Assembly (NCBI RefSeq): GCF_902167635.1
Contig: NZ_CABHMS010000001.1
Span: 744,001 to 808,000 of the forward strand
Reading direction: 5' to 3'
Origin: Chitinophaga vietnamensis
GTDB lineage: Bacteria; Bacteroidota; Bacteroidia; Chitinophagales; Chitinophagaceae
DNA: 64,000 nucleotides
The translations under genes and the position numbers were made by a program. Positions 1 to 64,000 of the stretch are shown here, one piece after another. How positions within the stretch are numbered: position 1 is the stretch's first letter; every line of letters begins with the position of its first letter. The notes below the pieces were generated by a model. The model saw nothing but the letters and a program-made list of their open reading frames with translations. It did not search any database and was not told the DNA's origin.

Positions 1-486
1 GAAGTCCAGCTTGCCTTGCGGCTTGCCGGGAGGCGTTTGCGGATCGTCCAGGTTGGATACGCGCACTGCCAGGATGTTCTGCTGATCCCAGCGCAGGTGC
101 TGCGTGATATCCACCACAAACCCGATGTAAGCGCCGGCATGTGTGGCGATCTCCCGGCCGTTGAGATATACGGTGCAATTCTTTTGCACGCCATCAAAGC
201 AAATGCTGATGCGCTTGCCGCGGCATTCCGCCGGCAGGCGGAAGTAACGGCGGTACCAGCCGGCACCCTGGTATACCTTGTTGCCGCCATTGTGTTTCCT
301 TTCAATGCGCATTACATGCGGTATGCTCACGGCGCTCCATTGATGGTCATTGAGGTCCGGGCTTGCCCCATCCGGCACATCGCCGCGATGGAAGGCCCAG
401 TGTGTGTTAAAGTCAAGCACCCTGCGCGATTGCGCGCTGGCATGCAGGGTGGCGCAGAGGAAGAAGATGGAAAATAAATATCTCAC
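1..486 (-). CDS. Glycoside hydrolase family 2 enzyme, N-terminal part (runs off the window)
   Basis: Reverse-strand reading frame open for 162 codons from a GTG start at 486 to the window edge; the 3' part lies outside. Residues 1-18 are a signal peptide ending before Gln19 (MRYLFSIFFLCATLHASA), so it is exported. The mature part matches the GH2 sugar-binding (jelly-roll) domain: a WYRRYF strand around residues 75-80 and the motif LNGREIATHAGAYIGF near residues 110-126, typical of beta-galactosidase or beta-glucuronidase-like enzymes. The catalytic barrel is not in the window, so the substrate is unknown. It lies 59 bp downstream of susD and is probably a member of the same polysaccharide locus. 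The GTG start is chosen because the signal peptide begins exactly there. Confidence 0.85.
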   Translation of the reverse strand, partial: MRYLFSIFFLCATLHASAQSRRVLDFNTHWAFHRGDVPDGASPDLNDHQWSAVSIPHVMRIERKHNGGNKVYQGAGWYRRYFRLPAECRGKRISICFDGVQKNCTVYLNGREIATHAGAYIGFVVDITQHLRWDQQNILAVRVSNLDDPQTPPGKPQGKLDF

Positions 487-502
487 GGTAAGTAATATAA
501 CA

Positions 503-529
503 ATTACGCCCCCGATGTGGGGGCGTAAT
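503..529 (-). terminator. Hairpin between susD and the GH2 gene
   Basis: Perfect 11-bp stem (ATTACGCCCCC, positions 503-513, with 519-529) and a 5-nt loop, lying directly after the susD stop on the minus strand. It is followed by an AT-rich stretch rather than a clean T-run, so it may attenuate read-through into the GH2 gene or stabilise the susCD transcript rather than stop it fully. Confidence 0.55.
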
Positions 530-545
530 GTTGGTAATTTTATGA

Positions 546-2123
546 TTAATAACCCGGGTTCTGTGTCAGATTTTTGTTCAGGTCCCTTTCTTTTTGTGGA
601 ACGGGCCAGAGGTAATCGCGGCCGGCATTAAATAATCTCATTTCCACTTTCACATGGTCGCCGCTGAGTTTGAGCTGACCATTGTTAGGGTCAACGGTGC
701 CGAGGCGGGTGCCATATACTTCACCCTGACGAACGGCGGGGCCTATCTGCCAGCGTTGTATATCGAACCAGCGGAGGCCTTCCAGCGCCAGCTCCACGCG
801 GCGTTCACGGCGTACGAGGGTACGTAGCTTGTCCTGGGTATTGTAAACAGATCTGTCTACAAGGGGCATGCCTGCACGTTTGCGGATTGCATCCAGCGCA
901 TCATAAACGGTGCCATCGATCACGCCGGATTCTATCTGTGCTTCCGCATAGGTGAGCAATATTTCGGCATAGCGGATCACGATCATATTCAAGCCAGTAT
1001 TCCACATGTCGGAGAAATCAGAGAGATGGGATGTGAATTTCCTTTCGATATAACCGGTAGGTGAGTTATTATTACCGTTGTAATAGTCCGGGCTGCTGGC
1101 CTCGATGGAATTGTAATACTGTCCTTCGTATAACGCGCCCGGATATACGATGCTGGCGCCAAGGCGCGGGTCCCTGTTCTTGTATGGATCATCAGGGTTA
1201 TAGCCGGAGGCAGGATCATCGATGGTTTTACCATTGGCCATCTCATAGGCATCTACGAGCGACTGGGTAGGGCTAAGTGAAGCCCAGCCGCCAAAGCCGG
1301 AAGAGGGCATGATGCCTACGTCGCCGTTGGGCAGGTCATTGGCTTTGTATTGCACATCAAGGATCACTTCACTGTTATTTTTATTGGCGATGCGGAACAG
1401 ATCGGTGTAGTTGGGATAGAGTGTATATCCGAGGCTCATGATCTTTTTACAATCGGCGATACAGTCGGCGTATTTTTTATCATACAGTTCTATCCTGGCT
1501 TTGAGCGAGAGTGCGGCGCCCTGTGTGATGCGGCCTACGTCGTTGCCGCTGTAGCTTTGGGGTAGATCCGGTGCAATGGCGGTCAGCTCATCGAGGATGA
1601 ATTTTCGCACATCCGCGGCGGCTGTCCTGGTAACGGCATTGGCCTCTGCGGGAGTGAGCGTTTTGATCACCAGGGGCACATCGCCATACAGTTGCGACAT
1701 GATGAAATACTGATAAGCCCTGAGGAAGCGCGCTTCGCCTTTGAAGCGTTTCTTCAGCTGATCATCCATCTTGGTAGGGTCTACGTTTTCAAGGAACCAG
1801 TTACAACGCTGGATGGTGGTGTAATCCCAGCGGTTGAGCACATTGGGATCGGCAGGAGTGGCAGAGCCATTGCCGAGATGCTGGAGATTATCCCAGAACC
1901 ATTGGCTGAAGGTGTTGTCGCTCACTGCATCCATATAAAAGATGTTGTAATCGTTCTCCCATCCGGAATAGCAACCATTGAGCGCGGCGCTGGCATCTTT
2001 GGCGGATGACCACAGCGATCCGTTGCTGTAGGTGTTGGTAGGAGTTTTTTCCAGGTAGTCTTTCTGACAGGCCGTTCCCAGAAGGGATGCGGAGAGTATG
2101 GTATATAATATCTTGTTTTTCAT
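546..2123 (-). CDS. SusD/RagB family nutrient-binding outer-membrane lipoprotein
   Basis: 525 residues, the usual size of SusD. It has a lipoprotein signal ending LLGTAC with Cys19 as the lipidated residue. The SusD-like N-terminal domain shows the family block FLRAYQYFIMSQLYGDVPL (about residues 133-151) and the C-terminal RagB/SusD domain shows EGLRWFDIQRW (about 448-458). Proteins of this family sit on the outside of the outer membrane as a lid over the SusC barrel and bind glycans. It starts 18 bp after the SusC gene and is clearly co-transcribed. The glycan bound cannot be read from sequence. Confidence 0.95.
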   Translation of the reverse strand: MKNKILYTILSASLLGTACQKDYLEKTPTNTYSNGSLWSSAKDASAALNGCYSGWENDYNIFYMDAVSDNTFSQWFWDNLQHLGNGSATPADPNVLNRWDYTTIQRCNWFLENVDPTKMDDQLKKRFKGEARFLRAYQYFIMSQLYGDVPLVIKTLTPAEANAVTRTAAADVRKFILDELTAIAPDLPQSYSGNDVGRITQGAALSLKARIELYDKKYADCIADCKKIMSLGYTLYPNYTDLFRIANKNNSEVILDVQYKANDLPNGDVGIMPSSGFGGWASLSPTQSLVDAYEMANGKTIDDPASGYNPDDPYKNRDPRLGASIVYPGALYEGQYYNSIEASSPDYYNGNNNSPTGYIERKFTSHLSDFSDMWNTGLNMIVIRYAEILLTYAEAQIESGVIDGTVYDALDAIRKRAGMPLVDRSVYNTQDKLRTLVRRERRVELALEGLRWFDIQRWQIGPAVRQGEVYGTRLGTVDPNNGQLKLSGDHVKVEMRLFNAGRDYLWPVPQKERDLNKNLTQNPGY

Positions 2124-2141
2124 GATGTCTTTGCTTATCGG

Positions 2142-5100
2142 TTAGAAAGTCACGTTTACGCCGAAGGTATTCACCTTCACCTGTGGATAATTGTAGATGC
2201 TACCGCTGATTGATTGTTCGGGATCCACCCATTTGTAGAGGTGATCGAACGTGAGGATATTCTGTCCGCTATAATAGAATCTTACTTTGTTGATACCGAT
2301 TCTGCTGGTGATGCTCTGCGGCAGGGTATAACCTATCTGCAGATTTTTGAGGCGCAGGTAGGAACCGTCTTTTACCCAGAAGGAAGACGGTGTGCCGCTG
2401 GGATCATGCTGCATATTGCTGGACCAGATACGCGGGAGCGCTGCATCTGTATGTGTAGGTGTCCAGGTATCAAGCAGGGCGGAGGTAGGTCTGCCAACCG
2501 TAGAGCCTACAGCGCCGAGTTTGCCGATATCGATGTACGTTTTGAAACCGGCAGCGCCCTGGAAGAACATGCTCAGGTCGAAGTTTTTCCAGCTGCCACT
2601 GAGATTGAGGCCGAAGGTCACTTTCGGGAAGTAAGAACCGAGGTATTGCTTGTCTGCGGCTGTGATGGTGTCGTTGTGATCAAAATCGCGGTATTTCAGA
2701 TCACCGGGAGCGATGTTAGGGCCTTGGTAAGGAGCTTTTTTGATCTCGTCCTGTGATTGGAAGATACCATCTGCCACATAGCCATACAGCGAGTTTACAG
2801 GGTATCCTGCCTGCTGGAACGTATAGCCGCTAACGATAGGTCCGGTACCATGCAGGTCAGTAATTTCTGTAGTAATGATAGCGGTATTGAAAGTGGCGCT
2901 ATAAGTAAAGTCTCCTTTTTTATCAGCATATCCTGCTACGAATTCCCATCCTTTGTTCAGCACGGCGCCTGCATTTTGCGGAGGCGCTTTCAATCCATAG
3001 ACTGCACCAACAGGAACGGTGAGGAGGATGTCGGTGGTTTTTTTGTAGAAGTAATCAGCAGAGAAATTGAGCTTGCCGTTGAGGAAGGCAGCATCGAGGC
3101 CGGCGCCTGTTTCCGTGGTGGTTTCCCATTTAAGGTTTTGATTAGCGCCATTCACCGGGGCAAGGCCTGGAGCCAGTACGGGGGAAGTGCCGCCGAACAC
3201 ATAATCCTGTTTGGGGCTTACGCTCGCGATATAAGGGTAATACGGGAATGCCGGATCAGCGGCATCATATGTTTTCACATATTGGTTACCCAGTTGTCCC
3301 CAGGAGGCGCGCAGTTTCAGGTTGGAGATTATTTTTTTAGCGCCATCGAAGAAACTTTCACGATCCACATTCCATCCTGCGGAGAAGGAAGGATAGGTGC
3401 CCCATCTGTTATCTGAAGAGAAGCGGCTGGTGCCATCGTAACGGAGATTGGCTTCCAGGAGGTATTTGCCATCGTAATCATAGTTGAGGCGTCCGAACCA
3501 GGATTGCAGGCCCAGTTCGTAGGTGTAGCCGCTGGTGGTTTGTCCGTCGGCAGGAGCTACGTTAACATCCGTGATGAGGTTATTGAGGAAACCTTTACGG
3601 TAGCCGTCATCAAAGGTGCCTTTGGTGTGTTCTTGTGAATAACCGCCCAGTATCTTGAAGTTGTGGCGGTTGAAAGATTTGGCGTATTCAACCAGCAGTT
3701 GTGGTGTGAGCGTGTTGGTGAAGGCATTTTCATCTCTCACGTTAGAAGGGCCCTGATAGAAGGAAGGTGCGCCGGTAGCGGTATAATATTGTTGATCTGC
3801 CGCAAATTTCTTGTTGTGGTTGATCTTCATGATGTAGGCCAGTGACGGTTTTACGTGCAGGCCTTTTATCAGTTCCCAGTCAACGCCTACATTGCCGATC
3901 AGGTCATAATAGGCGTATTGATTGAGGCTGTTACCTTCGAGCCATGCCATCGGGTTACCATCGCCGATAGAGCCATAGTTGCCGTTGGCAAATTTGTATG
4001 GTACGGTTGAAGAGATACGGTTGATCTGGCGCACCAGCTGGCTGAAGTCGCCGGTATATGGGTTGCTGGGCTCTCTGGTACCGGAAGAAGTAAAGCCGAT
4101 GTTGGCATTTACGTGCAGGTTGCTCTTCACTTCGGTGCTGAGGTTGAGGCGCGACGTATAGCGGTTGGCGTTAGTTTTCTTTACGATACCATCTTGGTTA
4201 AAGAGGCCGAGCGAGAGGTTGAACTGTGTTTTTTCGGTGCCGCCGGAGAGGCCCAGGTAATGATTTTGCTGGATACCGCTGCCTTTATAGAACAGTCCGA
4301 GCCAGTCGGTGTTGGGATAATTGTAAGGATCGGAGCCGTCTTTGAACTTTTGTATTTCAGCATCGGTATAGCGGGCAGTTTTGCCTTCGTTGATCCTGGC
4401 CTGGTTAAACAGTTGTGCTGCCTGCCAGGAAGGGAGAAAGTCGGGCAGGCCGGTAGCTTTCTGTTTACCTACATAAGCGTTATATGTTACCTGTACACCG
4501 CCTTTCTTGCCTTGTTTGGTAGTGACGAGGATCACGCCGTTAGCGGCGCGGGAACCATAGATAGATGCGGATGCCGCATCTTTTAACACGGACATGCTGG
4601 CCACATCATCCGGGTTGATGTTGTTGAGAGCGCTGAGCGTGGTAATCACGCCGTCGATCACTACTACGGGGTCGGCGGTGTTGAGAGTACCGATACCGCG
4701 GATACGTATTTTGGCGGCGTCGGCGCCGGGCTGGCCGCTGGCGCTGGCCACAACAGTTACGCCGGGCATGGTGCCTTGTAAGGCGTTGCCCAGGCTGGTA
4801 GCTGGCCTGTTGGTCAGTTCCTTGCTGCCGATGCTGGATACGGCGCCAGTGAGGTTGGCTTTCTTCTGTGTGCCGTAACCCACTACCACCAATTGTTTCA
4901 GCGAGCTTACATCAGCTTTCAGTTTAATGTTGAGCTTTGTCTGGCCGCCTACGCTCACTTCGGCGCTTTCGTAACCGATGCTGGTAATTTGCAATACGGC
5001 ATGTTCATCCACGCCATTGAGCTGGAAATTGCCTTCAGGGCCGGTGATAGCACCTTTGCTGGTACCTTTCACTACCACCGATACGCCGGGGATGCCGGCG

Positions 5101-5552
5101 CCGTTTTCGTCGGTCACCCTGCCTGAAATGTTAAGCTGTTGCGGCGCTTCGGCGGTGGCAACAGCAGTAACAGGTTTGTTATTGCGGGTAATGAATACCG
5201 TATTGCCCTGGATATCAAAGCTGAGCTGCTGTTCCCGCAGCGCCGCTTCCATAGCTGATTTCAGGGGAGTGTTGCGGAAGTCCACCGATAAGGGATGGCT
5301 GTCTTTCAGGTCTTCTTTATCATAAAAGAAAAAGTAACCTGTTTGTTCCTTGATCGCCTTGAGCACCTGGCTCAGACTGGCAGACCTCGCGGAATAAGTG
5401 ACAGTTTGGGCGTGGGTGCTGGCGCTTACCTGCATGGCCACGGCGAGTAATATAAAAGTGGTTAGTTTCATTACTAACAAGATTTTGGCGGGCACCTTCG
5501 TGTTGCTCCAATAATCACGGGTACCGGAATTACAAATAGCCGATTGTTGCAT
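2142..5552 (-). CDS. SusC/RagA family TonB-dependent outer-membrane receptor with STN domain
   Basis: 1136 residues. In order: leader with a hydrophobic signal at residues 28-49 (MKLTTFILLAVAMQVSASTH), STN domain about 58-110 (LSQVLKAIKEQTGYFFFYD), carboxypeptidase-D-like domain about 141-215 (ISGRVTDENGAGIPGVSV), plug domain about 225-350 with VVVGYGTQKK and DAASASIYGSRAANGVILV, then a 22-strand-type barrel to the C-terminus. The STN domain is the part that signals substrate binding to a FecR-type anti-sigma factor, which fits the FecR and ECF genes just upstream. Met1 at 5552 and Met28 at 5471 are both possible starts; the second gives a clean signal peptide. It forms the transporter with the adjoining SusD. 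Confidence 0.95.
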   Translation of the reverse strand: MQQSAICNSGTRDYWSNTKVPAKILLVMKLTTFILLAVAMQVSASTHAQTVTYSARSASLSQVLKAIKEQTGYFFFYDKEDLKDSHPLSVDFRNTPLKSAMEAALREQQLSFDIQGNTVFITRNNKPVTAVATAEAPQQLNISGRVTDENGAGIPGVSVVVKGTSKGAITGPEGNFQLNGVDEHAVLQITSIGYESAEVSVGGQTKLNIKLKADVSSLKQLVVVGYGTQKKANLTGAVSSIGSKELTNRPATSLGNALQGTMPGVTVVASASGQPGADAAKIRIRGIGTLNTADPVVVIDGVITTLSALNNINPDDVASMSVLKDAASASIYGSRAANGVILVTTKQGKKGGVQVTYNAYVGKQKATGLPDFLPSWQAAQLFNQARINEGKTARYTDAEIQKFKDGSDPYNYPNTDWLGLFYKGSGIQQNHYLGLSGGTEKTQFNLSLGLFNQDGIVKKTNANRYTSRLNLSTEVKSNLHVNANIGFTSSGTREPSNPYTGDFSQLVRQINRISSTVPYKFANGNYGSIGDGNPMAWLEGNSLNQYAYYDLIGNVGVDWELIKGLHVKPSLAYIMKINHNKKFAADQQYYTATGAPSFYQGPSNVRDENAFTNTLTPQLLVEYAKSFNRHNFKILGGYSQEHTKGTFDDGYRKGFLNNLITDVNVAPADGQTTSGYTYELGLQSWFGRLNYDYDGKYLLEANLRYDGTSRFSSDNRWGTYPSFSAGWNVDRESFFDGAKKIISNLKLRASWGQLGNQYVKTYDAADPAFPYYPYIASVSPKQDYVFGGTSPVLAPGLAPVNGANQNLKWETTTETGAGLDAAFLNGKLNFSADYFYKKTTDILLTVPVGAVYGLKAPPQNAGAVLNKGWEFVAGYADKKGDFTYSATFNTAIITTEITDLHGTGPIVSGYTFQQAGYPVNSLYGYVADGIFQSQDEIKKAPYQGPNIAPGDLKYRDFDHNDTITAADKQYLGSYFPKVTFGLNLSGSWKNFDLSMFFQGAAGFKTYIDIGKLGAVGSTVGRPTSALLDTWTPTHTDAALPRIWSSNMQHDPSGTPSSFWVKDGSYLRLKNLQIGYTLPQSITSRIGINKVRFYYSGQNILTFDHLYKWVDPEQSISGSIYNYPQVKVNTFGVNVTF

Positions 5553-5742
5553 ACTTTTGCAATGTTTGGTTGAATTGATAAATAATGTTTACGGACATGT
5601 TTACACATCAAACCGAATGGAAGCCGGGGAAGGACGCCAATCTTTGACCCCGGTTTTTCGTTTTTGACAGGTAAAAACAGTTGGTGGATACTACGTAGCA
5701 GGCAGTGTTCTGTTCATTGTTCAGTTTTTTTCGCGTTCATAA

Positions 5743-6927
5743 CTATGGCAGGATAACGATCCTGTTACCATTTTCTATCCTGTATCTGATTCTCGTTTTG
5801 GACAGCCCTTTCAGTACTTGCGCCAGTGTAAGGCTCCGGCCTATCTCCCCGGTGAATGCACGTGAAGGAATGCTTCCTTCGTAAGCTACTTCTATATTAT
5901 ACCAGCGGGCGAGCTGCCGCATTACCGTTTGGATATCGGCATTGTCGAAAGAGAAGTACCCTTCTTTCCAGGCCACACTGGCGGCGGTGTTCACATTACT
6001 GAGCACCTGTATATTAGCGCTGCCGTTGGCAACCCTTGCCTGCTGGCCTGGTGCAAGCAGGTGTTCGTGGCTGCCCGTTTTTATTTTCACCGCACCTTCC
6101 AGCAAGGTGGTGTGGATGGCTGCTTCATTATCGTAGGCATTGATGTTGAAATGTGTGCCTAATACTTCTACAGACAGGCTGCCGGCCTTCACTTTGAAAG
6201 GCTGATTCACCAGTTGTGCTACTTCGAAATATGCTTCGCCGGTGATGTTTACATTTCTTTCGTTGCCGGTGAAGGCGGTGGGGTAGGTGATAGAAGAACC
6301 GGCGTTGAGCCATACGGTGGTGCCATCGGCCAGGGTAAGCTTGTATTGCCCGCCCATCGGCGTTTTGAGCGTGTTCCAGGTGATGGCCGTGACGTTTCCT
6401 GCATTGGAATATTGCAGTTGCCCGTTGGCGGCTTTGGTGATGCTGGTATTGCCTTGCCGTGCCAGCGTACCGTTGGCGGCGCTGTCGAGCGATATCTGTG
6501 AGCCATCGCCGAGTACAAGTATGGCCTTGTTGCCGCCGGGTTTGATATCGGCGTTGTGTGCGGCTACCGGCGCCACATGTGGCGCTGGCATGCTGTGTGG
6601 TGTCCGCAGCCAGAGGCCGGCGCCGATGAGCAGAACGGCTGCTGCGGCTGCCCACCACTTCCAGGGCGCAATGCGGCGTACCACTGCTGCGTGCAGCGGC
6701 GCTTTATCGGCGTCCAGTATCGCTTGCAGGGTGGCCTGCCAGCCGGCACGGTCGTAACTCCCGGCATCTGCCAAGGTATCTATCGAATGGAAATGATTGA
6801 TCTGGTCAATGGTCTCACCATCTTCATCCTTCTCGATCATGGCAAGCAATTCCGCATATTCTTCCGTGGTAGCGCGCGATTCCTGCGCCTGCTCTAACAG
6901 GTATCTCAGTCTTACGATATCCGGCAA
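5743..6927 (-). CDS. FecR family transmembrane anti-sigma factor
   Basis: 394 residues. The cytoplasmic N-terminus (IVRLRYLLEQAQ... about residues 1-85) would bind the sigma factor, one transmembrane segment lies at about 87-107 (WKWWAAAAAVLLIGAGLWL), the FecR domain occupies about 185-290, and a C-terminal DUF4974-like STN-binding domain is at about 325-394 (FDNADIQTVMRQLARWYNI). The best start is a TTG at 6927: the frame is open further upstream to about 6984 but has no ATG or GTG, and the first ATG lies after conserved sequence. It is 132 bp downstream of the ECF sigma gene and 190 bp upstream of susC, the standard order for trans-envelope regulation of a SusCD system. Confidence 0.92.
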   Translation of the reverse strand: MPDIVRLRYLLEQAQESRATTEEYAELLAMIEKDEDGETIDQINHFHSIDTLADAGSYDRAGWQATLQAILDADKAPLHAAVVRRIAPWKWWAAAAAVLLIGAGLWLRTPHSMPAPHVAPVAAHNADIKPGGNKAILVLGDGSQISLDSAANGTLARQGNTSITKAANGQLQYSNAGNVTAITWNTLKTPMGGQYKLTLADGTTVWLNAGSSITYPTAFTGNERNVNITGEAYFEVAQLVNQPFKVKAGSLSVEVLGTHFNINAYDNEAAIHTTLLEGAVKIKTGSHEHLLAPGQQARVANGSANIQVLSNVNTAASVAWKEGYFSFDNADIQTVMRQLARWYNIEVAYEGSIPSRAFTGEIGRSLTLAQVLKGLSKTRIRYRIENGNRIVILP

Positions 6928-7059
6928 ATTCCTCTGTTTAGTCAGTTTTAATAATTGTTCACTTTTAATAATTGCTCACTGGCGCCGGCATAAAAACAAA
7001 GCGCCTACTATGACGTATCGGCTGCTGGCAAAAAGTACCTAGCGGCCATAAAAATTTTT

Positions 7060-7656
7060 TTAGAAATTAACAGTGGCGCCCAAGAGTACCAGCGGCAATA
7101 TAATGCCACGTTGGATGAGATGATCGCGTATGGACTTCCTGGAACGTACCAGGGAGTTTTTGACAGTTTGCTCAGACAGGTGAAGCCTGTCGGCGATTTC
7201 CGCTGTTTTCAGCGCTGTATCACGGCTCAGGAGATAGATCTTCTGAGCCTGCGGTGGCAGCAGGCTCACCGCCTGTTTTACCAATGAGATGGTTTCAGTG
7301 AAAGCTACACTTTCTTCTGTAAGATTGGAATAATCTGCTTCCGGCAATGCCTGCAGGGTACGCTGCCGCACTCCCTGCCGCTGCAACCAGGTATAGCAGC
7401 GGTGATATACGATCTTGAATATCCAGTGATGCGGCAGCTCCACACTGCCAAGCTTTTCACGCCCCAGCCATATGCCCAGGAACACTTCCTGAATAATATC
7501 TTTTTCCGGCCCCGTTGTTTTGATGATACGGGCGATCACCGGCTTTATCTGCGGAACATACAGGTGAAAAAGTTCCTCGAAAGCCGCCTCATTACCCCCA
7601 GCGATCTGTTGAAATAATGCTGTTAAATGTCCTGAATGATTATGCATGATCTGCAT
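7060..7656 (-). CDS. ECF RNA polymerase sigma factor (sigma-70 family)
   Basis: 198 residues, normal for ECF sigma factors. Region 2 is at about residues 25-95 (DIIQEVFLGIWL is the core) and region 4 at about 130-185, with the helix-turn-helix TAEIADRLHLSEQTVKNSL. It has no extra C-terminal domain. By position (next to fecR, then susC/susD) it should direct RNA polymerase to the susCD promoter when substrate is sensed. No Bacteroidota primary promoter box is obvious in the 260-bp space it shares with the divergent phosphoesterase gene. Confidence 0.93.
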   Translation of the reverse strand: MQIMHNHSGHLTALFQQIAGGNEAAFEELFHLYVPQIKPVIARIIKTTGPEKDIIQEVFLGIWLGREKLGSVELPHHWIFKIVYHRCYTWLQRQGVRQRTLQALPEADYSNLTEESVAFTETISLVKQAVSLLPPQAQKIYLLSRDTALKTAEIADRLHLSEQTVKNSLVRSRKSIRDHLIQRGIILPLVLLGATVNF

Positions 7657-7916
7657 CCTGCTTCACAATGTGCGAAATACGTGCATTGCAAAATACAAAA
7701 AACTGGATAATTATATGATTGTGGCAAGGCCTGGATATTTCCCTGATCCGGAATTAAGCAAATTGTATATTCACACCAGCGACCCGGTAATATTGGATAT
7801 CAGAAGAGAACGCCGCATGGAGGATGGTGATGGCAAACTGGATGTGGCTGTGGCAGACCCAACGAAATATCATTGAACCCGGCACTGATACAAAACCCAG
7901 GATGGCAATGACACAT

Positions 7917-9782
7917 ATGAAAAAACATCTGATACTGATCGCCTGCAGCTTGCTGCTGGCGGTACTTTCAAAGGAAACAAATGCACAAGTAAAAGCTTTC
8001 CGCTTTGCCGTGATGTCGGATACGCATATCGGCAGCGATAATGCCGCGGAAGACCTGCAACGCAGTGTGGACGATATCAACAATCAGGCAGACCTCGCCT
8101 TCGTGATCATCTCCGGCGATATCACCGAATTTGGCGCCGATGCAGAACTGCGACAGGCCAAAACAATCCTCGATGGCCTCAGGAAGCCCTGGTACATCAT
8201 TCCCGGTAACCATGATACTAAATGGTCGGAGAGCGGCGGTAATACTTTTCGCAGCGTTTTTGGCGGTGAAACATTTTCGTTTAGCCATGGGGGTTATCGC
8301 TTCCTGGGCACTAACAGCGGCCCCAACATGCGCATGGGACCGGGCCAGGTGCCGAGAGAAAATATTGTATGGCTGAATCAGCAGCTCAAAAATATGGATA
8401 CCAGCACCCCCATCGTATATGTGAACCACTACCCGCAGATCGGCGATATGGCCAATTGGTACGAAGCCATCGACCCGCTGAAGCAGCACAACATACAACT
8501 GGTGCTCTGCGGCCATGGGCATGCCAACCACGTATACGATTTTGAAGAGATACCCGGCGTGATGTGCCGTTCCAACCTGCGCGCAAAAGACAGCATCGGC
8601 GGATACAATATCGTCACCTTTGCAGATGGGAAAGCTACTTTTGAAGAACGTACGCCGCTGGCAGGCAGGAACCGTCAATGGGCGCAGGTGCCTTTGAACA
8701 GCCACATGGCAAGGCCCGGCCAGCAAGTGTTTGCGCGGCCGGCCTTGTCCGTGAAAGACGCCTCGCTGCCGGTAAAAACAGCCTGGCTATACGAAGATAA
8801 AAATGATATCGGCTCCGGTATGGCGATCTATCAACAGCTTGTCATCTCTACCAATACCGGCGGTGAAATATATGCGCTCGATCTGCAAAACGGCCAGCGT
8901 AAATGGACCTTTGCCACCAAAGGAAAAGTATATGCTACGCCCGCTGTAGCCGGCAACCGTGTGGTGGTAGCATCTACAGACAATAACATCTACTGCCTGC
9001 AAGCCGCCACCGGCAAGCCATTGTGGGTGTATAAAACAGATAAGCCTATCGTAGGCAGCAGTTTGATCGTTAATGGAGTGGCTTACACCGGCTCGTCCGA
9101 CGGGCATTTCCGGGCAATCGATATCAATACCGGCAAGCTGCGCTGGGAATATACCGGCGTGCAAGGCTTTGTAGAAGACCGCCCACTTTATTATCAGGGT
9201 AACATTTATTTCGGCAGCTGGGGCAACGACTTTTATGCGCTGGATGCCAATAGCGGCGAACTGAAATGGAAATGGAACAATGGCGCCGGCAACAGGATGT
9301 ATTCTCCAGCGGCCTGCTGGCCGGTAGCGGCAAATAACCGCGTGTTCATCGTAGCGCCCGACAGGTACATGACGGCCTTCGATGCCGCCACCGGAAAAGT
9401 GATCTGGCGCAAAAATATGCCGGACAAAAAAGTGCGTGAATCCATTGGCTTGTCGGCCGACAGTAACGCCGTGTTCGTGAAAACGATGGAAGGCCGTTTG
9501 TTGGGCGTATCTCCCAAAGCGGATTCCCTGCAACCGGATTGGCAGGCGGACGTGGATATGGGCTATGAGCTGGATCCCGCGCCCATCGTGGAAAAGGAAG
9601 GTGTTATCTACCTGGCGTCAGGCACTGGCGTGGTGTATGCAGTTGACAGTGCACAACATAAATTATTGTGGAAATATAAATTATCCAATTGCCTGGTGAA
9701 TGCCGTGGCGCCGCTCGATCGCCAACGGGTGCTGATCAGTACGATGGATGGCAAAATGGCGATGATCACTGCCAAACATTAA
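7917..9782 (+). CDS. Secreted metallophosphoesterase fused to a PQQ-type beta-propeller
   Basis: About 621 residues from the ATG at 7917, chosen because a signal peptide (MKKHLILIACSLLLAVLS...) starts there; in-frame ATGs upstream give an implausible hydrophilic extension. The first 270 residues carry the calcineurin-like phosphoesterase motifs in order: SDTHIGSD, GDITEFGAD, GNHD, NHYPQ and GHGHAN, which together bind a dinuclear metal centre. The second half has repeated propeller blades of the PQQ type (GEIYALDLQNGQRKWTF, NNIYCLQAATGKPLWVY, NDFYALDANSGELKWKW). The substrate is unknown; the propeller may bind protein or ligand rather than PQQ. Its stop overlaps the stop of the convergent GMC oxidoreductase gene. 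Confidence 0.88.
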   Translation: MKKHLILIACSLLLAVLSKETNAQVKAFRFAVMSDTHIGSDNAAEDLQRSVDDINNQADLAFVIISGDITEFGADAELRQAKTILDGLRKPWYIIPGNHDTKWSESGGNTFRSVFGGETFSFSHGGYRFLGTNSGPNMRMGPGQVPRENIVWLNQQLKNMDTSTPIVYVNHYPQIGDMANWYEAIDPLKQHNIQLVLCGHGHANHVYDFEEIPGVMCRSNLRAKDSIGGYNIVTFADGKATFEERTPLAGRNRQWAQVPLNSHMARPGQQVFARPALSVKDASLPVKTAWLYEDKNDIGSGMAIYQQLVISTNTGGEIYALDLQNGQRKWTFATKGKVYATPAVAGNRVVVASTDNNIYCLQAATGKPLWVYKTDKPIVGSSLIVNGVAYTGSSDGHFRAIDINTGKLRWEYTGVQGFVEDRPLYYQGNIYFGSWGNDFYALDANSGELKWKWNNGAGNRMYSPAACWPVAANNRVFIVAPDRYMTAFDAATGKVIWRKNMPDKKVRESIGLSADSNAVFVKTMEGRLLGVSPKADSLQPDWQADVDMGYELDPAPIVEKEGVIYLASGTGVVYAVDSAQHKLLWKYKLSNCLVNAVAPLDRQRVLISTMDGKMAMITAKH

Positions 9783-11491
9783 AGCTGTTGCTTTTTCAAT
9801 TCACTCACCGCATGGGTAACGGCACGTGCGGTGAGCGCCATATACAAGATAGAAGGGCTCTGGTTGCCGGTGCTGGTCATGGCGGCGCCATCGGTCACGA
9901 AAACATTTTTGCAATGGTGCAATTGGTTCCATTCGTTCAGCAATGAATTTTTCGGATCGCGGCCCATGCGGCATCCGCCCATCTCGTGGATATCAAGGCC
10001 CGGCGCCTGATGGTTATCGTGCTGTGAAATATCTTTACATCCTGCCTGATCCAGCATCTCGCTGCTCTGTTGCAGAAAATCACGCACCATCCTGTTATCA
10101 TTCTCATCATAATCCACGGATATCTTCAGCAGTGGTATGCCATATTGGTCCTGTTGATCTTTACTGAGTGTAACAGTATTGCTTTCTTTCGGAATCGTTT
10201 CTCCCTGCATATACATGTACACGTTCCAGCCGCCGGGCTCCTGCATGGCGGCTTTCAGCGCTGCGCCAATGCCATCAGGATCGGCGTAGAACAGATGCTG
10301 CCGGTGTGCGCCCATGAAAGTGGTGAAGCCGCCAACATAATCCGTATCCTGTTTATGCAGGTTACGGTAATTGGCGATGATGGGCTCCGAAGGATTGCGA
10401 CCGAAATAATATTTATCTTCCATACCATCCAGCTTTGCTCCAACCGATGCGCGGTAATTATGAAACGCGATGAACTTCCCGAGATAGCCATTGTCGTTGC
10501 TAAGGCCATTGGGAAAGCGTGCAGACGTAGAGTTGAGCAGGATGAGATTACTGTTTAAGGAAGATGCATTGACGAAGATGATCCGGGCGAAGAAATCGGT
10601 GCCGGCTTTGGTATGCGCATCGATCACACGAACGCCGGTGGCGCGCTGCTGTTGCGCATCGTAGATGATGGAATGCACAACGGAATGCGGCCGCACGGTA
10701 AGATGTCCGGTACGTGCGGCCCAGGGCAATGTACAGGATACGCTGCTGAAATAACCGCCAAAGGGGCATCCGCGCATACACATATTCCTGGCCTGGCATT
10801 GCGCGCGGCCTTGCTCCAGGTGAATGGGCTGTGGCTGTGTAAGGTGCGCCCAGCGGGCATGTACGAGGCGCCTGTCTTTATAATGACGACTGATCGCTTG
10901 CTGTATGTGCGCTTCGCCGCAGTTAAGGTCGAAGGGCGGCAGGAACTCGCCATCGGGCATGGCTTCTAAGCCATCGCGCCGGCCGCATACGCCGATGAAT
11001 TTTTCCACGTGGCTATACCAGGGCGCGATATCTTCATAGCCGATGGGCCAGTTGATGCCATAACCATAGCGTTCCGGCGCTGTAAATTCAAAAGGGCTCC
11101 AACGCTGGCAGGCGCGCCCCCAGGTGAGTGATTTGCCGCCTACCTGGTAACCGCGTATCCAGTCGAAAGGTTTGTCTTGTATGTAAGGATGATCTTTATC
11201 CTGGATAAAAAAATGCGCCGTATCTTCTCCAAAACCTGCGGCCTTGCTGATGAGCGGGTTCTCCTGCAGGAAGGCTTTGGTCATGCGGCCACGGTGGCGG
11301 AACTCCCAGGGCGCCATGGTGGCCGTGGGATAGTCTTTATTGTGTTCTACATTCCTGCCACGTTCGAGTACCAATGTTTTTAATCCTTGCTCACAAAGCT
11401 CCTTGGCGGCCCATCCGCCGCTGATGCCGGAGCCGATCACGATGGCATCGTAAGTGTTTGTTGCTTGTCCGCCGGAATTGATGTTTACCAT
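9779..11491 (-). CDS. GMC-family FAD oxidoreductase
   Basis: 570 residues. The N-terminal FAD-binding motif is AIVIGSGISGGWAAKEL (about residues 16-32). A Cys-rich loop follows in the middle (NMCMRGCPFGGYFSSVSC), and the C-terminal GMC domain contains HEMGGCRMG and GNQSPSILYMALTARAV. This arrangement is that of the gluconate-2-dehydrogenase-like large subunits and related sugar or alcohol oxidases. No Tat or Sec signal is visible at the N-terminus, so export, if any, would need a partner; no small subunit gene is adjacent. It is 37 bp downstream of the GH79-like gene and is probably co-transcribed, suggesting oxidation of a sugar released there. Confidence 0.88.
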   Translation of the reverse strand: MVNINSGGQATNTYDAIVIGSGISGGWAAKELCEQGLKTLVLERGRNVEHNKDYPTATMAPWEFRHRGRMTKAFLQENPLISKAAGFGEDTAHFFIQDKDHPYIQDKPFDWIRGYQVGGKSLTWGRACQRWSPFEFTAPERYGYGINWPIGYEDIAPWYSHVEKFIGVCGRRDGLEAMPDGEFLPPFDLNCGEAHIQQAISRHYKDRRLVHARWAHLTQPQPIHLEQGRAQCQARNMCMRGCPFGGYFSSVSCTLPWAARTGHLTVRPHSVVHSIIYDAQQQRATGVRVIDAHTKAGTDFFARIIFVNASSLNSNLILLNSTSARFPNGLSNDNGYLGKFIAFHNYRASVGAKLDGMEDKYYFGRNPSEPIIANYRNLHKQDTDYVGGFTTFMGAHRQHLFYADPDGIGAALKAAMQEPGGWNVYMYMQGETIPKESNTVTLSKDQQDQYGIPLLKISVDYDENDNRMVRDFLQQSSEMLDQAGCKDISQHDNHQAPGLDIHEMGGCRMGRDPKNSLLNEWNQLHHCKNVFVTDGAAMTSTGNQSPSILYMALTARAVTHAVSELKKQQL

Positions 11492-11528
11492 GCTTATAAG
11501 ATAATCAATTTCCAGCGCTTGATCAATA

Positions 11529-12935
11529 CTACTTAATCACTACCACTGCGGCACTGCCCGCAGGTACATTTACAATGAATTGATTATTGGAAGGGCCATA
11601 TGCCGGCGGATTGCCAGGCGTAAAGCGGCCGTTGGCATCCGGCTGACTGCCGGCAAAGGTAACGCCATCGGTGGCGGTAATGCTTGGCGCCGTTAGTGTA
11701 AACGCCTGTGCGGTGCTGGCCTGCATACCTGGTGTGATGGTGAAGGAGATATCCTGATTATCTTCTTTATTGATCAATGTAATATATTCTGTAGCCCCGT
11801 CTTTACACACGTATACGCTGGTATTGAGCTGTGCCGCATTCACATCCGCTGGCACGATGCTGCCATGCGCCGCCTGGTGAAATGCCAGCAGGGCGTAGTA
11901 TTCCGGCCTGGCCACTGCCACGCCGTTGCTCATGGCGATGGGCGTATAGGCGCCGCCTTGTCCGCCATGAAAGTTCACTCCTTGACCATTGTATTTTGCT
12001 ACTGTCCACATATAATCCAGTGCCCACAAGGCAGCTGCGAAAATGTCACTCACGCCTTTTTTACCGCCATCGTATACGCTATTGCATTCCGACAGGCGAT
12101 AAGGCAGCGAATAAGGCTGCGCGCTGTTGTACAACGCATTGAGATAAGCAGGTAGCTTGGTATCCGGCGCGAGGATGGTATGATAGGTGATGCTGCTGTC
12201 GGATGCAGGCCCCGTGCGGTAATAGTGGCCATCTATCAGTTTGACATTATTATGTGCTGCGGTGGCAAAGGCGCTGATCCAGTTGGTGCGATAGGCTACA
12301 TCCGGCCCTGCGAAAGGGCTTGCCGGCAGCGCGTTGCGTACCGACTGGAAGTATTGCATCCACTCCGTTTGGTAGTTGCTGTATTGATAGGTGGGATCGC
12401 GGTGGCCGTTCCTGGAAAAGAGGTCCGGCTCATTGCCCGTTTGAAATGCCTGAAGACTGCCACCCAATGCATTGCTCACGTATCCTGCTTCTGCGGCTGC
12501 TTTCTGCGGATTGTACACGCCGAGGTTAAGGCCGAAGAGCACCGGCCATCCGGTAGCTTTGGCAAAGGCGGCAAAGCGGTCGATATCGGTGGTAGTAAGT
12601 GAATCCTTGCCAGTAGCGGCAGTGCGGGGCGCGCCCGTCCATACCAGACGGTCGCTGCTGTTGCCGCCTACACGAAGCACGCCATTGCCGAGATTGCGTA
12701 TCAGCTGGATCAATACTGTGTTGGACGGCGTGAGGAAAGTGCTGTCGGGCAATGCGCCGGCTTCATAGCTGAAGCCCGCAAACGAAGCAGGAACGGGTAT
12801 GCCGTTACCGTCGGGATGTACGATCACCGTTACCGGCGTGCCTTTGGGCTGCGGAGAAGAAGATAAGTTGTCGCTTTTTTTATTGCAGGCTGTTGTCAGC
12901 AACAGGAGCAAGGGCAATAAGCAGATATGGCGCAT
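11529..12935 (-). CDS. GH79-like glycoside hydrolase lipoprotein (heparanase/beta-glucuronidase type)
   Basis: 468 residues with a lipoprotein signal ending LLTTAC (Cys17). The catalytic barrel has a Clan-A arrangement: acid/base Glu169 in QTGNEPDLF and nucleophile Glu283 in RLSECNSVYDGG. A C-terminal beta-sandwich (about residues 370-468) follows, as in GH79 enzymes such as beta-glucuronidases. Activity on a uronic-acid-containing glycan is likely by family, but the exact linkage cannot be stated. It leads a two-gene unit with the GMC oxidoreductase. Upstream of it lies the long inverted repeat at 12989-13137, which probably isolates it from the TPR gene. Confidence 0.8.
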   Translation of the reverse strand: MRHICLLPLLLLLTTACNKKSDNLSSSPQPKGTPVTVIVHPDGNGIPVPASFAGFSYEAGALPDSTFLTPSNTVLIQLIRNLGNGVLRVGGNSSDRLVWTGAPRTAATGKDSLTTTDIDRFAAFAKATGWPVLFGLNLGVYNPQKAAAEAGYVSNALGGSLQAFQTGNEPDLFSRNGHRDPTYQYSNYQTEWMQYFQSVRNALPASPFAGPDVAYRTNWISAFATAAHNNVKLIDGHYYRTGPASDSSITYHTILAPDTKLPAYLNALYNSAQPYSLPYRLSECNSVYDGGKKGVSDIFAAALWALDYMWTVAKYNGQGVNFHGGQGGAYTPIAMSNGVAVARPEYYALLAFHQAAHGSIVPADVNAAQLNTSVYVCKDGATEYITLINKEDNQDISFTITPGMQASTAQAFTLTAPSITATDGVTFAGSQPDANGRFTPGNPPAYGPSNNQFIVNVPAGSAAVVVIK

Positions 12936-12988
12936 GCTGTTTTTTTTACCAATACACCGACAGCAGATACCCGAAAAAGTTTAAAAGC

Positions 12989-13137
12989 ATTTACGGATTT
13001 ATTGATTTACGGATTTACGGATTTACGGATTTGAGAATTTGAGAATTTAAATTTCCATGAAGATTTACATGGAATTTAAATTCTCAAATTCTCAAATCCG
13101 TAAATCCGTAAATCCGTAAATCAATAAATCCGTAAAT
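12989..13137. repeat. Long intergenic palindrome with arms made of GGATTTAC units (copy 1)
   Basis: A 149-bp inverted repeat. The outer 60 bp of each arm pair perfectly and are built of tandem units (ATTTACGG repeated, one ATTGATTT variant, then TTGAGAATT twice); the inner part pairs with a one-base bulge around a short loop near 13060. The right end touches the stop codon of the TPR gene (minus strand): the TAG stop runs straight into GATTTACGG. It would form a very long hairpin in RNA of either strand and lies between two minus-strand genes, so transcription termination or mRNA 3' end protection is a reasonable role. A relative lies at 59206-59317. Confidence 0.9.
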
Positions 13138-13138
13138 C

Positions 13139-15397
13139 CTAAAACAGGCTCCACTTCGGCTTCCATTCTTTCAGCTTCACTGCTGCTGCTTTGTAGTCTG
13201 GCATTTGTTCCGTAATGCGTTTGAGTATTTGTATAGCTTCTTTTGTCTGGTCGTTGTTCTTGTAGGCATTGGCCAGTGCGAAGGCGAAGGTGGCGGTATC
13301 TTCATCCCATGCCCAGTCGTTTTCATCGTTGATAGCGATACATTTTTTACCGTAGCCGATAGCAGCCAGGTTGTTATGCACGCCTACGGCGGATTGCGTG
13401 AGGTAGCCGTAAAGCATGAACAGGTCGGTATCGGTGGTATTGGCATCCCCGGAGAGGATGACATGGCACTCTTGCAGGTCGGGCAATGCGCGTTCGTAGT
13501 TGCCTGTTTTCAGGTAGGCGCGGCCACGGAAATAATATATTTTGGCCTTTGAATAGGCTGGAATTTTATCGAAGCCTCCGATGGAAAGGCGACTGGTAGC
13601 GGCGCCTGCGCAAAGTTCATACTGTCCGTTCTGATAGTATAGCTGCATCAGGTTGAAGTAGGAATCGCTATCGTCGGGATATTTTTCTAAGTGTTTTTCC
13701 AACAACTGTATGCGCTGTGGCAGGTCGTCGCCGGCGATAAGGCCGCGTGCCGTGGTGATCTGGTTTACCTGGTGCTGTGCCGCTTCACGTTCGTCATGGT
13801 CGAGCTGCTCGATCTGTTCGGCAAGACTTTCATGATAGAGCGCCATAAATTGCTCGTACCATTGGAGCGCCCGCTGGGGATCGTTGAGGCCAGACATGCA
13901 GGCGTCGATAAGGAGACTATAAGTGCCCGCAATCCTTTCCGGGTCCAGTATTTCGGCGTATTCGAGCACGGTGGCCCAGTCTTCTACAGCCTGTGCATAG
14001 CGGCCGGCGGAGCGGTTGGCATAGCCTCTTGAATTGATCTGTTCCCAGAAGGGCGACATTTCATAACCGATGGTGTGGATATCGATGGCCTCTTCGTAGC
14101 GTTGCAGGTTGGCGAGGCTGAGACCATAGTTATTGCAGCACATCGCGAAATGATGTTCATGATGCGCCATAGGTGTGCCGCTGTTTTCAAACCAATAGGC
14201 TTTGTATTGCTGTATGGCCCGGCCATAGATCTCGTTCACCAGTTTATCACGGGCGTCGTTATCAGTGTAGCTGAGTACCTGCCAGTCGTCGAGGCTCATG
14301 CCTGCCTCATACCAATCATAGGGCATGTCATGTTCAATGGCGGGCAGGGATGCCGGGAAATGGCCTTCTGTCTTGTATTTCGCATATGCCCAGCGCGCAA
14401 GGATCATGGGCAGCGGTTTCAGCGCAATACCTTTTTCGAAATAGGGTAATGCATTTGCATATTGTTTGGCGAGGAAGAGCGCACGTCCGGTATAGTTCCA
14501 GAAATAACCTTCTTCCGGAAACTGTTGTATCAATTTTTTACCCAGCGATATTTGTTGCAGCCTGATATCTGCCGTATCATCCGATGCCAGTGTTATTTCC
14601 GGGAAAGTGGCCGTGGCATAGCAATACAGGTGGGCCGTGGCTCGTGTGGGTTGCCGCTCATAGGCATGCCGGGTAGATTCGAGGAGAGCTGCAAATTCGT
14701 CGGTGATCTCCGAGAGTGTTTTCGGTATGATGGTGAGCAGGCTGGCAACGAAGTCGTAATCGCCCAGTTCCATGGCCAGCGTGGCTGCCGGCAGGTAATC
14801 GTGCTGCCAGGGAGCATGTGCCAGTGCGGCGTGGTATTGCGCGAGTGCGGCTGCTTTATTTTTCTGATGGGTGTGTAATATTGTTCCCGCGGTATAATGC
14901 ATTCTGCCCAGCAATACATTACGCAGCGGTTGTTCGTCGCGATAGACGGCAGGCGTTTCCGTGATGATCTGTTGTATATCGGCCAATGCGGCGTTGCTAT
15001 CGCCTTGCCGCATGAAGGCCTGGGAGCGCCATTCAAGGTAACGCAGGCGGGCGGCGGGGTCTGCGTCTTTCAGCAGTTGTGCGCAATCAGCGATAGCACG
15101 CGCGGCTTCATTCTCCACATACGGACTGTAAGCGCCGATATACGCCCGGTAAGATAATGCGCCCGCGTGTGTGGGATCAAGCGCCAGCAGCTCGTTGAAC
15201 GCCTTGTAGGCATCTTGCATCAACTGTGAGGCTTGTGTAGCGGAATGTGTGGCGAGCGACAGGTCAAATAAACAGCGCGCCCGGATATAAAGCAGTTCCT
15301 TATTGCCCGGATGCTGCGCCAGTAAGGCATTGGTCGCATTTAATGCAGATTCAAAGTGCTGTTCTTCATACAGCTTTTCAATTTCTTTGATAGTCAT
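13139..15397 (-). CDS. Large tetratricopeptide-repeat protein, function unknown
   Basis: 752 residues, no signal peptide and no membrane segment, so cytoplasmic. Helical repeats of TPR type run through most of the protein; clear ones include IKEIEKLYEEQHFESALN at the N-terminus, YANALPYFEKGIALKPLP in the middle and KTGNYERALPDLQECHVIL near the C-terminus. No catalytic domain is visible. TPR proteins of this kind usually act as scaffolds, but no partner can be named. It is divergent from the unknown gene at 15487, with a 89-bp shared control region. The stop codon TAG is the first three bases of the palindrome at 12989-13137. Confidence 0.85.
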   Translation of the reverse strand: MTIKEIEKLYEEQHFESALNATNALLAQHPGNKELLYIRARCLFDLSLATHSATQASQLMQDAYKAFNELLALDPTHAGALSYRAYIGAYSPYVENEAARAIADCAQLLKDADPAARLRYLEWRSQAFMRQGDSNAALADIQQIITETPAVYRDEQPLRNVLLGRMHYTAGTILHTHQKNKAAALAQYHAALAHAPWQHDYLPAATLAMELGDYDFVASLLTIIPKTLSEITDEFAALLESTRHAYERQPTRATAHLYCYATATFPEITLASDDTADIRLQQISLGKKLIQQFPEEGYFWNYTGRALFLAKQYANALPYFEKGIALKPLPMILARWAYAKYKTEGHFPASLPAIEHDMPYDWYEAGMSLDDWQVLSYTDNDARDKLVNEIYGRAIQQYKAYWFENSGTPMAHHEHHFAMCCNNYGLSLANLQRYEEAIDIHTIGYEMSPFWEQINSRGYANRSAGRYAQAVEDWATVLEYAEILDPERIAGTYSLLIDACMSGLNDPQRALQWYEQFMALYHESLAEQIEQLDHDEREAAQHQVNQITTARGLIAGDDLPQRIQLLEKHLEKYPDDSDSYFNLMQLYYQNGQYELCAGAATSRLSIGGFDKIPAYSKAKIYYFRGRAYLKTGNYERALPDLQECHVILSGDANTTDTDLFMLYGYLTQSAVGVHNNLAAIGYGKKCIAINDENDWAWDEDTATFAFALANAYKNNDQTKEAIQILKRITEQMPDYKAAAVKLKEWKPKWSLF

Positions 15398-15486
15398 GAT
15401 GGGTTATTTATGGATGTTTCTTACTTTCAAATATGCAAGGGTACTAATGGTTTCCGGCGCGAAGTTAATCATTTAAATTTATAGAG

Positions 15487-16152
15487 ATGATCACAGAGAA
15501 AGTTAAACAGGAATTGAAAAGATATGCGCGGCATCTCAGCCTCGTAGAAGATTTCGCCGTAAATGATATACCTGCCGCCTGGACGGAGATACTTCAGGCT
15601 GGCAACCCGGATGCCCTGCGCGCGAAAGTGCTGGCGCTGTGGAAACCTTATGCAGACCGTCTTTCAATGACCATGGACTATATCAGCAAGCACCTTCAGA
15701 TGGCTGCATTGGTGAAAGGAGGCGATGCCTTTTTTCTTTTATACGTATTCGAATATGAAGACGACCTGCGCCTGTACGCAGGCGGTGTGCCTGTTATTGC
15801 GCACGACAAACTGCAATTGTTACCGGAAGATCTGCGCGCATTTTATACCGGCCTTCACAATGGCTGGACCTGCGCCGTATCGCAGGCGCTCGGTCCCCAA
15901 GCCCTGGAAGATATTCAATACCTGGATGCATTTGAATGGGGCATACTGGACGATATAAATGTGAAGAAGCTGGGAATAGCGCTGGATAAGGCTTACAGCA
16001 TATTCAGCAATGCAGGGCCGGGATATCTCTGCTTGCAAAACGAAGGCAGTTATTTCCGGTCTTTCATCTGGTGGACCAACCAGGCGCCCGAACTGAACAT
16101 CGACTTTTGGCCGGTACTGGACGCCTGGATAGAGATCGGTCTTACAAATTAA
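15487..16152 (+). CDS. Hypothetical cytoplasmic protein
   Basis: 221 residues, acidic, no signal peptide or membrane segment. The pattern of a helical N-terminus followed by aromatic-rich beta segments (FFLLYVFEYEDDLRLYAGG, GPGYLCLQNEGSYFRSFIWW) recalls SMI1/KNR4 (SUKH) folds found in immunity proteins, but I do not recognise a defining motif and treat this as a guess. The gene stops exactly one base before the stop of the convergent GH16 gene, leaving no intergenic DNA and no terminator. Confidence 0.75.
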   Translation: MITEKVKQELKRYARHLSLVEDFAVNDIPAAWTEILQAGNPDALRAKVLALWKPYADRLSMTMDYISKHLQMAALVKGGDAFFLLYVFEYEDDLRLYAGGVPVIAHDKLQLLPEDLRAFYTGLHNGWTCAVSQALGPQALEDIQYLDAFEWGILDDINVKKLGIALDKAYSIFSNAGPGYLCLQNEGSYFRSFIWWTNQAPELNIDFWPVLDAWIEIGLTN

Positions 16153-17226
16153 CTATAGCTTACTTACTTTAATAGAAGATGTTTTGTCGTTCATGCTGGC
16201 GTCCAGGCAATCAGCATCCGCGGTGAGTGTGAGGCTTTGTCCCTGGAAATTATCATTTTCATACAGCGTGATGCTGTATCCCGGTGGTACTGTCACTGCG
16301 GAGATGTCGTCATTTGTGATGCCCATGCCGGTCAGCTGGCTGAGCGTGTAATTGCCCGGTGCGAGCCGTTTTGCCCATCCGCCGTAATTACAATCTTTAT
16401 ACACCGTCACTTTATTTAACTGGTAGGCTCTTACATAATCCACATCGAGATAATCGGGATAGGTACCTGCAAAGCGATCGCCACCGAAACCGGTGATCTC
16501 CATGCTGAGGAGCATGAACTCACTTCTCCTCGAAACGGCGCTGTCGCTGCTCCAGCGCACAATGCCATCTACATAGAAAATATAACTGTTAGGCGTCCAT
16601 TCCAGTCCGAAAGTGTGGAAGCCATTGCCGGAGCCGGGGATGGTTTCTTTGGAGCCGGTGGTCCTGTGGTTGACGCCATAGCCGTTCCAGTGCAGGTTCT
16701 GGCGGATGATGTCCGGGCCATTGGCGAGATGATATTCAAACACATCGATCTCGGCGCCATCCACCGTAGGGTTATTGGTGGCGCCCATGGTAGGGGATTG
16801 CAGCCAGAAAGAGCTGTGGGGGCCGAGAGAGCGGTTCATGCGGCACCGCGCCTCGAAGTAACCATACTTTTGTAAATAGGTTTGATGCGTGGCCAGCTGG
16901 CTCGCGGAAAAGTTGTTACCATCGCGCTGTGCGGCCAGCCGCACAAAGCCGGAATCGCTCATGATCACATTTGAGCGCAGGATCAGCGCATATCCCCTCA
17001 TGGTATTTTCGGAACGGTAGCGCCATTTGGTAGTGTCTAATGCTGTGCTGTCAAATTCATCGTGCCATACCAGCTCATAATCGCTGAGCGCTGCCGGCAG
17101 TGCGGCCGGCGTGGTATCGCCCTGGGCTATGGGCTTGCCTTTGATTGGCGCCAGCGAATCCTGGCGGCTGCAGGCCGCCGCCATCGTGGCAGCGGTGAGT
17201 ACAAACAATACAGAAAATTTTTTCAT
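16153..17226 (-). CDS. GH16 endo-glucanase-type lipoprotein with C-terminal beta/gamma-crystallin domain
   Basis: 357 residues; lipoprotein signal ending MAAAC (Cys19). Residues about 48-270 are a GH16 domain: ELVWHDEFDSTALDTTKW at the start and the catalytic motif EIDVFE, with nucleophile Glu159, helper Asp161 and acid/base Glu164. GH16 enzymes cleave beta-1,3/1,4-glucans or galactans. Residues about 272-357 form two Greek-key motifs of the beta/gamma-crystallin type, each with its calcium-site sequence (NDDISAV near 305 and NDKTSSI near 346) and the matching YGGWAKRL and NFQGQSLTL strands. This pairing suggests a calcium-stabilised accessory or binding module. Confidence 0.9.
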   Translation of the reverse strand: MKKFSVLFVLTAATMAAACSRQDSLAPIKGKPIAQGDTTPAALPAALSDYELVWHDEFDSTALDTTKWRYRSENTMRGYALILRSNVIMSDSGFVRLAAQRDGNNFSASQLATHQTYLQKYGYFEARCRMNRSLGPHSSFWLQSPTMGATNNPTVDGAEIDVFEYHLANGPDIIRQNLHWNGYGVNHRTTGSKETIPGSGNGFHTFGLEWTPNSYIFYVDGIVRWSSDSAVSRRSEFMLLSMEITGFGGDRFAGTYPDYLDVDYVRAYQLNKVTVYKDCNYGGWAKRLAPGNYTLSQLTGMGITNDDISAVTVPPGYSITLYENDNFQGQSLTLTADADCLDASMNDKTSSIKVSKL

Positions 17227-17422
17227 CTGAACGTGGTTTTGGGTGAAGGAAAATGTGATGTCAATTTCGGATAATCGCTGCGTTAAGAAGGGGTAAAATC
17301 TTAACTGTCTGAGGGGAAAATTATAAATGCAAATATTTTTTTACTACTTTCGACCTTGAAAATGATTGTCGACCCAACACCCCCATGACCCAACGAAATA
17401 TCTTTATAAAAACGCACGCAGC

Positions 17423-18376
17423 ATGGCATTACCATTTATAGAAATTATTGAATCTGTTACACCCGATCCGAATTTGCTGATGTGGAAATTTGCAGATGAA
17501 GATAAAGAGATCAAGAATGGCGCGGTATTAACCGTGAGAGAGAGCCAGCATGCCCTCCTGCTGAATGAAGGCCAGCTGGCAGACGTGTATGCTCCTGGCC
17601 GGCATACCTTGAAAACGGAAAACATGCCCCTGCTCAGCCACTTGCGCGGTTGGAAATATGGTTTTGAAAGCCCGTTTAAAGCAGACGTATATTTTTTCAA
17701 TACCCATCAATTCGTGAACCTGAAATGGGGAACGCCGGCGCCTGTGCTCATGAGCGATCCACAGTTCGGGCAGGTGCGGGTGAGGGCATTCGGTACTTAT
17801 AATGTGCGCATTGCAGCGCCCGACCGCTTCTTCAAAGAATATGCAGGCACCTATCCGCGCCTCAGTATCATAGAACTGGAATGGCAGCTGCGCGATTTTA
17901 TCGCGCCGAAATTCGGCGAGGTGCTGTCGCTCGCAAAGATATCCGTCGTAGATGCCGCCGGTAACATCTCCGCATTGAACGAAAAAATACAGCCGCTGAT
18001 CCAGCCTTACTTTACCGACTTTGGCCTGGAAGTGACCCGCTTTACCATTACCAGCATCACCCTGCCGGAAGAAGTATTGCAGCAGTATGATAAAGTGACG
18101 GGCATGAACATGGTAACGGACATGAACAAGTTTTCACAATACAGCATGGCCAATGCGATGGATAAAGAAGGTTCCGCCATCGGCGATGCGGCGCGGCAAG
18201 CCGCTGCCATCGGCATGGTTACCAATATGGTGGCCAACAGCGCTACGCCCAGTCCGGCCGCACCTGCCAATGATATCACCGAGCGGCTCAAAAAGCTGAA
18301 GAACCTTTTTGAAGCGCAATTGATAACGGAAGCTGAATACGCCGCCAAAAAAGAAGAACTACTAAAATTGCTGTAA
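17423..18376 (+). CDS. SPFH-domain protein with C-terminal SHOCT motif
   Basis: 317 residues from the ATG at 17423; an in-frame TTG at 17366 would add 19 residues but looks unlikely. The N-terminal 220 residues resemble SPFH (band 7) or virion-core-like proteins (ALTVRESQHALLLNEGQLA, GRHTLKTENMPLL, then RVRAFGTYNVRI). The C-terminus is a SHOCT helix pair (ITERLKKLKNLFEAQLITEA). No transmembrane segment is obvious. First gene of a four-gene run: the next start overlaps its stop by one base (TAATG), which shows translational coupling. Likely a membrane-associated oligomeric scaffold; the process served is unknown. Confidence 0.82.
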   Translation: MALPFIEIIESVTPDPNLLMWKFADEDKEIKNGAVLTVRESQHALLLNEGQLADVYAPGRHTLKTENMPLLSHLRGWKYGFESPFKADVYFFNTHQFVNLKWGTPAPVLMSDPQFGQVRVRAFGTYNVRIAAPDRFFKEYAGTYPRLSIIELEWQLRDFIAPKFGEVLSLAKISVVDAAGNISALNEKIQPLIQPYFTDFGLEVTRFTITSITLPEEVLQQYDKVTGMNMVTDMNKFSQYSMANAMDKEGSAIGDAARQAAAIGMVTNMVANSATPSPAAPANDITERLKKLKNLFEAQLITEAEYAAKKEELLKLL

Positions 18377-18624
18377 TGGAACAGGAACAGAACAAACGGA
18401 TATCCGGCTACCTCGAAAAGCTGAAACAGAAAGCAGTTTCACAGGAACACTATGGCGGAAACGTTAACCCGGAAGAAGCAAAAATGGATATCCGCGATTG
18501 CCCCAAATGCGGCGCCGGCAGGGCTTTCCACAAAGGCCTCACCACCTGCGCCTATTGCGGCTTCTCCTTTATGGACGTAAAGCTCAGCGATGGCGTGCAT
18601 ATCAAAAAGGAAAATAATTCATAG
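18376..18624 (+). CDS. Small zinc-ribbon protein
   Basis: 82 residues. Two Cys pairs, CPKCG and CAYCG, spaced 14 residues apart, form a rubredoxin-knuckle zinc ribbon in the C-terminal half; the N-terminus is charged and helical. Its ATG overlaps the stop of the SPFH gene and it ends 3 bp before the next start, so the three products are made together. Such small zinc ribbons often accompany SPFH/SHOCT proteins as partner or regulatory subunits; the role here is an inference. Confidence 0.8.
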   Translation: MEQEQNKRISGYLEKLKQKAVSQEHYGGNVNPEEAKMDIRDCPKCGAGRAFHKGLTTCAYCGFSFMDVKLSDGVHIKKENNS

Positions 18625-18627
18625 CCG

Positions 18628-19449
18628 ATGTTCGACCTTTTCAAGAAGAAATATAACAATCCCGAATTGCTCGAAGCGCTCAAAACGCAGCAGGAGCGCT
18701 GGTTTACCTTCCTCGATAAGATAGAGGCGCGTATGGATGAGATGACCGCCGCCGCTGTACCGGAACTGCGCGATATCTTCCTCAAAGATGAAGATCCCTA
18801 TAAACGTGCGCACGCTAATATGCTCTCCGGATTGATCGGGCAGGTCAACCAGATGCGGCAGAAAGTGGATGATGCCCTGGAAAATAATATCCATGCTTTC
18901 GTTTATTCCACAGAAGCTACCTTGCCTTCCATCACCTCTTCCGCAGGAACGGAATACCGCAACAAGCTGCATGCCTTTCGCATGGCTTGCCTGAACCGGC
19001 ATTTTATTTTTGATGAAAAGCTCCATCATGCCATCAACCTGCTCAAAGAAGCCGCAGGAGAGCAGGACCTGGAAGCCGAATACCAGCAGGAGTTACAGGC
19101 CTTTGATCGCATCCGTGATAAATTCAGCTGCGTGCAGTGTGGCGGAAATATCACTCTGCCGCAAATGTTTTTCATCGCTACGTATGTTAGTTGTCCGTTC
19201 TGTCATTCGCAGAATACTTTCCTGCCTTCAACCGGCGCGCGCATGGTATTGCACCACGCGCGCAGCCTGGCGGAGCAGCGCACCGCGCATTTGAAAAAGG
19301 CCTATGAGCAGTCGGGCAGTAATGAAATGTACCAGCAATATCTCCGCGCGATGTTCGACGAATGGAACAAGATAGTGCCGGATATGAAAGAAGAAAATGA
19401 GAAATTCTATCAGCGCCTGTTACACGATCACAAGATTTATCATTCCTAA
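18628..19449 (+). CDS. Hypothetical protein with internal zinc-ribbon-like Cys pairs
   Basis: 273 residues, mostly alpha-helical and charged. Near residues 168-192 there are two Cys pairs, CVQCGGN and CPFCHSQN, separated by about 17 residues, which probably bind zinc. No catalytic motif or signal peptide. It begins MFDLFKKKYNNPELLEALK. Third gene of the SPFH operon (3 bp after the zinc ribbon gene, 11 bp before the next). Function unknown, but presence of a second zinc site in the same operon is notable. Confidence 0.78.
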   Translation: MFDLFKKKYNNPELLEALKTQQERWFTFLDKIEARMDEMTAAAVPELRDIFLKDEDPYKRAHANMLSGLIGQVNQMRQKVDDALENNIHAFVYSTEATLPSITSSAGTEYRNKLHAFRMACLNRHFIFDEKLHHAINLLKEAAGEQDLEAEYQQELQAFDRIRDKFSCVQCGGNITLPQMFFIATYVSCPFCHSQNTFLPSTGARMVLHHARSLAEQRTAHLKKAYEQSGSNEMYQQYLRAMFDEWNKIVPDMKEENEKFYQRLLHDHKIYHS

Positions 19450-19460
19450 ATATAGATAGT

Positions 19461-20030
19461 ATGTCAAATCCATTATTAGAACCCATTCACGGCATTACAT
19501 TGGAAGATTACAGCGCCGCCTGCGCCAAACTGGGCAGCGGTATGAGCGAAGACGCAGTAGCAAAAGCACTTGGCGTGGAATTGCCCGTGTGGCAGGAAGC
19601 TAACCTCCTGTGGCCTGAACGCATGAAACAGGATTCCTCCTTTCAGATCGTAACACTCTTTGGTCAATATTTCGGACAGGCAGATCAACACCCTAAATTC
19701 AGCGGTGTGCAGGCCGCTCCTCTTGCCGGCGCTAATACCGCCAATATTGAAAAGATCAAATCCGACAGGAGCTTTTACGAAGAGCTGGAAGTAGCCAGGC
19801 AGGTAGCCTATGAATATGGCCACGATGGCGCGCAATGGATCGTTGACAAATACGGTATTCCTTTAGGCGATTTCCAGGTAGCAGCTTCTATCTGGAATGA
19901 CCAGATCCAGCAGGAACTACAGCGCGACGCTCCCGGCTACATGCAACGCCAGGACGCTTACAGAGCCAAATACCAGCAACAGTTTGCGCAGGCGCAAGGT
20001 GGTAATGTGGCAGATGATATCGAATTTTAA
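19461..20030 (+). CDS. Hypothetical protein, last gene of the SPFH operon
   Basis: 189 residues, soluble and rich in helices (LEDYSAACAKLGSGMSEDAV near the N-terminus; YMQRQDAYRAKYQQQFAQ near the C-terminus). It seems to contain two copies of a similar helical module, each with a conserved pattern of aromatic and small residues (PVWQEANLLWPERM and DFQVAASIWNDQI). I do not recognise a named domain with confidence. It starts 11 bp after the previous gene and closes the operon. Confidence 0.75.
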   Translation: MSNPLLEPIHGITLEDYSAACAKLGSGMSEDAVAKALGVELPVWQEANLLWPERMKQDSSFQIVTLFGQYFGQADQHPKFSGVQAAPLAGANTANIEKIKSDRSFYEELEVARQVAYEYGHDGAQWIVDKYGIPLGDFQVAASIWNDQIQQELQRDAPGYMQRQDAYRAKYQQQFAQAQGGNVADDIEF

Positions 20031-20111
20031 ATGATGTCGTGTTTATACTATTATTTAAGCCCTGCTTGTAGATAACTTCCGTTTCTTTATCACCTATAAA
20101 TCTACTGATCG

Positions 20112-20333
20112 ATGAAAAAGAAACAGATCAATCAAAAGCAGAGATTGTCGCTCAACAAAATTATTGTAGCCAACCTGAGCGCCGCAAGAAATGTGACAGC
20201 GCCGGGTTTCAACGCCTCCGACGGTACCGGTAACACTACCGTGGACACGCACTGGCCCACTACCGGCATATTTGCCAATGACTGCACCACGGTGGATACG
20301 CACTGGCCTACTACCGCTTCTGGCGTACGTTAG
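20112..20333 (+). CDS. Candidate class I lanthipeptide-type precursor peptide with duplicated core
   Basis: 73 residues. The leader MKKKQINQKQRLSLNKIIVANL matches the Bacteroidota lanthipeptide leader pattern (basic start, then LSLNK-x-x-IA-x-L). The rest is rich in Thr and contains an exact internal repeat, TTVDTHWPTT, at residues 42-51 and 59-68, with a single Cys58 between the copies. The two DNA copies differ at synonymous sites, so the peptide repeat is kept by selection or is old. A strong terminator follows at once. There is no modification enzyme next to it; the LanB gene lies about 22.6 kb downstream. The start ATG gives the expected leader. Confidence 0.75.
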   Translation: MKKKQINQKQRLSLNKIIVANLSAARNVTAPGFNASDGTGNTTVDTHWPTTGIFANDCTTVDTHWPTTASGVR

Positions 20334-20338
20334 TAAGA

Positions 20339-20372
20339 AAGCCCTCCGCATTACAACGGAGGGCTTTTTTTT
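20339..20372 (+). terminator. Rho-independent terminator of the precursor gene
   Basis: Ten-base stem AAGCCCTCCG / CGGAGGGCTT (20339-20348 with 20357-20366), 8-nt loop and a run of eight T from 20365. It lies between two convergent genes and can also help stop the minus-strand lipoprotein transcript. Confidence 0.9.
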
Positions 20373-21325
20373 CAATAGTAAATATCTACGATGCCGGAAG
20401 GCGAACCATTACTTACCACTACGGAATGCTGTCCGCAATCAGTAACGGCATTGGCTACCGTCCACGACAGTGGCGCGTTTACGCCACCTCTTTTTATCTC
20501 AATGTTGCTCAATCTTGTTTTGCTGGTGTTAGGATAATCTGAACACTGTGTAACGCCATATGTTTCCAATGATTCAGCTGCCCAGTATAATTTGTTGATG
20601 TTACTTACCGTGAGCGTAATGGCCGGATAGCCTACGAAGGCAGAGGTGTAACTATAGCTGGAACCGGAAGAGCCGGTGAGTGTCATCACACCTTGCAGGT
20701 TAGTACCTGGGCTTACCGGAACCAGGTCGCTGAACAAGGCAGTGCCGCTTTGTCCGTCCACGTACCAGTTGGCGATCGCCCAGTAGTCGCCGCCACCAGC
20801 AGCGGAAACGCCCCATTGTAACACGGGTTGCAGGATATAAGAGGAGTTCTGCAAACCATTGAACAGGAAGAGCACCTGGCCGGAAACGGTAGCAGGAGCG
20901 GGCGGCACGGTCCAGTTGGTGTTGAAGTAAGAGATGGGGGTAGAAGTGGTATTGTTCCAGTAAGTGTAAGTGATCCATCCGGAACCGAGCGGCAGCACAC
21001 GGCCGTTAGGAACGTTGACATTGGCGGGATAGTCGGGGCCATTACCAGGTTTGTTTTCCAGGGTACCAAAATCCTGTTCCGCTTTGCCGGTCATGTTGTT
21101 GATCTTGCGCAGCCTGCCGCCTTCGCCGCTCAGGTGATAGCCGCTTTCGATGTGAAAAACTTTTGATTTTGGCCGCCAGCCGCCAGGGGTCAGCACTTCA
21201 TCGCTGTGCGATGAAACATTGGGCGTGTTGGTAGTAGCAGTAGTGTTAGCCTGCTCTTTCTGACAGGAAAAAAAACTTACAGTGCTCAGCAGTAAAATGC
21301 CGGATAATAAAAGAGGATTCTTCAT
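20372..21325 (-). CDS. Secreted lipoprotein of unknown function (G1-peptidase/lectin-like beta sandwich)
   Basis: 317 residues with a lipoprotein signal ending VSFFSC (Cys21). Residues about 120-317 form a single all-beta domain with the conserved strings FNTNWTVPPAPAT, VLFLFNGLQN, ILQPVLQWG, YWAIANWYVDG and DCGQHSVVVSNG. I remember close relatives of this domain in fungal and bacterial secreted proteins of unknown function; the layout of tryptophans recalls beta-sandwich G1-type folds, but the catalytic Gln/Glu pair cannot be assigned. Surface or periplasmic location is likely; no enzymatic role is claimed. Confidence 0.75.
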   Translation of the reverse strand: MKNPLLLSGILLLSTVSFFSCQKEQANTTATTNTPNVSSHSDEVLTPGGWRPKSKVFHIESGYHLSGEGGRLRKINNMTGKAEQDFGTLENKPGNGPDYPANVNVPNGRVLPLGSGWITYTYWNNTTSTPISYFNTNWTVPPAPATVSGQVLFLFNGLQNSSYILQPVLQWGVSAAGGGDYWAIANWYVDGQSGTALFSDLVPVSPGTNLQGVMTLTGSSGSSYSYTSAFVGYPAITLTVSNINKLYWAAESLETYGVTQCSDYPNTSKTRLSNIEIKRGGVNAPLSWTVANAVTDCGQHSVVVSNGSPSGIVDIYY

Positions 21326-21662
21326 ACAAAAAGGGTTGTGGGTGAGGAATTGGATAACAAAACAAGATTACTGTCGACAGATTTCGTAGCGCTAATATAA
21401 GAGAGTGCATTGCAATAGATCTGCACAAGATAAATTTTAATAGCTGTCTGTCAGTAAAAATCTTTTTTATTTATACAGATACTATATTGCAATACCTGTA
21501 CCTAGCATGTGTAAAATGTTGAACCCTTCCAAAAGCGTAACAGCATTGACTTTCATGGAAAGATACTGTGCCCGGACAGTACGTAGTATCATGATAATAA
21601 CACCTTGTTCTTTTAATACTTGATAATTTATAAAGAAATAGTTTATGACCCGACCCTATATC
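21326..21662. other. Intergenic region, 337 bp
   Basis: AT-rich divergent control region between the lipoprotein gene and the tail-fibre-like gene. I see no ORF with a believable start, no RNA gene and no consensus TAnnTTTG box. Confidence 0.6.
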
Positions 21663-23960
21663 ATGAAAGCATTTTCAATATTCATGATCTTTTTGTTAGC
21701 CGTGAAGTTCAGCGATGCGCAAAAAGTGTATCAGATACGTGCCGATAGTGTGCGCATCTATAATGTATGCGATACTGCTGAACTGATCCTGGAAAACCGT
21801 ACGCAAAACACCATCGGCTTCCTGTACAACAAAGGCAAAGGCCGCACAGAGTTCAGGCGCCTGAAACTGGAACGGATTGGCAGCAACAGCATTGCCATAG
21901 CAGGCCAGGATACGCTTAATATCCAGGGACTTTCAAAAGTATATGTAGATACCATCTACCGCGCGGGCGATAATATCCAATACCGGATTAACGGTAACGT
22001 ATATACGTTATATGCGCCGCTGTCTGCCGAAACCTTGCAAAGCGTTACAGACAGAGGTAGTAATACCAACAGGTTGATCAGTGTGGCGAAAGACAATGTG
22101 CTCGACCCGAATCTTTACGCCCGTGGCAACTTCGAGGCACGCGGCGCTTCGGCGCCCTCGTATGGTTTTCAGATACCCGGCGTTGACGGCGTGGCGTTGT
22201 ACTATCCCGGTGCTGGCGCTAACCTGCGTGTGCGAAGCGGAGGTGGTATCGATGGCCAGCTCTGGTCTTCTGCCAACGATAATGAATTTCTCAAATACAG
22301 GAATGTGATAAGGGGTAATGATCTGGATAACCTTGGTGGTGCAAATGGTATTTATCCTGTTAGTTATACAGGTTATTCTTCCGGTGTGCTGAACTTCTCC
22401 ACAGGCGGCAGTTTGGGCACCTTCCAGCTGGAAGCCAATTACGACGGCCTGTTACGCTGGCGTAATAAAACAGACAGCAAAACCTGGACAGATTGGAAGA
22501 CTATCTGGCATACCGGAAATTTCAATCCTGCTGATCTCTCTGCCAATACCGAAGGCAATTGGGGCCAACAAAAAAACTATGGAGACTACAATGATTTCAA
22601 CGCCGTGAACAGATGGGGAGGCACCTTTGTACACGGCACTGCTAATGGTCCTGCGGTGCCGGGCGCACAACAATACTATCACATGAAACTCTCGCTGGGC
22701 AGTGATTACAGCGGCGCCACGGGCGCCGGCAATGGCTTTGCCATGCAGCTGGCCATACCCAGAACACCCTTAGGTGGCAATCCCTATCTGTCTGTAAGAT
22801 ACCTGGAAAACGGCGCCTGGGGCAGCTGGAGCAAAATATGGAGTGGTTATTCCGATCAAACAGGCAGCATAGCGAATGATAATTCGTATATGCGTTTCCA
22901 TTGGTCGGGCCAGAATGGCCAGCCCGCCTGGTTATGGGGCGGTAACAGCGCCAGTGATATGTATGTGTATAATCCTGCAAACTTCAGTGTGAATAATGCC
23001 GATAATCTGGGCAATATCTCCGAACAGGGCTTTGCCAGGGCAGGTGTAAAGGAAGGCGGCATCGACTGGAATAGCCTTACCGACAGAACCTTTATCGGTT
23101 CTATTGCCGGATCGGTCAACGGGCCTATCAATAATGGTGTGTGGTGGAATATCATCAACACACGTCACCGCAACGGCGGCGGCGATGGAAACCTTTACGG
23201 GATGCAGATTGCACAAGGTATGACAGCTGATAATGACCACATCTTTTTCAGGAGTCAAAATTCCGGCGCCTGGTACCCGTGGCGGGAGTTCTGGCACAGT
23301 GGCAATGTTACGTTTGCTACTTCCGGCGCTAACATCGCGTTGAAAACAGATGCCAATGGTTATATCATCACCGACAACTGGTTCAGAACAGGCAACAACA
23401 CCGGGCTTTATACATTGGATGGCAGTTACCTCTACAAAAATGCCAATGGCAGCTGGGCATTGAGAGGCGTTGCCGGCGCTACTGCTTCCTGGCTGGAAAT
23501 TCAAACAGGGGATGGTACGAACAGGGGAGGATTTTATGGAGATGCAAACGGTAACATTGGCCTTGTTAATGCGGGGGCTAATGGCTGGCGCCTGAGAACA
23601 GATGGCAGCGGCAACCTGTTTGTAACCGGGCAGGTAAGCGCCACAGCCTTTTATCAGGCATCGCAACGCAGCCTGAAAAGAGATATTCATCTCTTCAATA
23701 AATCGGCCTTATCTATCCTGAATACCGCGAGGGTGCAAACATTCAGGTATAAAGCAGATAGTACCAATATTACGCACATCGGTTTTATTGCAGATGAAGT
23801 GCCGGATGAAATGGCTTCGCCGGAGCGGAAGGGCGTAGATCAGGCGAATACCGTGGCATTGCTGGTGAAGGCATTGCAGGAGATGAGCGAGAAAGTAGAC
23901 GCCTTGCAAAATAAAGTGCAGGCGCTGCAACAGCAGGTGGATCGATATGAGAGAAAATAA
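21663..23960 (+). CDS. Secreted tail-fibre-like protein with pyocin-knob repeats and S74 chaperone domain
   Basis: 765 residues from the ATG at 21663 (an ATG at 21645 adds 6 residues). Signal peptide MKAFSIFMIFLLAVKFSDA. The middle carries repeated knob-like units typical of phage and pyocin fibres: WRNKTDSKTWTDWKTIWHTG, NGAWGSWSKIWSG and SGAWYPWREFWHSGN, plus an unusual DNAH-like run DMYVYNPANFSVNNADNLGN. The C-terminal 100 residues are a peptidase S74 intramolecular chaperone: SLKRDIHLFNKSALSILN, FRYKADSTNITHIGFIADEV and a final coiled coil. In phage fibres S74 trimerises and then cuts itself off; here the signal peptide implies export across the inner membrane. No other phage gene is adjacent. 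Confidence 0.85.
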   Translation: MKAFSIFMIFLLAVKFSDAQKVYQIRADSVRIYNVCDTAELILENRTQNTIGFLYNKGKGRTEFRRLKLERIGSNSIAIAGQDTLNIQGLSKVYVDTIYRAGDNIQYRINGNVYTLYAPLSAETLQSVTDRGSNTNRLISVAKDNVLDPNLYARGNFEARGASAPSYGFQIPGVDGVALYYPGAGANLRVRSGGGIDGQLWSSANDNEFLKYRNVIRGNDLDNLGGANGIYPVSYTGYSSGVLNFSTGGSLGTFQLEANYDGLLRWRNKTDSKTWTDWKTIWHTGNFNPADLSANTEGNWGQQKNYGDYNDFNAVNRWGGTFVHGTANGPAVPGAQQYYHMKLSLGSDYSGATGAGNGFAMQLAIPRTPLGGNPYLSVRYLENGAWGSWSKIWSGYSDQTGSIANDNSYMRFHWSGQNGQPAWLWGGNSASDMYVYNPANFSVNNADNLGNISEQGFARAGVKEGGIDWNSLTDRTFIGSIAGSVNGPINNGVWWNIINTRHRNGGGDGNLYGMQIAQGMTADNDHIFFRSQNSGAWYPWREFWHSGNVTFATSGANIALKTDANGYIITDNWFRTGNNTGLYTLDGSYLYKNANGSWALRGVAGATASWLEIQTGDGTNRGGFYGDANGNIGLVNAGANGWRLRTDGSGNLFVTGQVSATAFYQASQRSLKRDIHLFNKSALSILNTARVQTFRYKADSTNITHIGFIADEVPDEMASPERKGVDQANTVALLVKALQEMSEKVDALQNKVQALQQQVDRYERK

Positions 23961-23970
23961 TAATCGTTGC

Positions 23971-24003
23971 AATGGCTGCATGAGCCCTGCTTATGCAGCC
24001 GTT
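23971..24003. terminator. Convergent-gene hairpin
   Basis: Eleven-base stem AATGGCTGCAT / ATGCAGCCGTT with one T:G wobble and an 11-nt loop, between the fibre-like gene and cbpM, which converge here. No strong T-run, so it is a weak candidate. Confidence 0.45.
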
Positions 24004-24004
24004 G

Positions 24005-24295
24005 TTATTGCGCTATTCCCAATTGTTTCCGGAGTTTCCGTACTTCGCCCTGTAGTTCCTGTACCCGGCCAAGCAGGTGTTTGATCGCTTCCATTCCTTC
24101 CATATTGATATCAAGATCATAATGAAGGTGCATATATTTTTCCAGGTTTGTCAGCTCTTCATAGGCGATATAATTTTCTTCTTCTGAACGGAGGATCGCT
24201 ATGAGGCCGTGTTCATCCAGCTCCTGGATGAAGGAGGCTTCGATCTGGTAGTATACACAACATTGTGTGACGGATATTTTTTCAATGTTTTCCAT
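24005..24295 (-). CDS. cbpM: Chaperone modulator CbpM-like protein
   Basis: 96 residues from the ATG at 24295 (MENIEKISVTQCC). An upstream in-frame start at 24331 would reach into dnaJ and is less likely. It has the short MerR-like helix-turn-helix fold of CbpM (HGLIAILRSEEENYIAYEEL) and a C-terminal coiled coil (LGRVQELQGEVRKLRKQLG). CbpM binds and restrains the J-domain protein CbpA. It starts 10 bp after the CbpA-type gene, the usual order. Confidence 0.85.
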   Translation of the reverse strand: MENIEKISVTQCCVYYQIEASFIQELDEHGLIAILRSEEENYIAYEELTNLEKYMHLHYDLDINMEGMEAIKHLLGRVQELQGEVRKLRKQLGIAQ

Positions 24296-24305
24296 GTCTT
24301 TGTTT

Positions 24306-25196
24306 TTAGCGTTCTTTTGCCAGCTGTTCAAATAATTCTTTTTCTCTTTCGCTTAGTTTGGTTGGTAGTTGTATTTGATAGGTGATGTAGAGGTCGCCGA
24401 AGCTGCCTTCCTTTTTATACACGGGGAATCCTTTTCCTTTCAGGCGTACTTTGGTGCCGTTCTGTGTTTCAGGCGCTATTTTCAATTTCAGTTTTCCGCC
24501 CAGCGTGTCGATGATTTCTTCTCCGCCGAGGATGGCTTTGTAGAGGTCGAGCGGTACTTCGGTGTAGAGGTCATCACCCTCACGGGTAAACGAAGTATTG
24601 TTCTGTATATCGAAGGTGATGAAGAGATCGCCGTTGGGGCCGCCATTTACGCCGGGGGCGGCGTGGCCGGTCAGTTTTATTTCCTGTCCGTTCGCGATGC
24701 CTGCGGGTACAGTTATGCGGATGTTTTTACCGTTGATGGTAAATGTTTGCTGATGTGTTTTATAGGCGTCTGTGAGCGACAGTTGCAGGGTGGCGTGATA
24801 GTCCTGACCTTTGAAGCGCGTTTGCCGGCCGCCGCCGCGATGGCCGAACATAGAGCTGAAGAAGTCGGAGAAGCCGCCTTCATCGTCATCGAAGTGGTAA
24901 GTGTACTGTTCGCCGCCACCGGCATGGCCGGAGGCTTGCTGTTGCCGGCGTGCTTCTTCAAATTGCTCGGCATGTTTCCAGTCTTTCCCGTATTGGTCGT
25001 ATTTTTTTCTTTTCTCCGGGTCGCTCAATACTTCATTGGCTTCGTTGATCTGCTGAAACAGCTTCTTTGCTTCGGGATCGTTGGGATTCAGGTCCGGATG
25101 GTGTTTGCGCGCCAGTTTCCGGTAGGCTTTTTTTATTTCTTCCGCCGTCGCATTTTTATTGACGCCCAGGGTCTGATAGTAGTCAATATAGTCCAT
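24306..25196 (-). CDS. cbpA: CbpA/DnaJ-type Hsp40 co-chaperone
   Basis: 296 residues. J domain at 1-70 with the HPD motif at 33-35 ([13 protein letters not shown]); then a Gly-rich linker with no CXXCXGXG zinc repeats, which separates it from DnaJ proper, and two C-terminal substrate-binding beta domains ([19 protein letters not shown], then [19 protein letters not shown]). It stimulates DnaK ATPase and binds unfolded protein. The adjoining cbpM supports the CbpA assignment. Confidence 0.93.
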
Positions 25197-25288
25197 TCCC
25201 TAAAATACGCAGATTTTATCAAAACAAGAAACCCGCCAGGGTAGCTGGTTTTCGGGATAATTTGTTCAAGGATTGCCGGCGCCATTCT

Positions 25289-26239
25289 TTATTTCGCCGA
25301 ATATGCCTGCAGCATGCTGATCGTGGGAACGAAGAACAGGGCGCCGGTGTGTGGTGTGCTGAAATCCAGTATTCTGTCGTGGTTACCGGGCGGTACGCCT
25401 ATGTACATACATTCCAGCATTTTTCGTGTGGTGCTGAAGGTGTTGGCATAGGAGATAAAGTAGGTGCCGAACTCGCCTTTGGATGGATGTCCGAAAGGCA
25501 TATTATCGCGTATGATCTTCAGGTCATTGCCCTCATCATCCGAGATGCCTGCGAGTGCGCTGTGCGAATTGTTGGGCTTCACATCGTCGGGCATCTCAAT
25601 ATCACTCATTTTATAACGGCCGATCACTTTCTCCTGTTCCGCTGTGGATAAGGCCCCCCAGCCTTTCATATCGTGAAGATATTGCTGTACGAAGAGATAG
25701 CTGCCGCCTTTGTAGGCGGGATCTTCATCTCCCACTACGGCAAAACGTTGCCGTTCCAGGCCAAGGGGATTTTCTGTTCCATCCACAAAGCCGAGGATAG
25801 AGCGGCCATCCCAGTAACGGAACCCGTGTATCTCCAGCAAACAGGTAGCCACAGGGCCTAGTATGCCAGCGATGGCCGTAGCCATATCAAAGCAGATGGC
25901 CATATCGGTAGCCCTCAGGTGGAAATGCAGATCGCCGGGAGTAGCCACCGCCGTGTGTTTGGCGCCGGCAATGGGCTCGAAGTTTTTCAATTCCTTTGGT
26001 AAAGGAGTGGGCAATCCCAGTTTGATCCAGGCATCATGGCCTACGCCCATCACACAGCTGCACCTGCCATCGGGTACGCGTATTGCCAGTGAATGATTGA
26101 GGTTCTCCACCAGCGCGCAAAGCTGTTCAAAAGCCGACCTGATGTTGGCGCCGTCTTCAAATTGCCATACAGAAAATATGGTGTTATTATTCGGGTAGTC
26201 GGTTACGTTTTGTGATTCCGGAAGTGTTGTGATGGCCAT
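25289..26239 (-). CDS. Dyp-type haem peroxidase
   Basis: 316 residues, no signal peptide. The family motif GFVDGTENP is at 150-158, with the catalytic Asp153; the substrate-side block MPFGHPSKGEFGTYFISYA is near residue 250. Dyp peroxidases use hydrogen peroxide to oxidise dyes and other aromatics and can be packed into encapsulin shells, but no encapsulin gene is visible here and the C-terminus lacks an obvious targeting tail. Monocistronic; it is preceded by a short inverted repeat (26292-26311). Confidence 0.92.
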   Translation of the reverse strand: MAITTLPESQNVTDYPNNNTIFSVWQFEDGANIRSAFEQLCALVENLNHSLAIRVPDGRCSCVMGVGHDAWIKLGLPTPLPKELKNFEPIAGAKHTAVATPGDLHFHLRATDMAICFDMATAIAGILGPVATCLLEIHGFRYWDGRSILGFVDGTENPLGLERQRFAVVGDEDPAYKGGSYLFVQQYLHDMKGWGALSTAEQEKVIGRYKMSDIEMPDDVKPNNSHSALAGISDDEGNDLKIIRDNMPFGHPSKGEFGTYFISYANTFSTTRKMLECMYIGVPPGNHDRILDFSTPHTGALFFVPTISMLQAYSAK

Positions 26240-26291
26240 GTTGGATCGATTGCGGGTGTAATGTAAGGATAAAAAATTTTTACTGAACTAT

Positions 26292-26311
26292 TTACCTGAT
26301 CTGGCAGGTAA
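26292..26311. promoter_or_regulatory. Inverted repeat between the Dyp peroxidase and a small gene
   Basis: TTACCTG and CAGGTAA separated by 6 bp, in the 108-bp space between divergent genes. Size and position suit a protein-binding operator, but no regulator can be named. Confidence 0.35.
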
Positions 26312-26331
26312 TTTTGTTTGCAATAAGCTCG

Positions 26332-26339
26332 TATATTTG
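26332..26339 (+). promoter_or_regulatory. Bacteroidota -7 box (TATATTTG)
   Basis: Perfect match to TAnnTTTG, 9 bp before the ATG of the small gene at 26348. The implied leader is only a few bases, so either translation is near-leaderless or the match is chance. A TTG lies about 18 bp upstream. Confidence 0.4.
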
Positions 26340-26347
26340 TGTATGAT

Positions 26348-26521
26348 ATGAAAAAGCTCACCCGCTATAGCAATATCGAGGATTTGAAAGCAAGTAAGGA
26401 TCAACTGCGACCTCGGCAATCCGGCTTAAAATATAAGTCGGAGTTGATCAACTTAATTGCTGTTATGAGAAAAAACTCCTCTGCTGTGAAGCTATCTAAA
26501 CCAGGTAACTCTTTACTGTAA
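26348..26521 (+). CDS. Small basic protein, hypothetical
   Basis: 57 residues (MKKLTRYSNIEDLKASKDQL at the start). Basic, helical, no Cys. A -7 box precedes it and the coding frame keeps a natural start with MKK, so I regard it as a real small gene. Short proteins beginning with this MKKLTRY..EDLKA pattern seem to recur in Chitinophaga-like genomes, from memory only. Function unknown; it is not leader-like for LanB enzymes. Confidence 0.5.
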   Translation: MKKLTRYSNIEDLKASKDQLRPRQSGLKYKSELINLIAVMRKNSSAVKLSKPGNSLL

Positions 26522-26582
26522 ACTACCGATCCTCCCCCGGATGAACCTACCAATACAGCGATAAAAAAAATGCCCAACCCGC

Positions 26583-26780
26583 TTAACGGATTTTTTTAAA
26601 TGAATAATGTCCTTTGATATATTTGTTGAGATAAGTACCCTTGGAGCCAGCTTGCTTCATCGCCAGGTATACGGCTTCCGGCACATTCTTGTAATCATAT
26701 ACCATTCCTGATACAAAAATGATTCGCAGCGTCCGGGTATTGCTGTCATACTGCATATGTGCTACTACAGACGAAGGCAT
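26583..26780 (-). CDS. KTSC-domain protein
   Basis: 65 residues that consist almost entirely of a KTSC domain: SSVVAHMQYDSNTRTLRIIF, then VYDYKNVPEAVYLAM and a final GTYLNKYIKGHYSFKKI. This small domain occurs alone or next to lysyl-tRNA synthetase and other nucleic-acid enzymes; it is thought to bind RNA or protein. No partner gene is adjacent. Confidence 0.85.
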   Translation of the reverse strand: MPSSVVAHMQYDSNTRTLRIIFVSGMVYDYKNVPEAVYLAMKQAGSKGTYLNKYIKGHYSFKKIR

Positions 26781-27165
26781 ATTTCCTACGGCTCAATTAT
26801 CATACCCGGATACAGGTTATAAGCAACCAGGGCCGGCCGGATGCGATGAATTAAGGAGATGCTTGTCTGTTGTACTATTGCAGTGTCTTCATCTACCTTT
26901 AAAAAAGACAAAATCATCTCTTATGTAAAAAACTATACACGCCGAATTTCTTTACTGTCGAACCGGGATATTCTGTGGCCGGGCCATTGTGCCGGCGTAT
27001 GAGCAAATTTCCAACACATAAGCATTGATCAGCACCCGCGTTGGTAACCCGCAGCAGCAAGGTGTTATTTGTCTGTACTTTATTCTCCATGATTGCCGGC
27101 ACATGTGCCGCAAACAATAACTATGTCTTTTTAACCCGACAATTTCTACACCCAAAAATGACCTT
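26781..27165. other. Intergenic region, 385 bp
   Basis: No convincing gene. A 58-codon frame on the minus strand (26914-27090) is possible but lacks any recognisable feature. A 12-bp perfect palindrome GGCACATGTGCC lies at 27098-27109, upstream of the protease gene, and might be a regulator site. Confidence 0.5.
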
Positions 27166-29967
27166 ATGAAAAGAGCACTATTTATTTTATTGGCCCTATT
27201 GTTAACCGCACCTGCGCTCCATGCACAGGTGAGCAAAGGTGGCAGGCCCTACAGCTATTCCGCTACCCTGGCCCGCGATATTCATGTTAAAACCATTGCG
27301 GCAGTACCTGCACAAAAATTGCAACTGGAAGATGAGCAAAATCTGAAACAGGGATTGCCACTTCGTATAGGCATTATCGTGCCTGTATCCTATTCCCTTG
27401 ATAATTCAGGTACCTGGACCAACCTGCCCGATGGCGGCCGCCTCTGGCGACTGCAGATAGATGTGCAAGGCGCTGTTGCCACCTCGCTCTACTATCAGGA
27501 TTTTCTTCTGCCGGAAGGCGCTACGCTCTATGTTTACAACGGTGATCATACGCAGCTGATTGGCGGCTACACCAGCGCCAACAACCAGGAAACAGGCGTG
27601 TTTGCCACCGAAATACTCAAAGGCAGCACCTGCATACTTGAATACTACGAACCGAAGGCCGTAAGCGGAAAAGGCCATTTCACGATCAGCGGCGTAAATA
27701 ATATTTACAGTAACAAGATACCGGAATCAAAAACTACGCTGACAGATAAAAGCGTGGGCGCTTCCGGTACCTGCAACGTGAACGTGAATTGTCCGGAAGG
27801 CGCCAACTGGCAGAATCAGAAACGGGCAGTTGCAAAGATCTTGCTGAAGCTGGGTTCCAGCGCCTACCTCTGTTCCGGCGCACTGGTCAACAATGCCCGT
27901 AAGGATTGCAAGCCCTACTTCCTGACAGCCAACCATTGCGGGTCCAATGCCAGCGCATCCGACTTTAACCAGTGGATTTTCTATTTCAACTACGAATCGC
28001 CCAATTGCAGCAACCCGGCTAGTGAGCCGGCCAGTAACACCATCACCGGTTGTGTGCAACGCGCCCGTGCCGGCGATGCCGGCAACGTAGAAGGATCCGA
28101 TTTCCAGCTGCTGGAATTTACCCAGGCAGTGCCTTCTTCCTACAATGTTTATTACTCCGGCTGGAATGCAGGCGCAGCGGCCAGTCCAAGTGGTGTAGGC
28201 ATCCATCATCCTGCCGGCGATATCAAAAAAATCTCTACTTATTCAGCGCCGCTCACCGCAGCTAACTATGGCGGTGGCGGTACCGCGCCGTATACCCACT
28301 GGCAGGCCAACTGGGTACAAACTCAAACCAACTGGGGTATTACTGAGGGCGGCTCATCAGGTTCTCCACTGTTCAATAATCTCGGCGAGATCGTAGGACA
28401 GCTCTCCGGCGGACCTTCCGGTTGTACGGTTGCCAACACCAGCAAATATGATTACTACGGCCAGATGGCCCGCAGCTGGACATCCAATGGTACGGATGCC
28501 CTGCATCAGCTGAAACCCTGGCTGGATCCCGATAACACCGGCGTGCTGGAACTGAGCGGCACCAACTATCCTTGCGGAGATACCACACGGCCACCTGTTT
28601 GCACGGATGTATACGAGCCCAATAACACACTCGCCACCGCGGCCAGCATCACTACGGGAACGGATATACGTGCTACGATCGCTACCGCCACAGATACAGA
28701 TTATTTCAAAATACAGCTCACAGATTCGAGCCGGCTCAATATCGTGCTGGATAACCTGCTGGCGAACTTCGACCTGAGACTGCTTTCTGCCAGTGGTACA
28801 CAGCTGGCCATCTCACAAAATACCGGCACCACCGCAGAAGCGATCACCTATACTGCCGCTGCCGGCACCTACTACCTCCAGGTGTATGGCTTTAATGGCG
28901 CGCATGCTGATTCTATCTGCTACCGCCTCAATGCTGCTGCAACGGTGCTGGGCGCTTGTACAGATCAGCTGGAACCTAACGATACGCAAGCCACTGCCGC
29001 CGCTATTGCAACGGGAACGTATATACGTGCGCAGATCGCCACAGCTACGGACGTGGATTACTACAAGTTCACCACTACTGGTACCAATGATCTCGTGATA
29101 CGCCTCGACAGCCTGCCGGCAGATTATGATCTGCAGCTGCTTTCCGCTTCCGGCACGCAACTGGGCATTTCTCAGAACGGTGGCACCACACCGGAATCTA
29201 TCACCTACGGCGCCAGCGCTGCCGGTACCTATTACCTGAAAGTATACGGTTATAACGGCGCTTTCAGCAACACCAAATGCTACCTGCTCAATGTAACGGC
29301 AACACCGGTTACTGCCTGCACAGAAGCATATGAACCGAACGATACCCGCGCCACAGCTGCCGCTATTCCTGTGAATACGGCTATTTCAGCGCAGATCTCT
29401 ACTGCAACCGATAAAGACTGGTACAAGTTTACCAATACGGCCAGTCAGCCGCATATTGAAATCTTGCTGACCAATCTCCCGGCAGATTATGATGTGGTGC
29501 TTTACAATGCGAGCGGCACACAACTGGGCATCTCACAAAATTCAGGTACCGCTAATGAAAGAATTGTGTACAACAATGGTGCAGTGGGCACTTATTACGT
29601 GCAGGTATATGGTTACAACAGCGCGTTCAGCAATACCCGGTGTTACCAACTCACGGCCAACATCAGCAGCACGCCGAAAGAGGCGCCAGCTGCAGACAAG
29701 AGCGGGAAATTTATTGGCGCCACGGATATCAGGTTGTATCCCGTGCCGGCAAGAGATATCGTATATGTGGAACTGAGCAGCCCATTCAACAAACAACAAC
29801 CGGTGATCATCACCGACATCAACGGAAAAATAGTTTACTACAAGCAACACCGTATTGTAAACGGTTTTAACCGACTGGAAATATTATTGCCGTCTGCATT
29901 AAAAGATGGTACTTATATCCTTTCTGTCGACAGATCACATTCCAGCAAATTTATATTACAACGGTAA
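27166..29967 (+). CDS. Secreted trypsin-like serine protease with PPC domains and T9SS C-terminal signal
   Basis: 933 residues. Signal peptide MKRALFILLALLLTAPALHA. Pro-region, then a lysyl-endopeptidase-like S1 domain about residues 205-470 with catalytic His257 (FLTANHCGS) and Ser398 (EGGSSGSPLF); a candidate Asp is near 311 (GSDFQLLEF). Three bacterial pre-peptidase C-terminal domains follow, each beginning YEPNNTLATA or LEPNDTQATA or YEPNDTRATA (about 482, 602, 722). The last 75 residues are a type IX secretion C-terminal domain (IRLYPVPARDIVYVEL ... GTYILSVDRSHSSKFILQR), so the enzyme goes to the cell surface or outside. Monocistronic with its own terminator. Confidence 0.93.
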   Translation: MKRALFILLALLLTAPALHAQVSKGGRPYSYSATLARDIHVKTIAAVPAQKLQLEDEQNLKQGLPLRIGIIVPVSYSLDNSGTWTNLPDGGRLWRLQIDVQGAVATSLYYQDFLLPEGATLYVYNGDHTQLIGGYTSANNQETGVFATEILKGSTCILEYYEPKAVSGKGHFTISGVNNIYSNKIPESKTTLTDKSVGASGTCNVNVNCPEGANWQNQKRAVAKILLKLGSSAYLCSGALVNNARKDCKPYFLTANHCGSNASASDFNQWIFYFNYESPNCSNPASEPASNTITGCVQRARAGDAGNVEGSDFQLLEFTQAVPSSYNVYYSGWNAGAAASPSGVGIHHPAGDIKKISTYSAPLTAANYGGGGTAPYTHWQANWVQTQTNWGITEGGSSGSPLFNNLGEIVGQLSGGPSGCTVANTSKYDYYGQMARSWTSNGTDALHQLKPWLDPDNTGVLELSGTNYPCGDTTRPPVCTDVYEPNNTLATAASITTGTDIRATIATATDTDYFKIQLTDSSRLNIVLDNLLANFDLRLLSASGTQLAISQNTGTTAEAITYTAAAGTYYLQVYGFNGAHADSICYRLNAAATVLGACTDQLEPNDTQATAAAIATGTYIRAQIATATDVDYYKFTTTGTNDLVIRLDSLPADYDLQLLSASGTQLGISQNGGTTPESITYGASAAGTYYLKVYGYNGAFSNTKCYLLNVTATPVTACTEAYEPNDTRATAAAIPVNTAISAQISTATDKDWYKFTNTASQPHIEILLTNLPADYDVVLYNASGTQLGISQNSGTANERIVYNNGAVGTYYVQVYGYNSAFSNTRCYQLTANISSTPKEAPAADKSGKFIGATDIRLYPVPARDIVYVELSSPFNKQQPVIITDINGKIVYYKQHRIVNGFNRLEILLPSALKDGTYILSVDRSHSSKFILQR

Positions 29968-29976
29968 GATTCATGC

Positions 29977-30017
29977 AAAACGCCTTCAGGCCTTGGTCTG
30001 AAGGCGTTTTCTTGTTT
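29977..30017 (+). terminator. Rho-independent terminator of the protease gene
   Basis: Perfect 13-bp stem AAAACGCCTTCAG / CTGAAGGCGTTTT (29977-29989 with 29998-30010) and a T-rich tail. Confidence 0.9.
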
Positions 30018-30130
30018 TTTTGTGATAATAAAGATGTGAGAAGGGTTTGCAGGGCTTCCAAACGGATCATCCGACCGTATTGATCAGGTATTTGGAAGAT
30101 GAAAAAATTGAAGAGGAAGCGATAGGTATA

Positions 30131-30168
30131 AAAAAATGCCCATGGAATTTCTCCATGGGCATTTTTTT
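30131..30168. terminator. Bidirectional terminator of the lectin gene
   Basis: Sixteen-base perfect arms (AAAAAATGCCCATGGA at 30131-30146 with 30152-30167) and a 5-nt loop; T-runs are present in both directions. It serves chiefly the minus-strand lectin gene that ends at 30184. Confidence 0.88.
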
Positions 30169-30183
30169 TATATTATCATTCAA

Positions 30184-31098
30184 TTATTGCGGACCGAGAT
30201 TTGTCCACGTGCCCCAACCATTGGCAGAGGTCCAGTCCAGTTCCATCAGTTCATTGTTTGAATTCAATGCAAATACCTTCAGCAGGTCCCGTGAAACTTC
30301 GCAGGCGGTAGGTGCAGAAGCAATATTGCCTTGCAGGTCTTTCCATTCCAGCCAGTCCTGACCATTTACCCATGCTTTCACCATCAGTTGATTGCTGGTG
30401 CCTTTGGCAAAAATCTCATGATTGTTTTCTGTTCTGCCAGTAGCTGCCGGTGCGGAAGAGATCTGCCCTCCCAGTTCTGCCCAGGGATACCAGTAGCCGG
30501 AAACCCAGTAAAGCTGCACCAGTTGATCATGATTGCCTTTTGCAAATACGTTGATAGTCGTAGCTGTTCTGGCAGAAACACTGGGAGCAGATGTGATGAA
30601 ACCACCATGGTCTATCCATCTACCCCATCCTCCAGATGCTGTCCAGTTAAGCTCTATCAGGTGATTGTTGGTATCTCTTGCAAAAACAGCGATGTCATTT
30701 GCAGAGATGGACGCAGAAGTGGGTACATCTGTAATATAACCACCGAGGTCTGTCCATGTAGACCAGCCTTGTCCGTCCACCCAGTTGAGTTGCAGCAAAT
30801 GGTTATTGGGCCCCTGTGCAAACACGCTGATGGTATTGGTGCTTCTGGAAGAAGCTGAGGGCGCCGATTGGATATTGCCACCAAGATTTTCCCACTTGCT
30901 CCATCCATCGTTGCTGGTCCAGTGTTTGTGCAGCAAGGTGTTGGTGGTGCTTTTGGCAAAAAGGTCTACAGAATTGGTTGTCTTTCTGCTCACAGCAGAT
31001 ACGTAAGACGAGATTTTGTAATTAGGTTCGGGATCATTTTTCTTGCAGGAGAATAGCATTACGCTTGCAGCGGCGGCCAACAAAATTTTTGATTTCAT
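30184..31098 (-). CDS. Lipoprotein beta-propeller, PLL-like (fucose-lectin type) repeats
   Basis: 304 residues from the ATG at 31098; the frame runs further upstream but overlaps the tRNA gene, and a lipoprotein signal (MKSKILLAAAASVMLFSC) starts at this ATG. The body has six clear repeats of about 46 residues with the pattern VFA-x-x-x-x-N-x-L-x-x-L-x-W, GW-x-x-W-x-x-LGG and I-x-SAPS, as in PLL-type lectins of Photorhabdus and the DUF346 family. The first residues supply the closing strand, which suggests a six- or seven-bladed disc that binds sugar on the cell surface. A -7 box lies at 31151-31158. Confidence 0.85.
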   Translation of the reverse strand: MKSKILLAAAASVMLFSCKKNDPEPNYKISSYVSAVSRKTTNSVDLFAKSTTNTLLHKHWTSNDGWSKWENLGGNIQSAPSASSRSTNTISVFAQGPNNHLLQLNWVDGQGWSTWTDLGGYITDVPTSASISANDIAVFARDTNNHLIELNWTASGGWGRWIDHGGFITSAPSVSARTATTINVFAKGNHDQLVQLYWVSGYWYPWAELGGQISSAPAATGRTENNHEIFAKGTSNQLMVKAWVNGQDWLEWKDLQGNIASAPTACEVSRDLLKVFALNSNNELMELDWTSANGWGTWTNLGPQ

Positions 31099-31150
31099 AA
31101 ATTGATTTTTGGAGATAGGAATATTTAAATGACGGAATATATGACGGTGG

Positions 31151-31158
31151 CAAAAGTA
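31151..31158 (-). promoter_or_regulatory. Bacteroidota -7 box of the lectin gene (TACTTTTG)
   Basis: Perfect TAnnTTTG on the minus strand, 52 bp before the ATG at 31098; supports that start over the upstream one. Confidence 0.55.
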
Positions 31159-31191
31159 TAAAAAAATGCAGTGCTTATCTGCCGCAATCGA

Positions 31192-31224
31192 TAAAAATAA
31201 AAAACCCGCTCTCAGAGCGGGTTT
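31192..31224 (-). terminator. Terminator of the tRNA-Asp gene
   Basis: Ten-base stem AAACCCGCTC / GAGCGGGTTT with a 3-nt loop (31202-31211 with 31215-31224), followed on the minus strand by TTTTTTATTTTT. It lies 13 bp after the tRNA. Confidence 0.88.
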
Positions 31225-31237
31225 ACTCATTTCCTCG

Positions 31238-31311
31238 CGGACCAGACGGGACTCGAACCCGCGACCTCCGCCGTGACAGGGCGGCATTCTAACCAACTGA
31301 ACTACTGATCC
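31238..31311 (-). tRNA. tRNA-Asp (GTC anticodon)
   Basis: 74-nt cloverleaf on the minus strand. Acceptor stem GGATCAG pairs with CTGGTCC (with one T:G), anticodon loop CTGTCAC gives anticodon GTC, T-arm is GCGGG-TTCGAGT-CCCGT, discriminator base G as expected for tRNA-Asp. The CCA end is not encoded. Confidence 0.95.
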
Positions 31312-31617
31312 TCAATACTGGCGGCCTTTTGAGCCGTTTTCTATCCCCTGATTGGGGTTGCAAATATAGGCACAATTATTTCAAACCTCCAAATTTTTTT
31401 CTTCTCCCCCGGGAAAAATTGTAATGCCACCAGTTTTACCGGCCTCCAATGCGGAGCTAACTTTTCGTATGCCCGTAATAGTAATACAGCCCTGTAAAAC
31501 CGCGGATCCGGTCACATAATATGATTTTAAGCAATTTTTAATAGGTGTGTTAACAACTGATAACAAATAACATGAAAATTATGCAGTATATTGATACTGT
31601 CACTAAAATCATCTTTT
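31312..31617. other. Intergenic region, 306 bp
   Basis: Contains the upstream part of the tRNA gene and the leader of the GlsB-like gene. No ORF with a credible start and no further RNA gene are seen. Confidence 0.6.
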
Positions 31618-31857
31618 ATGATCTGGACTATCATAATCGGCGGCGTAGCAGGATGGCTGGCCGGTAAACTCATGCGTGGTGAAGGTTTCGGGGTAATAAT
31701 AGATATTGTTGTCGGTGTGATTGGCGGCTGGTTCGGCGGTTGGCTCTTCGGCAAACTCGGTATCCATATGGGCAGCAGCCTCTTAGGATCATTGATAGTT
31801 GCCCTGATCGGCTCTGTAATCCTTATCTGGCTTATCCGCCTTATCAAACGCGGGTGA
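31618..31857 (+). CDS. GlsB/YeaQ/YmgE-family small membrane protein
   Basis: 79 residues from the ATG at 31618 (MIWTIIIGGVAGWLAGKLMR). Three hydrophobic Gly-rich helices with the family pattern GGVAGWLAGKLMRG, GVIGGWFGGWLFGKLG and SLIVALIGSVILIWLIR. Members are stress-linked inner-membrane proteins of unclear action. Own terminator at 31883. Confidence 0.92.
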   Translation: MIWTIIIGGVAGWLAGKLMRGEGFGVIIDIVVGVIGGWFGGWLFGKLGIHMGSSLLGSLIVALIGSVILIWLIRLIKRG

Positions 31858-31882
31858 CAGCAATGTCAGAGCAGAAAATTTT

Positions 31883-31916
31883 AAAAAAGCGCTCCGTATG
31901 CGGAGCGCTTTTTTTT
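31883..31916 (+). terminator. Terminator of the GlsB-like gene
   Basis: Fourteen-base perfect arms AAAAAAGCGCTCCG / CGGAGCGCTTTTTT (31883-31896 with 31901-31914), 4-nt loop, eight T at the end. Confidence 0.9.
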
Positions 31917-32113
31917 ATACTTGCAGCAGCACGCTGATTAGCTGTATATCCTTTGCTGTAAAGCATTTCAGAGGATAGCGGATAAATAGATTCTGTAGAG
32001 AATCTGTAGAAAATATTAATAAACCGTTACCGGATAGTTATGAAATAATTAAATGGTTTCACACGCATAAATATTTGAAATGATCGCGTATAAATTCGCA
32101 TCAAATTCAAATT

Positions 32114-34675
32114 ATGTACAAACAAATGATCCGATTCATTTCTTTTGTACTGTGCATGTTACTTTTTCAGAAAACCTATAGCCAGACCAGTGTCAACCAA
32201 CATCGTACGCAGGTCAGAGACACCATCTCAAAAGTAAAGCAGTTACATCAGGTATCCGTATTCGGTACACTCAGCAGGGAAGAAGAACCCGGCTCCAGAG
32301 CCCGCGAACGACATGCGGACAATGTCACCAACATCATCTCTTCCCGCGCCATGGAACGTTCGCCGGATATCAATGCCGCCAACGTTTTGCAACGCATGAG
32401 CGGCATTACCGTGCAACGCTCCGGCGGCGGCGATGAAGCGTATTCCATCATCCGCGGTATGGAACCGCGTTACAACAACACGCTGGTAAATGGCGTGAAG
32501 ATCGCCAGCCCGGATGAGAAATCGAGGTTCGTGCCTTTAAACATCATCCCGTCTGATCTGCTGAGCAGCATCGAGATCAGCAAATCACTACTGCCTGAAA
32601 TGGAAGGCGATGCCATCGGCGGCACCGTGAATATGATCATGAAAGATGCGCCGGACTCCCTTACCTTCAAAGCCACGGCAGCACTGGGTTACAGCCAGCT
32701 GTTCTTCGACCGCCGCTACATCGGGTTCGGAAAAAATGAAATACGCCCGCTCAGCCCTCTGCAACGCAATCCACCGGGATATAAAGCGCAACCGGATGAT
32801 TTTTCCCGTTCCAACCTCGACTTCAAGCCGCAAACACCACTGCCCACAGGCGTTTTCGGGTTTACCTATACGCAACGTTTTCTGAAGGATAAACTGGGTA
32901 TTATCATCGCAGATAATATACAGCAACAGTATTATGGAGATAACAGCCAGTTCAATGGCATCTCACCGGAAAACCAGACCATCTCCAACAAGCTGCACGC
33001 CATAGATGTGTCTAACAGGCAAGGTAGTACGCAGCAGCTGAACAATGGCCTGATCACGCATATCGATTACCGGTTCAATGAACGTCATCATATTGGTGTG
33101 GATAACCTGTTCCTCTACTCTTACCTCGCGCAGGCGCGCCTCAGCAACGATACCACCCTGGATGGAACCGGCCGCCATGGCCCCGGCACCGGGCAGGTAT
33201 TTTTTAACGATCGTTCTCTCACACAGAAAGAATATATCGAGAACCTGAAAGTATCCGGCCGACATCTGCTCACGCCTGCATTACTGCTCGATTGGGCCGG
33301 TATCTGGTCTGCCGCCGGCAAGCGCGCGCCAGACAGGGCCACCCTCACCACCGACCTGCTCGTAAGGCCCGACTATACCGTTACGGACCGTTACTTCGAT
33401 GGCATAGAACACATCTGGCAGAAGAATAACGATCACGACTATACGGGGATGATCAACCTCGCCTGGCGCACCGCCTTGGGCGCGCATCCCCTGGAATTGA
33501 AAGCCGGCGGTTTGTACCGCTCCAAATCGAGGTACAATACCCAGGACCTCTACGATCTCAGGCCGCCTACTGTTAACAGCAATGGCGGCGCCACCAGTGG
33601 TAAGCCACCTTTCACAGATATCTATAGCGCACAATGGTCCGTATTCAACAGCGCTGGCTCCGGCGCCTATGATCCTAATGCCTACACCGCAGATGAGAAA
33701 GTGACCGCCGCTTACATACAAGCAAAACTGCAATGGGAGCGGCTGGACATCGCCGGCGGCCTGCGTTGGGAAAATACTTTACAAGATTTCACCACCGCCA
33801 AACAAAGCATCACGGCCGTTACATCCGCCACCATCAAGTATTACGACCTCCTGCCAAGTGTGAACCTGAAGTATCGTCTGGCCCCTTTACAAAACCTGCG
33901 GCTGTCTTATTATAAATCGATCTCCCGCCCTAATTACTTCGAGCTGGTGCCTTACACCATCCGTGGCCTCGACTTCGACGAGCGCGGGAACCCCTACCTG
34001 AAACATGCCATCGCAGATAATTTCGACCTGCGCTATGAATGGTATCCGCATGGAGAAGAACAGCTCTTTGCCGGCGTATTCTACAAACGCATCCAGGACC
34101 CGATAGAACTGGGACTGCTGGATGCCGGCATCAGCGGCGGACAGATCTACTATACCCCACAGAATTATGGCACGGCCCACAACTATGGCTTTGAACTGGC
34201 CTTCACCCGCTACTGGGGACGTATAGGCGTGACCGGTAATTATACCTATACCCATTCTGCTATCACCACGCCCAAACAATTGTATTACCAGGCCAATCAC
34301 GATGCCGGCCTGCCGCAGATCGACAGCTTTCATGTGAATGAAACACGGCCACTGCAAGGACAATCGGATCACATCGTGAACCTCTCCCTGTTGTACCGCG
34401 ATACCAAACATGGCCTGTTTGCGCAGCTGGCCTATGGCTTCATCGGTCGCACATTGGCGGAAGTGTCTATTTATTACGCATCGGATTATTATCAGCGTCC
34501 TATGTCAACACTCGCGTTCTCCATGGAAAAGGATGTACGTCGCCATCTAACCATATTCGGAAAGTTCAACAATCTGCTCAACACCGCCACCACCGTGGAA
34601 GCGCAGCGAACGTTACTGGTAGCAAAATATGCGTATCAAGCTACCTATAGTGTAGGTATCAGGTATAATCACTAA
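32114..34675 (+). CDS. TonB-dependent outer-membrane receptor
   Basis: 853 residues. Signal peptide MYKQMIRFISFVLCMLLFQKTYS. There is no STN or carboxypeptidase-D-like domain, unlike the SusC at 2142. The plug is at about residues 55-180 (NAANVLQRMSGITVQRSGGG, then ISKSLLPEMEGDAIGGTVN) and the barrel fills the rest, ending in the typical aromatic strand (YSVGIRYNH). The short form resembles TonB receptors for small ligands such as chelated metals or cofactors. The next gene, 18 bp downstream, codes for a lipoprotein and is probably its partner. Ligand unknown. Confidence 0.93.
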   Translation: MYKQMIRFISFVLCMLLFQKTYSQTSVNQHRTQVRDTISKVKQLHQVSVFGTLSREEEPGSRARERHADNVTNIISSRAMERSPDINAANVLQRMSGITVQRSGGGDEAYSIIRGMEPRYNNTLVNGVKIASPDEKSRFVPLNIIPSDLLSSIEISKSLLPEMEGDAIGGTVNMIMKDAPDSLTFKATAALGYSQLFFDRRYIGFGKNEIRPLSPLQRNPPGYKAQPDDFSRSNLDFKPQTPLPTGVFGFTYTQRFLKDKLGIIIADNIQQQYYGDNSQFNGISPENQTISNKLHAIDVSNRQGSTQQLNNGLITHIDYRFNERHHIGVDNLFLYSYLAQARLSNDTTLDGTGRHGPGTGQVFFNDRSLTQKEYIENLKVSGRHLLTPALLLDWAGIWSAAGKRAPDRATLTTDLLVRPDYTVTDRYFDGIEHIWQKNNDHDYTGMINLAWRTALGAHPLELKAGGLYRSKSRYNTQDLYDLRPPTVNSNGGATSGKPPFTDIYSAQWSVFNSAGSGAYDPNAYTADEKVTAAYIQAKLQWERLDIAGGLRWENTLQDFTTAKQSITAVTSATIKYYDLLPSVNLKYRLAPLQNLRLSYYKSISRPNYFELVPYTIRGLDFDERGNPYLKHAIADNFDLRYEWYPHGEEQLFAGVFYKRIQDPIELGLLDAGISGGQIYYTPQNYGTAHNYGFELAFTRYWGRIGVTGNYTYTHSAITTPKQLYYQANHDAGLPQIDSFHVNETRPLQGQSDHIVNLSLLYRDTKHGLFAQLAYGFIGRTLAEVSIYYASDYYQRPMSTLAFSMEKDVRRHLTIFGKFNNLLNTATTVEAQRTLLVAKYAYQATYSVGIRYNH

Positions 34676-34693
34676 CACTTAAAACTGAATTTC

Positions 34694-35890
34694 ATGCAAC
34701 AACCCATTTTCGCTGCTCGCACCAGTTTCCGGGCGATGGCACTCGCGGCACTGGCAGCAGTCTCGCTGTTAGCCGCCTGCTCCAAATCCAATTCCGTGAT
34801 CACGAACCAGCCGGCGATATTGCCCGCCAACGCGATCACCGCTACAACGCTCGCCGGTGGCGCTGTAAAAGGAGTTATGTTATCCGACTCCACCTACACC
34901 ATCAATGGTAATATCACCGTACTTGCTTCCGATACCCTCACCATACAGCCCGGCGTTACCATCAGGGTAACCAAAAATTCTGCTTTCTATGTGCAGGGGA
35001 TGATCATTTCAGAAGGTACAAAAGATAAACCGATCACCTTTACGACGCCTACGCAGCAAGCCGGCGACTGGGGCGGCATCCAGGCTGATAGCGCCAAATA
35101 CGTGAGCTTCAAATGGACCAAACTCCTATGGACCGGCGGGCCGGATTCCAGCGGCAATCCACGTAAAACGCTCTTCGTGGCAGCGCCCATACAGGTGAAC
35201 GTGTGGGATTGCTGGATACAGGGCGGCCAGGATGATGGCGTACGTTGCCAGAACGGCGCTAAAATCAGCATCCTGCGTAACACCATCGATGCACAAGGCA
35301 CCACCGACGGAGAAGCCATCAACATCAAAACCGGCGCCACCGGCGATATCGCCTACAACGTGATCTGGGGCGGCGCAGGCAGCGCTATCAAAATTGAAAC
35401 CTCTACCACCGTGCAGATACCTACCACCTACGTACGTGTATACAACAACACTTGCGTAGACAATGGCTTCCGCCGTGGCGCCGCCGAGCCAGGAAGAGGC
35501 ATCCTCTGCGATGCTTTCGGCAGCGGTGAGTTCTTCAATAACCTCATCGTCAACAACTATCAAGGCCTGGATATCGCGCCGGATGCGGATACCGCCAAGG
35601 TAACCTACGGTAACAATTTCTTTTATGCTACCGTCGACACCCTGCGCGCAGGCTTCTATCCTGTTGGCTCTGTAGGCAAACCTCAATCCGGTGATATCAT
35701 CTCCACGGGCTCCAATAACAACAACCCGATGTTCATCACCTACACCAGCAATCCGCCAAACCCTTCTCTGCGCAACAATCCCAACAACTTCCACCTGCAA
35801 TCAGGATCTCCTGCAATAGGCAAAGGCAAGGCCTCCTACAACAACGATATCGGCGCCTTCACAAGCGATGGCAAAGGGAACCAGCATTGA
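34694..35890 (+). CDS. Lipoprotein with right-handed beta-helix fold
   Basis: 398 residues; lipoprotein signal ending SLLAAC (Cys29). Short repeated beta-helix coils follow, for example DTLTIQPGVTIRVTKNSAF, ISILRNTIDAQGTTDGEAI and NNTCVDNGF; such parallel beta-helices are found in pectate-lyase-like and binding proteins. No catalytic residues can be assigned. It is 18 bp after the TonB receptor and is likely a surface partner that catches or presents the ligand. Confidence 0.82.
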   Translation: MQQPIFAARTSFRAMALAALAAVSLLAACSKSNSVITNQPAILPANAITATTLAGGAVKGVMLSDSTYTINGNITVLASDTLTIQPGVTIRVTKNSAFYVQGMIISEGTKDKPITFTTPTQQAGDWGGIQADSAKYVSFKWTKLLWTGGPDSSGNPRKTLFVAAPIQVNVWDCWIQGGQDDGVRCQNGAKISILRNTIDAQGTTDGEAINIKTGATGDIAYNVIWGGAGSAIKIETSTTVQIPTTYVRVYNNTCVDNGFRRGAAEPGRGILCDAFGSGEFFNNLIVNNYQGLDIAPDADTAKVTYGNNFFYATVDTLRAGFYPVGSVGKPQSGDIISTGSNNNNPMFITYTSNPPNPSLRNNPNNFHLQSGSPAIGKGKASYNNDIGAFTSDGKGNQH

Positions 35891-35907
35891 TTGACGCGAG
35901 ATTGGCC

Positions 35908-36082
35908 GGATTTAGATCAGGATTTATCAGGATTAAGATTAAAGATTGGCGGAAGATCAACGAGGTTCCAGCCCTTGAAGCGCTCAAAGCGCTTCAAGGG
36001 CTATCGCCGCGAATATCTTCCCGCCAATCTTTTAATCTTTATTAATCCTGATAAAAAATCCTGTAACTTCAACCTTAAATCC
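35908..36082. repeat. Intergenic imperfect palindrome with GGATTTA-like arms (copy 2)
   Basis: A perfect 14-bp stem (GCCCTTGAAGCGCT, 35971-35984, with 35988-36001) forms the core. Outside it both flanks carry related, inverted AGATTGGCGG, GATTAA and CAGGATT units, ending in GGATTTA on the left and TAAATCCT on the right. Arm matching is imperfect with several gaps. It resembles the palindromes at 12989 and 59206 but starts 18 bp after the stop codon rather than inside it. Confidence 0.75.
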
Positions 36083-36144
36083 TGAGCCAGACAACCTTCG
36101 CGTTCATACAATTTCCTATATTGCAGCCGCAAACCCTGTACACT

Positions 36145-36960
36145 ATGTCAACCACGCTTATCCTGATCATCGTTAACGTTATTTTTTCCTGGATCGGATT
36201 TCGCAATCCCACTTTTTATGAGCAATGTATCTTTGAGATAGATAAGATTTTGGTGCTGAGAGATTACAAACGCCTCCTCACATCCGGTTTCCTGCATGCC
36301 GACTGGCGGCACCTGGTCATGAATATGTTTTCCTTGTTACTGTTCAGTAATACCCTGGAAGGGGCGGTGGGGTCTTCCGGTTTTCTGTTGATCTATTTTT
36401 GCAGTTTGCTGGGCGGCAGCCTTTTCATGCTTTTTGTACATCGCTATCAAAGTGATTACCGCGCTTTGGGCGCCAGTGGCGCAGTATGCGGCGTGATCTT
36501 CGCCGCTATCGCGTATCAGCCGGATATGATGGTGTTCCTTTGGATACTGCCGGTTCCAGGTTGGATATTTGGTATCGGCTATGTGCTGTATACTATTATG
36601 GGCATGTTCCGGCGTAGTGATAATATCGGCCACGACGCGCACCTGTCGGGCGGTGTAACCGGTATGCTGCTGATGATAGCTATGAGGCCATATATTTTAC
36701 CGGAGCATCCTGTTGTGATTGCGGCTATATTGCTGCCGGTGCTTGTGGTAGCCGGCCTGCTGATACGCAACCCGCATATCCTGTTGACAGACTCCTCACA
36801 AAAGGCTTTTATGAATATCGACCAGCGCTATAATGCCGCCAGAACCAGCCGCCGCAAAGAGGTGGACGCCCTCCTTGAAAAGATACACGAAAAAGGAATA
36901 AACAGTCTTACCCAGGCAGAGCGCAACTTACTGGACGAATATTCACAGGAGATAAATTGA
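36145..36960 (+). CDS. Rhomboid-family intramembrane serine protease
   Basis: 271 residues from the ATG at 36145 (an in-frame TTG at 36121 is not needed). Six or seven membrane helices. Catalytic Ser111 in LGASGAV and His166 in GHDAHLSGG form the rhomboid dyad; the HxxxN loop (HADWRHLVMN) is present near residue 50. It cuts membrane proteins inside the bilayer; the substrate is unknown. The C-terminal tail is cytosolic and charged. The metallopeptidase follows 32 bp later and is probably in the same operon. Confidence 0.92.
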   Translation: MSTTLILIIVNVIFSWIGFRNPTFYEQCIFEIDKILVLRDYKRLLTSGFLHADWRHLVMNMFSLLLFSNTLEGAVGSSGFLLIYFCSLLGGSLFMLFVHRYQSDYRALGASGAVCGVIFAAIAYQPDMMVFLWILPVPGWIFGIGYVLYTIMGMFRRSDNIGHDAHLSGGVTGMLLMIAMRPYILPEHPVVIAAILLPVLVVAGLLIRNPHILLTDSSQKAFMNIDQRYNAARTSRRKEVDALLEKIHEKGINSLTQAERNLLDEYSQEIN

Positions 36961-36992
36961 TGCGCATTATATTTAATGTCAAACACGCTACT

Positions 36993-38270
36993 ATGAAACG
37001 ACTGTTCTGTCTTTTGCTATGCCTCCCTTTGATCACTGCTGCACAGCAGCGCCAGAAAGTATTTACGGAAGATATTGATCGCTTCTGGCAGGCTTACGAT
37101 AGCGTACGCACAACGAAAGACTCGCTCAGACAATTATATTTTATTCAGACATTGTATGTAGATAAAGGCACGCCTGGATTGCACGCGTTCATGGCCGCGA
37201 GGGATTATTCAGCGCCGCTGTGGGTATCACTTATCAACCGGCTCCCGAAGTTCTGGGAGTCTATACGGCAGAATACTTTGACGGCAAAATCCCGCTCCGC
37301 AGAGATAGAACAAAGCCTGGCACGGCTCAAAAAGCTATACCCCGAATTGAGAAATGCTGCCATGTATTTCACCATCGGCGGACTTCGTTCAGGCGGTACC
37401 GTTAGAGACAGTATGGTGCTGATAGGCGCCGAAATTGCTACCGGCACTGCCGCGGTGGATGTCTCCGAATTTCCCACGAAATGGCTGGCCAACGTTTTCA
37501 AATCGCAGGAGCTGGATAATATCGTTCCCCTCAATATTCACGAGTACGTACATACGCAGCAGCAGGGCGAACCCGGTAATCTGCTGGCAACGGCCATCCA
37601 CGAGGGCGCCTGTGAGTTCGTCACCGAACTGGTGATGGAGAAACCGTTGCAAGGCATTCATATCAGATACGGTAATGCGCACGAAGCAGAGCTGAAGGCA
37701 CGCTTCAAAGAAGAGATGTTCTCCGACGCCGCCTACCGCTGGATGTACGATGGCAGCGATACCGCCGACCTGGGCTACTTTATGGGATATGCGATCTGCA
37801 AAGCCTATTACCATCGTGCCGCCAGCAAAACGCAGGCCGTGAAAGATATCATCCGGCTGAATTACTCCGACAATAACGCCGTAGAACACTTTTTACAGCA
37901 GTCCGGCTACTATGCCGGAAAGCTCGACAAGGCCGCCTCGATGCGTCATTTCGATGCGCAGGTCCCGCAGGTGATCAGCATCTCCCCACTCGGGAAAGAC
38001 AGCACCATGGCGGCCGGCGTCAGCACTATGCAGATTGTTTTCTCCAAAGAGATGCGCGAGGGCAGTCATTCTTTTTCCCTCAGCAACCGTGGCAAGGAGT
38101 ATTATCCTCCCTTCACTGTAAAAGGCCTGGCCGCTGATAAAAAGACATTCGTTTTGGAGATGAAGCTGGAAGCCGGCAAGGAATATGAGTTCCTGATCAC
38201 CGGCAATTCCTTCCGCTCTGCGGATGGGTACCGCCTGCGGCCTTACCTGGTGAGGTTTAGAACGAAATAA
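36993..38270 (+). CDS. Secreted zinc metallopeptidase (HExxH)
   Basis: 425 residues from the ATG at 36993, chosen for its signal peptide MKRLFCLLLCLPLITAAQQ. Zinc motif HEYVH at residues 183-187 within IVPLNIHEYVHTQQQGEPG, with a second conserved block IHEGACEFVTELV that can supply a further ligand (Glu). The C-terminal 100 residues are a beta-sandwich (FSKEMREGSHSFSLSN) of Ig-like type. The pattern is like the GldB/DUF2268 peptidases. Location is periplasm or outside. It follows the rhomboid gene closely. Confidence 0.85.
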   Translation: MKRLFCLLLCLPLITAAQQRQKVFTEDIDRFWQAYDSVRTTKDSLRQLYFIQTLYVDKGTPGLHAFMAARDYSAPLWVSLINRLPKFWESIRQNTLTAKSRSAEIEQSLARLKKLYPELRNAAMYFTIGGLRSGGTVRDSMVLIGAEIATGTAAVDVSEFPTKWLANVFKSQELDNIVPLNIHEYVHTQQQGEPGNLLATAIHEGACEFVTELVMEKPLQGIHIRYGNAHEAELKARFKEEMFSDAAYRWMYDGSDTADLGYFMGYAICKAYYHRAASKTQAVKDIIRLNYSDNNAVEHFLQQSGYYAGKLDKAASMRHFDAQVPQVISISPLGKDSTMAAGVSTMQIVFSKEMREGSHSFSLSNRGKEYYPPFTVKGLAADKKTFVLEMKLEAGKEYEFLITGNSFRSADGYRLRPYLVRFRTK

Positions 38271-38286
38271 AGATGATGAGTGTTCA

Positions 38287-39489
38287 TCACACCAACAACC
38301 CTTCCGATGCCAGCACGCGGTTAGCAATGTTCCTCGTAAACGGCGGGCAATCAGCTGTGCTGCTGCCTCCGCAGAGTGGCAGGTGTATACAGGATTTGCA
38401 GGAGCATCCCGTGGCATACAGGTGCTGTACAAAGGCATCGGTATAATAGGGATGGAAGAGATGGGCAGATGAATATTGATAAAGATGATACAATTCTTCC
38501 GGATGGAGGCGGGCAGGGGTGTGCAATACTTTCACGGAATCAGGTTGCAGTGCGTTGCGCAGCAGGTGCTGCAGGCTGGCCTGCTGATTGGGCTGATACG
38601 TGAAGGAGGCCGCCGGCAGCCATTCACAGCGGATGTTCTGTACCGCCATAAATTGCATCAGCGCCAGTTCCTCTCCTGCGGTAAGGTCGGTGTAGCAGTA
38701 GAGGGTGGCCTGGGCTTGGGCCGACAGCAGGCGCAAAACGTCTGTCATAGCGGGAGTCCAGTTTTTCCAGCAATTGCCGGCTATGAGTAACGTGATGCAG
38801 GCCTGCAGCTTTTCCGGCGGGGTCGTGTTTAGTTGAAACAACAGTTTTTGCAGCATGCCCGTGGTATTCGCGATACGCTTGGGTTGCCACAGGTCTCCGG
38901 TAACGAAATGCAGGTGGTTGTGAATCGTATGTTCCAGTACAGGCACAGTAAGGGCTTCTTCCGGATGCAGGTATAGCAGCTGGAAGGTGAACACCACATC
39001 ATAGGCGGCAGCCAATGCCGGAAGCTGTGCATCCAGTTGTTGCAGCCATTCAAGGCAGGGGAGGTGTTCCTGTAACACCAGTATCAAACGGATGGTATGT
39101 TTGCTCTCTTTCGCTTGCTGTATGGGAAGCTCCCGACAGATCTTCTCAATTGCTGGCGGCAACATACTGGCAGCATCGGAGAGTATGGGCAACAGCAGGG
39201 TAGTGATGTTGGCCGCATGATCCGCCGCAGTAGCCAGTTTGCGCGCTATAATAGTGTCGTTTTCATATTCTCCGGAAGGTACTGTCATCTCATATCTGCT
39301 CAGCTGCTGCTGCAATGCTTCCGGCAAAAGATGGCATTGGCCGGTATGCAGCAGGTCAAGATTTTCACGGGAAATGCGTACGGTATTGCCGGTACGGGTA
39401 CTAAACAGCAGCATGTCTGCCGCAGGGGCATTTTCAAAAGCCGGTATCGGTATCTCCAGTAAAAACCTGGATACTTTCATTCTCATCAT
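38287..39489 (-). CDS. Degenerate radical-SAM/SPASM-like protein, probable RiPP maturation partner
   Basis: 400 residues. The N-terminus (DMLLFSTRTGNTVRISRENL) matches the start of SPASM peptide maturases. Where the radical-SAM cluster motif CxxxCxxC would stand, the sequence is LLLPILSDAASMLPPAIEK, with no cysteine. Strands of a TIM-like fold seem to follow. The C-terminus keeps a Cys-rich SPASM-type tail, TGCSCKSCIHLPLCGG with a further Cys 6 residues on. Bacteroidota are known to encode such pseudo-radical-SAM or SPASM-only proteins in RiPP loci (GG-Bacteroidales and grasp-with-spasm systems); this assignment is by motif, not by search. Its ATG overlaps the stop of the 68-residue peptide gene (ATGA). 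Confidence 0.65.
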   Translation of the reverse strand: MMRMKVSRFLLEIPIPAFENAPAADMLLFSTRTGNTVRISRENLDLLHTGQCHLLPEALQQQLSRYEMTVPSGEYENDTIIARKLATAADHAANITTLLLPILSDAASMLPPAIEKICRELPIQQAKESKHTIRLILVLQEHLPCLEWLQQLDAQLPALAAAYDVVFTFQLLYLHPEEALTVPVLEHTIHNHLHFVTGDLWQPKRIANTTGMLQKLLFQLNTTPPEKLQACITLLIAGNCWKNWTPAMTDVLRLLSAQAQATLYCYTDLTAGEELALMQFMAVQNIRCEWLPAASFTYQPNQQASLQHLLRNALQPDSVKVLHTPARLHPEELYHLYQYSSAHLFHPYYTDAFVQHLYATGCSCKSCIHLPLCGGSSTADCPPFTRNIANRVLASEGLLV

Positions 39490-39692
39490 AAAAAATACAG
39501 GTTATATGGTGCAGGGGGCTGCTCAGAGCCGGTAGCCTGACCTACCGTTTTCGTCCGGCTGTATTGCCGCCAATTGAAGCCACCACAATAGGTAGCCGGA
39601 GTCTCTTTGTTGTCGGCCAGGTTACCTGTCATTACCTTGCTCTGAGGGGTAACAACAATGGACGATATGAGGGATGATATGGATAGTTTCAT
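39486..39692 (-). CDS. Small peptide, candidate substrate of the adjoining SPASM-like protein
   Basis: 68 residues, MKLSISSLISSIVVTPQSKV at the start, then a Cys-Gly-Gly at residues 36-38 in TPATYCGGFNW. The 30 residues after the GG are rich in Gly, Pro, Gln, Thr and Tyr and have no Cys. A Gly-Gly followed by a short variable tail is the usual layout of a leader plus core. Its stop codon overlaps the start of the pseudo-radical-SAM gene by 4 bp, so the two are translated together. I do not recognise a named family. Confidence 0.6.
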   Translation of the reverse strand: MKLSISSLISSIVVTPQSKVMTGNLADNKETPATYCGGFNWRQYSRTKTVGQATGSEQPPAPYNLYFL

Positions 39693-39952
39693 TGTATTAC
39701 GTTGTAAAAATGCATTTTGACCGCCGCCAGTGAAAACTTTTTAGATGTAATGATGCACTTGATCGATGAAATGCGCACGATCTTCTACATGCTTCTATGG
39801 AGGAGCGCCGGGAATGCGGACCGGGATAGGATGCATAATATTTTATCTTAATGTAGTATCAAGAATAATTTGTTATTCAGAGAATCATTTTTTTACTTAT
39901 TTTCCGAGTGTAAAGCACTAGAGCGTAGTGGAACCACAGATTAAATCGACCA

Positions 39953-41113
39953 ATGCTAACCTTTTTTAGACGCAATGTCAACAACACGTCTCCCGGCGCA
40001 CAACGGCTGGCGGACAGGTTTGCTGTTTTCCTGTCGGAAGAAAGCTATACGCCAGGCGTGAGGGTAGCCACACACGCGCTGATGTGGCTGGCCATGGCCG
40101 TCCTCTATACCTTGATGCTGGCTACCAATTTTTCGGAGAAGACCAGCATCACACTGGTATTTGTAGCAAGGAACATCATCGGCTCGATGGGCTTTTTTTA
40201 TTTCACGTTCTACCTGGTGATACCCAGGCTGCTGCTGCGGGGCTATGTGGTCCCGGCCATCATCTGCCTCTGTATACCGTTTTATTTCTGGTCTATCATC
40301 AATTACCTGTCTTCTGTTTGGTTGCTGGAGCGTTTTAATTTCGACAACAAAGCCCTGCGGCACGACGTAGAGCGGGTAGTGGCCGGCGGATGGGCAGGCG
40401 TGTTCAAGCTCACGCATATATTGCGTATATCCATTGCCGTGATCATGACCGTAGCGCCGGCAATGATCATCAAGCTGGTACTGGATTTCATGCGTACCTC
40501 CACCCGCAGCCTGCGCCTTCAGCGCGATAACCTCAACCTGGAAGTGAGCTTTCTCAAATCGCAGCTCAATCCGCATTTTCTGTTCAATACCCTGAACAAT
40601 ATCTATGCATTGTCTATCAAAAACGATGCATTGGCCCCCGATTTGATTATGTACCTGTCGGAAATGATGCGTTATACTTTATACGATTCCAATACCGAGA
40701 AAGTGGCATTGAGCAAAGAGGCAGAATTTCTGAAGAATTATGTGGAGCTGGAGAGCATCCGTTACGGCAAAAGCGCCGATATTTATTTCAAATGTGACCC
40801 GGAAGGGCTGGAAGCCCACCAGATCGCGCCTTTGCTGATGTTCCCTTTCGTGGAGAATGCTTTCAAATACTCGCACAGCACGGCAGTAGGCCATTGCTGG
40901 ATACATGCCGCCATGCATGTGGAGGAAGGCCGGCTCTTTTTCGAGATCACCAACAGCAAGGGCGAAGTGCCGGAAAAGAAAAAAGGTATCGGTGGCATCG
41001 GCCTGGCCAACACCCGCAAGCGCCTGTCGCTGCTGTATCCTGGCAGACATGAGTTGGAAATGACCAATGGCCCGGACGCGTATAAAGTAAAACTTGTGCT
41101 AACTTTGACCTAA
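39953..41113 (+). CDS. LytS-type sensor histidine kinase
   Basis: 386 residues. Four membrane helices in the first 190 residues (LMWLAMAVLYTLMLAT; FYFTFYLVIPRLLL; AIICLCIPFYFWSIINYL; ISIAVIMTVAPAMIIKLVL). The His-kinase block LKSQLNPHFLFNTLNNIYA is near residues 201-219, with the phosphorylated His in PHF; an ATP-binding domain follows (FVENAFKYS, GGIGLANTRKRL). Typical partner of LytTR regulators. The regulator gene starts 9 bp later. Lacks a periplasmic sensor domain of any size, so the signal is probably in or near the membrane. Confidence 0.93.
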   Translation: MLTFFRRNVNNTSPGAQRLADRFAVFLSEESYTPGVRVATHALMWLAMAVLYTLMLATNFSEKTSITLVFVARNIIGSMGFFYFTFYLVIPRLLLRGYVVPAIICLCIPFYFWSIINYLSSVWLLERFNFDNKALRHDVERVVAGGWAGVFKLTHILRISIAVIMTVAPAMIIKLVLDFMRTSTRSLRLQRDNLNLEVSFLKSQLNPHFLFNTLNNIYALSIKNDALAPDLIMYLSEMMRYTLYDSNTEKVALSKEAEFLKNYVELESIRYGKSADIYFKCDPEGLEAHQIAPLLMFPFVENAFKYSHSTAVGHCWIHAAMHVEEGRLFFEITNSKGEVPEKKKGIGGIGLANTRKRLSLLYPGRHELEMTNGPDAYKVKLVLTLT

Positions 41114-41122
41114 CCGTTTTTT

Positions 41123-41872
41123 ATGGACCAGAATATTACCTGTTTAGTGGTGGATGACGAGCCGTACGCAAGGGACCTGATGGAGACCTATATCTCCCGT
41201 ATCCCTTACCTGCAGCCCGTTGCTTTTTGTGAAAAGGCTTTTGACGCGATCGATGTATTGCAGCAACAGCCGGTAGACCTGCTTTTCTCCGATATCCAGA
41301 TGCCTAATATCAATGGCATTGAAATGATCCGTTCACTGAGCAACCCGCCCTTTGTGATCTTTGCCACCGCTTCGCCAGATTATGCCATCGACGGTTTTGA
41401 ACTGGATGCAGTGGATTACCTGGTGAAGCCTATCTCTTTCGAACGTTTCCTGAAAGCGGTGAACAAGGCCAAGAACCACATCCAGCAGAAGAAGCCACAA
41501 CCCGCCGTGGTGGCTCCCAAACCGGTACAGCCCGCCCCCAATCACCTGTTCGTAAAAGATGGTTATAAACTCTCGAAGATACTTTTTGAAGATATTTACT
41601 ATATAGAAGGAATGAAAGATTACATTAAACTGGTATGCAAACAGAAGAATGTGATCACCTATATGCGTATGAAGGCGATTGAAGATGCCTTGCCGGAAGA
41701 CCAGTTCATCCGCATACACAAATCCTATATTGTACGTGTACAGGCCATCAAATCCATTATCGGTAACATGGCTGAGCTGGTTAATAATGAATCGGTAGTG
41801 ATCTCCAAATCGTGTCGGGCAGATCTGAATAAACGTTTGGGTATCACAGGCTTTCAGGATACGGAAGAATAA
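41123..41872 (+). CDS. LytTR-family response regulator
   Basis: 249 residues. Receiver domain 1-120 with the phospho-acceptor Asp in LLFSDIQMP, acidic pair VVDDEP and Lys in VDYLVKPISF. A Pro-rich linker (QKKPQPAVVAPKPVQPAP) leads to a LytTR DNA-binding domain at about 145-245 (LFVKDGYKLSKILFEDIYYI, then FIRIHKSYIV). Forms a pair with the kinase gene just upstream; both are followed by the RiPP genes, so it may control them. Confidence 0.95.
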   Translation: MDQNITCLVVDDEPYARDLMETYISRIPYLQPVAFCEKAFDAIDVLQQQPVDLLFSDIQMPNINGIEMIRSLSNPPFVIFATASPDYAIDGFELDAVDYLVKPISFERFLKAVNKAKNHIQQKKPQPAVVAPKPVQPAPNHLFVKDGYKLSKILFEDIYYIEGMKDYIKLVCKQKNVITYMRMKAIEDALPEDQFIRIHKSYIVRVQAIKSIIGNMAELVNNESVVISKSCRADLNKRLGITGFQDTEE

Positions 41873-42031
41873 TATATATAGAAGAGGCACTGTATTTGTT
41901 TGTTAGCCCTGGCCGGCGTCCGCCCGTTGGTCGAATAAAACCTGCATTATGTCTAATAAAATATGCTGGCCCGCCGGATATGCCGATATTGGGGCTAGAG
42001 AAGAATAACGGAGCCAATTTAAATGTATCAT

Positions 42032-42235
42032 ATGAAAAAATCAACTGCACTCACAAACGCTTCGTCCAAACTTATGCTGGACAAGGAAATCATCTCGAAG
42101 GCAGATGTGATTGCCATCAAGAACCTGAATGCAATGAAAAAAAACAGGGAAGGAGACCATCCTTGGACACTAATCCCAACTACGCCTACAACTGCCGGTG
42201 ACGGCGGCATGAACACATTACTTTCTACCATCTGA
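42032..42235 (+). CDS. Candidate cysteine-free Thr-rich RiPP precursor of the LanB locus
   Basis: 67 residues from the ATG at 42032 (MKKSTALTNASSKLMLDKEI). The KLMLDKEII segment fits the leader box of class I lanthipeptides of Bacteroidota. The C-terminal 27 residues, from Gly41, read GDHPWTLIPTTPTTAGDGG and then MNTLLSTI: seven Thr, one Ser and no Cys. It lies between the LytTR gene and the receiver-only gene, upstream of LanB on the same strand. A Gly-Gly at 58-59 is a second possible cleavage point. With no Cys, thioether rings cannot form on this peptide. Confidence 0.7.
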   Translation: MKKSTALTNASSKLMLDKEIISKADVIAIKNLNAMKKNREGDHPWTLIPTTPTTAGDGGMNTLLSTI

Positions 42236-42292
42236 TTTGTTATTCCATCACCCACCCTTCTCATCCACCAGCTGTTTACCTGCGAAAAGATC

Positions 42293-42649
42293 ATGCAATA
42301 CAGGTGCGCCATAATAGATGATGAGCCGCTGGCGCTAGATATACTAGAGAGCTATATTCAGCGTACAAGCCACCTGGAATTGATTGCAAAAACCAATCAA
42401 TTCGATACAATCGTGCGGTTGGTGAATGAGAAGCGGGTAGATCTTGTATTAATAGACCTGAACATGCGCGGCATCCGGCTGGACAGCCTGCGGCACTTAT
42501 TGGGAAAAGAGTGCCGGTTTATCCTGGTAACAGCGTATCCGCGCGATGTTGTGGAAGATATGGGAGGTTATAACGGTCACGGCTATATTGCCAAGCCGGC
42601 CAGTTATAAACGATTCATCAGGGAAATTGAACGTTTGACGACCAATTGA
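42293..42649 (+). CDS. Receiver-only response regulator protein
   Basis: 118 residues that make up one CheY-like receiver domain: acidic pair at Asp9/Asp10 (AIIDDEP), phospho-acceptor Asp55 in LVLIDLNMRG, Thr/Ser switch in ILVTAYP and Lys in YIAKPASYK. It has no output domain, unlike the LytTR protein upstream. Such single-domain proteins work as phosphate sinks or as binding switches. It sits between the precursor and the LanB gene, so it may couple the two-component signal to peptide maturation; this is an inference. Confidence 0.85.
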   Translation: MQYRCAIIDDEPLALDILESYIQRTSHLELIAKTNQFDTIVRLVNEKRVDLVLIDLNMRGIRLDSLRHLLGKECRFILVTAYPRDVVEDMGGYNGHGYIAKPASYKRFIREIERLTTN

Positions 42650-42925
42650 GGGTTATTTCGTCGTGAATACCTGTTGTTTTGTCGAAAATAATTTAGCTCC
42701 TCCGTTTTTTACAAAAACTTGCACCAGGAACGAAACTGGTCCCTGTAGATCATCCATCTTGACATATATGAGCCAGGTCCGGCTGGATGGCAGGGTAGTG
42801 CGGGGTATAACGTTCTAGCATTGGTCTGTAAAAAACGTCCGGTATCCCCGGAGCCCCCTGTGCTACACCTGCCATCAACCGGGCGGGCAGTAAGGAGCCA
42901 CATTAGATAAAAATATTGCTTGGCT

Positions 42926-45900
42926 ATGCCTGAACTAGTGTCACCAGGTTTTTACCTGCTTCGTCTGCCTTTGCTTCCGTTAGAACGGGCCACAGCCCCC
43001 GGAAGAACCGCGCACACGTTTGCAGCAGACATAGCAGCTTCCTATGAAAGCCCTATTTTACAAGAAGCCGTCTACCTGGCCAGCCCCGCCCTGTACGACG
43101 AAATGATGAAGTGGCTGGGCAGCGCCGACCGCGCCGACGCCCGCCACCAGAAACTGGTACTGGCATTGTATCGTTACCTGCTCAGAATGAGCACACGCGC
43201 TACGCCCTATGGCCTCTTCGCCGGTTGTGCCCCCGGCGAAATTACACAGGCCCCGTCCCGGCTGGAGGTCAACACTACCCGTACCATGCACCGGGTAACA
43301 CGGCTGGACATGAATTACCTTTCGGAGATCGCTGCCGCATTGGTACGCATCCCCGAAGTACGTTCGCAGATCAGGTTCTTTCCCAACAACAGCCTGTATC
43401 TCAACGGAGAATCTTACCGCTATTTCGAATATCAGCAGCCGGACAACAAACGGCGATATTTCCTGAGCGGATTTACCTGCACGCCCTACATCGCAGCAGT
43501 GATGGTAGCCGCTACCAACGGCGCCTACCTGTCGCAACTCGTAGAAGTGCTCCGGCAACAGGATATTGCCGAAGAGGAAGCAGCCAACTTCTTGCAGGTG
43601 CTGATAGACAACCAGATATTAACAGCTGAAACCGATCCTGCTGTTACCGGCGGCGATTATCTTTCCAGGATGATCCTGCTGCTACAGCGGTGTTCTCAGC
43701 CACCCGCCGTTATTAAGCCCTTATTGGCCATACAGCAGCTGCTGGAGCAACAGCAGCATGGTGTAAGCCGATACCAGGCGATCAGGGAAATGTTGCAAGT
43801 TCATTTCCCTGATATTAACGGCAAAGACTTCATCCAGTCCGACCTCTTCTTTACCCCACAGGCCAATCAGCTCAATAGCGCTACCATACAGCGTTTGGCA
43901 GATCAGCTTGAAAAACTTTCCATCCTCGCACAACCCGCCCCCGGCGCCGACCTGGACACGTTCAAACAACAGTTCGTCCAGAAATATGATCAGCGTGAAG
44001 TGCCGCTCATGCAGGCGCTCGACAGTGAGTCCGGTGTGGGATACGGCATTGTGAGTGGCGACAACTCCAGCTACACACCATTGATTGATGACCTGGTGAT
44101 ACCCGGAATGCCTGGCGCAGCCAGCATTCCATGGGATCACTATCACCGGCTGGTATTACAGAAATTCCTCGCCGCGCAACGCCAGGACGATACCGAGATC
44201 GTGATCACCCCCGAAGAACTGGATAGCCTCGCCGCCAAACGGGAACGGCCATCCATGCCGCCTGCTTTTTTCCTGCTCGGCTCTCTCGTAGCTACATCGT
44301 CCGCCGCTATGGATGCCGGCGATTTTTCCTTTGTGCTGAAATCATTTGCAGGCCCGAGGGCCTTGTCGCTCCTCGGCCGCTTCGCCGCCAGCAACGCCGC
44401 GCTGGCGCAGCAGCTGCAAACATATGCGCTACAGGAACAGGCGCAAACCCCGGACCGCATCATCGCCGAAATTGTTCATCTGCCCGAAGGGCGTACCGGT
44501 AATGTACTACTACGTCCACGGCTATACGATTATGAGATACCTTTCCTCGCTAATGCCAGTGTAGATCCCGAGCATCAGCTACCGCTGAGCGACCTCTATG
44601 TGAGCGTGCGCGATCAGCGCGTGATACTGCGTTCGCGCCGCCTCGGCAAAGAAATTATTCCCCGGCTTACCAGCGCCCATAACTATGCGCAGGGCCTGCC
44701 GGCTTATAAGTTCCTCTGCGACCTGCAACAGCAGCAGGAAGCGCGCAGCCTGAGCTGGGACTGGAGCTTCCTCAGCGAGCAGCCTTTCCTGCCTGCCGTA
44801 CGCTACGGAAACATTGTGCTGAGCCGCGCCCGGTGGCTGCTCGATCAGAAAGAATACCAGGCCTTGCTGGATCAGCTCACGCCGGAAGCAGCCTTGCTGG
44901 CCCTGTGGGAGAAGTATAACGTGCCCGGCTATACGTTGTTGTCGGAAGGCGATAATGAATTGCCGATCGAGATCAGCAATCCTTATGCACAATTGCTGGT
45001 ATTGGAAAAATTGAAGAAAGGAAGCGTGTTGTTGTTTGCCAATCCTTTCCAGGCAGATGCCAAACTGGTATCCGGTGATGAGGGCGCCTACGCCAACGAA
45101 GTGATCATTCCATTCGTCAACAAGGCATATGTATATAAGGCGGCCGTACCGGCCACTCCGCCGGCAGAGGCCTTGCAGCGTGTATTTGCGCCTGGTAGTG
45201 AATGGCTCTATGCCAGGATCTATTGCGGCCCGAAATGGATGGACAAACTCCTCACACGCGAGCTGCAACCACTGCTGGCCCGTTTGCAACAATCGGGATT
45301 GGTCAAACAATGGTTCTTTGTACGCTTCCAGGATCCTGACCATCATCTGCGCATCCGCATGATGCCATCCTCGCAGGCCGCTACCGGTGTGATCATACAT
45401 CGCCTGCAGGAACATTTTCATGCCTACATCGAAAATGATGTAGTGAAGAAACTGCAATACGATACTTACATCCGCGAAACAGAACGTTATGGCGAACATA
45501 CCATGGAACTGAGCGAGCAATTCTTTTGTTACGACAGCGAGGCCGTGATACAGTTGCTCGGGTTGATTCCGGGCAGCGAAACCAGCGACCGCTGGCTGTT
45601 TGCGCTGAGAGGAGCCGATGACCTGCTCACTGCTTTCGGTTTGCAGGAAGAAGAGAAACTGGCGCTTTGCCGCACACTCCATACCCGCTTTTTTAAAGAG
45701 TTCAATGGCGATGATGCTTTGTTGTTACAATTGAATCATAAATACCGTCATCATACAAGGCTGATCTTTGCGATGCTCCAACACAAGCCGGAGATGATGT
45801 TTCCTTCGCCGCAGGCAAGCGCTGTATTTGAACAACGCATACTAAAGTTAACGGATATACGAAAACAGCTGGAAACTATGATGGACAAGGGTATTATCCA

Positions 45901-46063
45901 TCGCAGCGCGCACCTGGATCTGCTGCCGCACTACCTGCACATGTTCATGAACCGCCTGTTCATCGCCAATGCGCGCTTGCACGAACTGGTGATCTATCAT
46001 TATCTCATCAGATATTATACATCACGCGTAGCGATGAAACATCAGAACTTAAAATCCAATTAA
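42926..46063 (+). CDS. Full-length LanB-type lanthipeptide dehydratase
   Basis: 1045 residues from the ATG at 42926 (an upstream TTG at 42920 is not needed). N-terminal glutamylation domain with the family block RATPYGLFAGCAPGEI at 90-105; central domain; C-terminal thiopeptide-type elimination domain (SpaB_C) from about residue 755 (EWLYARIYCGPKWMDKL, QWFFVRFQDPDHHLRIR). LanB enzymes use glutamyl-tRNA(Glu) to dehydrate Ser and Thr of a precursor peptide. Both halves are in one chain. No LanC cyclase or exporter follows; the next gene is an unrelated peptidase. The promoter is not obvious in the 276-bp upstream gap. Confidence 0.9.
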   Translation: MPELVSPGFYLLRLPLLPLERATAPGRTAHTFAADIAASYESPILQEAVYLASPALYDEMMKWLGSADRADARHQKLVLALYRYLLRMSTRATPYGLFAGCAPGEITQAPSRLEVNTTRTMHRVTRLDMNYLSEIAAALVRIPEVRSQIRFFPNNSLYLNGESYRYFEYQQPDNKRRYFLSGFTCTPYIAAVMVAATNGAYLSQLVEVLRQQDIAEEEAANFLQVLIDNQILTAETDPAVTGGDYLSRMILLLQRCSQPPAVIKPLLAIQQLLEQQQHGVSRYQAIREMLQVHFPDINGKDFIQSDLFFTPQANQLNSATIQRLADQLEKLSILAQPAPGADLDTFKQQFVQKYDQREVPLMQALDSESGVGYGIVSGDNSSYTPLIDDLVIPGMPGAASIPWDHYHRLVLQKFLAAQRQDDTEIVITPEELDSLAAKRERPSMPPAFFLLGSLVATSSAAMDAGDFSFVLKSFAGPRALSLLGRFAASNAALAQQLQTYALQEQAQTPDRIIAEIVHLPEGRTGNVLLRPRLYDYEIPFLANASVDPEHQLPLSDLYVSVRDQRVILRSRRLGKEIIPRLTSAHNYAQGLPAYKFLCDLQQQQEARSLSWDWSFLSEQPFLPAVRYGNIVLSRARWLLDQKEYQALLDQLTPEAALLALWEKYNVPGYTLLSEGDNELPIEISNPYAQLLVLEKLKKGSVLLFANPFQADAKLVSGDEGAYANEVIIPFVNKAYVYKAAVPATPPAEALQRVFAPGSEWLYARIYCGPKWMDKLLTRELQPLLARLQQSGLVKQWFFVRFQDPDHHLRIRMMPSSQAATGVIIHRLQEHFHAYIENDVVKKLQYDTYIRETERYGEHTMELSEQFFCYDSEAVIQLLGLIPGSETSDRWLFALRGADDLLTAFGLQEEEKLALCRTLHTRFFKEFNGDDALLLQLNHKYRHHTRLIFAMLQHKPEMMFPSPQASAVFEQRILKLTDIRKQLETMMDKGIIHRSAHLDLLPHYLHMFMNRLFIANARLHELVIYHYLIRYYTSRVAMKHQNLKSN

Positions 46064-46393
46064 AATGAGGATGCCTTTCTAATAGCTGCGTGAAAAAAAC
46101 GTAATATTGATATACTGTTAGTTTTAGCAAATAGTTACAACAACGATCTGAGAGCACAGACCATTATCTTTTAAACTATTAACCCTTTGAGCAAAACCTG
46201 AAATCGCTGAGAGCCTGAAATCCACCATCGGGAAAATTTACGGTTAATTATGCAGGCGCACGGAGGCCAGTATGATCATTGCTTTTAAGGCGTTCCTTTT
46301 ACTACAGGCATAACGCAAGGCTATGAATATAGCTGATGTATATCTTTTTTTCATGCAGATACGATAGTATTCAACAACCCAAAATCTCAGTCA
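46064..46393. other. Intergenic region, 330 bp
   Basis: No ORF with a reasonable start, no RNA gene and no clear TAnnTTTG box. It separates LanB from the peptidase gene and makes a shared operon unlikely. Confidence 0.6.
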
Positions 46394-47221
46394 ATGAAAA
46401 CTCAAGCATTTCTGTTTCTTATCTGTCTTTTTGCAGGCGCCACGATGGTATCCTGTCAGAAAGATCATTCGCAGAGCAAAACTGATGGACCTAAAATCGC
46501 AGATGCGGTGTTAGCCCAAATCAAAGCAAAAGGTTTCAGTACGTCGAATGTACACGCAGTAAACGGTGGTTACCTGGTAGAAGGTGACATCTTTTTAAGC
46601 GACAAAGATCTCGCTAAAAAAGGTGGTGTAAATACCAAAGTCAGAGTAGCTAAAACCGAACAGTATTCCACCAATAACCTGGTAAATGGCTTACCTCGCA
46701 CTATTACGGTGAAAGTGGTGAACCTGGGTTCTGCTTTCGTGCAGGGTACCGACCTGGCTATCCAGCGCTATAATGCATTGGGCCTGCGTTTGCAGTTCCA
46801 GCGTATCACCAGCGGCACAGCGGATATCACCATTCAGGGCTTTAACCAGGGCCCCAGCGGTGGTTATATTACCCTGGGATCATCCGGTTTTCCTGATGAC
46901 TACGGCAACCCTTATTACCTGGTACAGATGAATACCAATTCAGCTGCCTATGGCAGCAACCCGAACGTATATTATGTTGGTTCCGTGATCCAACATGAGA
47001 TCGGCCACTGCATTGGTATGCGCCACACGGATTATATGGACCGTTCCTATAGCTGCGGCGGCGATCCGATAGATGAAGGCGACGGCGGTGTGGGCGCTGT
47101 ATGGATCGATGGCACACCCAGCGGTCCCGATGCCAACTCCTGGATGCTCGCCTGCTCCAACGGCGGCAACCGTACTTTCAACAGCAATGATATCATTGCT
47201 TTGAATTACCTCTATCAATAA
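46394..47221 (+). CDS. M57-type dual-action HEIGH metallopeptidase, lipoprotein
   Basis: 275 residues; lipoprotein signal ending ATMVSC (about Cys21). Catalytic zinc motif HEIGHCIGMRH at residues 201-211, as in the peptidase M57 family. The N-terminal part has a domain of unknown type. The chain ends in GNRTFNSNDIIALNYLYQ. Location is surface or periplasm. It is next to the LanB locus and could in principle be a leader peptidase, but a 330-bp gap separates it and M57 proteins occur widely outside RiPP loci. A terminator follows at 47251. Confidence 0.88.
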   Translation: MKTQAFLFLICLFAGATMVSCQKDHSQSKTDGPKIADAVLAQIKAKGFSTSNVHAVNGGYLVEGDIFLSDKDLAKKGGVNTKVRVAKTEQYSTNNLVNGLPRTITVKVVNLGSAFVQGTDLAIQRYNALGLRLQFQRITSGTADITIQGFNQGPSGGYITLGSSGFPDDYGNPYYLVQMNTNSAAYGSNPNVYYVGSVIQHEIGHCIGMRHTDYMDRSYSCGGDPIDEGDGGVGAVWIDGTPSGPDANSWMLACSNGGNRTFNSNDIIALNYLYQ

Positions 47222-47250
47222 CATATCACCAGCTCTGCATGAAAGATTCA

Positions 47251-47283
47251 GGTTACGCCCCGCCCGGGGTGTAACCTTTTTTT
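47251..47283 (+). terminator. Terminator of the M57 peptidase gene
   Basis: Eleven-base stem GGTTACGCCCC / GGGGTGTAACC (one G:T wobble) with a 4-nt loop, then seven T. Confidence 0.85.
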
Positions 47284-47360
47284 GGGCCCAATGGGGGGCA
47301 GGGCTCATCTGCGGCGTCATATGAATAACTTAGACCTACACTGATTAGAAATTGTAATTG

Positions 47361-49880
47361 ATGACGCGCACCTGCAACTGCTTAATGAAAGCGTGGGTGG
47401 TATTGGTTTGTCTGTTGCTGCTAGCAAGAAACGTTTGTGCACAAGGTTCCGTCATGATTCACGGGAAAGTGGTGAACAAATTCACAGAGGAGCCTTTGCC
47501 ATTTGCCACTGTGTACTGGAAGAGCGCCGGTTTCGGCGCCATGACTGATAGCACCGGCGCTTTCAGTCTGAAGAAAAGTCATATAACCACAGATACGCTG
47601 GTTACGCGTTACGTAGGATATGTGCAGCAATACCTCCCTTTACCGCAAACCGGCCATACACCGCTGATCATAGCGCTGGAAGCCGCCATGAAAGAGGGCG
47701 TGGAGATAAAAGCCCATATGGACAAAGGCCTCGTATGGTGGCGCCAGGTTGTAGCGCATAAAGATGTCAACGCCCCCGCACATTACAACACCTACTACGC
47801 AGAGCTGTACAATAAACTGGAAATAGATCTCGCCAACATCAACAAAGAACGCTGGGAACATAATAAGCTGTTCAAGCCCTATACGGCCATCATCCAGCGC
47901 ATGGATACTACTTCTGAACAAAAGCCTTTCCTGCCCGTATTCCTCACCGAATCTGTTTCTGACTACTATGTAGCCGCCGCGCCACCACGCATACGGGAAG
48001 AGATCCGCGCCATCAATACCAGCGGCATTAAAAATGAATCCGTGCTGGAATACCTCGGCGGTATTAACCAGAAAGTGAATTGCTACGATAACTACCTCTA
48101 TATCTTCGGACGTGAATTTGTAAGTCCCGTAGGCGTTACAGGCGATAAATACTATCATTACAAAGGGCTTGACACCGTTACCGTAAACGGGCAGCAATAT
48201 TTTCATCTGGCCTTCAGTCCCAAAAGAGAGGGCGAGAATACCTTCTCCGGAGATTGCTGGATACAGCGCCGCACCTGGGCTTTACAGAAGATCAGCCTGT
48301 CGGTTTCCGGGGCTGTTAATATCAACTTTGTGAAGCGGCTCGATATCATACAGGAGTTCAGTCAGCTGAATGAACATGAATGGGTGGTGGCCAAAGACCG
48401 TGTGATCATAGAGCTGGCGCCGATGGGCAAGCATAAGACTACTTTCATCGGAAGGAAAACAACCTTGTATCGCAACATCGCGGTGAACCGCGAGGATATC
48501 AACAGTAAGTTAGAGGCTAATAAAAGTAAAGAGCAGGTGGTAGTGAGCGATAGCGCCCTGCCCGCCGGAAAGGCTTACCTGGCGGAGCACCGGCCGGAAT
48601 CGCTGAGCCTCAATGAGCAACATGCGATTACGTTGGTAGATACCTTACGCGCCATGCCGGCATTCCGGCGTTTGAGTAATACGGTTACTTTTTTGGTAGA
48701 TGGCCATATTAAACTGGGCAAAGTGGAAATAGGCCCCTGGTACAAATGGGTGAGCCGCAACCGCCTCGAAGGCATGCGTTTCCGTTTCGACCTGGGTACC
48801 ACGCCGGAGTTCAGCCGTAACCTGCGCCTGTTTGGCTACCTCGCCTACGGCTGCAAAGACGAATCGCTGAAAGGCAAGATGGCCGTGTCTTACAGGCTGC
48901 CGAGCGACAAAGGCTGGAGCCTGATGGCCTACTGGAAAGATGATATCGACAATACGCAACGCGGCTTCAACGGAGAAGAAGTATCGCTCGATAATATTTT
49001 CGGACAGATAGTGCGGCGCCACGGCATCCCACAGAAATTTATGCGGGAAAATGAAATGAAGTTCGCGGTTACCAAAACCTTTCCATCACATTTCTCTATA
49101 GAAGGTAGCACGGCGCGTACCGTGTATACCACCTTCGATCCCTTACCGCCACATAAGATGTACCTGCCGGACGATGAAGACCGGAGCCATGTAGTGAATA
49201 CGGCTTTCCAGCTGAAGTTCCGCTATGCTCCCGGAGAAAAAGAGATCCGTACTTTCCGCAAGGTGCGCAGGCTGAAAGGCAATCAGCCGGTAACGGAGCT
49301 GAGCTATACCTTTGCGCCCTCGGGCGTGCTGGCCAGCAAATACAATTACCAGAAGCTGAACATGAGCATCACGCATCAGTTCCAGATACCGCGCTGGGGC
49401 CGTGTAAACTACATGGTGTATGCAGGGAAGATATTCGCAGACAAGATACCATTCATGTTATTGCAGATGCATCCCGGCAATGAAACCTATTATTACAACA
49501 AGGAAGCATTCAGTTTGATGAACAAATATGAGTTCTTCAGCGATCGTTATGCGGGTGTGAACATCGAACATAATTTCGATGGAAAGTTATTGAACCTCCT
49601 GCCTTTCATGCGCAGAACCGGCGTACGCCAGTTCTGGAACCTGAAAGCAGTTACCGGCGATCTCTCCCACGCCAATAAAGTGTATAACAATATTGAATAC
49701 GGAAAATATTATGGCATGCGCTCATTGAATGGAAAAGTATATACAGAGGTGGGCACAGGTTTCGACAATATCTTCCGTTTCTTCCGGGTAGATGCTGTAT
49801 GGCGCTTCTATCCGCAGAAAGCAAATGTATCTTATCTCAGCAACTTCGGCGTGTTTGGCAGTTTCCGCTTGCAGTTCTGA
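47361..49880 (+). CDS. DUF5686-type outer-membrane protein with carboxypeptidase-D-like domain
   Basis: 839 residues from the ATG at 47361. Signal peptide ending near CLLLLARNVCA. N-terminal carboxypeptidase-D regulatory-like domain (MIHGKVVNKFTEEPLPFATV ... DSTGAFSL) at about 28-115. The large remainder looks like a beta-barrel or repeated beta-hairpins, ending in SYLSNFGVFGSFRLQF, matching the DUF5686 pattern seen in Bacteroidota. These are often linked with TonB systems; function not established. The gene has no close downstream partner. Confidence 0.8.
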   Translation: MTRTCNCLMKAWVVLVCLLLLARNVCAQGSVMIHGKVVNKFTEEPLPFATVYWKSAGFGAMTDSTGAFSLKKSHITTDTLVTRYVGYVQQYLPLPQTGHTPLIIALEAAMKEGVEIKAHMDKGLVWWRQVVAHKDVNAPAHYNTYYAELYNKLEIDLANINKERWEHNKLFKPYTAIIQRMDTTSEQKPFLPVFLTESVSDYYVAAAPPRIREEIRAINTSGIKNESVLEYLGGINQKVNCYDNYLYIFGREFVSPVGVTGDKYYHYKGLDTVTVNGQQYFHLAFSPKREGENTFSGDCWIQRRTWALQKISLSVSGAVNINFVKRLDIIQEFSQLNEHEWVVAKDRVIIELAPMGKHKTTFIGRKTTLYRNIAVNREDINSKLEANKSKEQVVVSDSALPAGKAYLAEHRPESLSLNEQHAITLVDTLRAMPAFRRLSNTVTFLVDGHIKLGKVEIGPWYKWVSRNRLEGMRFRFDLGTTPEFSRNLRLFGYLAYGCKDESLKGKMAVSYRLPSDKGWSLMAYWKDDIDNTQRGFNGEEVSLDNIFGQIVRRHGIPQKFMRENEMKFAVTKTFPSHFSIEGSTARTVYTTFDPLPPHKMYLPDDEDRSHVVNTAFQLKFRYAPGEKEIRTFRKVRRLKGNQPVTELSYTFAPSGVLASKYNYQKLNMSITHQFQIPRWGRVNYMVYAGKIFADKIPFMLLQMHPGNETYYYNKEAFSLMNKYEFFSDRYAGVNIEHNFDGKLLNLLPFMRRTGVRQFWNLKAVTGDLSHANKVYNNIEYGKYYGMRSLNGKVYTEVGTGFDNIFRFFRVDAVWRFYPQKANVSYLSNFGVFGSFRLQF

Positions 49881-49900
49881 CGATATTCGTACGTGTTAAC

Positions 49901-50026
49901 ATTTCGCCCCTACGGGGCGAGATGTCATCAGCAATGCGTTGCTACCAATATTCCGCCCCTACGGGGCGTAGCATTGGCAAAAGAGACAACCGCCCCGTAG
50001 GGGCGGAATATTGGTAGGGGCGAAAT
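49901..50026. repeat. Nested CGCCCCTACGGGGCG palindromes
   Basis: Three 15-bp palindromes at 49905-49919 and 49954-49968 (CGCCCCTACGGGGCG) and 49991-50005 (its inverted form) lie in 100 bp. They nest in a larger inverted repeat with 26-bp perfect arms (TACCAATATTCCGCCCCTAC... at 49943-49968 with 49991-50016), and a shorter outer arm pair is at 49901-49912 and 50015-50026. Such GC-rich intergenic repeats are known in Bacteroidota and other genomes. It follows the DUF5686 gene and may stop transcription or fold as RNA. Confidence 0.9.
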
Positions 50027-50064
50027 ATTAATAACCATTCGTTCATCTGATAAACCTATGTGCC

Positions 50065-50265
50065 ATGAGTATGCAACAAGCCAGACTTATTACTGTATTG
50101 AGTGCCGTGATGTCGCCTTTTGTGATCGCGCTTTGGATCAGTGCACTTGTTCCGGAGCGGGATGACGAGATCGTTGGCCTGTCTGTTTTCTTCACCCTGA
50201 TCATGAGTTTATGCTATCTGCTCGGCAAACGTAGCCAGGCGCTTCACCGGAGTATGACGAGATAA
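50065..50265 (+). CDS. Small two-helix membrane protein, hypothetical
   Basis: 66 residues, MSMQQARLITVLSAVMSPF at the start. Two hydrophobic helices (VLSAVMSPFVIALWISAL and LSVFFTLIMSLCYLL) joined by an acidic loop (PERDDE), with a basic C-terminus. Own terminator at 50269. No family recognised. Confidence 0.65.
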   Translation: MSMQQARLITVLSAVMSPFVIALWISALVPERDDEIVGLSVFFTLIMSLCYLLGKRSQALHRSMTR

Positions 50266-50268
50266 AAT

Positions 50269-50293
50269 AAAACCCGCGGCTGCCGCGGGTTTT
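50269..50293. terminator. Bidirectional terminator between convergent genes
   Basis: Twelve-base arms AAAACCCGCGGC / GCCGCGGGTTTT around a single T (practical loop 3 or more), with T-runs in both directions. Serves the small membrane gene and the subtilase gene. Confidence 0.85.
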
Positions 50294-50309
50294 ACTATTA
50301 TCCTTTAAT

Positions 50310-51767
50310 TTATTGCAAAGACTGAATGGCCGCTTTGATATTAGGCAGCGGCCCGATATGTCCGCCGCTTCCTTGTGCGGTGCCGGTGTTGATCAGCAAG
50401 GTGCGCATTGCTCTGGGCGCCAATACTCCACCTTTATTCAACTTATACCATGATTGCACGGCGATCACCGCAGATGCTACGATAGGCGTGGCAGAAGAGG
50501 TGCCGGAGAAATCGTTGGCATAATCCTTATTCAGGCCGCCATTGTATAAAGATCCGTAGCCGGTGGTGGTAACGGTCCAGTCGCCCCAACCCTGTAAATG
50601 CACGTTGGCGCCATAGGTGGAGAAGCTGGCTTTGTTCCGGCCTGATTTCGTGCCGGCGCCTGCGATGATGGCGCCATTGTCGCCACGATTGCGGTAGCTG
50701 GCATAGAAAGGATCATCAAGGTTTTGATTGCCGTTGCCGGCGGCGGCTACCACAATGATGCCGGAATCCGTTGCTGTTTTAGTGATATCCCATACTGCCT
50801 GGTTATAATCGGCGGGAACATATTGGCCTCCTTGTCCGCCGGTTTGCATTTCATATAAGAAAACATCTCCGCGGCGGAGCCGGGCCAGTCCTGCTGCAAT
50901 GCCACCGGGGCGGCCATTTACGCGTTCGGAGATCACATACATACTGTCGGCGCCGTATACCATACCGGTTACACCGAAGCCGTTGTTTTGCGCCAGCAGG
51001 ATGCCTGCTACGGCAGTGCCATGATCTTTATATTGATCATCCGGCGGTGGCAGCACTTCGATGGCCCTGGCGCCAATGAGGTCTTCGTGGTTTTTGTTGA
51101 AGCCCCATTCGATGTCCGCGATCCGTATGCCAGCGCCGGTGATGCCTAACGACCACGCATATACGGCGTTGATGCCCCGTACGGTGGCATCGGTGGCATC
51201 TACATCGTTACGGTAATACTGTTGTGCGGAAAAGTCGGGCGTAGCGGGCGGCGGCGGCGGCGTTACCGGCTCCATGGCGGCGTATTCCACGATGTCGAGC
51301 TTTTCAAACTCATTGGCCAGCGCGAGCACATCGGCGGGCGCCATGGCGCTGGCTTCTTTCACGTACATCAGGCCTCTGAAGGCGTAGCGGTTGAAAACGC
51401 CTGGCGCCACAGCGGCTGCACGGCCCTGCTTCATCGCAGCTTTTTCTTCAGGGGCAAAGGGGATCGCCTGCTCATAGTTGTAGGCGTTGATACCGCCGGA
51501 AGACCTGCCCCAGGCCTGTGCGGCATCGGCGGTGCGCTGATCCGCAAATACGGGTTTGTTTTTTTCAACAGCCAGTATCTCGGCTGCCTTGAATTTTACC
51601 AGCAGGCGGTATTGATCTACGCCTGGCGTGATGCGGTTCTGGCCTTTCAATCCGCCGGAACTATTTACCTGGTTAACAGGGTTGTTGGCAGGGGTGTCCT
51701 GTGCTCTCTTGGTACATCCTGCAATGCTTAAACATAGCGCAAAGGCTAACAAAAGACGAGTTTTCAT
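50310..51767 (-). CDS. S8 subtilisin-family serine protease, lipoprotein
   Basis: 485 residues; lipoprotein signal ending LSIAGC (Cys18). A propeptide-like part reaches about residue 200. The catalytic triad is Asp218 (RIADIEWGFN), His249 (DHGTAVAGI) and Ser424 (DFSGTSSATP), with the oxyanion Asn in AAAGNGN near 345. Surface or periplasmic protease. A Pro-rich stretch (TPPPPPATPDF) links the propeptide and enzyme. Confidence 0.95.
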   Translation of the reverse strand: MKTRLLLAFALCLSIAGCTKRAQDTPANNPVNQVNSSGGLKGQNRITPGVDQYRLLVKFKAAEILAVEKNKPVFADQRTADAAQAWGRSSGGINAYNYEQAIPFAPEEKAAMKQGRAAAVAPGVFNRYAFRGLMYVKEASAMAPADVLALANEFEKLDIVEYAAMEPVTPPPPPATPDFSAQQYYRNDVDATDATVRGINAVYAWSLGITGAGIRIADIEWGFNKNHEDLIGARAIEVLPPPDDQYKDHGTAVAGILLAQNNGFGVTGMVYGADSMYVISERVNGRPGGIAAGLARLRRGDVFLYEMQTGGQGGQYVPADYNQAVWDITKTATDSGIIVVAAAGNGNQNLDDPFYASYRNRGDNGAIIAGAGTKSGRNKASFSTYGANVHLQGWGDWTVTTTGYGSLYNGGLNKDYANDFSGTSSATPIVASAVIAVQSWYKLNKGGVLAPRAMRTLLINTGTAQGSGGHIGPLPNIKAAIQSLQ

Positions 51768-51945
51768 GATGTATGTATTGTGGTTGATGGAAAAATGCTA
51801 CAGTATGCTTAAAGTACAGTTCACTGTGTCAGTTACGGGTTAATGTCTAAATTAACGATTATGGGCAGCATTATGTTCGCGGTGACGCACCAATATAATG
51901 TAAAACCTGACCGTAATTATATAACTGCCTCCATTCTTATTCATC

Positions 51946-51953
51946 TAATTTTG
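51946..51953 (+). promoter_or_regulatory. Bacteroidota -7 box of the copper ATPase gene (TAATTTTG)
   Basis: Perfect TAnnTTTG, 25 bp before the ATG at 51979. No -33 TTG at the normal spacing. Confidence 0.5.
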
Positions 51954-51978
51954 TGTCATCAATCATAAATATACATCT

Positions 51979-54057
51979 ATGGAAAGCCATCAGCACGAAC
52001 AGCATCACGGACATGAGCATCATCATGAACAACATCAGCATCACGATCACCATCACCATCACCATCAACATCAGCATCATGATCATCACAAGGGCCATGA
52101 CAGCACCGGTGGCCATAATGAACATGCCGGTCATCATACCGGGGATTTCCTGAAACGCTTTTGGGTATGCCTGGTGATCACCATGCCGCTGTTGCTGCTG
52201 TCGCACATGATACAAACATGGTTGGGAGTAGAGTGGTCTTTCGCTGGCGATCAATATTTATTGCTGGCATTAAGCACTTTCATTTTCTTCTATGGCGGTT
52301 GGCCTTTCCTGACAGGAATGGTAAGTGAACTGAAATGGAAAAACCCTGGCATGATGACGCTGGTGGCAGTAGCCATTACTACCGCCTATAGCTACAGCGT
52401 GGCTGTGGTATTCGGTTTGCGCGGCATGGACTTCTTCTGGGAACTGGCCACTTTGATCGATATCATGTTGCTCGGCCACTGGCTGGAAATGAAATCGCAG
52501 ATGGCGGCATCCCGCGCGCTGGAATCACTGGTAGAACTGTTGCCTGCTGTGGTGCACGTAGAACGTCATGGACAGGTATCCGATATTCCTTTGAAAGATT
52601 TACAGCACAACGATGTGGTGCTGGTGAAGCCAGGGGAGAAGATTCCGGCCGATGGCCTGATCCTCGAAGGTAACTCCGATGTAAATGAAAGCATGCTCAC
52701 CGGCGAGAGCCTGCCAGTGAAGAAAAGCAAAGATGCCAAAGTGATCGGCGGCGCCGTGAATGGCAGCGGCGCATTGAAAATACAGGTAACCGGCACCGGT
52801 GGCGACAGCTATCTCAATAAAGTAATTACCCTCGTACAATCTGCACAGGGCGCGAAATCCAAAACGCAAAACCTCGCGAATAAAGTGGCGAAATGGCTCA
52901 CCATTGTTGCTATCAGTGTAGGCGTGATCACCTTCATCGTTTGGCTGATGGCGGGCAAGGAATTGTCTTTCGCATTGGAAAGAATGGTAACGGTGATGGT
53001 CACTTCCTGTCCGCATGCACTGGGCGTAGCTATTCCGCTGGTAGTGGCGATCTCTACTTCCCTTTCTGCGGTGCATGGCTTGCTGATCCGCAACCGTACT
53101 GCATTTGAGAATGCGCGAAAACTTACTACCATCATCTTTGATAAAACCGGCACACTCACCAAAGGATCTTTTGAAGTACAGCAGATGATTCCCCTGAATA
53201 ATACATTTTCCGCCGATGACCTGCTGCGCTATGCCGCTGCGGTACAGCAAAACTCCGAGCACCATATTGCGCAAGGTATCATGCGGAAACTGAAAGAGAA
53301 AGGAATGGAGCTGTGGAAATCTGCTGACTTTACGTATATGCAGGGGATAGGCGTGAAAGCTGTGGTGAACGGGAAAGATATAGTAGTTGCTGGTCCTAAC
53401 TATTTCAAGCAGCAGCATATCGCCATGCCGGTTGTTCCTGCGGAAGTGGATCAGTCAACCGATACGGTGGTATTTGTATGGATAGATCATCAACCCGCTG
53501 GTATCATCACGCTGGCGGATGGCCTGCGGGAAAGCGCCGCCGCAGCTATCGCTGCATTGAAAAATATGAACATCAAATCCTTCCTGCTTACCGGCGACAA
53601 TGAGCAAGTAGCTGCCGTCGTTGCGAAGAAACTCAATATGGATGGTTATCTGGCTAATGTACTGCCACATGAAAAGCAGCAGAAAGTAAAAGACTTCCAG
53701 GATAAAGGCGAGATTGTAGCCATGACCGGCGACGGCGTGAACGATGCGCCCGCCCTTGCACAGGCTGATGTGGGCATCGCGGTAGGATCAGGCACAGATG
53801 TGGCAGCAGAAACTGCGGACATCATCCTGGTTAACTCCGATCCGAAAGATGTAGTACAGATGATCGCATTTGGCCGGGCCACTTACCGCAAAATGGTACA
53901 GAACCTGTTGTGGGCCGTAGGTTACAATGTGATCGCCATACCGCTGGCTGCGGGTGTCTTATATCCTTCTTTTGTGCTAAGCCCGGCCACGGGCGCGGTG
54001 TTGATGAGTTTGAGCACCGTGGTGGTGGCGATCAATGCGAAGTTGCTAAAGGTATAA
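51979..54057 (+). CDS. copB: P1B-3-type (CopB-like) copper-transporting ATPase with His-rich N-terminus
   Basis: 692 residues. The first 53 residues hold 27 His, a metal-binding tail. The membrane metal site is CPH (Cys344-Pro-His346 in MVTSCPHALGVAIPL), which marks the P1B-3 group (CopB, Cu(II) or Cu(I)/Ag export). Phosphorylation Asp388 is in FDKTGTLTKG, actuator TGE in SMLTGESLPVK, hinge GDGVND near 583. The nucleotide-binding HP motif is replaced by His428-His429 (NSEHHIAQGI). Eight membrane helices expected. Exports copper from the cytosol. Its last codons and stop are part of the palindrome at 54047-54104. Confidence 0.92.
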   Translation: MESHQHEQHHGHEHHHEQHQHHDHHHHHHQHQHHDHHKGHDSTGGHNEHAGHHTGDFLKRFWVCLVITMPLLLLSHMIQTWLGVEWSFAGDQYLLLALSTFIFFYGGWPFLTGMVSELKWKNPGMMTLVAVAITTAYSYSVAVVFGLRGMDFFWELATLIDIMLLGHWLEMKSQMAASRALESLVELLPAVVHVERHGQVSDIPLKDLQHNDVVLVKPGEKIPADGLILEGNSDVNESMLTGESLPVKKSKDAKVIGGAVNGSGALKIQVTGTGGDSYLNKVITLVQSAQGAKSKTQNLANKVAKWLTIVAISVGVITFIVWLMAGKELSFALERMVTVMVTSCPHALGVAIPLVVAISTSLSAVHGLLIRNRTAFENARKLTTIIFDKTGTLTKGSFEVQQMIPLNNTFSADDLLRYAAAVQQNSEHHIAQGIMRKLKEKGMELWKSADFTYMQGIGVKAVVNGKDIVVAGPNYFKQQHIAMPVVPAEVDQSTDTVVFVWIDHQPAGIITLADGLRESAAAAIAALKNMNIKSFLLTGDNEQVAAVVAKKLNMDGYLANVLPHEKQQKVKDFQDKGEIVAMTGDGVNDAPALAQADVGIAVGSGTDVAAETADIILVNSDPKDVVQMIAFGRATYRKMVQNLLWAVGYNVIAIPLAAGVLYPSFVLSPATGAVLMSLSTVVVAINAKLLKV

Positions 54058-54104
54058 AAAACAAATGAGCGCCACCTGGCGCTCATTTGTTTTTTATACC
54101 TTTA
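54047..54104. terminator. 58-bp perfect palindrome that spans the stop codon of the copper ATPase
   Basis: 28-bp perfect arms (54047-54074 with 54077-54104) with a 2-bp centre; the left arm includes the last codons and the TAA stop (54055-54057) and the right arm ends 4 bp before the next gene at 54109. T-runs lie inside both arms, so it may act as a terminator in both directions. Confidence 0.85.
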
Positions 54105-54108
54105 ACGG

Positions 54109-55572
54109 ATGAAATCCATATCACTGCGAAAAGCTATCCGCAATGGACTGGTAGATGACATCGCCACTAACCTCGAGTTTATTGATGAAAATGTTCCTGA
54201 CCTGCGTGTCATGATCTTCGATGAAGACGTAGTAACAGATGACCAATTCGATCTTTATGAGATGTATACAGAAGAACATATTGCCGGTTGCATCTTCAAA
54301 AAAAATCTTACTGTCCACAACTCCATCATCGATTACGAACCTGATACTTATTCCGCCTTTCTGCTGATTAATGGCGACCTGTCGTGTACCAACCTGGTAG
54401 CGGGTTGTACGGAGATCATTGTAAACGGGAATGTGCAGGTGCAGGATACTTTCATTGGCTATTATAATCATGGTCGTGTGGAGATAAAGGGTAACCTGCA
54501 TGCGCGTGTATGGATAGAGGACGACCATCAGACGGAAGTGCGTGGAACAGTCACGGCGGCGGCCTATTCCGATTTTGCAGAATGGCGGGAACTTTTGTTG
54601 CCGGCGGTGGCAGATGAACTGGTGAAAGATAATTACCTGTTTGCAGGAAATGCCGCACTGATATCACGTATCGCCGCCGGGAAACCGGTGTTCGGGCAAG
54701 GCGCGGAACGTACCGGTATCACTGCCGAAGATTTCCAGCGCGTGGTGAATACTTCTTTATTTGCACCAGGTGTGGATAAGCTGGTAATAGACGTTGATAG
54801 CTGGTATATCTCAATTACCAGGGGCCGCAATATCTTCCTGAAAAATAAAATGGAGCAACAATCCTATTCGCTTGCTGTAGATGAAGAAGGAACGTATTAT
54901 ATGTTGTACGAATTACCAGACAGGGAATGGGAAGAGATACCCGGTGTGGAATCCCCGCAGTGGGAGCGGTTGTTGAGATATTTTCCCCGGGCGTTGCGCA
55001 TCCTGCAAGCGCAAGAAAGATGGAATGAACAGTATAAACGAAAGATGGCGCCGGAGCCGCTTTGGAAGGGCATCTGGCAACTCATCCCTTCTGATGATAC
55101 GGCTGCTTTTCAGCCGGTGGCTACCGATATCATGAACCGCGTATTATATGCCGCCGCCTACCCATATGCGTATATACATGCACGTTATACAGAAGAAAGC
55201 GCGCGGCGCGGATTGGCAGCTGCGCCGGAATGGCTGAGCGCCATCGCGCTGGTGGATGGTCTGTTGCAGCACCAGCTGATCGCCGAGCTGTCTGTTTATC
55301 AACCCCTGTCTGCACAACTCGATCTCCTGAATGTAGTGGTGGCCAAATACTGGAATACCACGCTCAATCTCCATGACGACTACGCCGATGCGCCGATCGA
55401 TGATGACTACCTGAAACTGGTCAATGGCCAGCTGGCGGCATTCGGCATCGGGGTGATGCGCCTGGATGCAGGCATTGACAACTACCTGCTGGCCTGCGTA
55501 CAACTCCATGCCACAGACGCTTTGCGCGAAGGCCTGCAAGCCGCTAATGTACAGCTGATCTACCCGGCGTAA
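54109..55572 (+). CDS. Hypothetical protein with beta-solenoid-like N-terminal region
   Basis: 487 residues, no signal peptide. Residues about 70-150 show repeated short hydrophobic-Gly-Asn patterns (FLLINGDLSCTNLVAGC, TEIIVNGNVQVQDTFIGYY, HGRVEIKGNLHARVWIE) of the sort seen in bactofilin-like or polymer-forming beta-solenoids. The remaining 330 residues are unlike anything I recognise. Cytoplasmic. It starts 4 bp after the palindrome, and 51 bp after the ATPase stop. Confidence 0.75.
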   Translation: MKSISLRKAIRNGLVDDIATNLEFIDENVPDLRVMIFDEDVVTDDQFDLYEMYTEEHIAGCIFKKNLTVHNSIIDYEPDTYSAFLLINGDLSCTNLVAGCTEIIVNGNVQVQDTFIGYYNHGRVEIKGNLHARVWIEDDHQTEVRGTVTAAAYSDFAEWRELLLPAVADELVKDNYLFAGNAALISRIAAGKPVFGQGAERTGITAEDFQRVVNTSLFAPGVDKLVIDVDSWYISITRGRNIFLKNKMEQQSYSLAVDEEGTYYMLYELPDREWEEIPGVESPQWERLLRYFPRALRILQAQERWNEQYKRKMAPEPLWKGIWQLIPSDDTAAFQPVATDIMNRVLYAAAYPYAYIHARYTEESARRGLAAAPEWLSAIALVDGLLQHQLIAELSVYQPLSAQLDLLNVVVAKYWNTTLNLHDDYADAPIDDDYLKLVNGQLAAFGIGVMRLDAGIDNYLLACVQLHATDALREGLQAANVQLIYPA

Positions 55573-55577
55573 AGTAA

Positions 55578-55601
55578 ACTTGCTTTTGTCAAGTATTTTT
55601 G
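55578..55601 (+). promoter_or_regulatory. MarR gene promoter and probable operator
   Basis: A perfect -7 box TATTTTTG at 55594-55601 overlaps an inverted repeat ACTTG-(7 bp)-CAAGT at 55578-55594, just before the ATG at 55615. This is the usual layout for autoregulation by a MarR repressor. Confidence 0.55.
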
Positions 55602-55614
55602 CGTAAATTAGCGT

Positions 55615-56043
55615 ATGACCAGCGATATCATTCAATCTATCCGTGACTTCAACCGCTTTTACACGGCTATACTGGGCGTGGTGAACAACCATATCCTGGA
55701 AAGTGAATATTCCTTGACGGAAGCAAGGATTATCTATGAGCTGCGGGCATCGGCGGCGCTGACTGCCCGGGAGCTGAAGGAGAAATTATTCATCGACGAA
55801 GGATACCTGAGCCGTATCATTGCGCGTTTTGTGAAAGAGGGCGTGCTGCGTAAGCGGCAGGCAGCGGGGGATAAGCGGGTGTACTTGCTTGAGCTGAGCG
55901 CGAAGGGGCGGAAGATCGCTACGATGATCGACCAGCAGTCGGACCTGCAGGTAGCCCGCCTGATCGGGCACCTGGACAAGCGCGAACAGCAGCAGTTGGT
56001 CAGCCTGGTTACACAGGTAAAAGATCTATTGACTAAACGATAA
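55615..56043 (+). CDS. MarR-family transcriptional regulator
   Basis: 142 residues. A winged helix-turn-helix occupies about residues 30-110 (YSLTEARIIYELRASAALTA, LFIDEGYLSRIIARFVKEG, wing at KRVYLLELSAKG). It would bind as a dimer to the inverted repeat upstream. The GNAT gene starts 6 bp downstream; these two modules are often fused in one protein in related bacteria, which supports joint action. Ligand unknown. Confidence 0.92.
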   Translation: MTSDIIQSIRDFNRFYTAILGVVNNHILESEYSLTEARIIYELRASAALTARELKEKLFIDEGYLSRIIARFVKEGVLRKRQAAGDKRVYLLELSAKGRKIATMIDQQSDLQVARLIGHLDKREQQQLVSLVTQVKDLLTKR

Positions 56044-56049
56044 CACGTT

Positions 56050-56520
56050 ATGAACGAAGTAGCCATCAAAGCCGCTGCCAGCGCGGCGGAATACCAACAA
56101 GCCAGGATGTTGTTTGAAGAATATGCCGCTTCACTTCCTTTTGACCTGGCCTACCAGGACTTCCAGAAAGAGCTGGCTGAGATAGACCAGCAATATCACC
56201 AGCCGGAAGGCGCGCTGCTCCTTTGCCGGGTAGACGGCGAGGCAGCAGGCTGCGTAGCTGTGCGCCGCTTCGCTGAAGGCGTGGCCGAACTGAAACGGCT
56301 ATACGTAAAACCAGCCTATCGTAACCTCAAGCTGGGCAAGCGTTTGCTGGAAAGCGCCATCAACACCGCCCGTGAACTGCAATATGATTTCATACGGCTG
56401 GATACCGTACCGGGGCAGGCAAAAGCGCAGGACTTGTATCGCTTCCTCGGCTTTTACGAGATAGCGCCGTACCGTTTCAGCCCAATCGAGCATACCATTT
56501 ATATGGAGATGAAGTTGTAG
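56050..56520 (+). CDS. GNAT-family N-acetyltransferase
   Basis: 156 residues. One acetyl-CoA-binding GNAT fold: LKRLYVKPAYRNLKLGKRLL (motif A) and the following helix and beta bulge (DFIRLDTVPGQAKAQDLYRF). Substrate unknown. Six bp downstream of the MarR gene, hence co-regulated. Confidence 0.93.
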   Translation: MNEVAIKAAASAAEYQQARMLFEEYAASLPFDLAYQDFQKELAEIDQQYHQPEGALLLCRVDGEAAGCVAVRRFAEGVAELKRLYVKPAYRNLKLGKRLLESAINTARELQYDFIRLDTVPGQAKAQDLYRFLGFYEIAPYRFSPIEHTIYMEMKL

Positions 56521-56627
56521 TGACGCCTTAATAATACTGCCTTCTTTTTACCGCCGTTTGAACGACTGGCAGGAGGCGGAGAGCAAAGAAGATTCACGCA
56601 CCTATTCTTTAACAGCGTTGTAAAATA

Positions 56628-56662
56628 AATCATAGCGCTGGCTGCAGGCCAGCGCTATGATT
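56628..56662 (-). terminator. Hairpin after the DUF4157 gene
   Basis: Fifteen-base perfect arms AATCATAGCGCTGGC / GCCAGCGCTATGATT (56628-56642 with 56648-56662), 5-nt loop; followed on the minus strand by TTTATTTTA. It overlaps the end of the stop codon of that gene. Confidence 0.75.
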
Positions 56663-59169
56663 CAATGGCGCCTGCCAAAATTCCGCAGGAACTCCCTCGT
56701 AAAAGTAATGCTCCTGTGTGGATCCAGCAGCACGGGTGGCGCGTTATCTGGCGCCATGTTCAAAGTATTGTTATTGTCTGTTACTACCCTGATCGTGTTG
56801 TCGTCTGCCGCTACTACTGTTACTCCGATCGTTGCTTCAAATAATTCTGATCTGCCATTTACACGGAAGAAGAAACGTAGCTGGAAGTGTTCGCCCACTG
56901 TGGCGACCGCCGACAAGCCGCCGCCATAGGTGGATGGATAGGCGGTGTTGCTATGCGCATTGGTAACCCTTGGCGTGGCACGTACTACCGTGCCGCTGGA
57001 AGGCGTGCCGCCGCTGTGTGGCGGCGTGTGCGGGATACCAGGCGTGCCGGGTGATGATGGTTTTCTTGTTTCTCCTTTTACGGTCCAATGGTGCCAGTAG
57101 CCAGGGATGGGTACGCGCGTGCCGCTGCATCTGTCTACAGGACCGCCTTCAAATTCGAGGTTCATCGTATGTCTTACTTCTCCGTTTTCATAAGGCACAA
57201 AGCCCGTCAGGCTTTTCTTTGGCGCATCAAGACCGTAGTAATAGCAGCCATCTGCCTGTGTGGGGAAGAAGCCGTCCAGTTGCAGCCTTTTTGGGTTTGC
57301 CCGGTGACCGTATTCAGAATTAGCGCGTCCATCGCCATCTTCATGATAGGTGGTTGGATCGAGGTACACGCCAGGGGTCAATAATTTTCTTGCACGTACA
57401 ATTCTTCCATCATCATATTCCGTCTCGAAATAACCTTTGACGTTCTGTTGGTATTCTCCGCAAGCACAATCGCACCCTGCTTCGGGATCATGTCTGAAGC
57501 CGATGAGCATATCAAATGCATCCGCCTGCAGCATCAGGAATGGCCATTGTGTGAACATAGGAAGATCGCCGGAGGGGAGGAGTGCCCAGCTTACGCACGC
57601 GTGTCTGGGCGGCTTTTTCGGCTGTTCTTTCGGGTCTTTTGGATCTTTCGGGTCCTCTGTACCCGGCGGTGGCGGCTGTGTGCCGGGCGGAAGCACCGGA
57701 ATGATCGGCGGCAGTGTGCAAACGCTGGGCAGGGCAAGGCAAAGACAAGCCTCCCAAAAAGCGCCGCAGAGCAGGATCGGGATCAATATCAATCCGCCGC
57801 CGCCAAGTCCGCAGAGGATAGGCGTTTGTGAGCAATCCCAATCACGGGTTGCTGGCGGTTGTCTTCTTCCAGGTGGCACTGGCGGCACTGGTGGCTGTCT
57901 GCGGCCGGGCGGTATCACCGGTGGTTGCGGCCCGGGATCCCTGTTGGGCGTATCTTGTGAAGGCGGCACATCCTGTTGCCCGGGCTGGCCGGGAAGATGT
58001 TGCCGCGCGGCGTTGACAGTTGATACCAGCAGCATATCCACCCTTCTGTTGCGCGATCTGCCGGAAACCGTTTCGTTCGAAACGGCGGGATTATCTTCTC
58101 CTTCTCCTCTGCTGCTGATCCTTGATCCCAGTCGCGCGCTCAGGTAGCGCCTCACTGCGGCTGCCCTTCTCACTGACAAGGGATCATTGACAACCGGCTC
58201 ACCGCTGGAATCAGTGTTGCCTACTAACTCTACCCGCCAGTTCTGTGCATTCGTTTGGCTCAGCACAAGAATCAGCTCATTCAATACTTGTATATGATAA
58301 GGTTTCAGCTGGGCGCTGTTGATGGCAAAATTGTAAATGCTTATTGACAGCGGCTGCATCGATACTTCTGCCTGCCCCGGTGAAGATTCCGACTGTGCTA
58401 TTTCCTGGCTGCGCGACATCTCTTCGTCGCCGGTCCGCTGGATGGATTCTTCCGCGCTGCCGGACAGTATATCCATGGTTTCTTCCTGATCCACTACGCG
58501 GTTTATTTTCCTGCTGATACCGCCCTGCTGGATCGTGTGCGTAAGTTCATGTGCCAGCAAATGCTTGCCACTGGCTGTTTCTGGCGAAAACTTGCCAGCA
58601 TTGAAATAGATATCATTACCTACTGTAAATGCCTGTGCACTCAGCTCGCGCGATAGTGCTGTTGCATAGCTGGCGGTATGTATCCTGACATCGGAAAAAT
58701 CTGATCCGAAGCGGCTTTCCATGAACTGTTGGGTGTTGGCAGGAAGTTTATCGCCCCGGCCTTTGGTGGCTTGTATCTGTGCGGTAGCGCTGGCGCTGGC
58801 GGTGATGCCGCCTTCTTTTCTTTGCAGGAAAGAGGTGGCAGGTTTTAATCTCACCTGTTCTTCTTCTTCGCAGTGCGCGCATTTACGTTGCAGAAAAGAA
58901 GCGGTATGCGCTTGCTTTTCTTCTTCTTCGCAATGGGCGCATTTGCGTTGTACGAAAGTAGTTTCAGGCATGCGCATCACTTCATCGGCTTTGCGTTCGG
59001 CCTCATCTTCCAGTGGATCGTCAGGCGCGCCCACGGAGAGTTTGGGCATGATCGTAAACGGGCTGGACAACATGGTGACCAACTCTTCTTCCTGTGGTGC
59101 TCCGGTTCTTTCAGCGGTGGCGGCAGTGATAGGAGCAGCCTTTTGGGGAACGGCTGTGGAGGTGTTCAT
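56662..59169 (-). CDS. DUF4157 (eCIS-core) protein with OmpA-like domain
   Basis: 835 residues, no signal peptide. N-terminus has two near-identical blocks QRKCAHCEEEE (Cys pairs at 77-80 and 97-100), probably metal-binding. DUF4157 at about 141-217 with the metallopeptidase-like motif AHELTHTIQQGG (HELTH at 207-211). OmpA-like peptidoglycan-binding domain at about 280-385 (LVGNTDSSGEPVVNDPLSVR). A Pro-rich linker and a hydrophobic, Cys-rich stretch about 450-490 follow, then a C-terminal domain of unknown type (about 540-835). DUF4157 proteins are often cargo or toxins of extracellular contractile injection systems. No such system is in the window. Confidence 0.85.
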   Translation of the reverse strand: MNTSTAVPQKAAPITAATAERTGAPQEEELVTMLSSPFTIMPKLSVGAPDDPLEDEAERKADEVMRMPETTFVQRKCAHCEEEEKQAHTASFLQRKCAHCEEEEQVRLKPATSFLQRKEGGITASASATAQIQATKGRGDKLPANTQQFMESRFGSDFSDVRIHTASYATALSRELSAQAFTVGNDIYFNAGKFSPETASGKHLLAHELTHTIQQGGISRKINRVVDQEETMDILSGSAEESIQRTGDEEMSRSQEIAQSESSPGQAEVSMQPLSISIYNFAINSAQLKPYHIQVLNELILVLSQTNAQNWRVELVGNTDSSGEPVVNDPLSVRRAAAVRRYLSARLGSRISSRGEGEDNPAVSNETVSGRSRNRRVDMLLVSTVNAARQHLPGQPGQQDVPPSQDTPNRDPGPQPPVIPPGRRQPPVPPVPPGRRQPPATRDWDCSQTPILCGLGGGGLILIPILLCGAFWEACLCLALPSVCTLPPIIPVLPPGTQPPPPGTEDPKDPKDPKEQPKKPPRHACVSWALLPSGDLPMFTQWPFLMLQADAFDMLIGFRHDPEAGCDCACGEYQQNVKGYFETEYDDGRIVRARKLLTPGVYLDPTTYHEDGDGRANSEYGHRANPKRLQLDGFFPTQADGCYYYGLDAPKKSLTGFVPYENGEVRHTMNLEFEGGPVDRCSGTRVPIPGYWHHWTVKGETRKPSSPGTPGIPHTPPHSGGTPSSGTVVRATPRVTNAHSNTAYPSTYGGGLSAVATVGEHFQLRFFFRVNGRSELFEATIGVTVVAADDNTIRVVTDNNNTLNMAPDNAPPVLLDPHRSITFTREFLRNFGRRH

Positions 59170-59205
59170 TTTTGGGGTGTGTATCTGAACAGTAAGTTAC
59201 AAAGA

Positions 59206-59317
59206 ATTTTCGGATTTGTGGATTTATGGATTTACGGATTTAATTGAAGCGGAGATGAGGTTGTTCATCTCCGCTTCAATTAAATCCGTAAATCCGTAAA
59301 TCCACAAATCCGAAAAT
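59206..59317. repeat. Intergenic palindrome with GGATTTA-unit arms (copy 3)
   Basis: 53-bp arms with one mismatch (59206-59258 with 59265-59317), 6-bp loop. Arms are built of TTTCGGATTTGTGGATTTA-type units and an inner TTGAAGCGGAGATGA stem. The right end runs into the TAG stop codon of the GH3 gene on the minus strand, as in the copy at 12989. It separates two minus-strand genes. Confidence 0.9.
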
Positions 59318-59318
59318 C

Positions 59319-61595
59319 CTACCTGGTCCAGGTTACCCTTGCTGTTTTTACATCGCGGGAGTTACCGCCGATCATGATATCGAAATCGCCGGGTTCCCAA
59401 TCGTATTTCAGGTTGTTGTTATAGAATTTTAGATCTTCTGGTGTGATATTGAAGGTGATGGTTTTGGATGTTCCTGCCTTCAGCTGTATTTTCTGAAATC
59501 CTTTCAGCTCTTTTACCGGGCGGCTTACGGAGCCCGCCAGGTCGCGGATGTAGAGCTGTACCACTTCTGCGCCGTCGTATTGGCTGGTGTTGGCGAGCGT
59601 TATGCTGGCTTGCAATGTTTGATTGCCTTTTAAAGCAGCGGCGCTCAGTTTTATATCTCCATAACTAAAGTTGGAATAACTTAACCCAAATCCGAAAGGA
59701 TAAACAGGATCATTGGAGACATCGAGATAGTTGGAGCGGAACTTCTGGAACCATTTCCCTTCAGCAAGTGGGCGGCCGGTATTCAGGTGAGCGTAGTAAA
59801 GTGGTATCTGGCCTACGTTCTGAGGGAAGGTCATGGTTAATTTTCCAGAAGGGTTTACATCGCCGAAGAGCACATCTGCGATGGCGGTTCCGGCTTCGGA
59901 GCCACCGAACCAGACGTTCAGGATGGCGGGTACATTTTTCTCTTCCCAGTCGAGCGTAAGCGGGCGGCCTGTGAACAGCACGAGTACCACGGGTTTGCCG
60001 GTTTTTAACAATTCACGGAGGAGGTCTTGTTGCGCCTGCGGGATATTCAGATTGGTTCTGCTGGCGCTTTCGCCGCTCATCTCGGCGGATTCGCCCATGG
60101 CGGCGATCACTACATCCGCTTCGCCGGCGATCTTCAGCGCTTCATTTTTCATCTCTTCCGCAGATCTTTTATCCCGGTTCAATGTTTTGCCAAACATGGT
60201 GGCGCGTTCTTCGAGTGTGGCATCGTCGCTGAGGTTGCAGCCTTTGGCATAAGTGATGGTGGCTTTATTGCCCAGCACTGCTTTGAGGCCCGCCAGTAAG
60301 GGGATAGAGCGGTCTTGTACCGTGGCTACGCTCCAGGTGCCGGCCATGTTATTGGCGGCATCTGCGAGTGGGCCTATCAGCGCAATTTTGCCTGATTTTT
60401 TCAGCGGCAGGATATGGTTATTTTTCAGCAGCACAAAACTTTCCGCAGCGATCTGTCGGGCAGCGTTACGGTGTTCCGCCGTGAAGATGTCTGTTTTAGC
60501 ACGTTGCGCGTTGCAGTATTTATAGGGATCGGTGAAGAGGCCTAATTTATATTTTGCTTCCAGCACGCTTCTGCAGGCAGCATCGATTTCGGCGAGCGTT
60601 ACTTTTTTCTCTGATAGCGATTTTTTCAATGTTTTCAGGAATCCTTCTCCCACCATATCCATGGCTACGCCGGCTTTCAGGGCGAGAGCCGAAACGGTTT
60701 GCAGGTCGCCCATACCGTGATCGATCATTTCATTGATACCGGTGTAATCAGTTACCACAAAGCCTTTAAAGCCCCATTGCTGGCGCAATACGTCTGTGAG
60801 CAGCCAGCGGTTGCCGGTAGCGGGGATGCCATCAACCACATTGAAAGAGGCCATCACGCTGCCTGCGCCTGCCTCAACAGCCGCTTTGTAAGGAGGGAAG
60901 TATTCGTTGTACATGCGCCAGTGGCTCATATCGGCGGTATTGTAATCCCTGCCTGCTTCGGCGGCGCCATAGAGCGCGAAATGTTTGACACATGCCATGA
61001 TATTGGTGTTGGACGAATAATCGCCCTGGTAACCTTTTACCATCGCTTTCGCAATTTGCGAACCCAGGTAAGGGTCTTCGCCATTGCCTTCTGAAACCCT
61101 GCCCCAGCGCGGGTCGCGGGCGATATCTACCATAGGGCTGAAAGTCCAGCAGATGCCATCGGCGCTGGCTTCGATCGCCGCAATACGTGCCGACTGCTCA
61201 ATTGCTTTCATGTCCCAGGAGCAGGAGAGGCCCAGCGGAATGGGGAAAGTGGTTTCGTAGCCGTGTATCACATCCATACCAAACAGCATGGGTATCTTCA
61301 TGCGGCTCTCTTCCACGGCCACTTTCTGAATGGCCCTGATCTTGTCGACCCCTTTAATGTTGAAGAGGCCACCTACTTTTCCTTCTTTAATATTCTTGCC
61401 GATATCGGAGTTGGTAGCGGCGCCGGTGGTAAATTCCCCGGCGCTTGGCAGGTTGAGCTGTCCTATCTTTTCATCCAATGTCATCTTGCTCATCAGGTTG
61501 CTGATGAAAGTATTCATCCTGGAAGCTTGCTGTGCCTGCGTGCCAAGGTAAGCCGGCATGGAGGCGAAGGCAAGCAGTAGCATCTTTTTTATCAT
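59319..61595 (-). CDS. bglX: GH3 family beta-glucosidase (BglX type)
   Basis: 758 residues with a signal peptide MIKKMLLLAFASMPAYLGTQA. Three GH3 parts: TIM barrel about 30-370 with nucleophile Asp near 282 in FVVTDYTGINEM, alpha/beta sandwich about 380-640 and a C-terminal fibronectin-type-III-like domain about 660-755 (YIRDLAGSVSRPVKELKGF). It cleaves terminal beta-glucosyl or related residues in the periplasm. The gene is monocistronic and its stop codon opens the palindrome at 59206-59317. Confidence 0.95.
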   Translation of the reverse strand: MIKKMLLLAFASMPAYLGTQAQQASRMNTFISNLMSKMTLDEKIGQLNLPSAGEFTTGAATNSDIGKNIKEGKVGGLFNIKGVDKIRAIQKVAVEESRMKIPMLFGMDVIHGYETTFPIPLGLSCSWDMKAIEQSARIAAIEASADGICWTFSPMVDIARDPRWGRVSEGNGEDPYLGSQIAKAMVKGYQGDYSSNTNIMACVKHFALYGAAEAGRDYNTADMSHWRMYNEYFPPYKAAVEAGAGSVMASFNVVDGIPATGNRWLLTDVLRQQWGFKGFVVTDYTGINEMIDHGMGDLQTVSALALKAGVAMDMVGEGFLKTLKKSLSEKKVTLAEIDAACRSVLEAKYKLGLFTDPYKYCNAQRAKTDIFTAEHRNAARQIAAESFVLLKNNHILPLKKSGKIALIGPLADAANNMAGTWSVATVQDRSIPLLAGLKAVLGNKATITYAKGCNLSDDATLEERATMFGKTLNRDKRSAEEMKNEALKIAGEADVVIAAMGESAEMSGESASRTNLNIPQAQQDLLRELLKTGKPVVLVLFTGRPLTLDWEEKNVPAILNVWFGGSEAGTAIADVLFGDVNPSGKLTMTFPQNVGQIPLYYAHLNTGRPLAEGKWFQKFRSNYLDVSNDPVYPFGFGLSYSNFSYGDIKLSAAALKGNQTLQASITLANTSQYDGAEVVQLYIRDLAGSVSRPVKELKGFQKIQLKAGTSKTITFNITPEDLKFYNNNLKYDWEPGDFDIMIGGNSRDVKTARVTWTR

Positions 61596-61841
61596 GGTTA
61601 AATGGATTTTTATTCATGGTCAAGATAGTAAAAAATGAGGAGCTCCCGGAAGGCGGGGGCTATTCCATACTCTATACTGCCTTGAAACAGGGAGTATCCT
61701 GCCTTGATCCATATAGTAAGCGTTCACCGGGTGCTGATCAATTCAGGTGATTCTCATACAATCGGTATGGAAATTTATTTAAACCTGAAAAATTACAGAA
61801 GAAACCTTTGTTTTTGAATGGCCGGGGCAAGCGCTTCTTAC

Positions 61842-61849
61842 TAGCTTTG
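61842..61849 (+). promoter_or_regulatory. Bacteroidota -7 box of the alpha/beta hydrolase gene (TAGCTTTG)
   Basis: Perfect TAnnTTTG, 19 bp before the ATG at 61868; the TSS would fall after an earlier in-frame ATG at 61808, so it supports the later start. Confidence 0.6.
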
Positions 61850-61867
61850 TATAAAACAAAACAATTT

Positions 61868-62728
61868 ATGCTTCACACTAGTAAATACGCAGCCCTGTTG
61901 ATTTTTACGATGATCTTTGTATACAAAGGATTTGGCCAGGGCGTAGATGAATTACGATATTTCAAAACCGGCGACGGGGTCAGGATCGCCTACCGGCTCG
62001 ATGGCGCCGCCGACAAGCCCGTATTGGTACTGGCCAATTCCATGGCCACAGATATGAGTATGTGGGATGGCCAGATACCTGCATTTACCAAATACTTCCG
62101 TGTGTTGAGATTTGATACCCGCGGCAGCGGCCTTTCAGACGCGCCCGAAGGAGACTATTCCGTGGACCGGGCGTCAATGGATCTTGTTGATCTGCTGGAT
62201 TCACTCCATATAGACCGGATACATTTTCCGGGCTTGTCGTTCGGTGGCTGGATCGGGCAATGGCTGGGCATTCATGCGCCATCGCGTGTTAATAAGTTGG
62301 TATTGTCCAATACTTCTTCTTACATGGGGCCTGAAAAATATTTTAATGAACAGATACAAAAGCTGCGCAACGGCGGCAGCCTGGAGCCCTATGCCGCGAT
62401 GTTTATTCACAACTGGTTCCCGGATAATTTTGATCCGGCCGAAGTGGCCAGATTCCGTGCGATGGTGCTCGTTACCCCGCCACGCGGCCTCGCTGGCACA
62501 TTTGCGGCTGTTCGTGATGCAGATTTGCGCAAGACCATATCGCTCATTACCACGCCTACCCTTATCATCGGAGGAACAAATGACAGAGCCACCCCTCCCG
62601 AACATAGCAAGCTGATTGCCCAAACCATCCCTCATTCAAAATTGGTGATGCTGCCGGTAGTTCACCTGTCGAATGTTGAGGATAAAGCGACCTTCGAAAA
62701 AACAGTGCTGGATTTTCTGTTGAAATGA
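61868..62728 (+). CDS. Exported alpha/beta-hydrolase (enol-lactonase-like)
   Basis: 286 residues from the ATG at 61868 (signal peptide MLHTSKYAALLIFTMIFVYK). Catalytic triad Ser124 (PGLSFGGWIG), Asp239 (GGTNDRATPP) and His266 (VVHLSNVE). Overall pattern is that of 3-oxoadipate enol-lactonase-like hydrolases, but an exported location argues for another ester or lactone. Monocistronic, with a terminator right after. Confidence 0.88.
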   Translation: MLHTSKYAALLIFTMIFVYKGFGQGVDELRYFKTGDGVRIAYRLDGAADKPVLVLANSMATDMSMWDGQIPAFTKYFRVLRFDTRGSGLSDAPEGDYSVDRASMDLVDLLDSLHIDRIHFPGLSFGGWIGQWLGIHAPSRVNKLVLSNTSSYMGPEKYFNEQIQKLRNGGSLEPYAAMFIHNWFPDNFDPAEVARFRAMVLVTPPRGLAGTFAAVRDADLRKTISLITTPTLIIGGTNDRATPPEHSKLIAQTIPHSKLVMLPVVHLSNVEDKATFEKTVLDFLLK

Positions 62729-62740
62729 TACTGTTTCCAA

Positions 62741-62783
62741 TATAAAAGCGCAATACATTTCATCCATGTATTGCGCTTTTATA
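62741..62783. terminator. Terminator of the hydrolase gene
   Basis: Eighteen-base perfect arms TATAAAAGCGCAATACAT / ATGTATTGCGCTTTTATA (62741-62758 with 62766-62783), 7-nt loop. Confidence 0.88.
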
Positions 62784-62855
62784 GCGTTACAGGCATCGTG
62801 TCTTTTTGTTAATCCGATCAGAGATAATATCTTGCATAAGCAACACCTCCAGCGA

Positions 62856-63308
62856 ATGAAATATCTCTTTAGTTTTTTCTTCTTGCTCTGTACAATCACT
62901 GCTTCAGGTCAGGCGTCCTTCCCTGTCGGTTTTAAATTAATAAAAGGAGATAATCCAATGGGAGAAGATGATAGATACAGCAATGGGAAAGAAGTTTTTC
63001 AAACGCATCTCTACTGGAGATCCTATGATCACTACATCTGGAATGATGAAAAATATAAACAGTATGTAGCAGATGGCATGGGATTTCCATTTCATCAAAC
63101 CAGGGATAGCCTTCTCTGGGGAACCGGGAAAACTGCCGATGGATTTTACTCTTATGCAGTGGTAGACTGGGGCGGTGAAGTATTTGAACTTTTTTCTAAA
63201 TACAATGATACCGACTTCTCTTACTATTCGAAATGGCTGATAACTTCAATAAGGGAATATCGTAAGAAAGGGAAGCGGTTCATATTCGCCAGGAGAATAA
63301 TCAAATAA
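62856..63308 (+). CDS. Secreted hypothetical protein
   Basis: 150 residues from the ATG at 62856; the earlier in-frame ATG at 62766 lies in the terminator stem and gives no signal peptide. Signal peptide MKYLFSFFFLLCTITASG. The mature part is rich in Tyr, Trp and Asp (YSNGKEVFQTHLYWRSYDHY, VVDWGGEVFELFSKYND). No family recognised; periplasmic. Confidence 0.7.
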   Translation: MKYLFSFFFLLCTITASGQASFPVGFKLIKGDNPMGEDDRYSNGKEVFQTHLYWRSYDHYIWNDEKYKQYVADGMGFPFHQTRDSLLWGTGKTADGFYSYAVVDWGGEVFELFSKYNDTDFSYYSKWLITSIREYRKKGKRFIFARRIIK

Positions 63309-63332
63309 AAAAAATCATTACAAACGTACAAA

Positions 63333-64000
63333 TCACCCAGGCCTGAAAATAAAATGAAGTGCCAGTGATAAGTAAGTCAGCAGCTGGACATTTTGTCCGG
63401 CTGTTTTATTTTGCGTGGGACGTATGTACTTGATAATAATATACTCAGTCAGAGGTTTCAACTGCTTTTCCTGCTGTATGGGATGATAACCATCAGCTGT
63501 GTAAAACTCTATCGCTCTGTCTACCCTGTCTACTTTTACATACCATACGCTTCCTATAGAATATCCGGTGATGGTATCGGGTCTCGTTATTTTTCTGAAA
63601 TGATTCAGTTTAAAGGTGTCCAACGCAATAACCGGAGCGTCGCCGGGTTTTTGATCACAGGAAACCTGTTCGTAATGATCATAAGCCCAATACATGCAAT
63701 CTCCTTTGCCTCGCGGATACTTACCAGGTGATAACCAGTATGCGCCTATCAATACGGTTAAAGGCGGAGATATGATCCAAAGCGCGATTTTCAATATAGA
63801 TGATGGCTTCTTCTTTTGGGGAGGGATGGGTTGTAAGAAGGTGACTGGATCATCCACCGGAGTATCTGCCTGCTCTTCCTCATCTTCCTTTTCCCTGATT
63901 TCCTCGACCTCCTGCATGTCGGAATTTTGGGAATTCCCGGTATCCTTCTGCACTGTTATCTCTCCCACATTATATTTTGTCCCCAGTTGATAGGGTCTCG
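63333..64000 (-). CDS. Hypothetical membrane protein, N-terminus outside the window
   Basis: At least 222 codons are open on the minus strand to the window edge; a GTG at 63968 is a possible start, but upstream codons (PYQLGTKYN) continue the frame, so the gene is probably cut at its 5' end. It has an acidic stretch (EEIREKEDEEEQADTP), one clear membrane helix (ILKIALWIISPPLTVLIGAYW) and a weaker one at the C-terminus (LLTYLSLALHFIF). No domain recognised. Confidence 0.7.
   Translation of the reverse strand, partial: RPYQLGTKYNVGEITVQKDTGNSQNSDMQEVEEIREKEDEEEQADTPVDDPVTFLQPIPPQKKKPSSILKIALWIISPPLTVLIGAYWLSPGKYPRGKGDCMYWAYDHYEQVSCDQKPGDAPVIALDTFKLNHFRKITRPDTITGYSIGSVWYVKVDRVDRAIEFYTADGYHPIQQEKQLKPLTEYIIIKYIRPTQNKTAGQNVQLLTYLSLALHFIFRPG

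Follow-up and report, generated by a model that had tools for sequence, protein, structure and literature searches.

Antimicrobial activity is common among LanB products, and the autoinduction of nisin, one of these products, runs through NisRK. The survey of Walker et al. (2020) examined neighbourhoods reaching seven genes from a LanC-domain protein, and precursors lacking Cys are not counted there as lanthipeptides (PMC7268733); going by that scope and that rule, the survey could hardly list the cassette described below. More generally, surveys that are anchored on LanC or that require Cys overlook such clusters by design. For LytTR regulators, direct repeats with 9 bp units placed 12 bp apart have been described, together with autoregulation (PMC6193735).

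The locus studied here lies in a 64,000-nt window from Chitinophaga vietnamensis (the window being the whole stretch of DNA that was analysed) and consists of five forward-strand genes. The first encodes a LytS-type sensor histidine kinase of 386 aa (39953..41113; PF06580, E=7e-26) with four TM-like segments by hydropathy and an intact H-box (LNPHFLFN). It is followed by a LytTR response regulator of 249 aa (41123..41872; PF00072 and PF04397), a precursor peptide of 67 aa (42032..42235), a receiver-only response regulator of 118 aa (42293..42649; PF00072, E=5e-11), in which D9, D10, D55, T80 and K101 are invariant among the 12 members aligned, and a full-length LanB dehydratase of 1047 aa (42920..46063, the start being TTG 42920 or ATG 42926). 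The order of these genes had been called unusual in the earlier note, which advised looking for it in relatives, and it proved to be kept at 23 loci in 22 of the 79 genomes of the genus, with all five genes present at 23 of 23. For this census, the receivers of 12 loci served to build a profile that was run over the 79 genomes, and since each of the 23 members obtained has a peptide of the same kind at the identical position, between the LytTR and receiver genes, the cassette is not a chance arrangement. Among gene families of at least 90 aa, none beyond the five was present at more than 11 of the 23 loci; the two families found 3' of LanB at 11 of them, by eye a dehydrogenase and a cytochrome c, look like species synteny. 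In a draw of 395 genomes from the phylum, with up to 11 candidates scored in each, the receiver profile at E<=1e-26 matched the own genome only; with no other genome of the genus among those listed, this indicates that the receiver is rare outside the genus and nothing beyond that, and a scan of named genomes, with none above 41% identity among at least 593 stretches listed, is uninformative on spread. In the open-access literature, no comparable cassette was found in print.

The peptide gene was delimited mechanically as an ORF spanning 42023..42235, the conserved start being the ATG at 42032, and its product joins the leader LMLDKEIISKADVIAIKN to a Thr-rich core without Cys. The composition of 7 Thr, 1 Ser and no Cys pointed out in the earlier note stands, the leader-defined core of 36 aa being a more apt frame for it than the last 27 residues used there. 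Over the 23 loci the leaders are conserved (L-x-L-x-K-E-I-I-x-K-A-D...N) and belong to the L-x-L-x-K type, with L14 and K18 invariant and L16 kept in at least 90% of the 23 rows, and the cores are strongly variable. All of the latter are rich in Thr/Ser, Thr making up 20.6% of core vs 4.6% of leader residues and Ser 12.5% vs 8.4%. Between related peptide copies, pN/pS was 0.06-0.5 (10 pairs compared, which have lineages in common). A profile built from the 23 peptides recovers them by construction; across the 79 genomes, none of its other matches had an E-value below 3.6e-4.

The LanB possesses both the glutamylation (PF04738, E=7e-154) and the elimination domain (PF14028, E=3e-65), with the key residues of each. 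In the 12 of 23 cassette LanBs that were aligned, the NisB/MadB glutamylation residues R89, R93, T95, D130, D308 and R487 and the elimination residues R813, R856 and H1007 (query numbering) are invariant, as is Y86, the equivalent of NisB Y80; the two Asp positions carry little weight, given that the NisB variants D121A and D299A are described as near normal in vivo (PMC4341554). An AlphaFold model of the LanB (12 sequences; mean pLDDT 62.8, pTM 0.35) was set aside. The enzyme would bind the L-x-L-x-K leader of the precursor and dehydrate the Thr/Ser residues in its core, first glutamylating them in a tRNA-Glu-dependent manner and then carrying out the elimination. The possibility that it works as a PEARL-like glutamyl- or aminoacyl-transferase, with no dehydration, deserves consideration because clusters without LanC and Cys yielded pearlins and pyritides (PMC11002830). 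The LanBs of these systems are described in that source as short or truncated, however, and a missing elimination domain is a PEARL trait, whereas the cassette LanB has PF14028 with its invariant Arg/Arg/His, which makes this alternative highly improbable.

With regard to cyclization, the lack of LanC in the window, already remarked in the earlier note, is confirmed by zero PF05147 matches over its 64,000 nt. The same note recommended looking for LanC elsewhere in the genome, where four PF05147 matches were found; one of the genes lies on the same contig about 52 kb from the cassette LanB and adjoins another LanB, and the three other LanBs of the genome each have an adjoining LanC. Action of an unlinked LanC with an added thiol is possible and counts against a linear product.

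Two observations had been named beforehand as ones that would speak against a linear product, namely a LanC linked in relatives and Cys-bearing precursors as the constant partner of LanB. In a search with a profile from three LanCs of this genome, usually covering about 8 kb on each side (the L052 stretch stops at a contig end just past LanB), no LanC-like gene was detected at 22 of the 23 loci, and the one at L113 is remote and weak. This gene lies 6.4 kb off on the opposite strand, is part of a divergent unit preceded by a degenerate repeat, and aligns to PF05147 over 66 of 350 positions only, with both aligned zinc cysteines missing and the aligned His kept. Loss of zinc ligands is an unclean criterion, since the CHG motif is absent in 12 of 54 aligned LanC-like genes, including the sole LanC at L011, L081, L086 and L091; the precursors at L011, L081 and L086 bear Cys. 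Cys itself occurs in 0 of 23 cassette cores, and the cassette thus presents neither a linked intact LanC nor a core Cys, two traits of class I lanthipeptides. As a control, 41 of the 45 loci with a LanC-linked LanB and no LytTR gave a candidate (the remaining 4 gave none), and at all 41 every candidate bears Cys; the other non-cassette LanB loci, either without LanC or LytTR-linked, had Cys-free cores at 6 of 6 (no candidate at 1 of 7); the leader filter behind these counts was set post hoc and may admit spurious candidates, such as the second ones of L099 and L100.

The combination of a core without Cys and no cyclase argues for a linear product carrying Dhb/Dha, with up to eight losses of 18 Da predicted for the C. 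vietnamensis copy, and from the sequence data the cassette probably makes straight dehydrated peptides rather than ringed antibiotics. Dehydrated residues might be trapped later by Lys or the N-terminal amine, by free thiols, or by a small thiol through the action of an unlinked LanC, leaving a product that is not linear or not unsaturated. The Lys, Arg or Asn kept near the leader junction in many cores and the LanC genes elsewhere in the genome are in line with this, but no enzyme for trapping is common to the 23 loci, and we regard such an outcome as improbable.

The 23 cassette LanBs form a single clade (SH-aLRT 100), nested among LanC-linked LanBs in a quick, midpoint-rooted tree whose long branches were flagged by the program, so that a derivation from LanC-linked LanBs depends on the midpoint rooting. 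One clade of all LytTR-linked LanBs was rejected (AU p=0.00015), which suggests more than one origin of the LanB/LytTR pairing.

A 9-12-9 bp direct repeat, TTGGTCGAA-N12-TATGTCTAA (41927..41956, forward strand), lies roughly 100 nt before the peptide and is proposed as LytTR operator; it is exact at 22 of the 23 loci, with one mismatch at L049. A second one, TTCGTCGTG-N12-TTTGTCGAA (42657..42686, forward strand), lies upstream of LanB. L049-L053 and L107 have it before LanB as well, with at most one mismatch, which brings the count to 7 of 23 loci. Perfect matches to the wider repeat pattern in the 6.3 Mb genome are two, before peptide and before LanB. The pattern was written after the repeat had been seen by eye upstream of the peptide, where the match is accordingly descriptive, more independent support coming from the pre-LanB match and from the scan over the remaining genome. 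The canonical LytTR/AgrA consensus and a Bacteroidota -7 box gave no useful result upstream of the peptide. A regulator-type site at the peptide promoter, a trait of autoinduction, is present in the form of this putative LytTR site, through which LytS and LytTR would turn on expression of the peptide and, at some of the loci, of LanB too.

A degenerate third repeat with two mismatches (39741..39770, reverse strand) precedes a divergent unit, as do similar ones at L111, L112, L045 and L113 (1-2 mismatches); matches with two mismatches are by themselves at chance level in the genome. On the reverse strand, a 68-aa ORF without family match (39486..39692) is a weak candidate for a second precursor, and the neighbouring 400-aa protein (38287..39489) is SPASM-like, with a C-terminal Cys cluster by eye, a TIGR04280 match far below cut-off (E=0.001), no Pfam match and no CxxxCxxC radical-SAM motif seen. 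Its homologs adjoin the cassette at L111, L112 and L045, and it is a possible accessory second modification enzyme.

The common direct repeat goes beyond the earlier note, and so does a LanB-free sister module of peptide, receiver, LytS and LytTR, which adjoins a fatty-acid/polyketide-type operon in five genomes and whose peptide does carry Cys (CGCG). Among the best 34 candidates taken from each of the 79 genomes, the LytTR subfamily (61-100% identity) has 28 members, corresponding to the 23 cassettes and 5 LanB-free modules. Because this module stands beside another biosynthetic operon, and only five genes are common to the cassettes, the product is better viewed as a signal or regulator than as an antibiotic. 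We consider it likely that the cassette is an autoregulated, self-contained RiPP system whose linear dehydropeptides serve in this way rather than as self-sufficient antibiotics; the product would close the loop on LytS/LytTR, and the receiver-only protein may damp or gate the phosphorelay.

An ordinary secreted antimicrobial that kills neighbours, with LytS/LytTR as an induction circuit resembling nisin-NisRK, would agree with the usual activity of LanB products, with the variable cores behind conserved leaders, and with L049, where a C39-type ABC exporter is accompanied by a gene that is HlyD-like by eye (without NCBIfam match). Yet the 23 loci have no gene for export, immunity or proteolysis in common, and an antibiotic leaves the LanB-free module unexplained, so this reading appears rather unlikely. 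L044, L048 and L104 have an ABC protein of 602-604 aa (29-30% alike). The M57 peptidase downstream (46394..47221) was dropped as leader protease, its family not being common to the loci. No C39-type exporter is linked at the 22 loci other than L049 and no leader protease was recognised at the cassette loci, which leaves export unexplained and weakens the case for an extracellular signal. These 22 loci, and the adjacency of peptide and receiver genes at all loci, LanB-free module included, would suit a peptide that is never exported and regulates from inside the cell, for instance by activating the receiver or LytS or by acting as a decoy for either of them. A leader followed by a variable core is, however, usual in exported RiPPs, and we judge an intracellular regulator unlikely. 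Returning to a signalling dehydropeptide, a bolder version is put forward only tentatively: linear dehydrobutyrine peptides may be autoinducing signals of this Gram-negative genus, the module having recruited LanBs more than once, in every case together with Thr-rich cores free of Cys, and controlling in other species a fatty-acid/polyketide-type operon instead.

If the predicted chemistry is true, full-length LanBs make a class of linear dehydropeptides from a minimal five-gene set, the cassette is useful for producing peptides with dehydrobutyrine, and in Bacteroidota a circuit based on a peptide signal becomes directly testable by a reporter on the 9-12-9 repeat. Compared with known systems, the cassette shares the full-length LanB and the leader type with the Bacteroidota class I lanthipeptides (pinensins; L-x-L-x-K-x5-L leaders), as these are described (PMC7268733), and differs from them in having no linked intact LanC and no Cys in the core. 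A LanB homolog, no LanC and a precursor without Cys are also reported for pearlins and pyritides (PMC11002830), whose LanBs are short or truncated in that account, whereas the cassette LanB has both domains in one chain and no extra common enzyme. Goadsporin and thiopeptides likewise combine LanB-type dehydration with no lanthionines, but according to their description they need YcaO-made azoles and a split LanB (PMC10676384), and the cassette loci have no further common enzyme family. Finally, a regulator acting on its own operon (putative here) and 9-bp repeats 12 bp apart recall nisin autoinduction and, as described in PMC6193735, LytTR autoregulation, from which the cassette is set apart by its LytS/LytTR pair with a receiver-only protein and by a predicted non-lanthionine product.

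In the window, the cassette runs on the forward strand from a LytS-type kinase (39953-41113) and a LytTR regulator (41123-41872), through a peptide of 67 aa (42032-42235) and a receiver-only protein (42293-42649), to a full-length LanB (42920-46063) that matches both Pfam LanB domains over nearly their entire length. When this LanB was searched against 59 genomes, its 11 nearest homologs (43-54%) were all accompanied by the five cassette genes and none by LanC. A receiver profile of 12 rows, run on all 79 genomes of the genus, then turned up 23 members that score 164 bits or more, distributed over 22/79 genomes, the next match scoring below 100 bits. The gene order, which the earlier note had considered unusual, was the same at the 11 further loci found in this way and thus recurs at 23 loci (at L105 the LytTR and peptide genes were initially masked by an overlapping frame and proved present on closer reading). 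A profile of the 23 peptides recovers its own 23 sites, by construction, with the best other match at E=3.6e-4. Neighbouring genes of at least 90 aa were clustered around the 23 loci, with about 8 kb read per side (less at L052); the families present at 23/23 were LytS, the response regulators (LytTR and receiver together) and LanB, the next ones reaching at most 11/23, so that no transporter, protease, immunity gene or cyclase is common to the cassette in the stretches read. A C39-type exporter adjoins the cassette at L049 only, among the 23 loci.

Four PDB sequences match the window LanB, namely 9g04, 5ehk (a lantibiotic dehydratase) and two NisB entries. The code 9g04 corresponds to MadB in excerpts of PMC12241602, which also list the essential glutamylation and elimination residues of this enzyme. 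The former map to R89, R93, T95, D130, D308 and R487 of the window LanB and the latter to R813, R856 and H1007 (H1007 being placed from a second, low-scoring NisB segment), and all nine are invariant across 12 aligned LanBs. D130 and D308 carry little weight because NisB D121A and D299A showed near-normal dehydration in vivo, according to portions of PMC4341554, where the Y80F mutant is described as inactive; NisB Y80 aligns with Y86 of the window LanB.

The absence of core cysteines noticed earlier in one peptide extends to the whole family (0/23), the single Cys of the L044 peptide being located in the leader, and Thr accounts for 157/762 core residues versus 32/702 leader residues. As for the cyclase, the 6.31 Mb own genome contains four LanB and four LanC-domain matches; LanC adjoins three of the LanBs (L009-L011), and the remaining LanC match falls within an 890-aa frame apart from the LanB matches. 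The cassette LanB has no neighbouring LanC, in line with the earlier note, the same-contig LanC being about 52 kb off, beside another LanB. Across the family this held in the stretches read around 22/23 cassettes and was qualified by L113, where a LanC-like gene lies 6.4 kb off on the other strand. The latter was detected by a purpose-built LanC profile (E=1e-9), its match to PF05147 spans 66/350 positions, and both aligned zinc cysteines are missing while the aligned His is kept. Zinc-ligand loss is by itself no proof of LanC inactivity: in the alignment, the CHG motif is absent from 12/54 LanC-like genes, including the sole LanC of four non-cassette loci (L011, L081, L086 and L091), the first three of which have Cys-bearing precursors (TGCGxGxSTC type).

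The 52 non-cassette LanB loci were classified with linkage limits of 7 kb for LanC and 3.5 kb for LytTR. At 45/52, LanC was present and LytTR was not found within these limits; every candidate precursor contained Cys at 41/45, the remaining 4/45 yielding no candidate. From the seven other loci (LanC-less or LytTR-paired), six yielded candidates, all with a Cys-free core, and L093 none. L096 and L097 combine LytTR with a LanC-like gene missing all three aligned ligands, their candidate being Cys-free (L097 has an additional nearby small ORF containing one Cys). At L099:5733-11503, L100:6353-11676 and L101:8432-13629, distant LanBs (27-29%) are followed by LytS/LytTR and preceded by genes resembling, by eye, C39-type ABC and HlyD proteins, with small peptides of Cys-free core; these would constitute a second LanC-less LanB type. 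Finally, the LanB at L090:8445-11771 stands alone, no LanC or LytTR having been detected in the stretch read, and the peptide that follows it lacks Cys and ends in HQPTTTVISTSH.

In a tree of 75 sequences, midpoint-rooted and subject to caveats on model and long branches, a single clade (SH-aLRT 100), nested in LanC-linked LanBs, unites the LanBs of all 23 cassettes. A single group of all 29 LytTR-linked LanBs was rejected (AU p=0.00015), so that LanB seems to have become paired with such a switch and with Cys-free cores on more than one occasion.

The direct repeat TTnGTCGwr-N12-TwnGTCTAA, with 9-bp units 12 bp apart, lies about 88-111 nt 5' of the peptide start; 22/23 loci carry the strict pattern and L049 has one mismatch. 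LytTR-family direct repeats have the same spacing in the part of PMC6193735 consulted. When the entire own genome was scanned with a wider pattern, perfect matches appeared at two sites, before the peptide and before LanB; the five remaining matches have two mismatches each and are at chance level (7 in total versus 15 with the reversed pattern at the same limit). The second repeat, before LanB, occurs at 7/23 loci (window, L049-L053 and L107). One two-mismatch match sits right before a divergent small ORF (39486-39692, minus strand) and a SPASM-like protein gene (38287-39489, minus strand; 400 aa, no radical-SAM motif visible), and a copy likewise precedes the divergent unit in L111, L112, L045 and L113. 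This gene pair is divergent from LytS at 4/23 cassette loci, behind a degenerate repeat (homologs at L111:14944-16176, L112:3848-5080 and L045:15058-16191), and could possibly represent a second modification unit within the regulon. The L113 unit (1118-5227, minus strand), behind a two-mismatch repeat, comprises a gene like the SPASM protein N-terminus (by eye), a 581-aa protein with no Pfam match and the LanC-like gene. At L049:2853 (minus strand), a one-mismatch copy lies 5' of a 799-aa gene whose family adjoins the cassette in L049, L051, L053 and L107 and has no NCBIfam match.

The closest relatives of the window LytS (48%) and LytTR (62-64%) belong to sister modules in five of the 79 genomes (L114-L118), where LanB and LanC were not found in the 20 kb read; with the top 34 candidates from each genome scored, 28 members of the LytTR subfamily (61-100% identity) occur in the genus, 23 in cassettes and 5 in sisters. 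Sister LytS/LytTR are divergent from a peptide, a receiver-only protein (34-35%) and a gene matching carboxypeptidase-regulatory and, weakly, TonB-plug families, and the module, for which family searches covered L118, adjoins a fatty-acid/polyketide-type operon with AMP ligase, PPTase-like, FabA-like, ketosynthase and FabG-like genes (for example L114:11240-11449 on the minus strand, 11716-13568 and 13734-18692 on the plus strand). The sister peptide contains Cys (CGCG), and its leader LSLNKEIISK resembles that of the cassette (E=3.6e-4 to 5.1e-4, profile positions 1-23). In each sister, two-mismatch repeats precede both the peptide unit and the operon. It is mainly the existence of this LanB-free module that makes a signalling or regulatory role preferable.

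The genes of the cassette, their order, sequences and sites are matters of observation. In the mechanism proposed from them, LytS would sense some input at the membrane and activate LytTR, which would bind the repeats and increase the output of the peptide and, in some family members, that of LanB as well; Thr and Ser would be dehydrated by LanB, a thioether ring could not arise from within the peptide, and the product may act back on LytS or the receiver. Lone LanBs were listed by Marsh et al. (2010), whose excerpted text (PMC3091789) gives five LanB homologs for Microscilla marina, one of them near LanC, and Cys-less LanM partners are mentioned in a section of PMC7268733. No prior description of the five-gene cassette was found in searches of an open-access library; the cassette is accordingly regarded as a new form of class I RiPP biosynthesis, lacking two defining features of lanthipeptides. 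Pearlins and pyritides also have Cys-free precursors and no LanC, but their LanBs are short or truncated (PMC11002830, in part), whereas the cassette LanB is full-length; goadsporin and thiopeptides, in the portion of PMC10676384 seen, combine a Cys-free precursor and no LanC with a split LanB.
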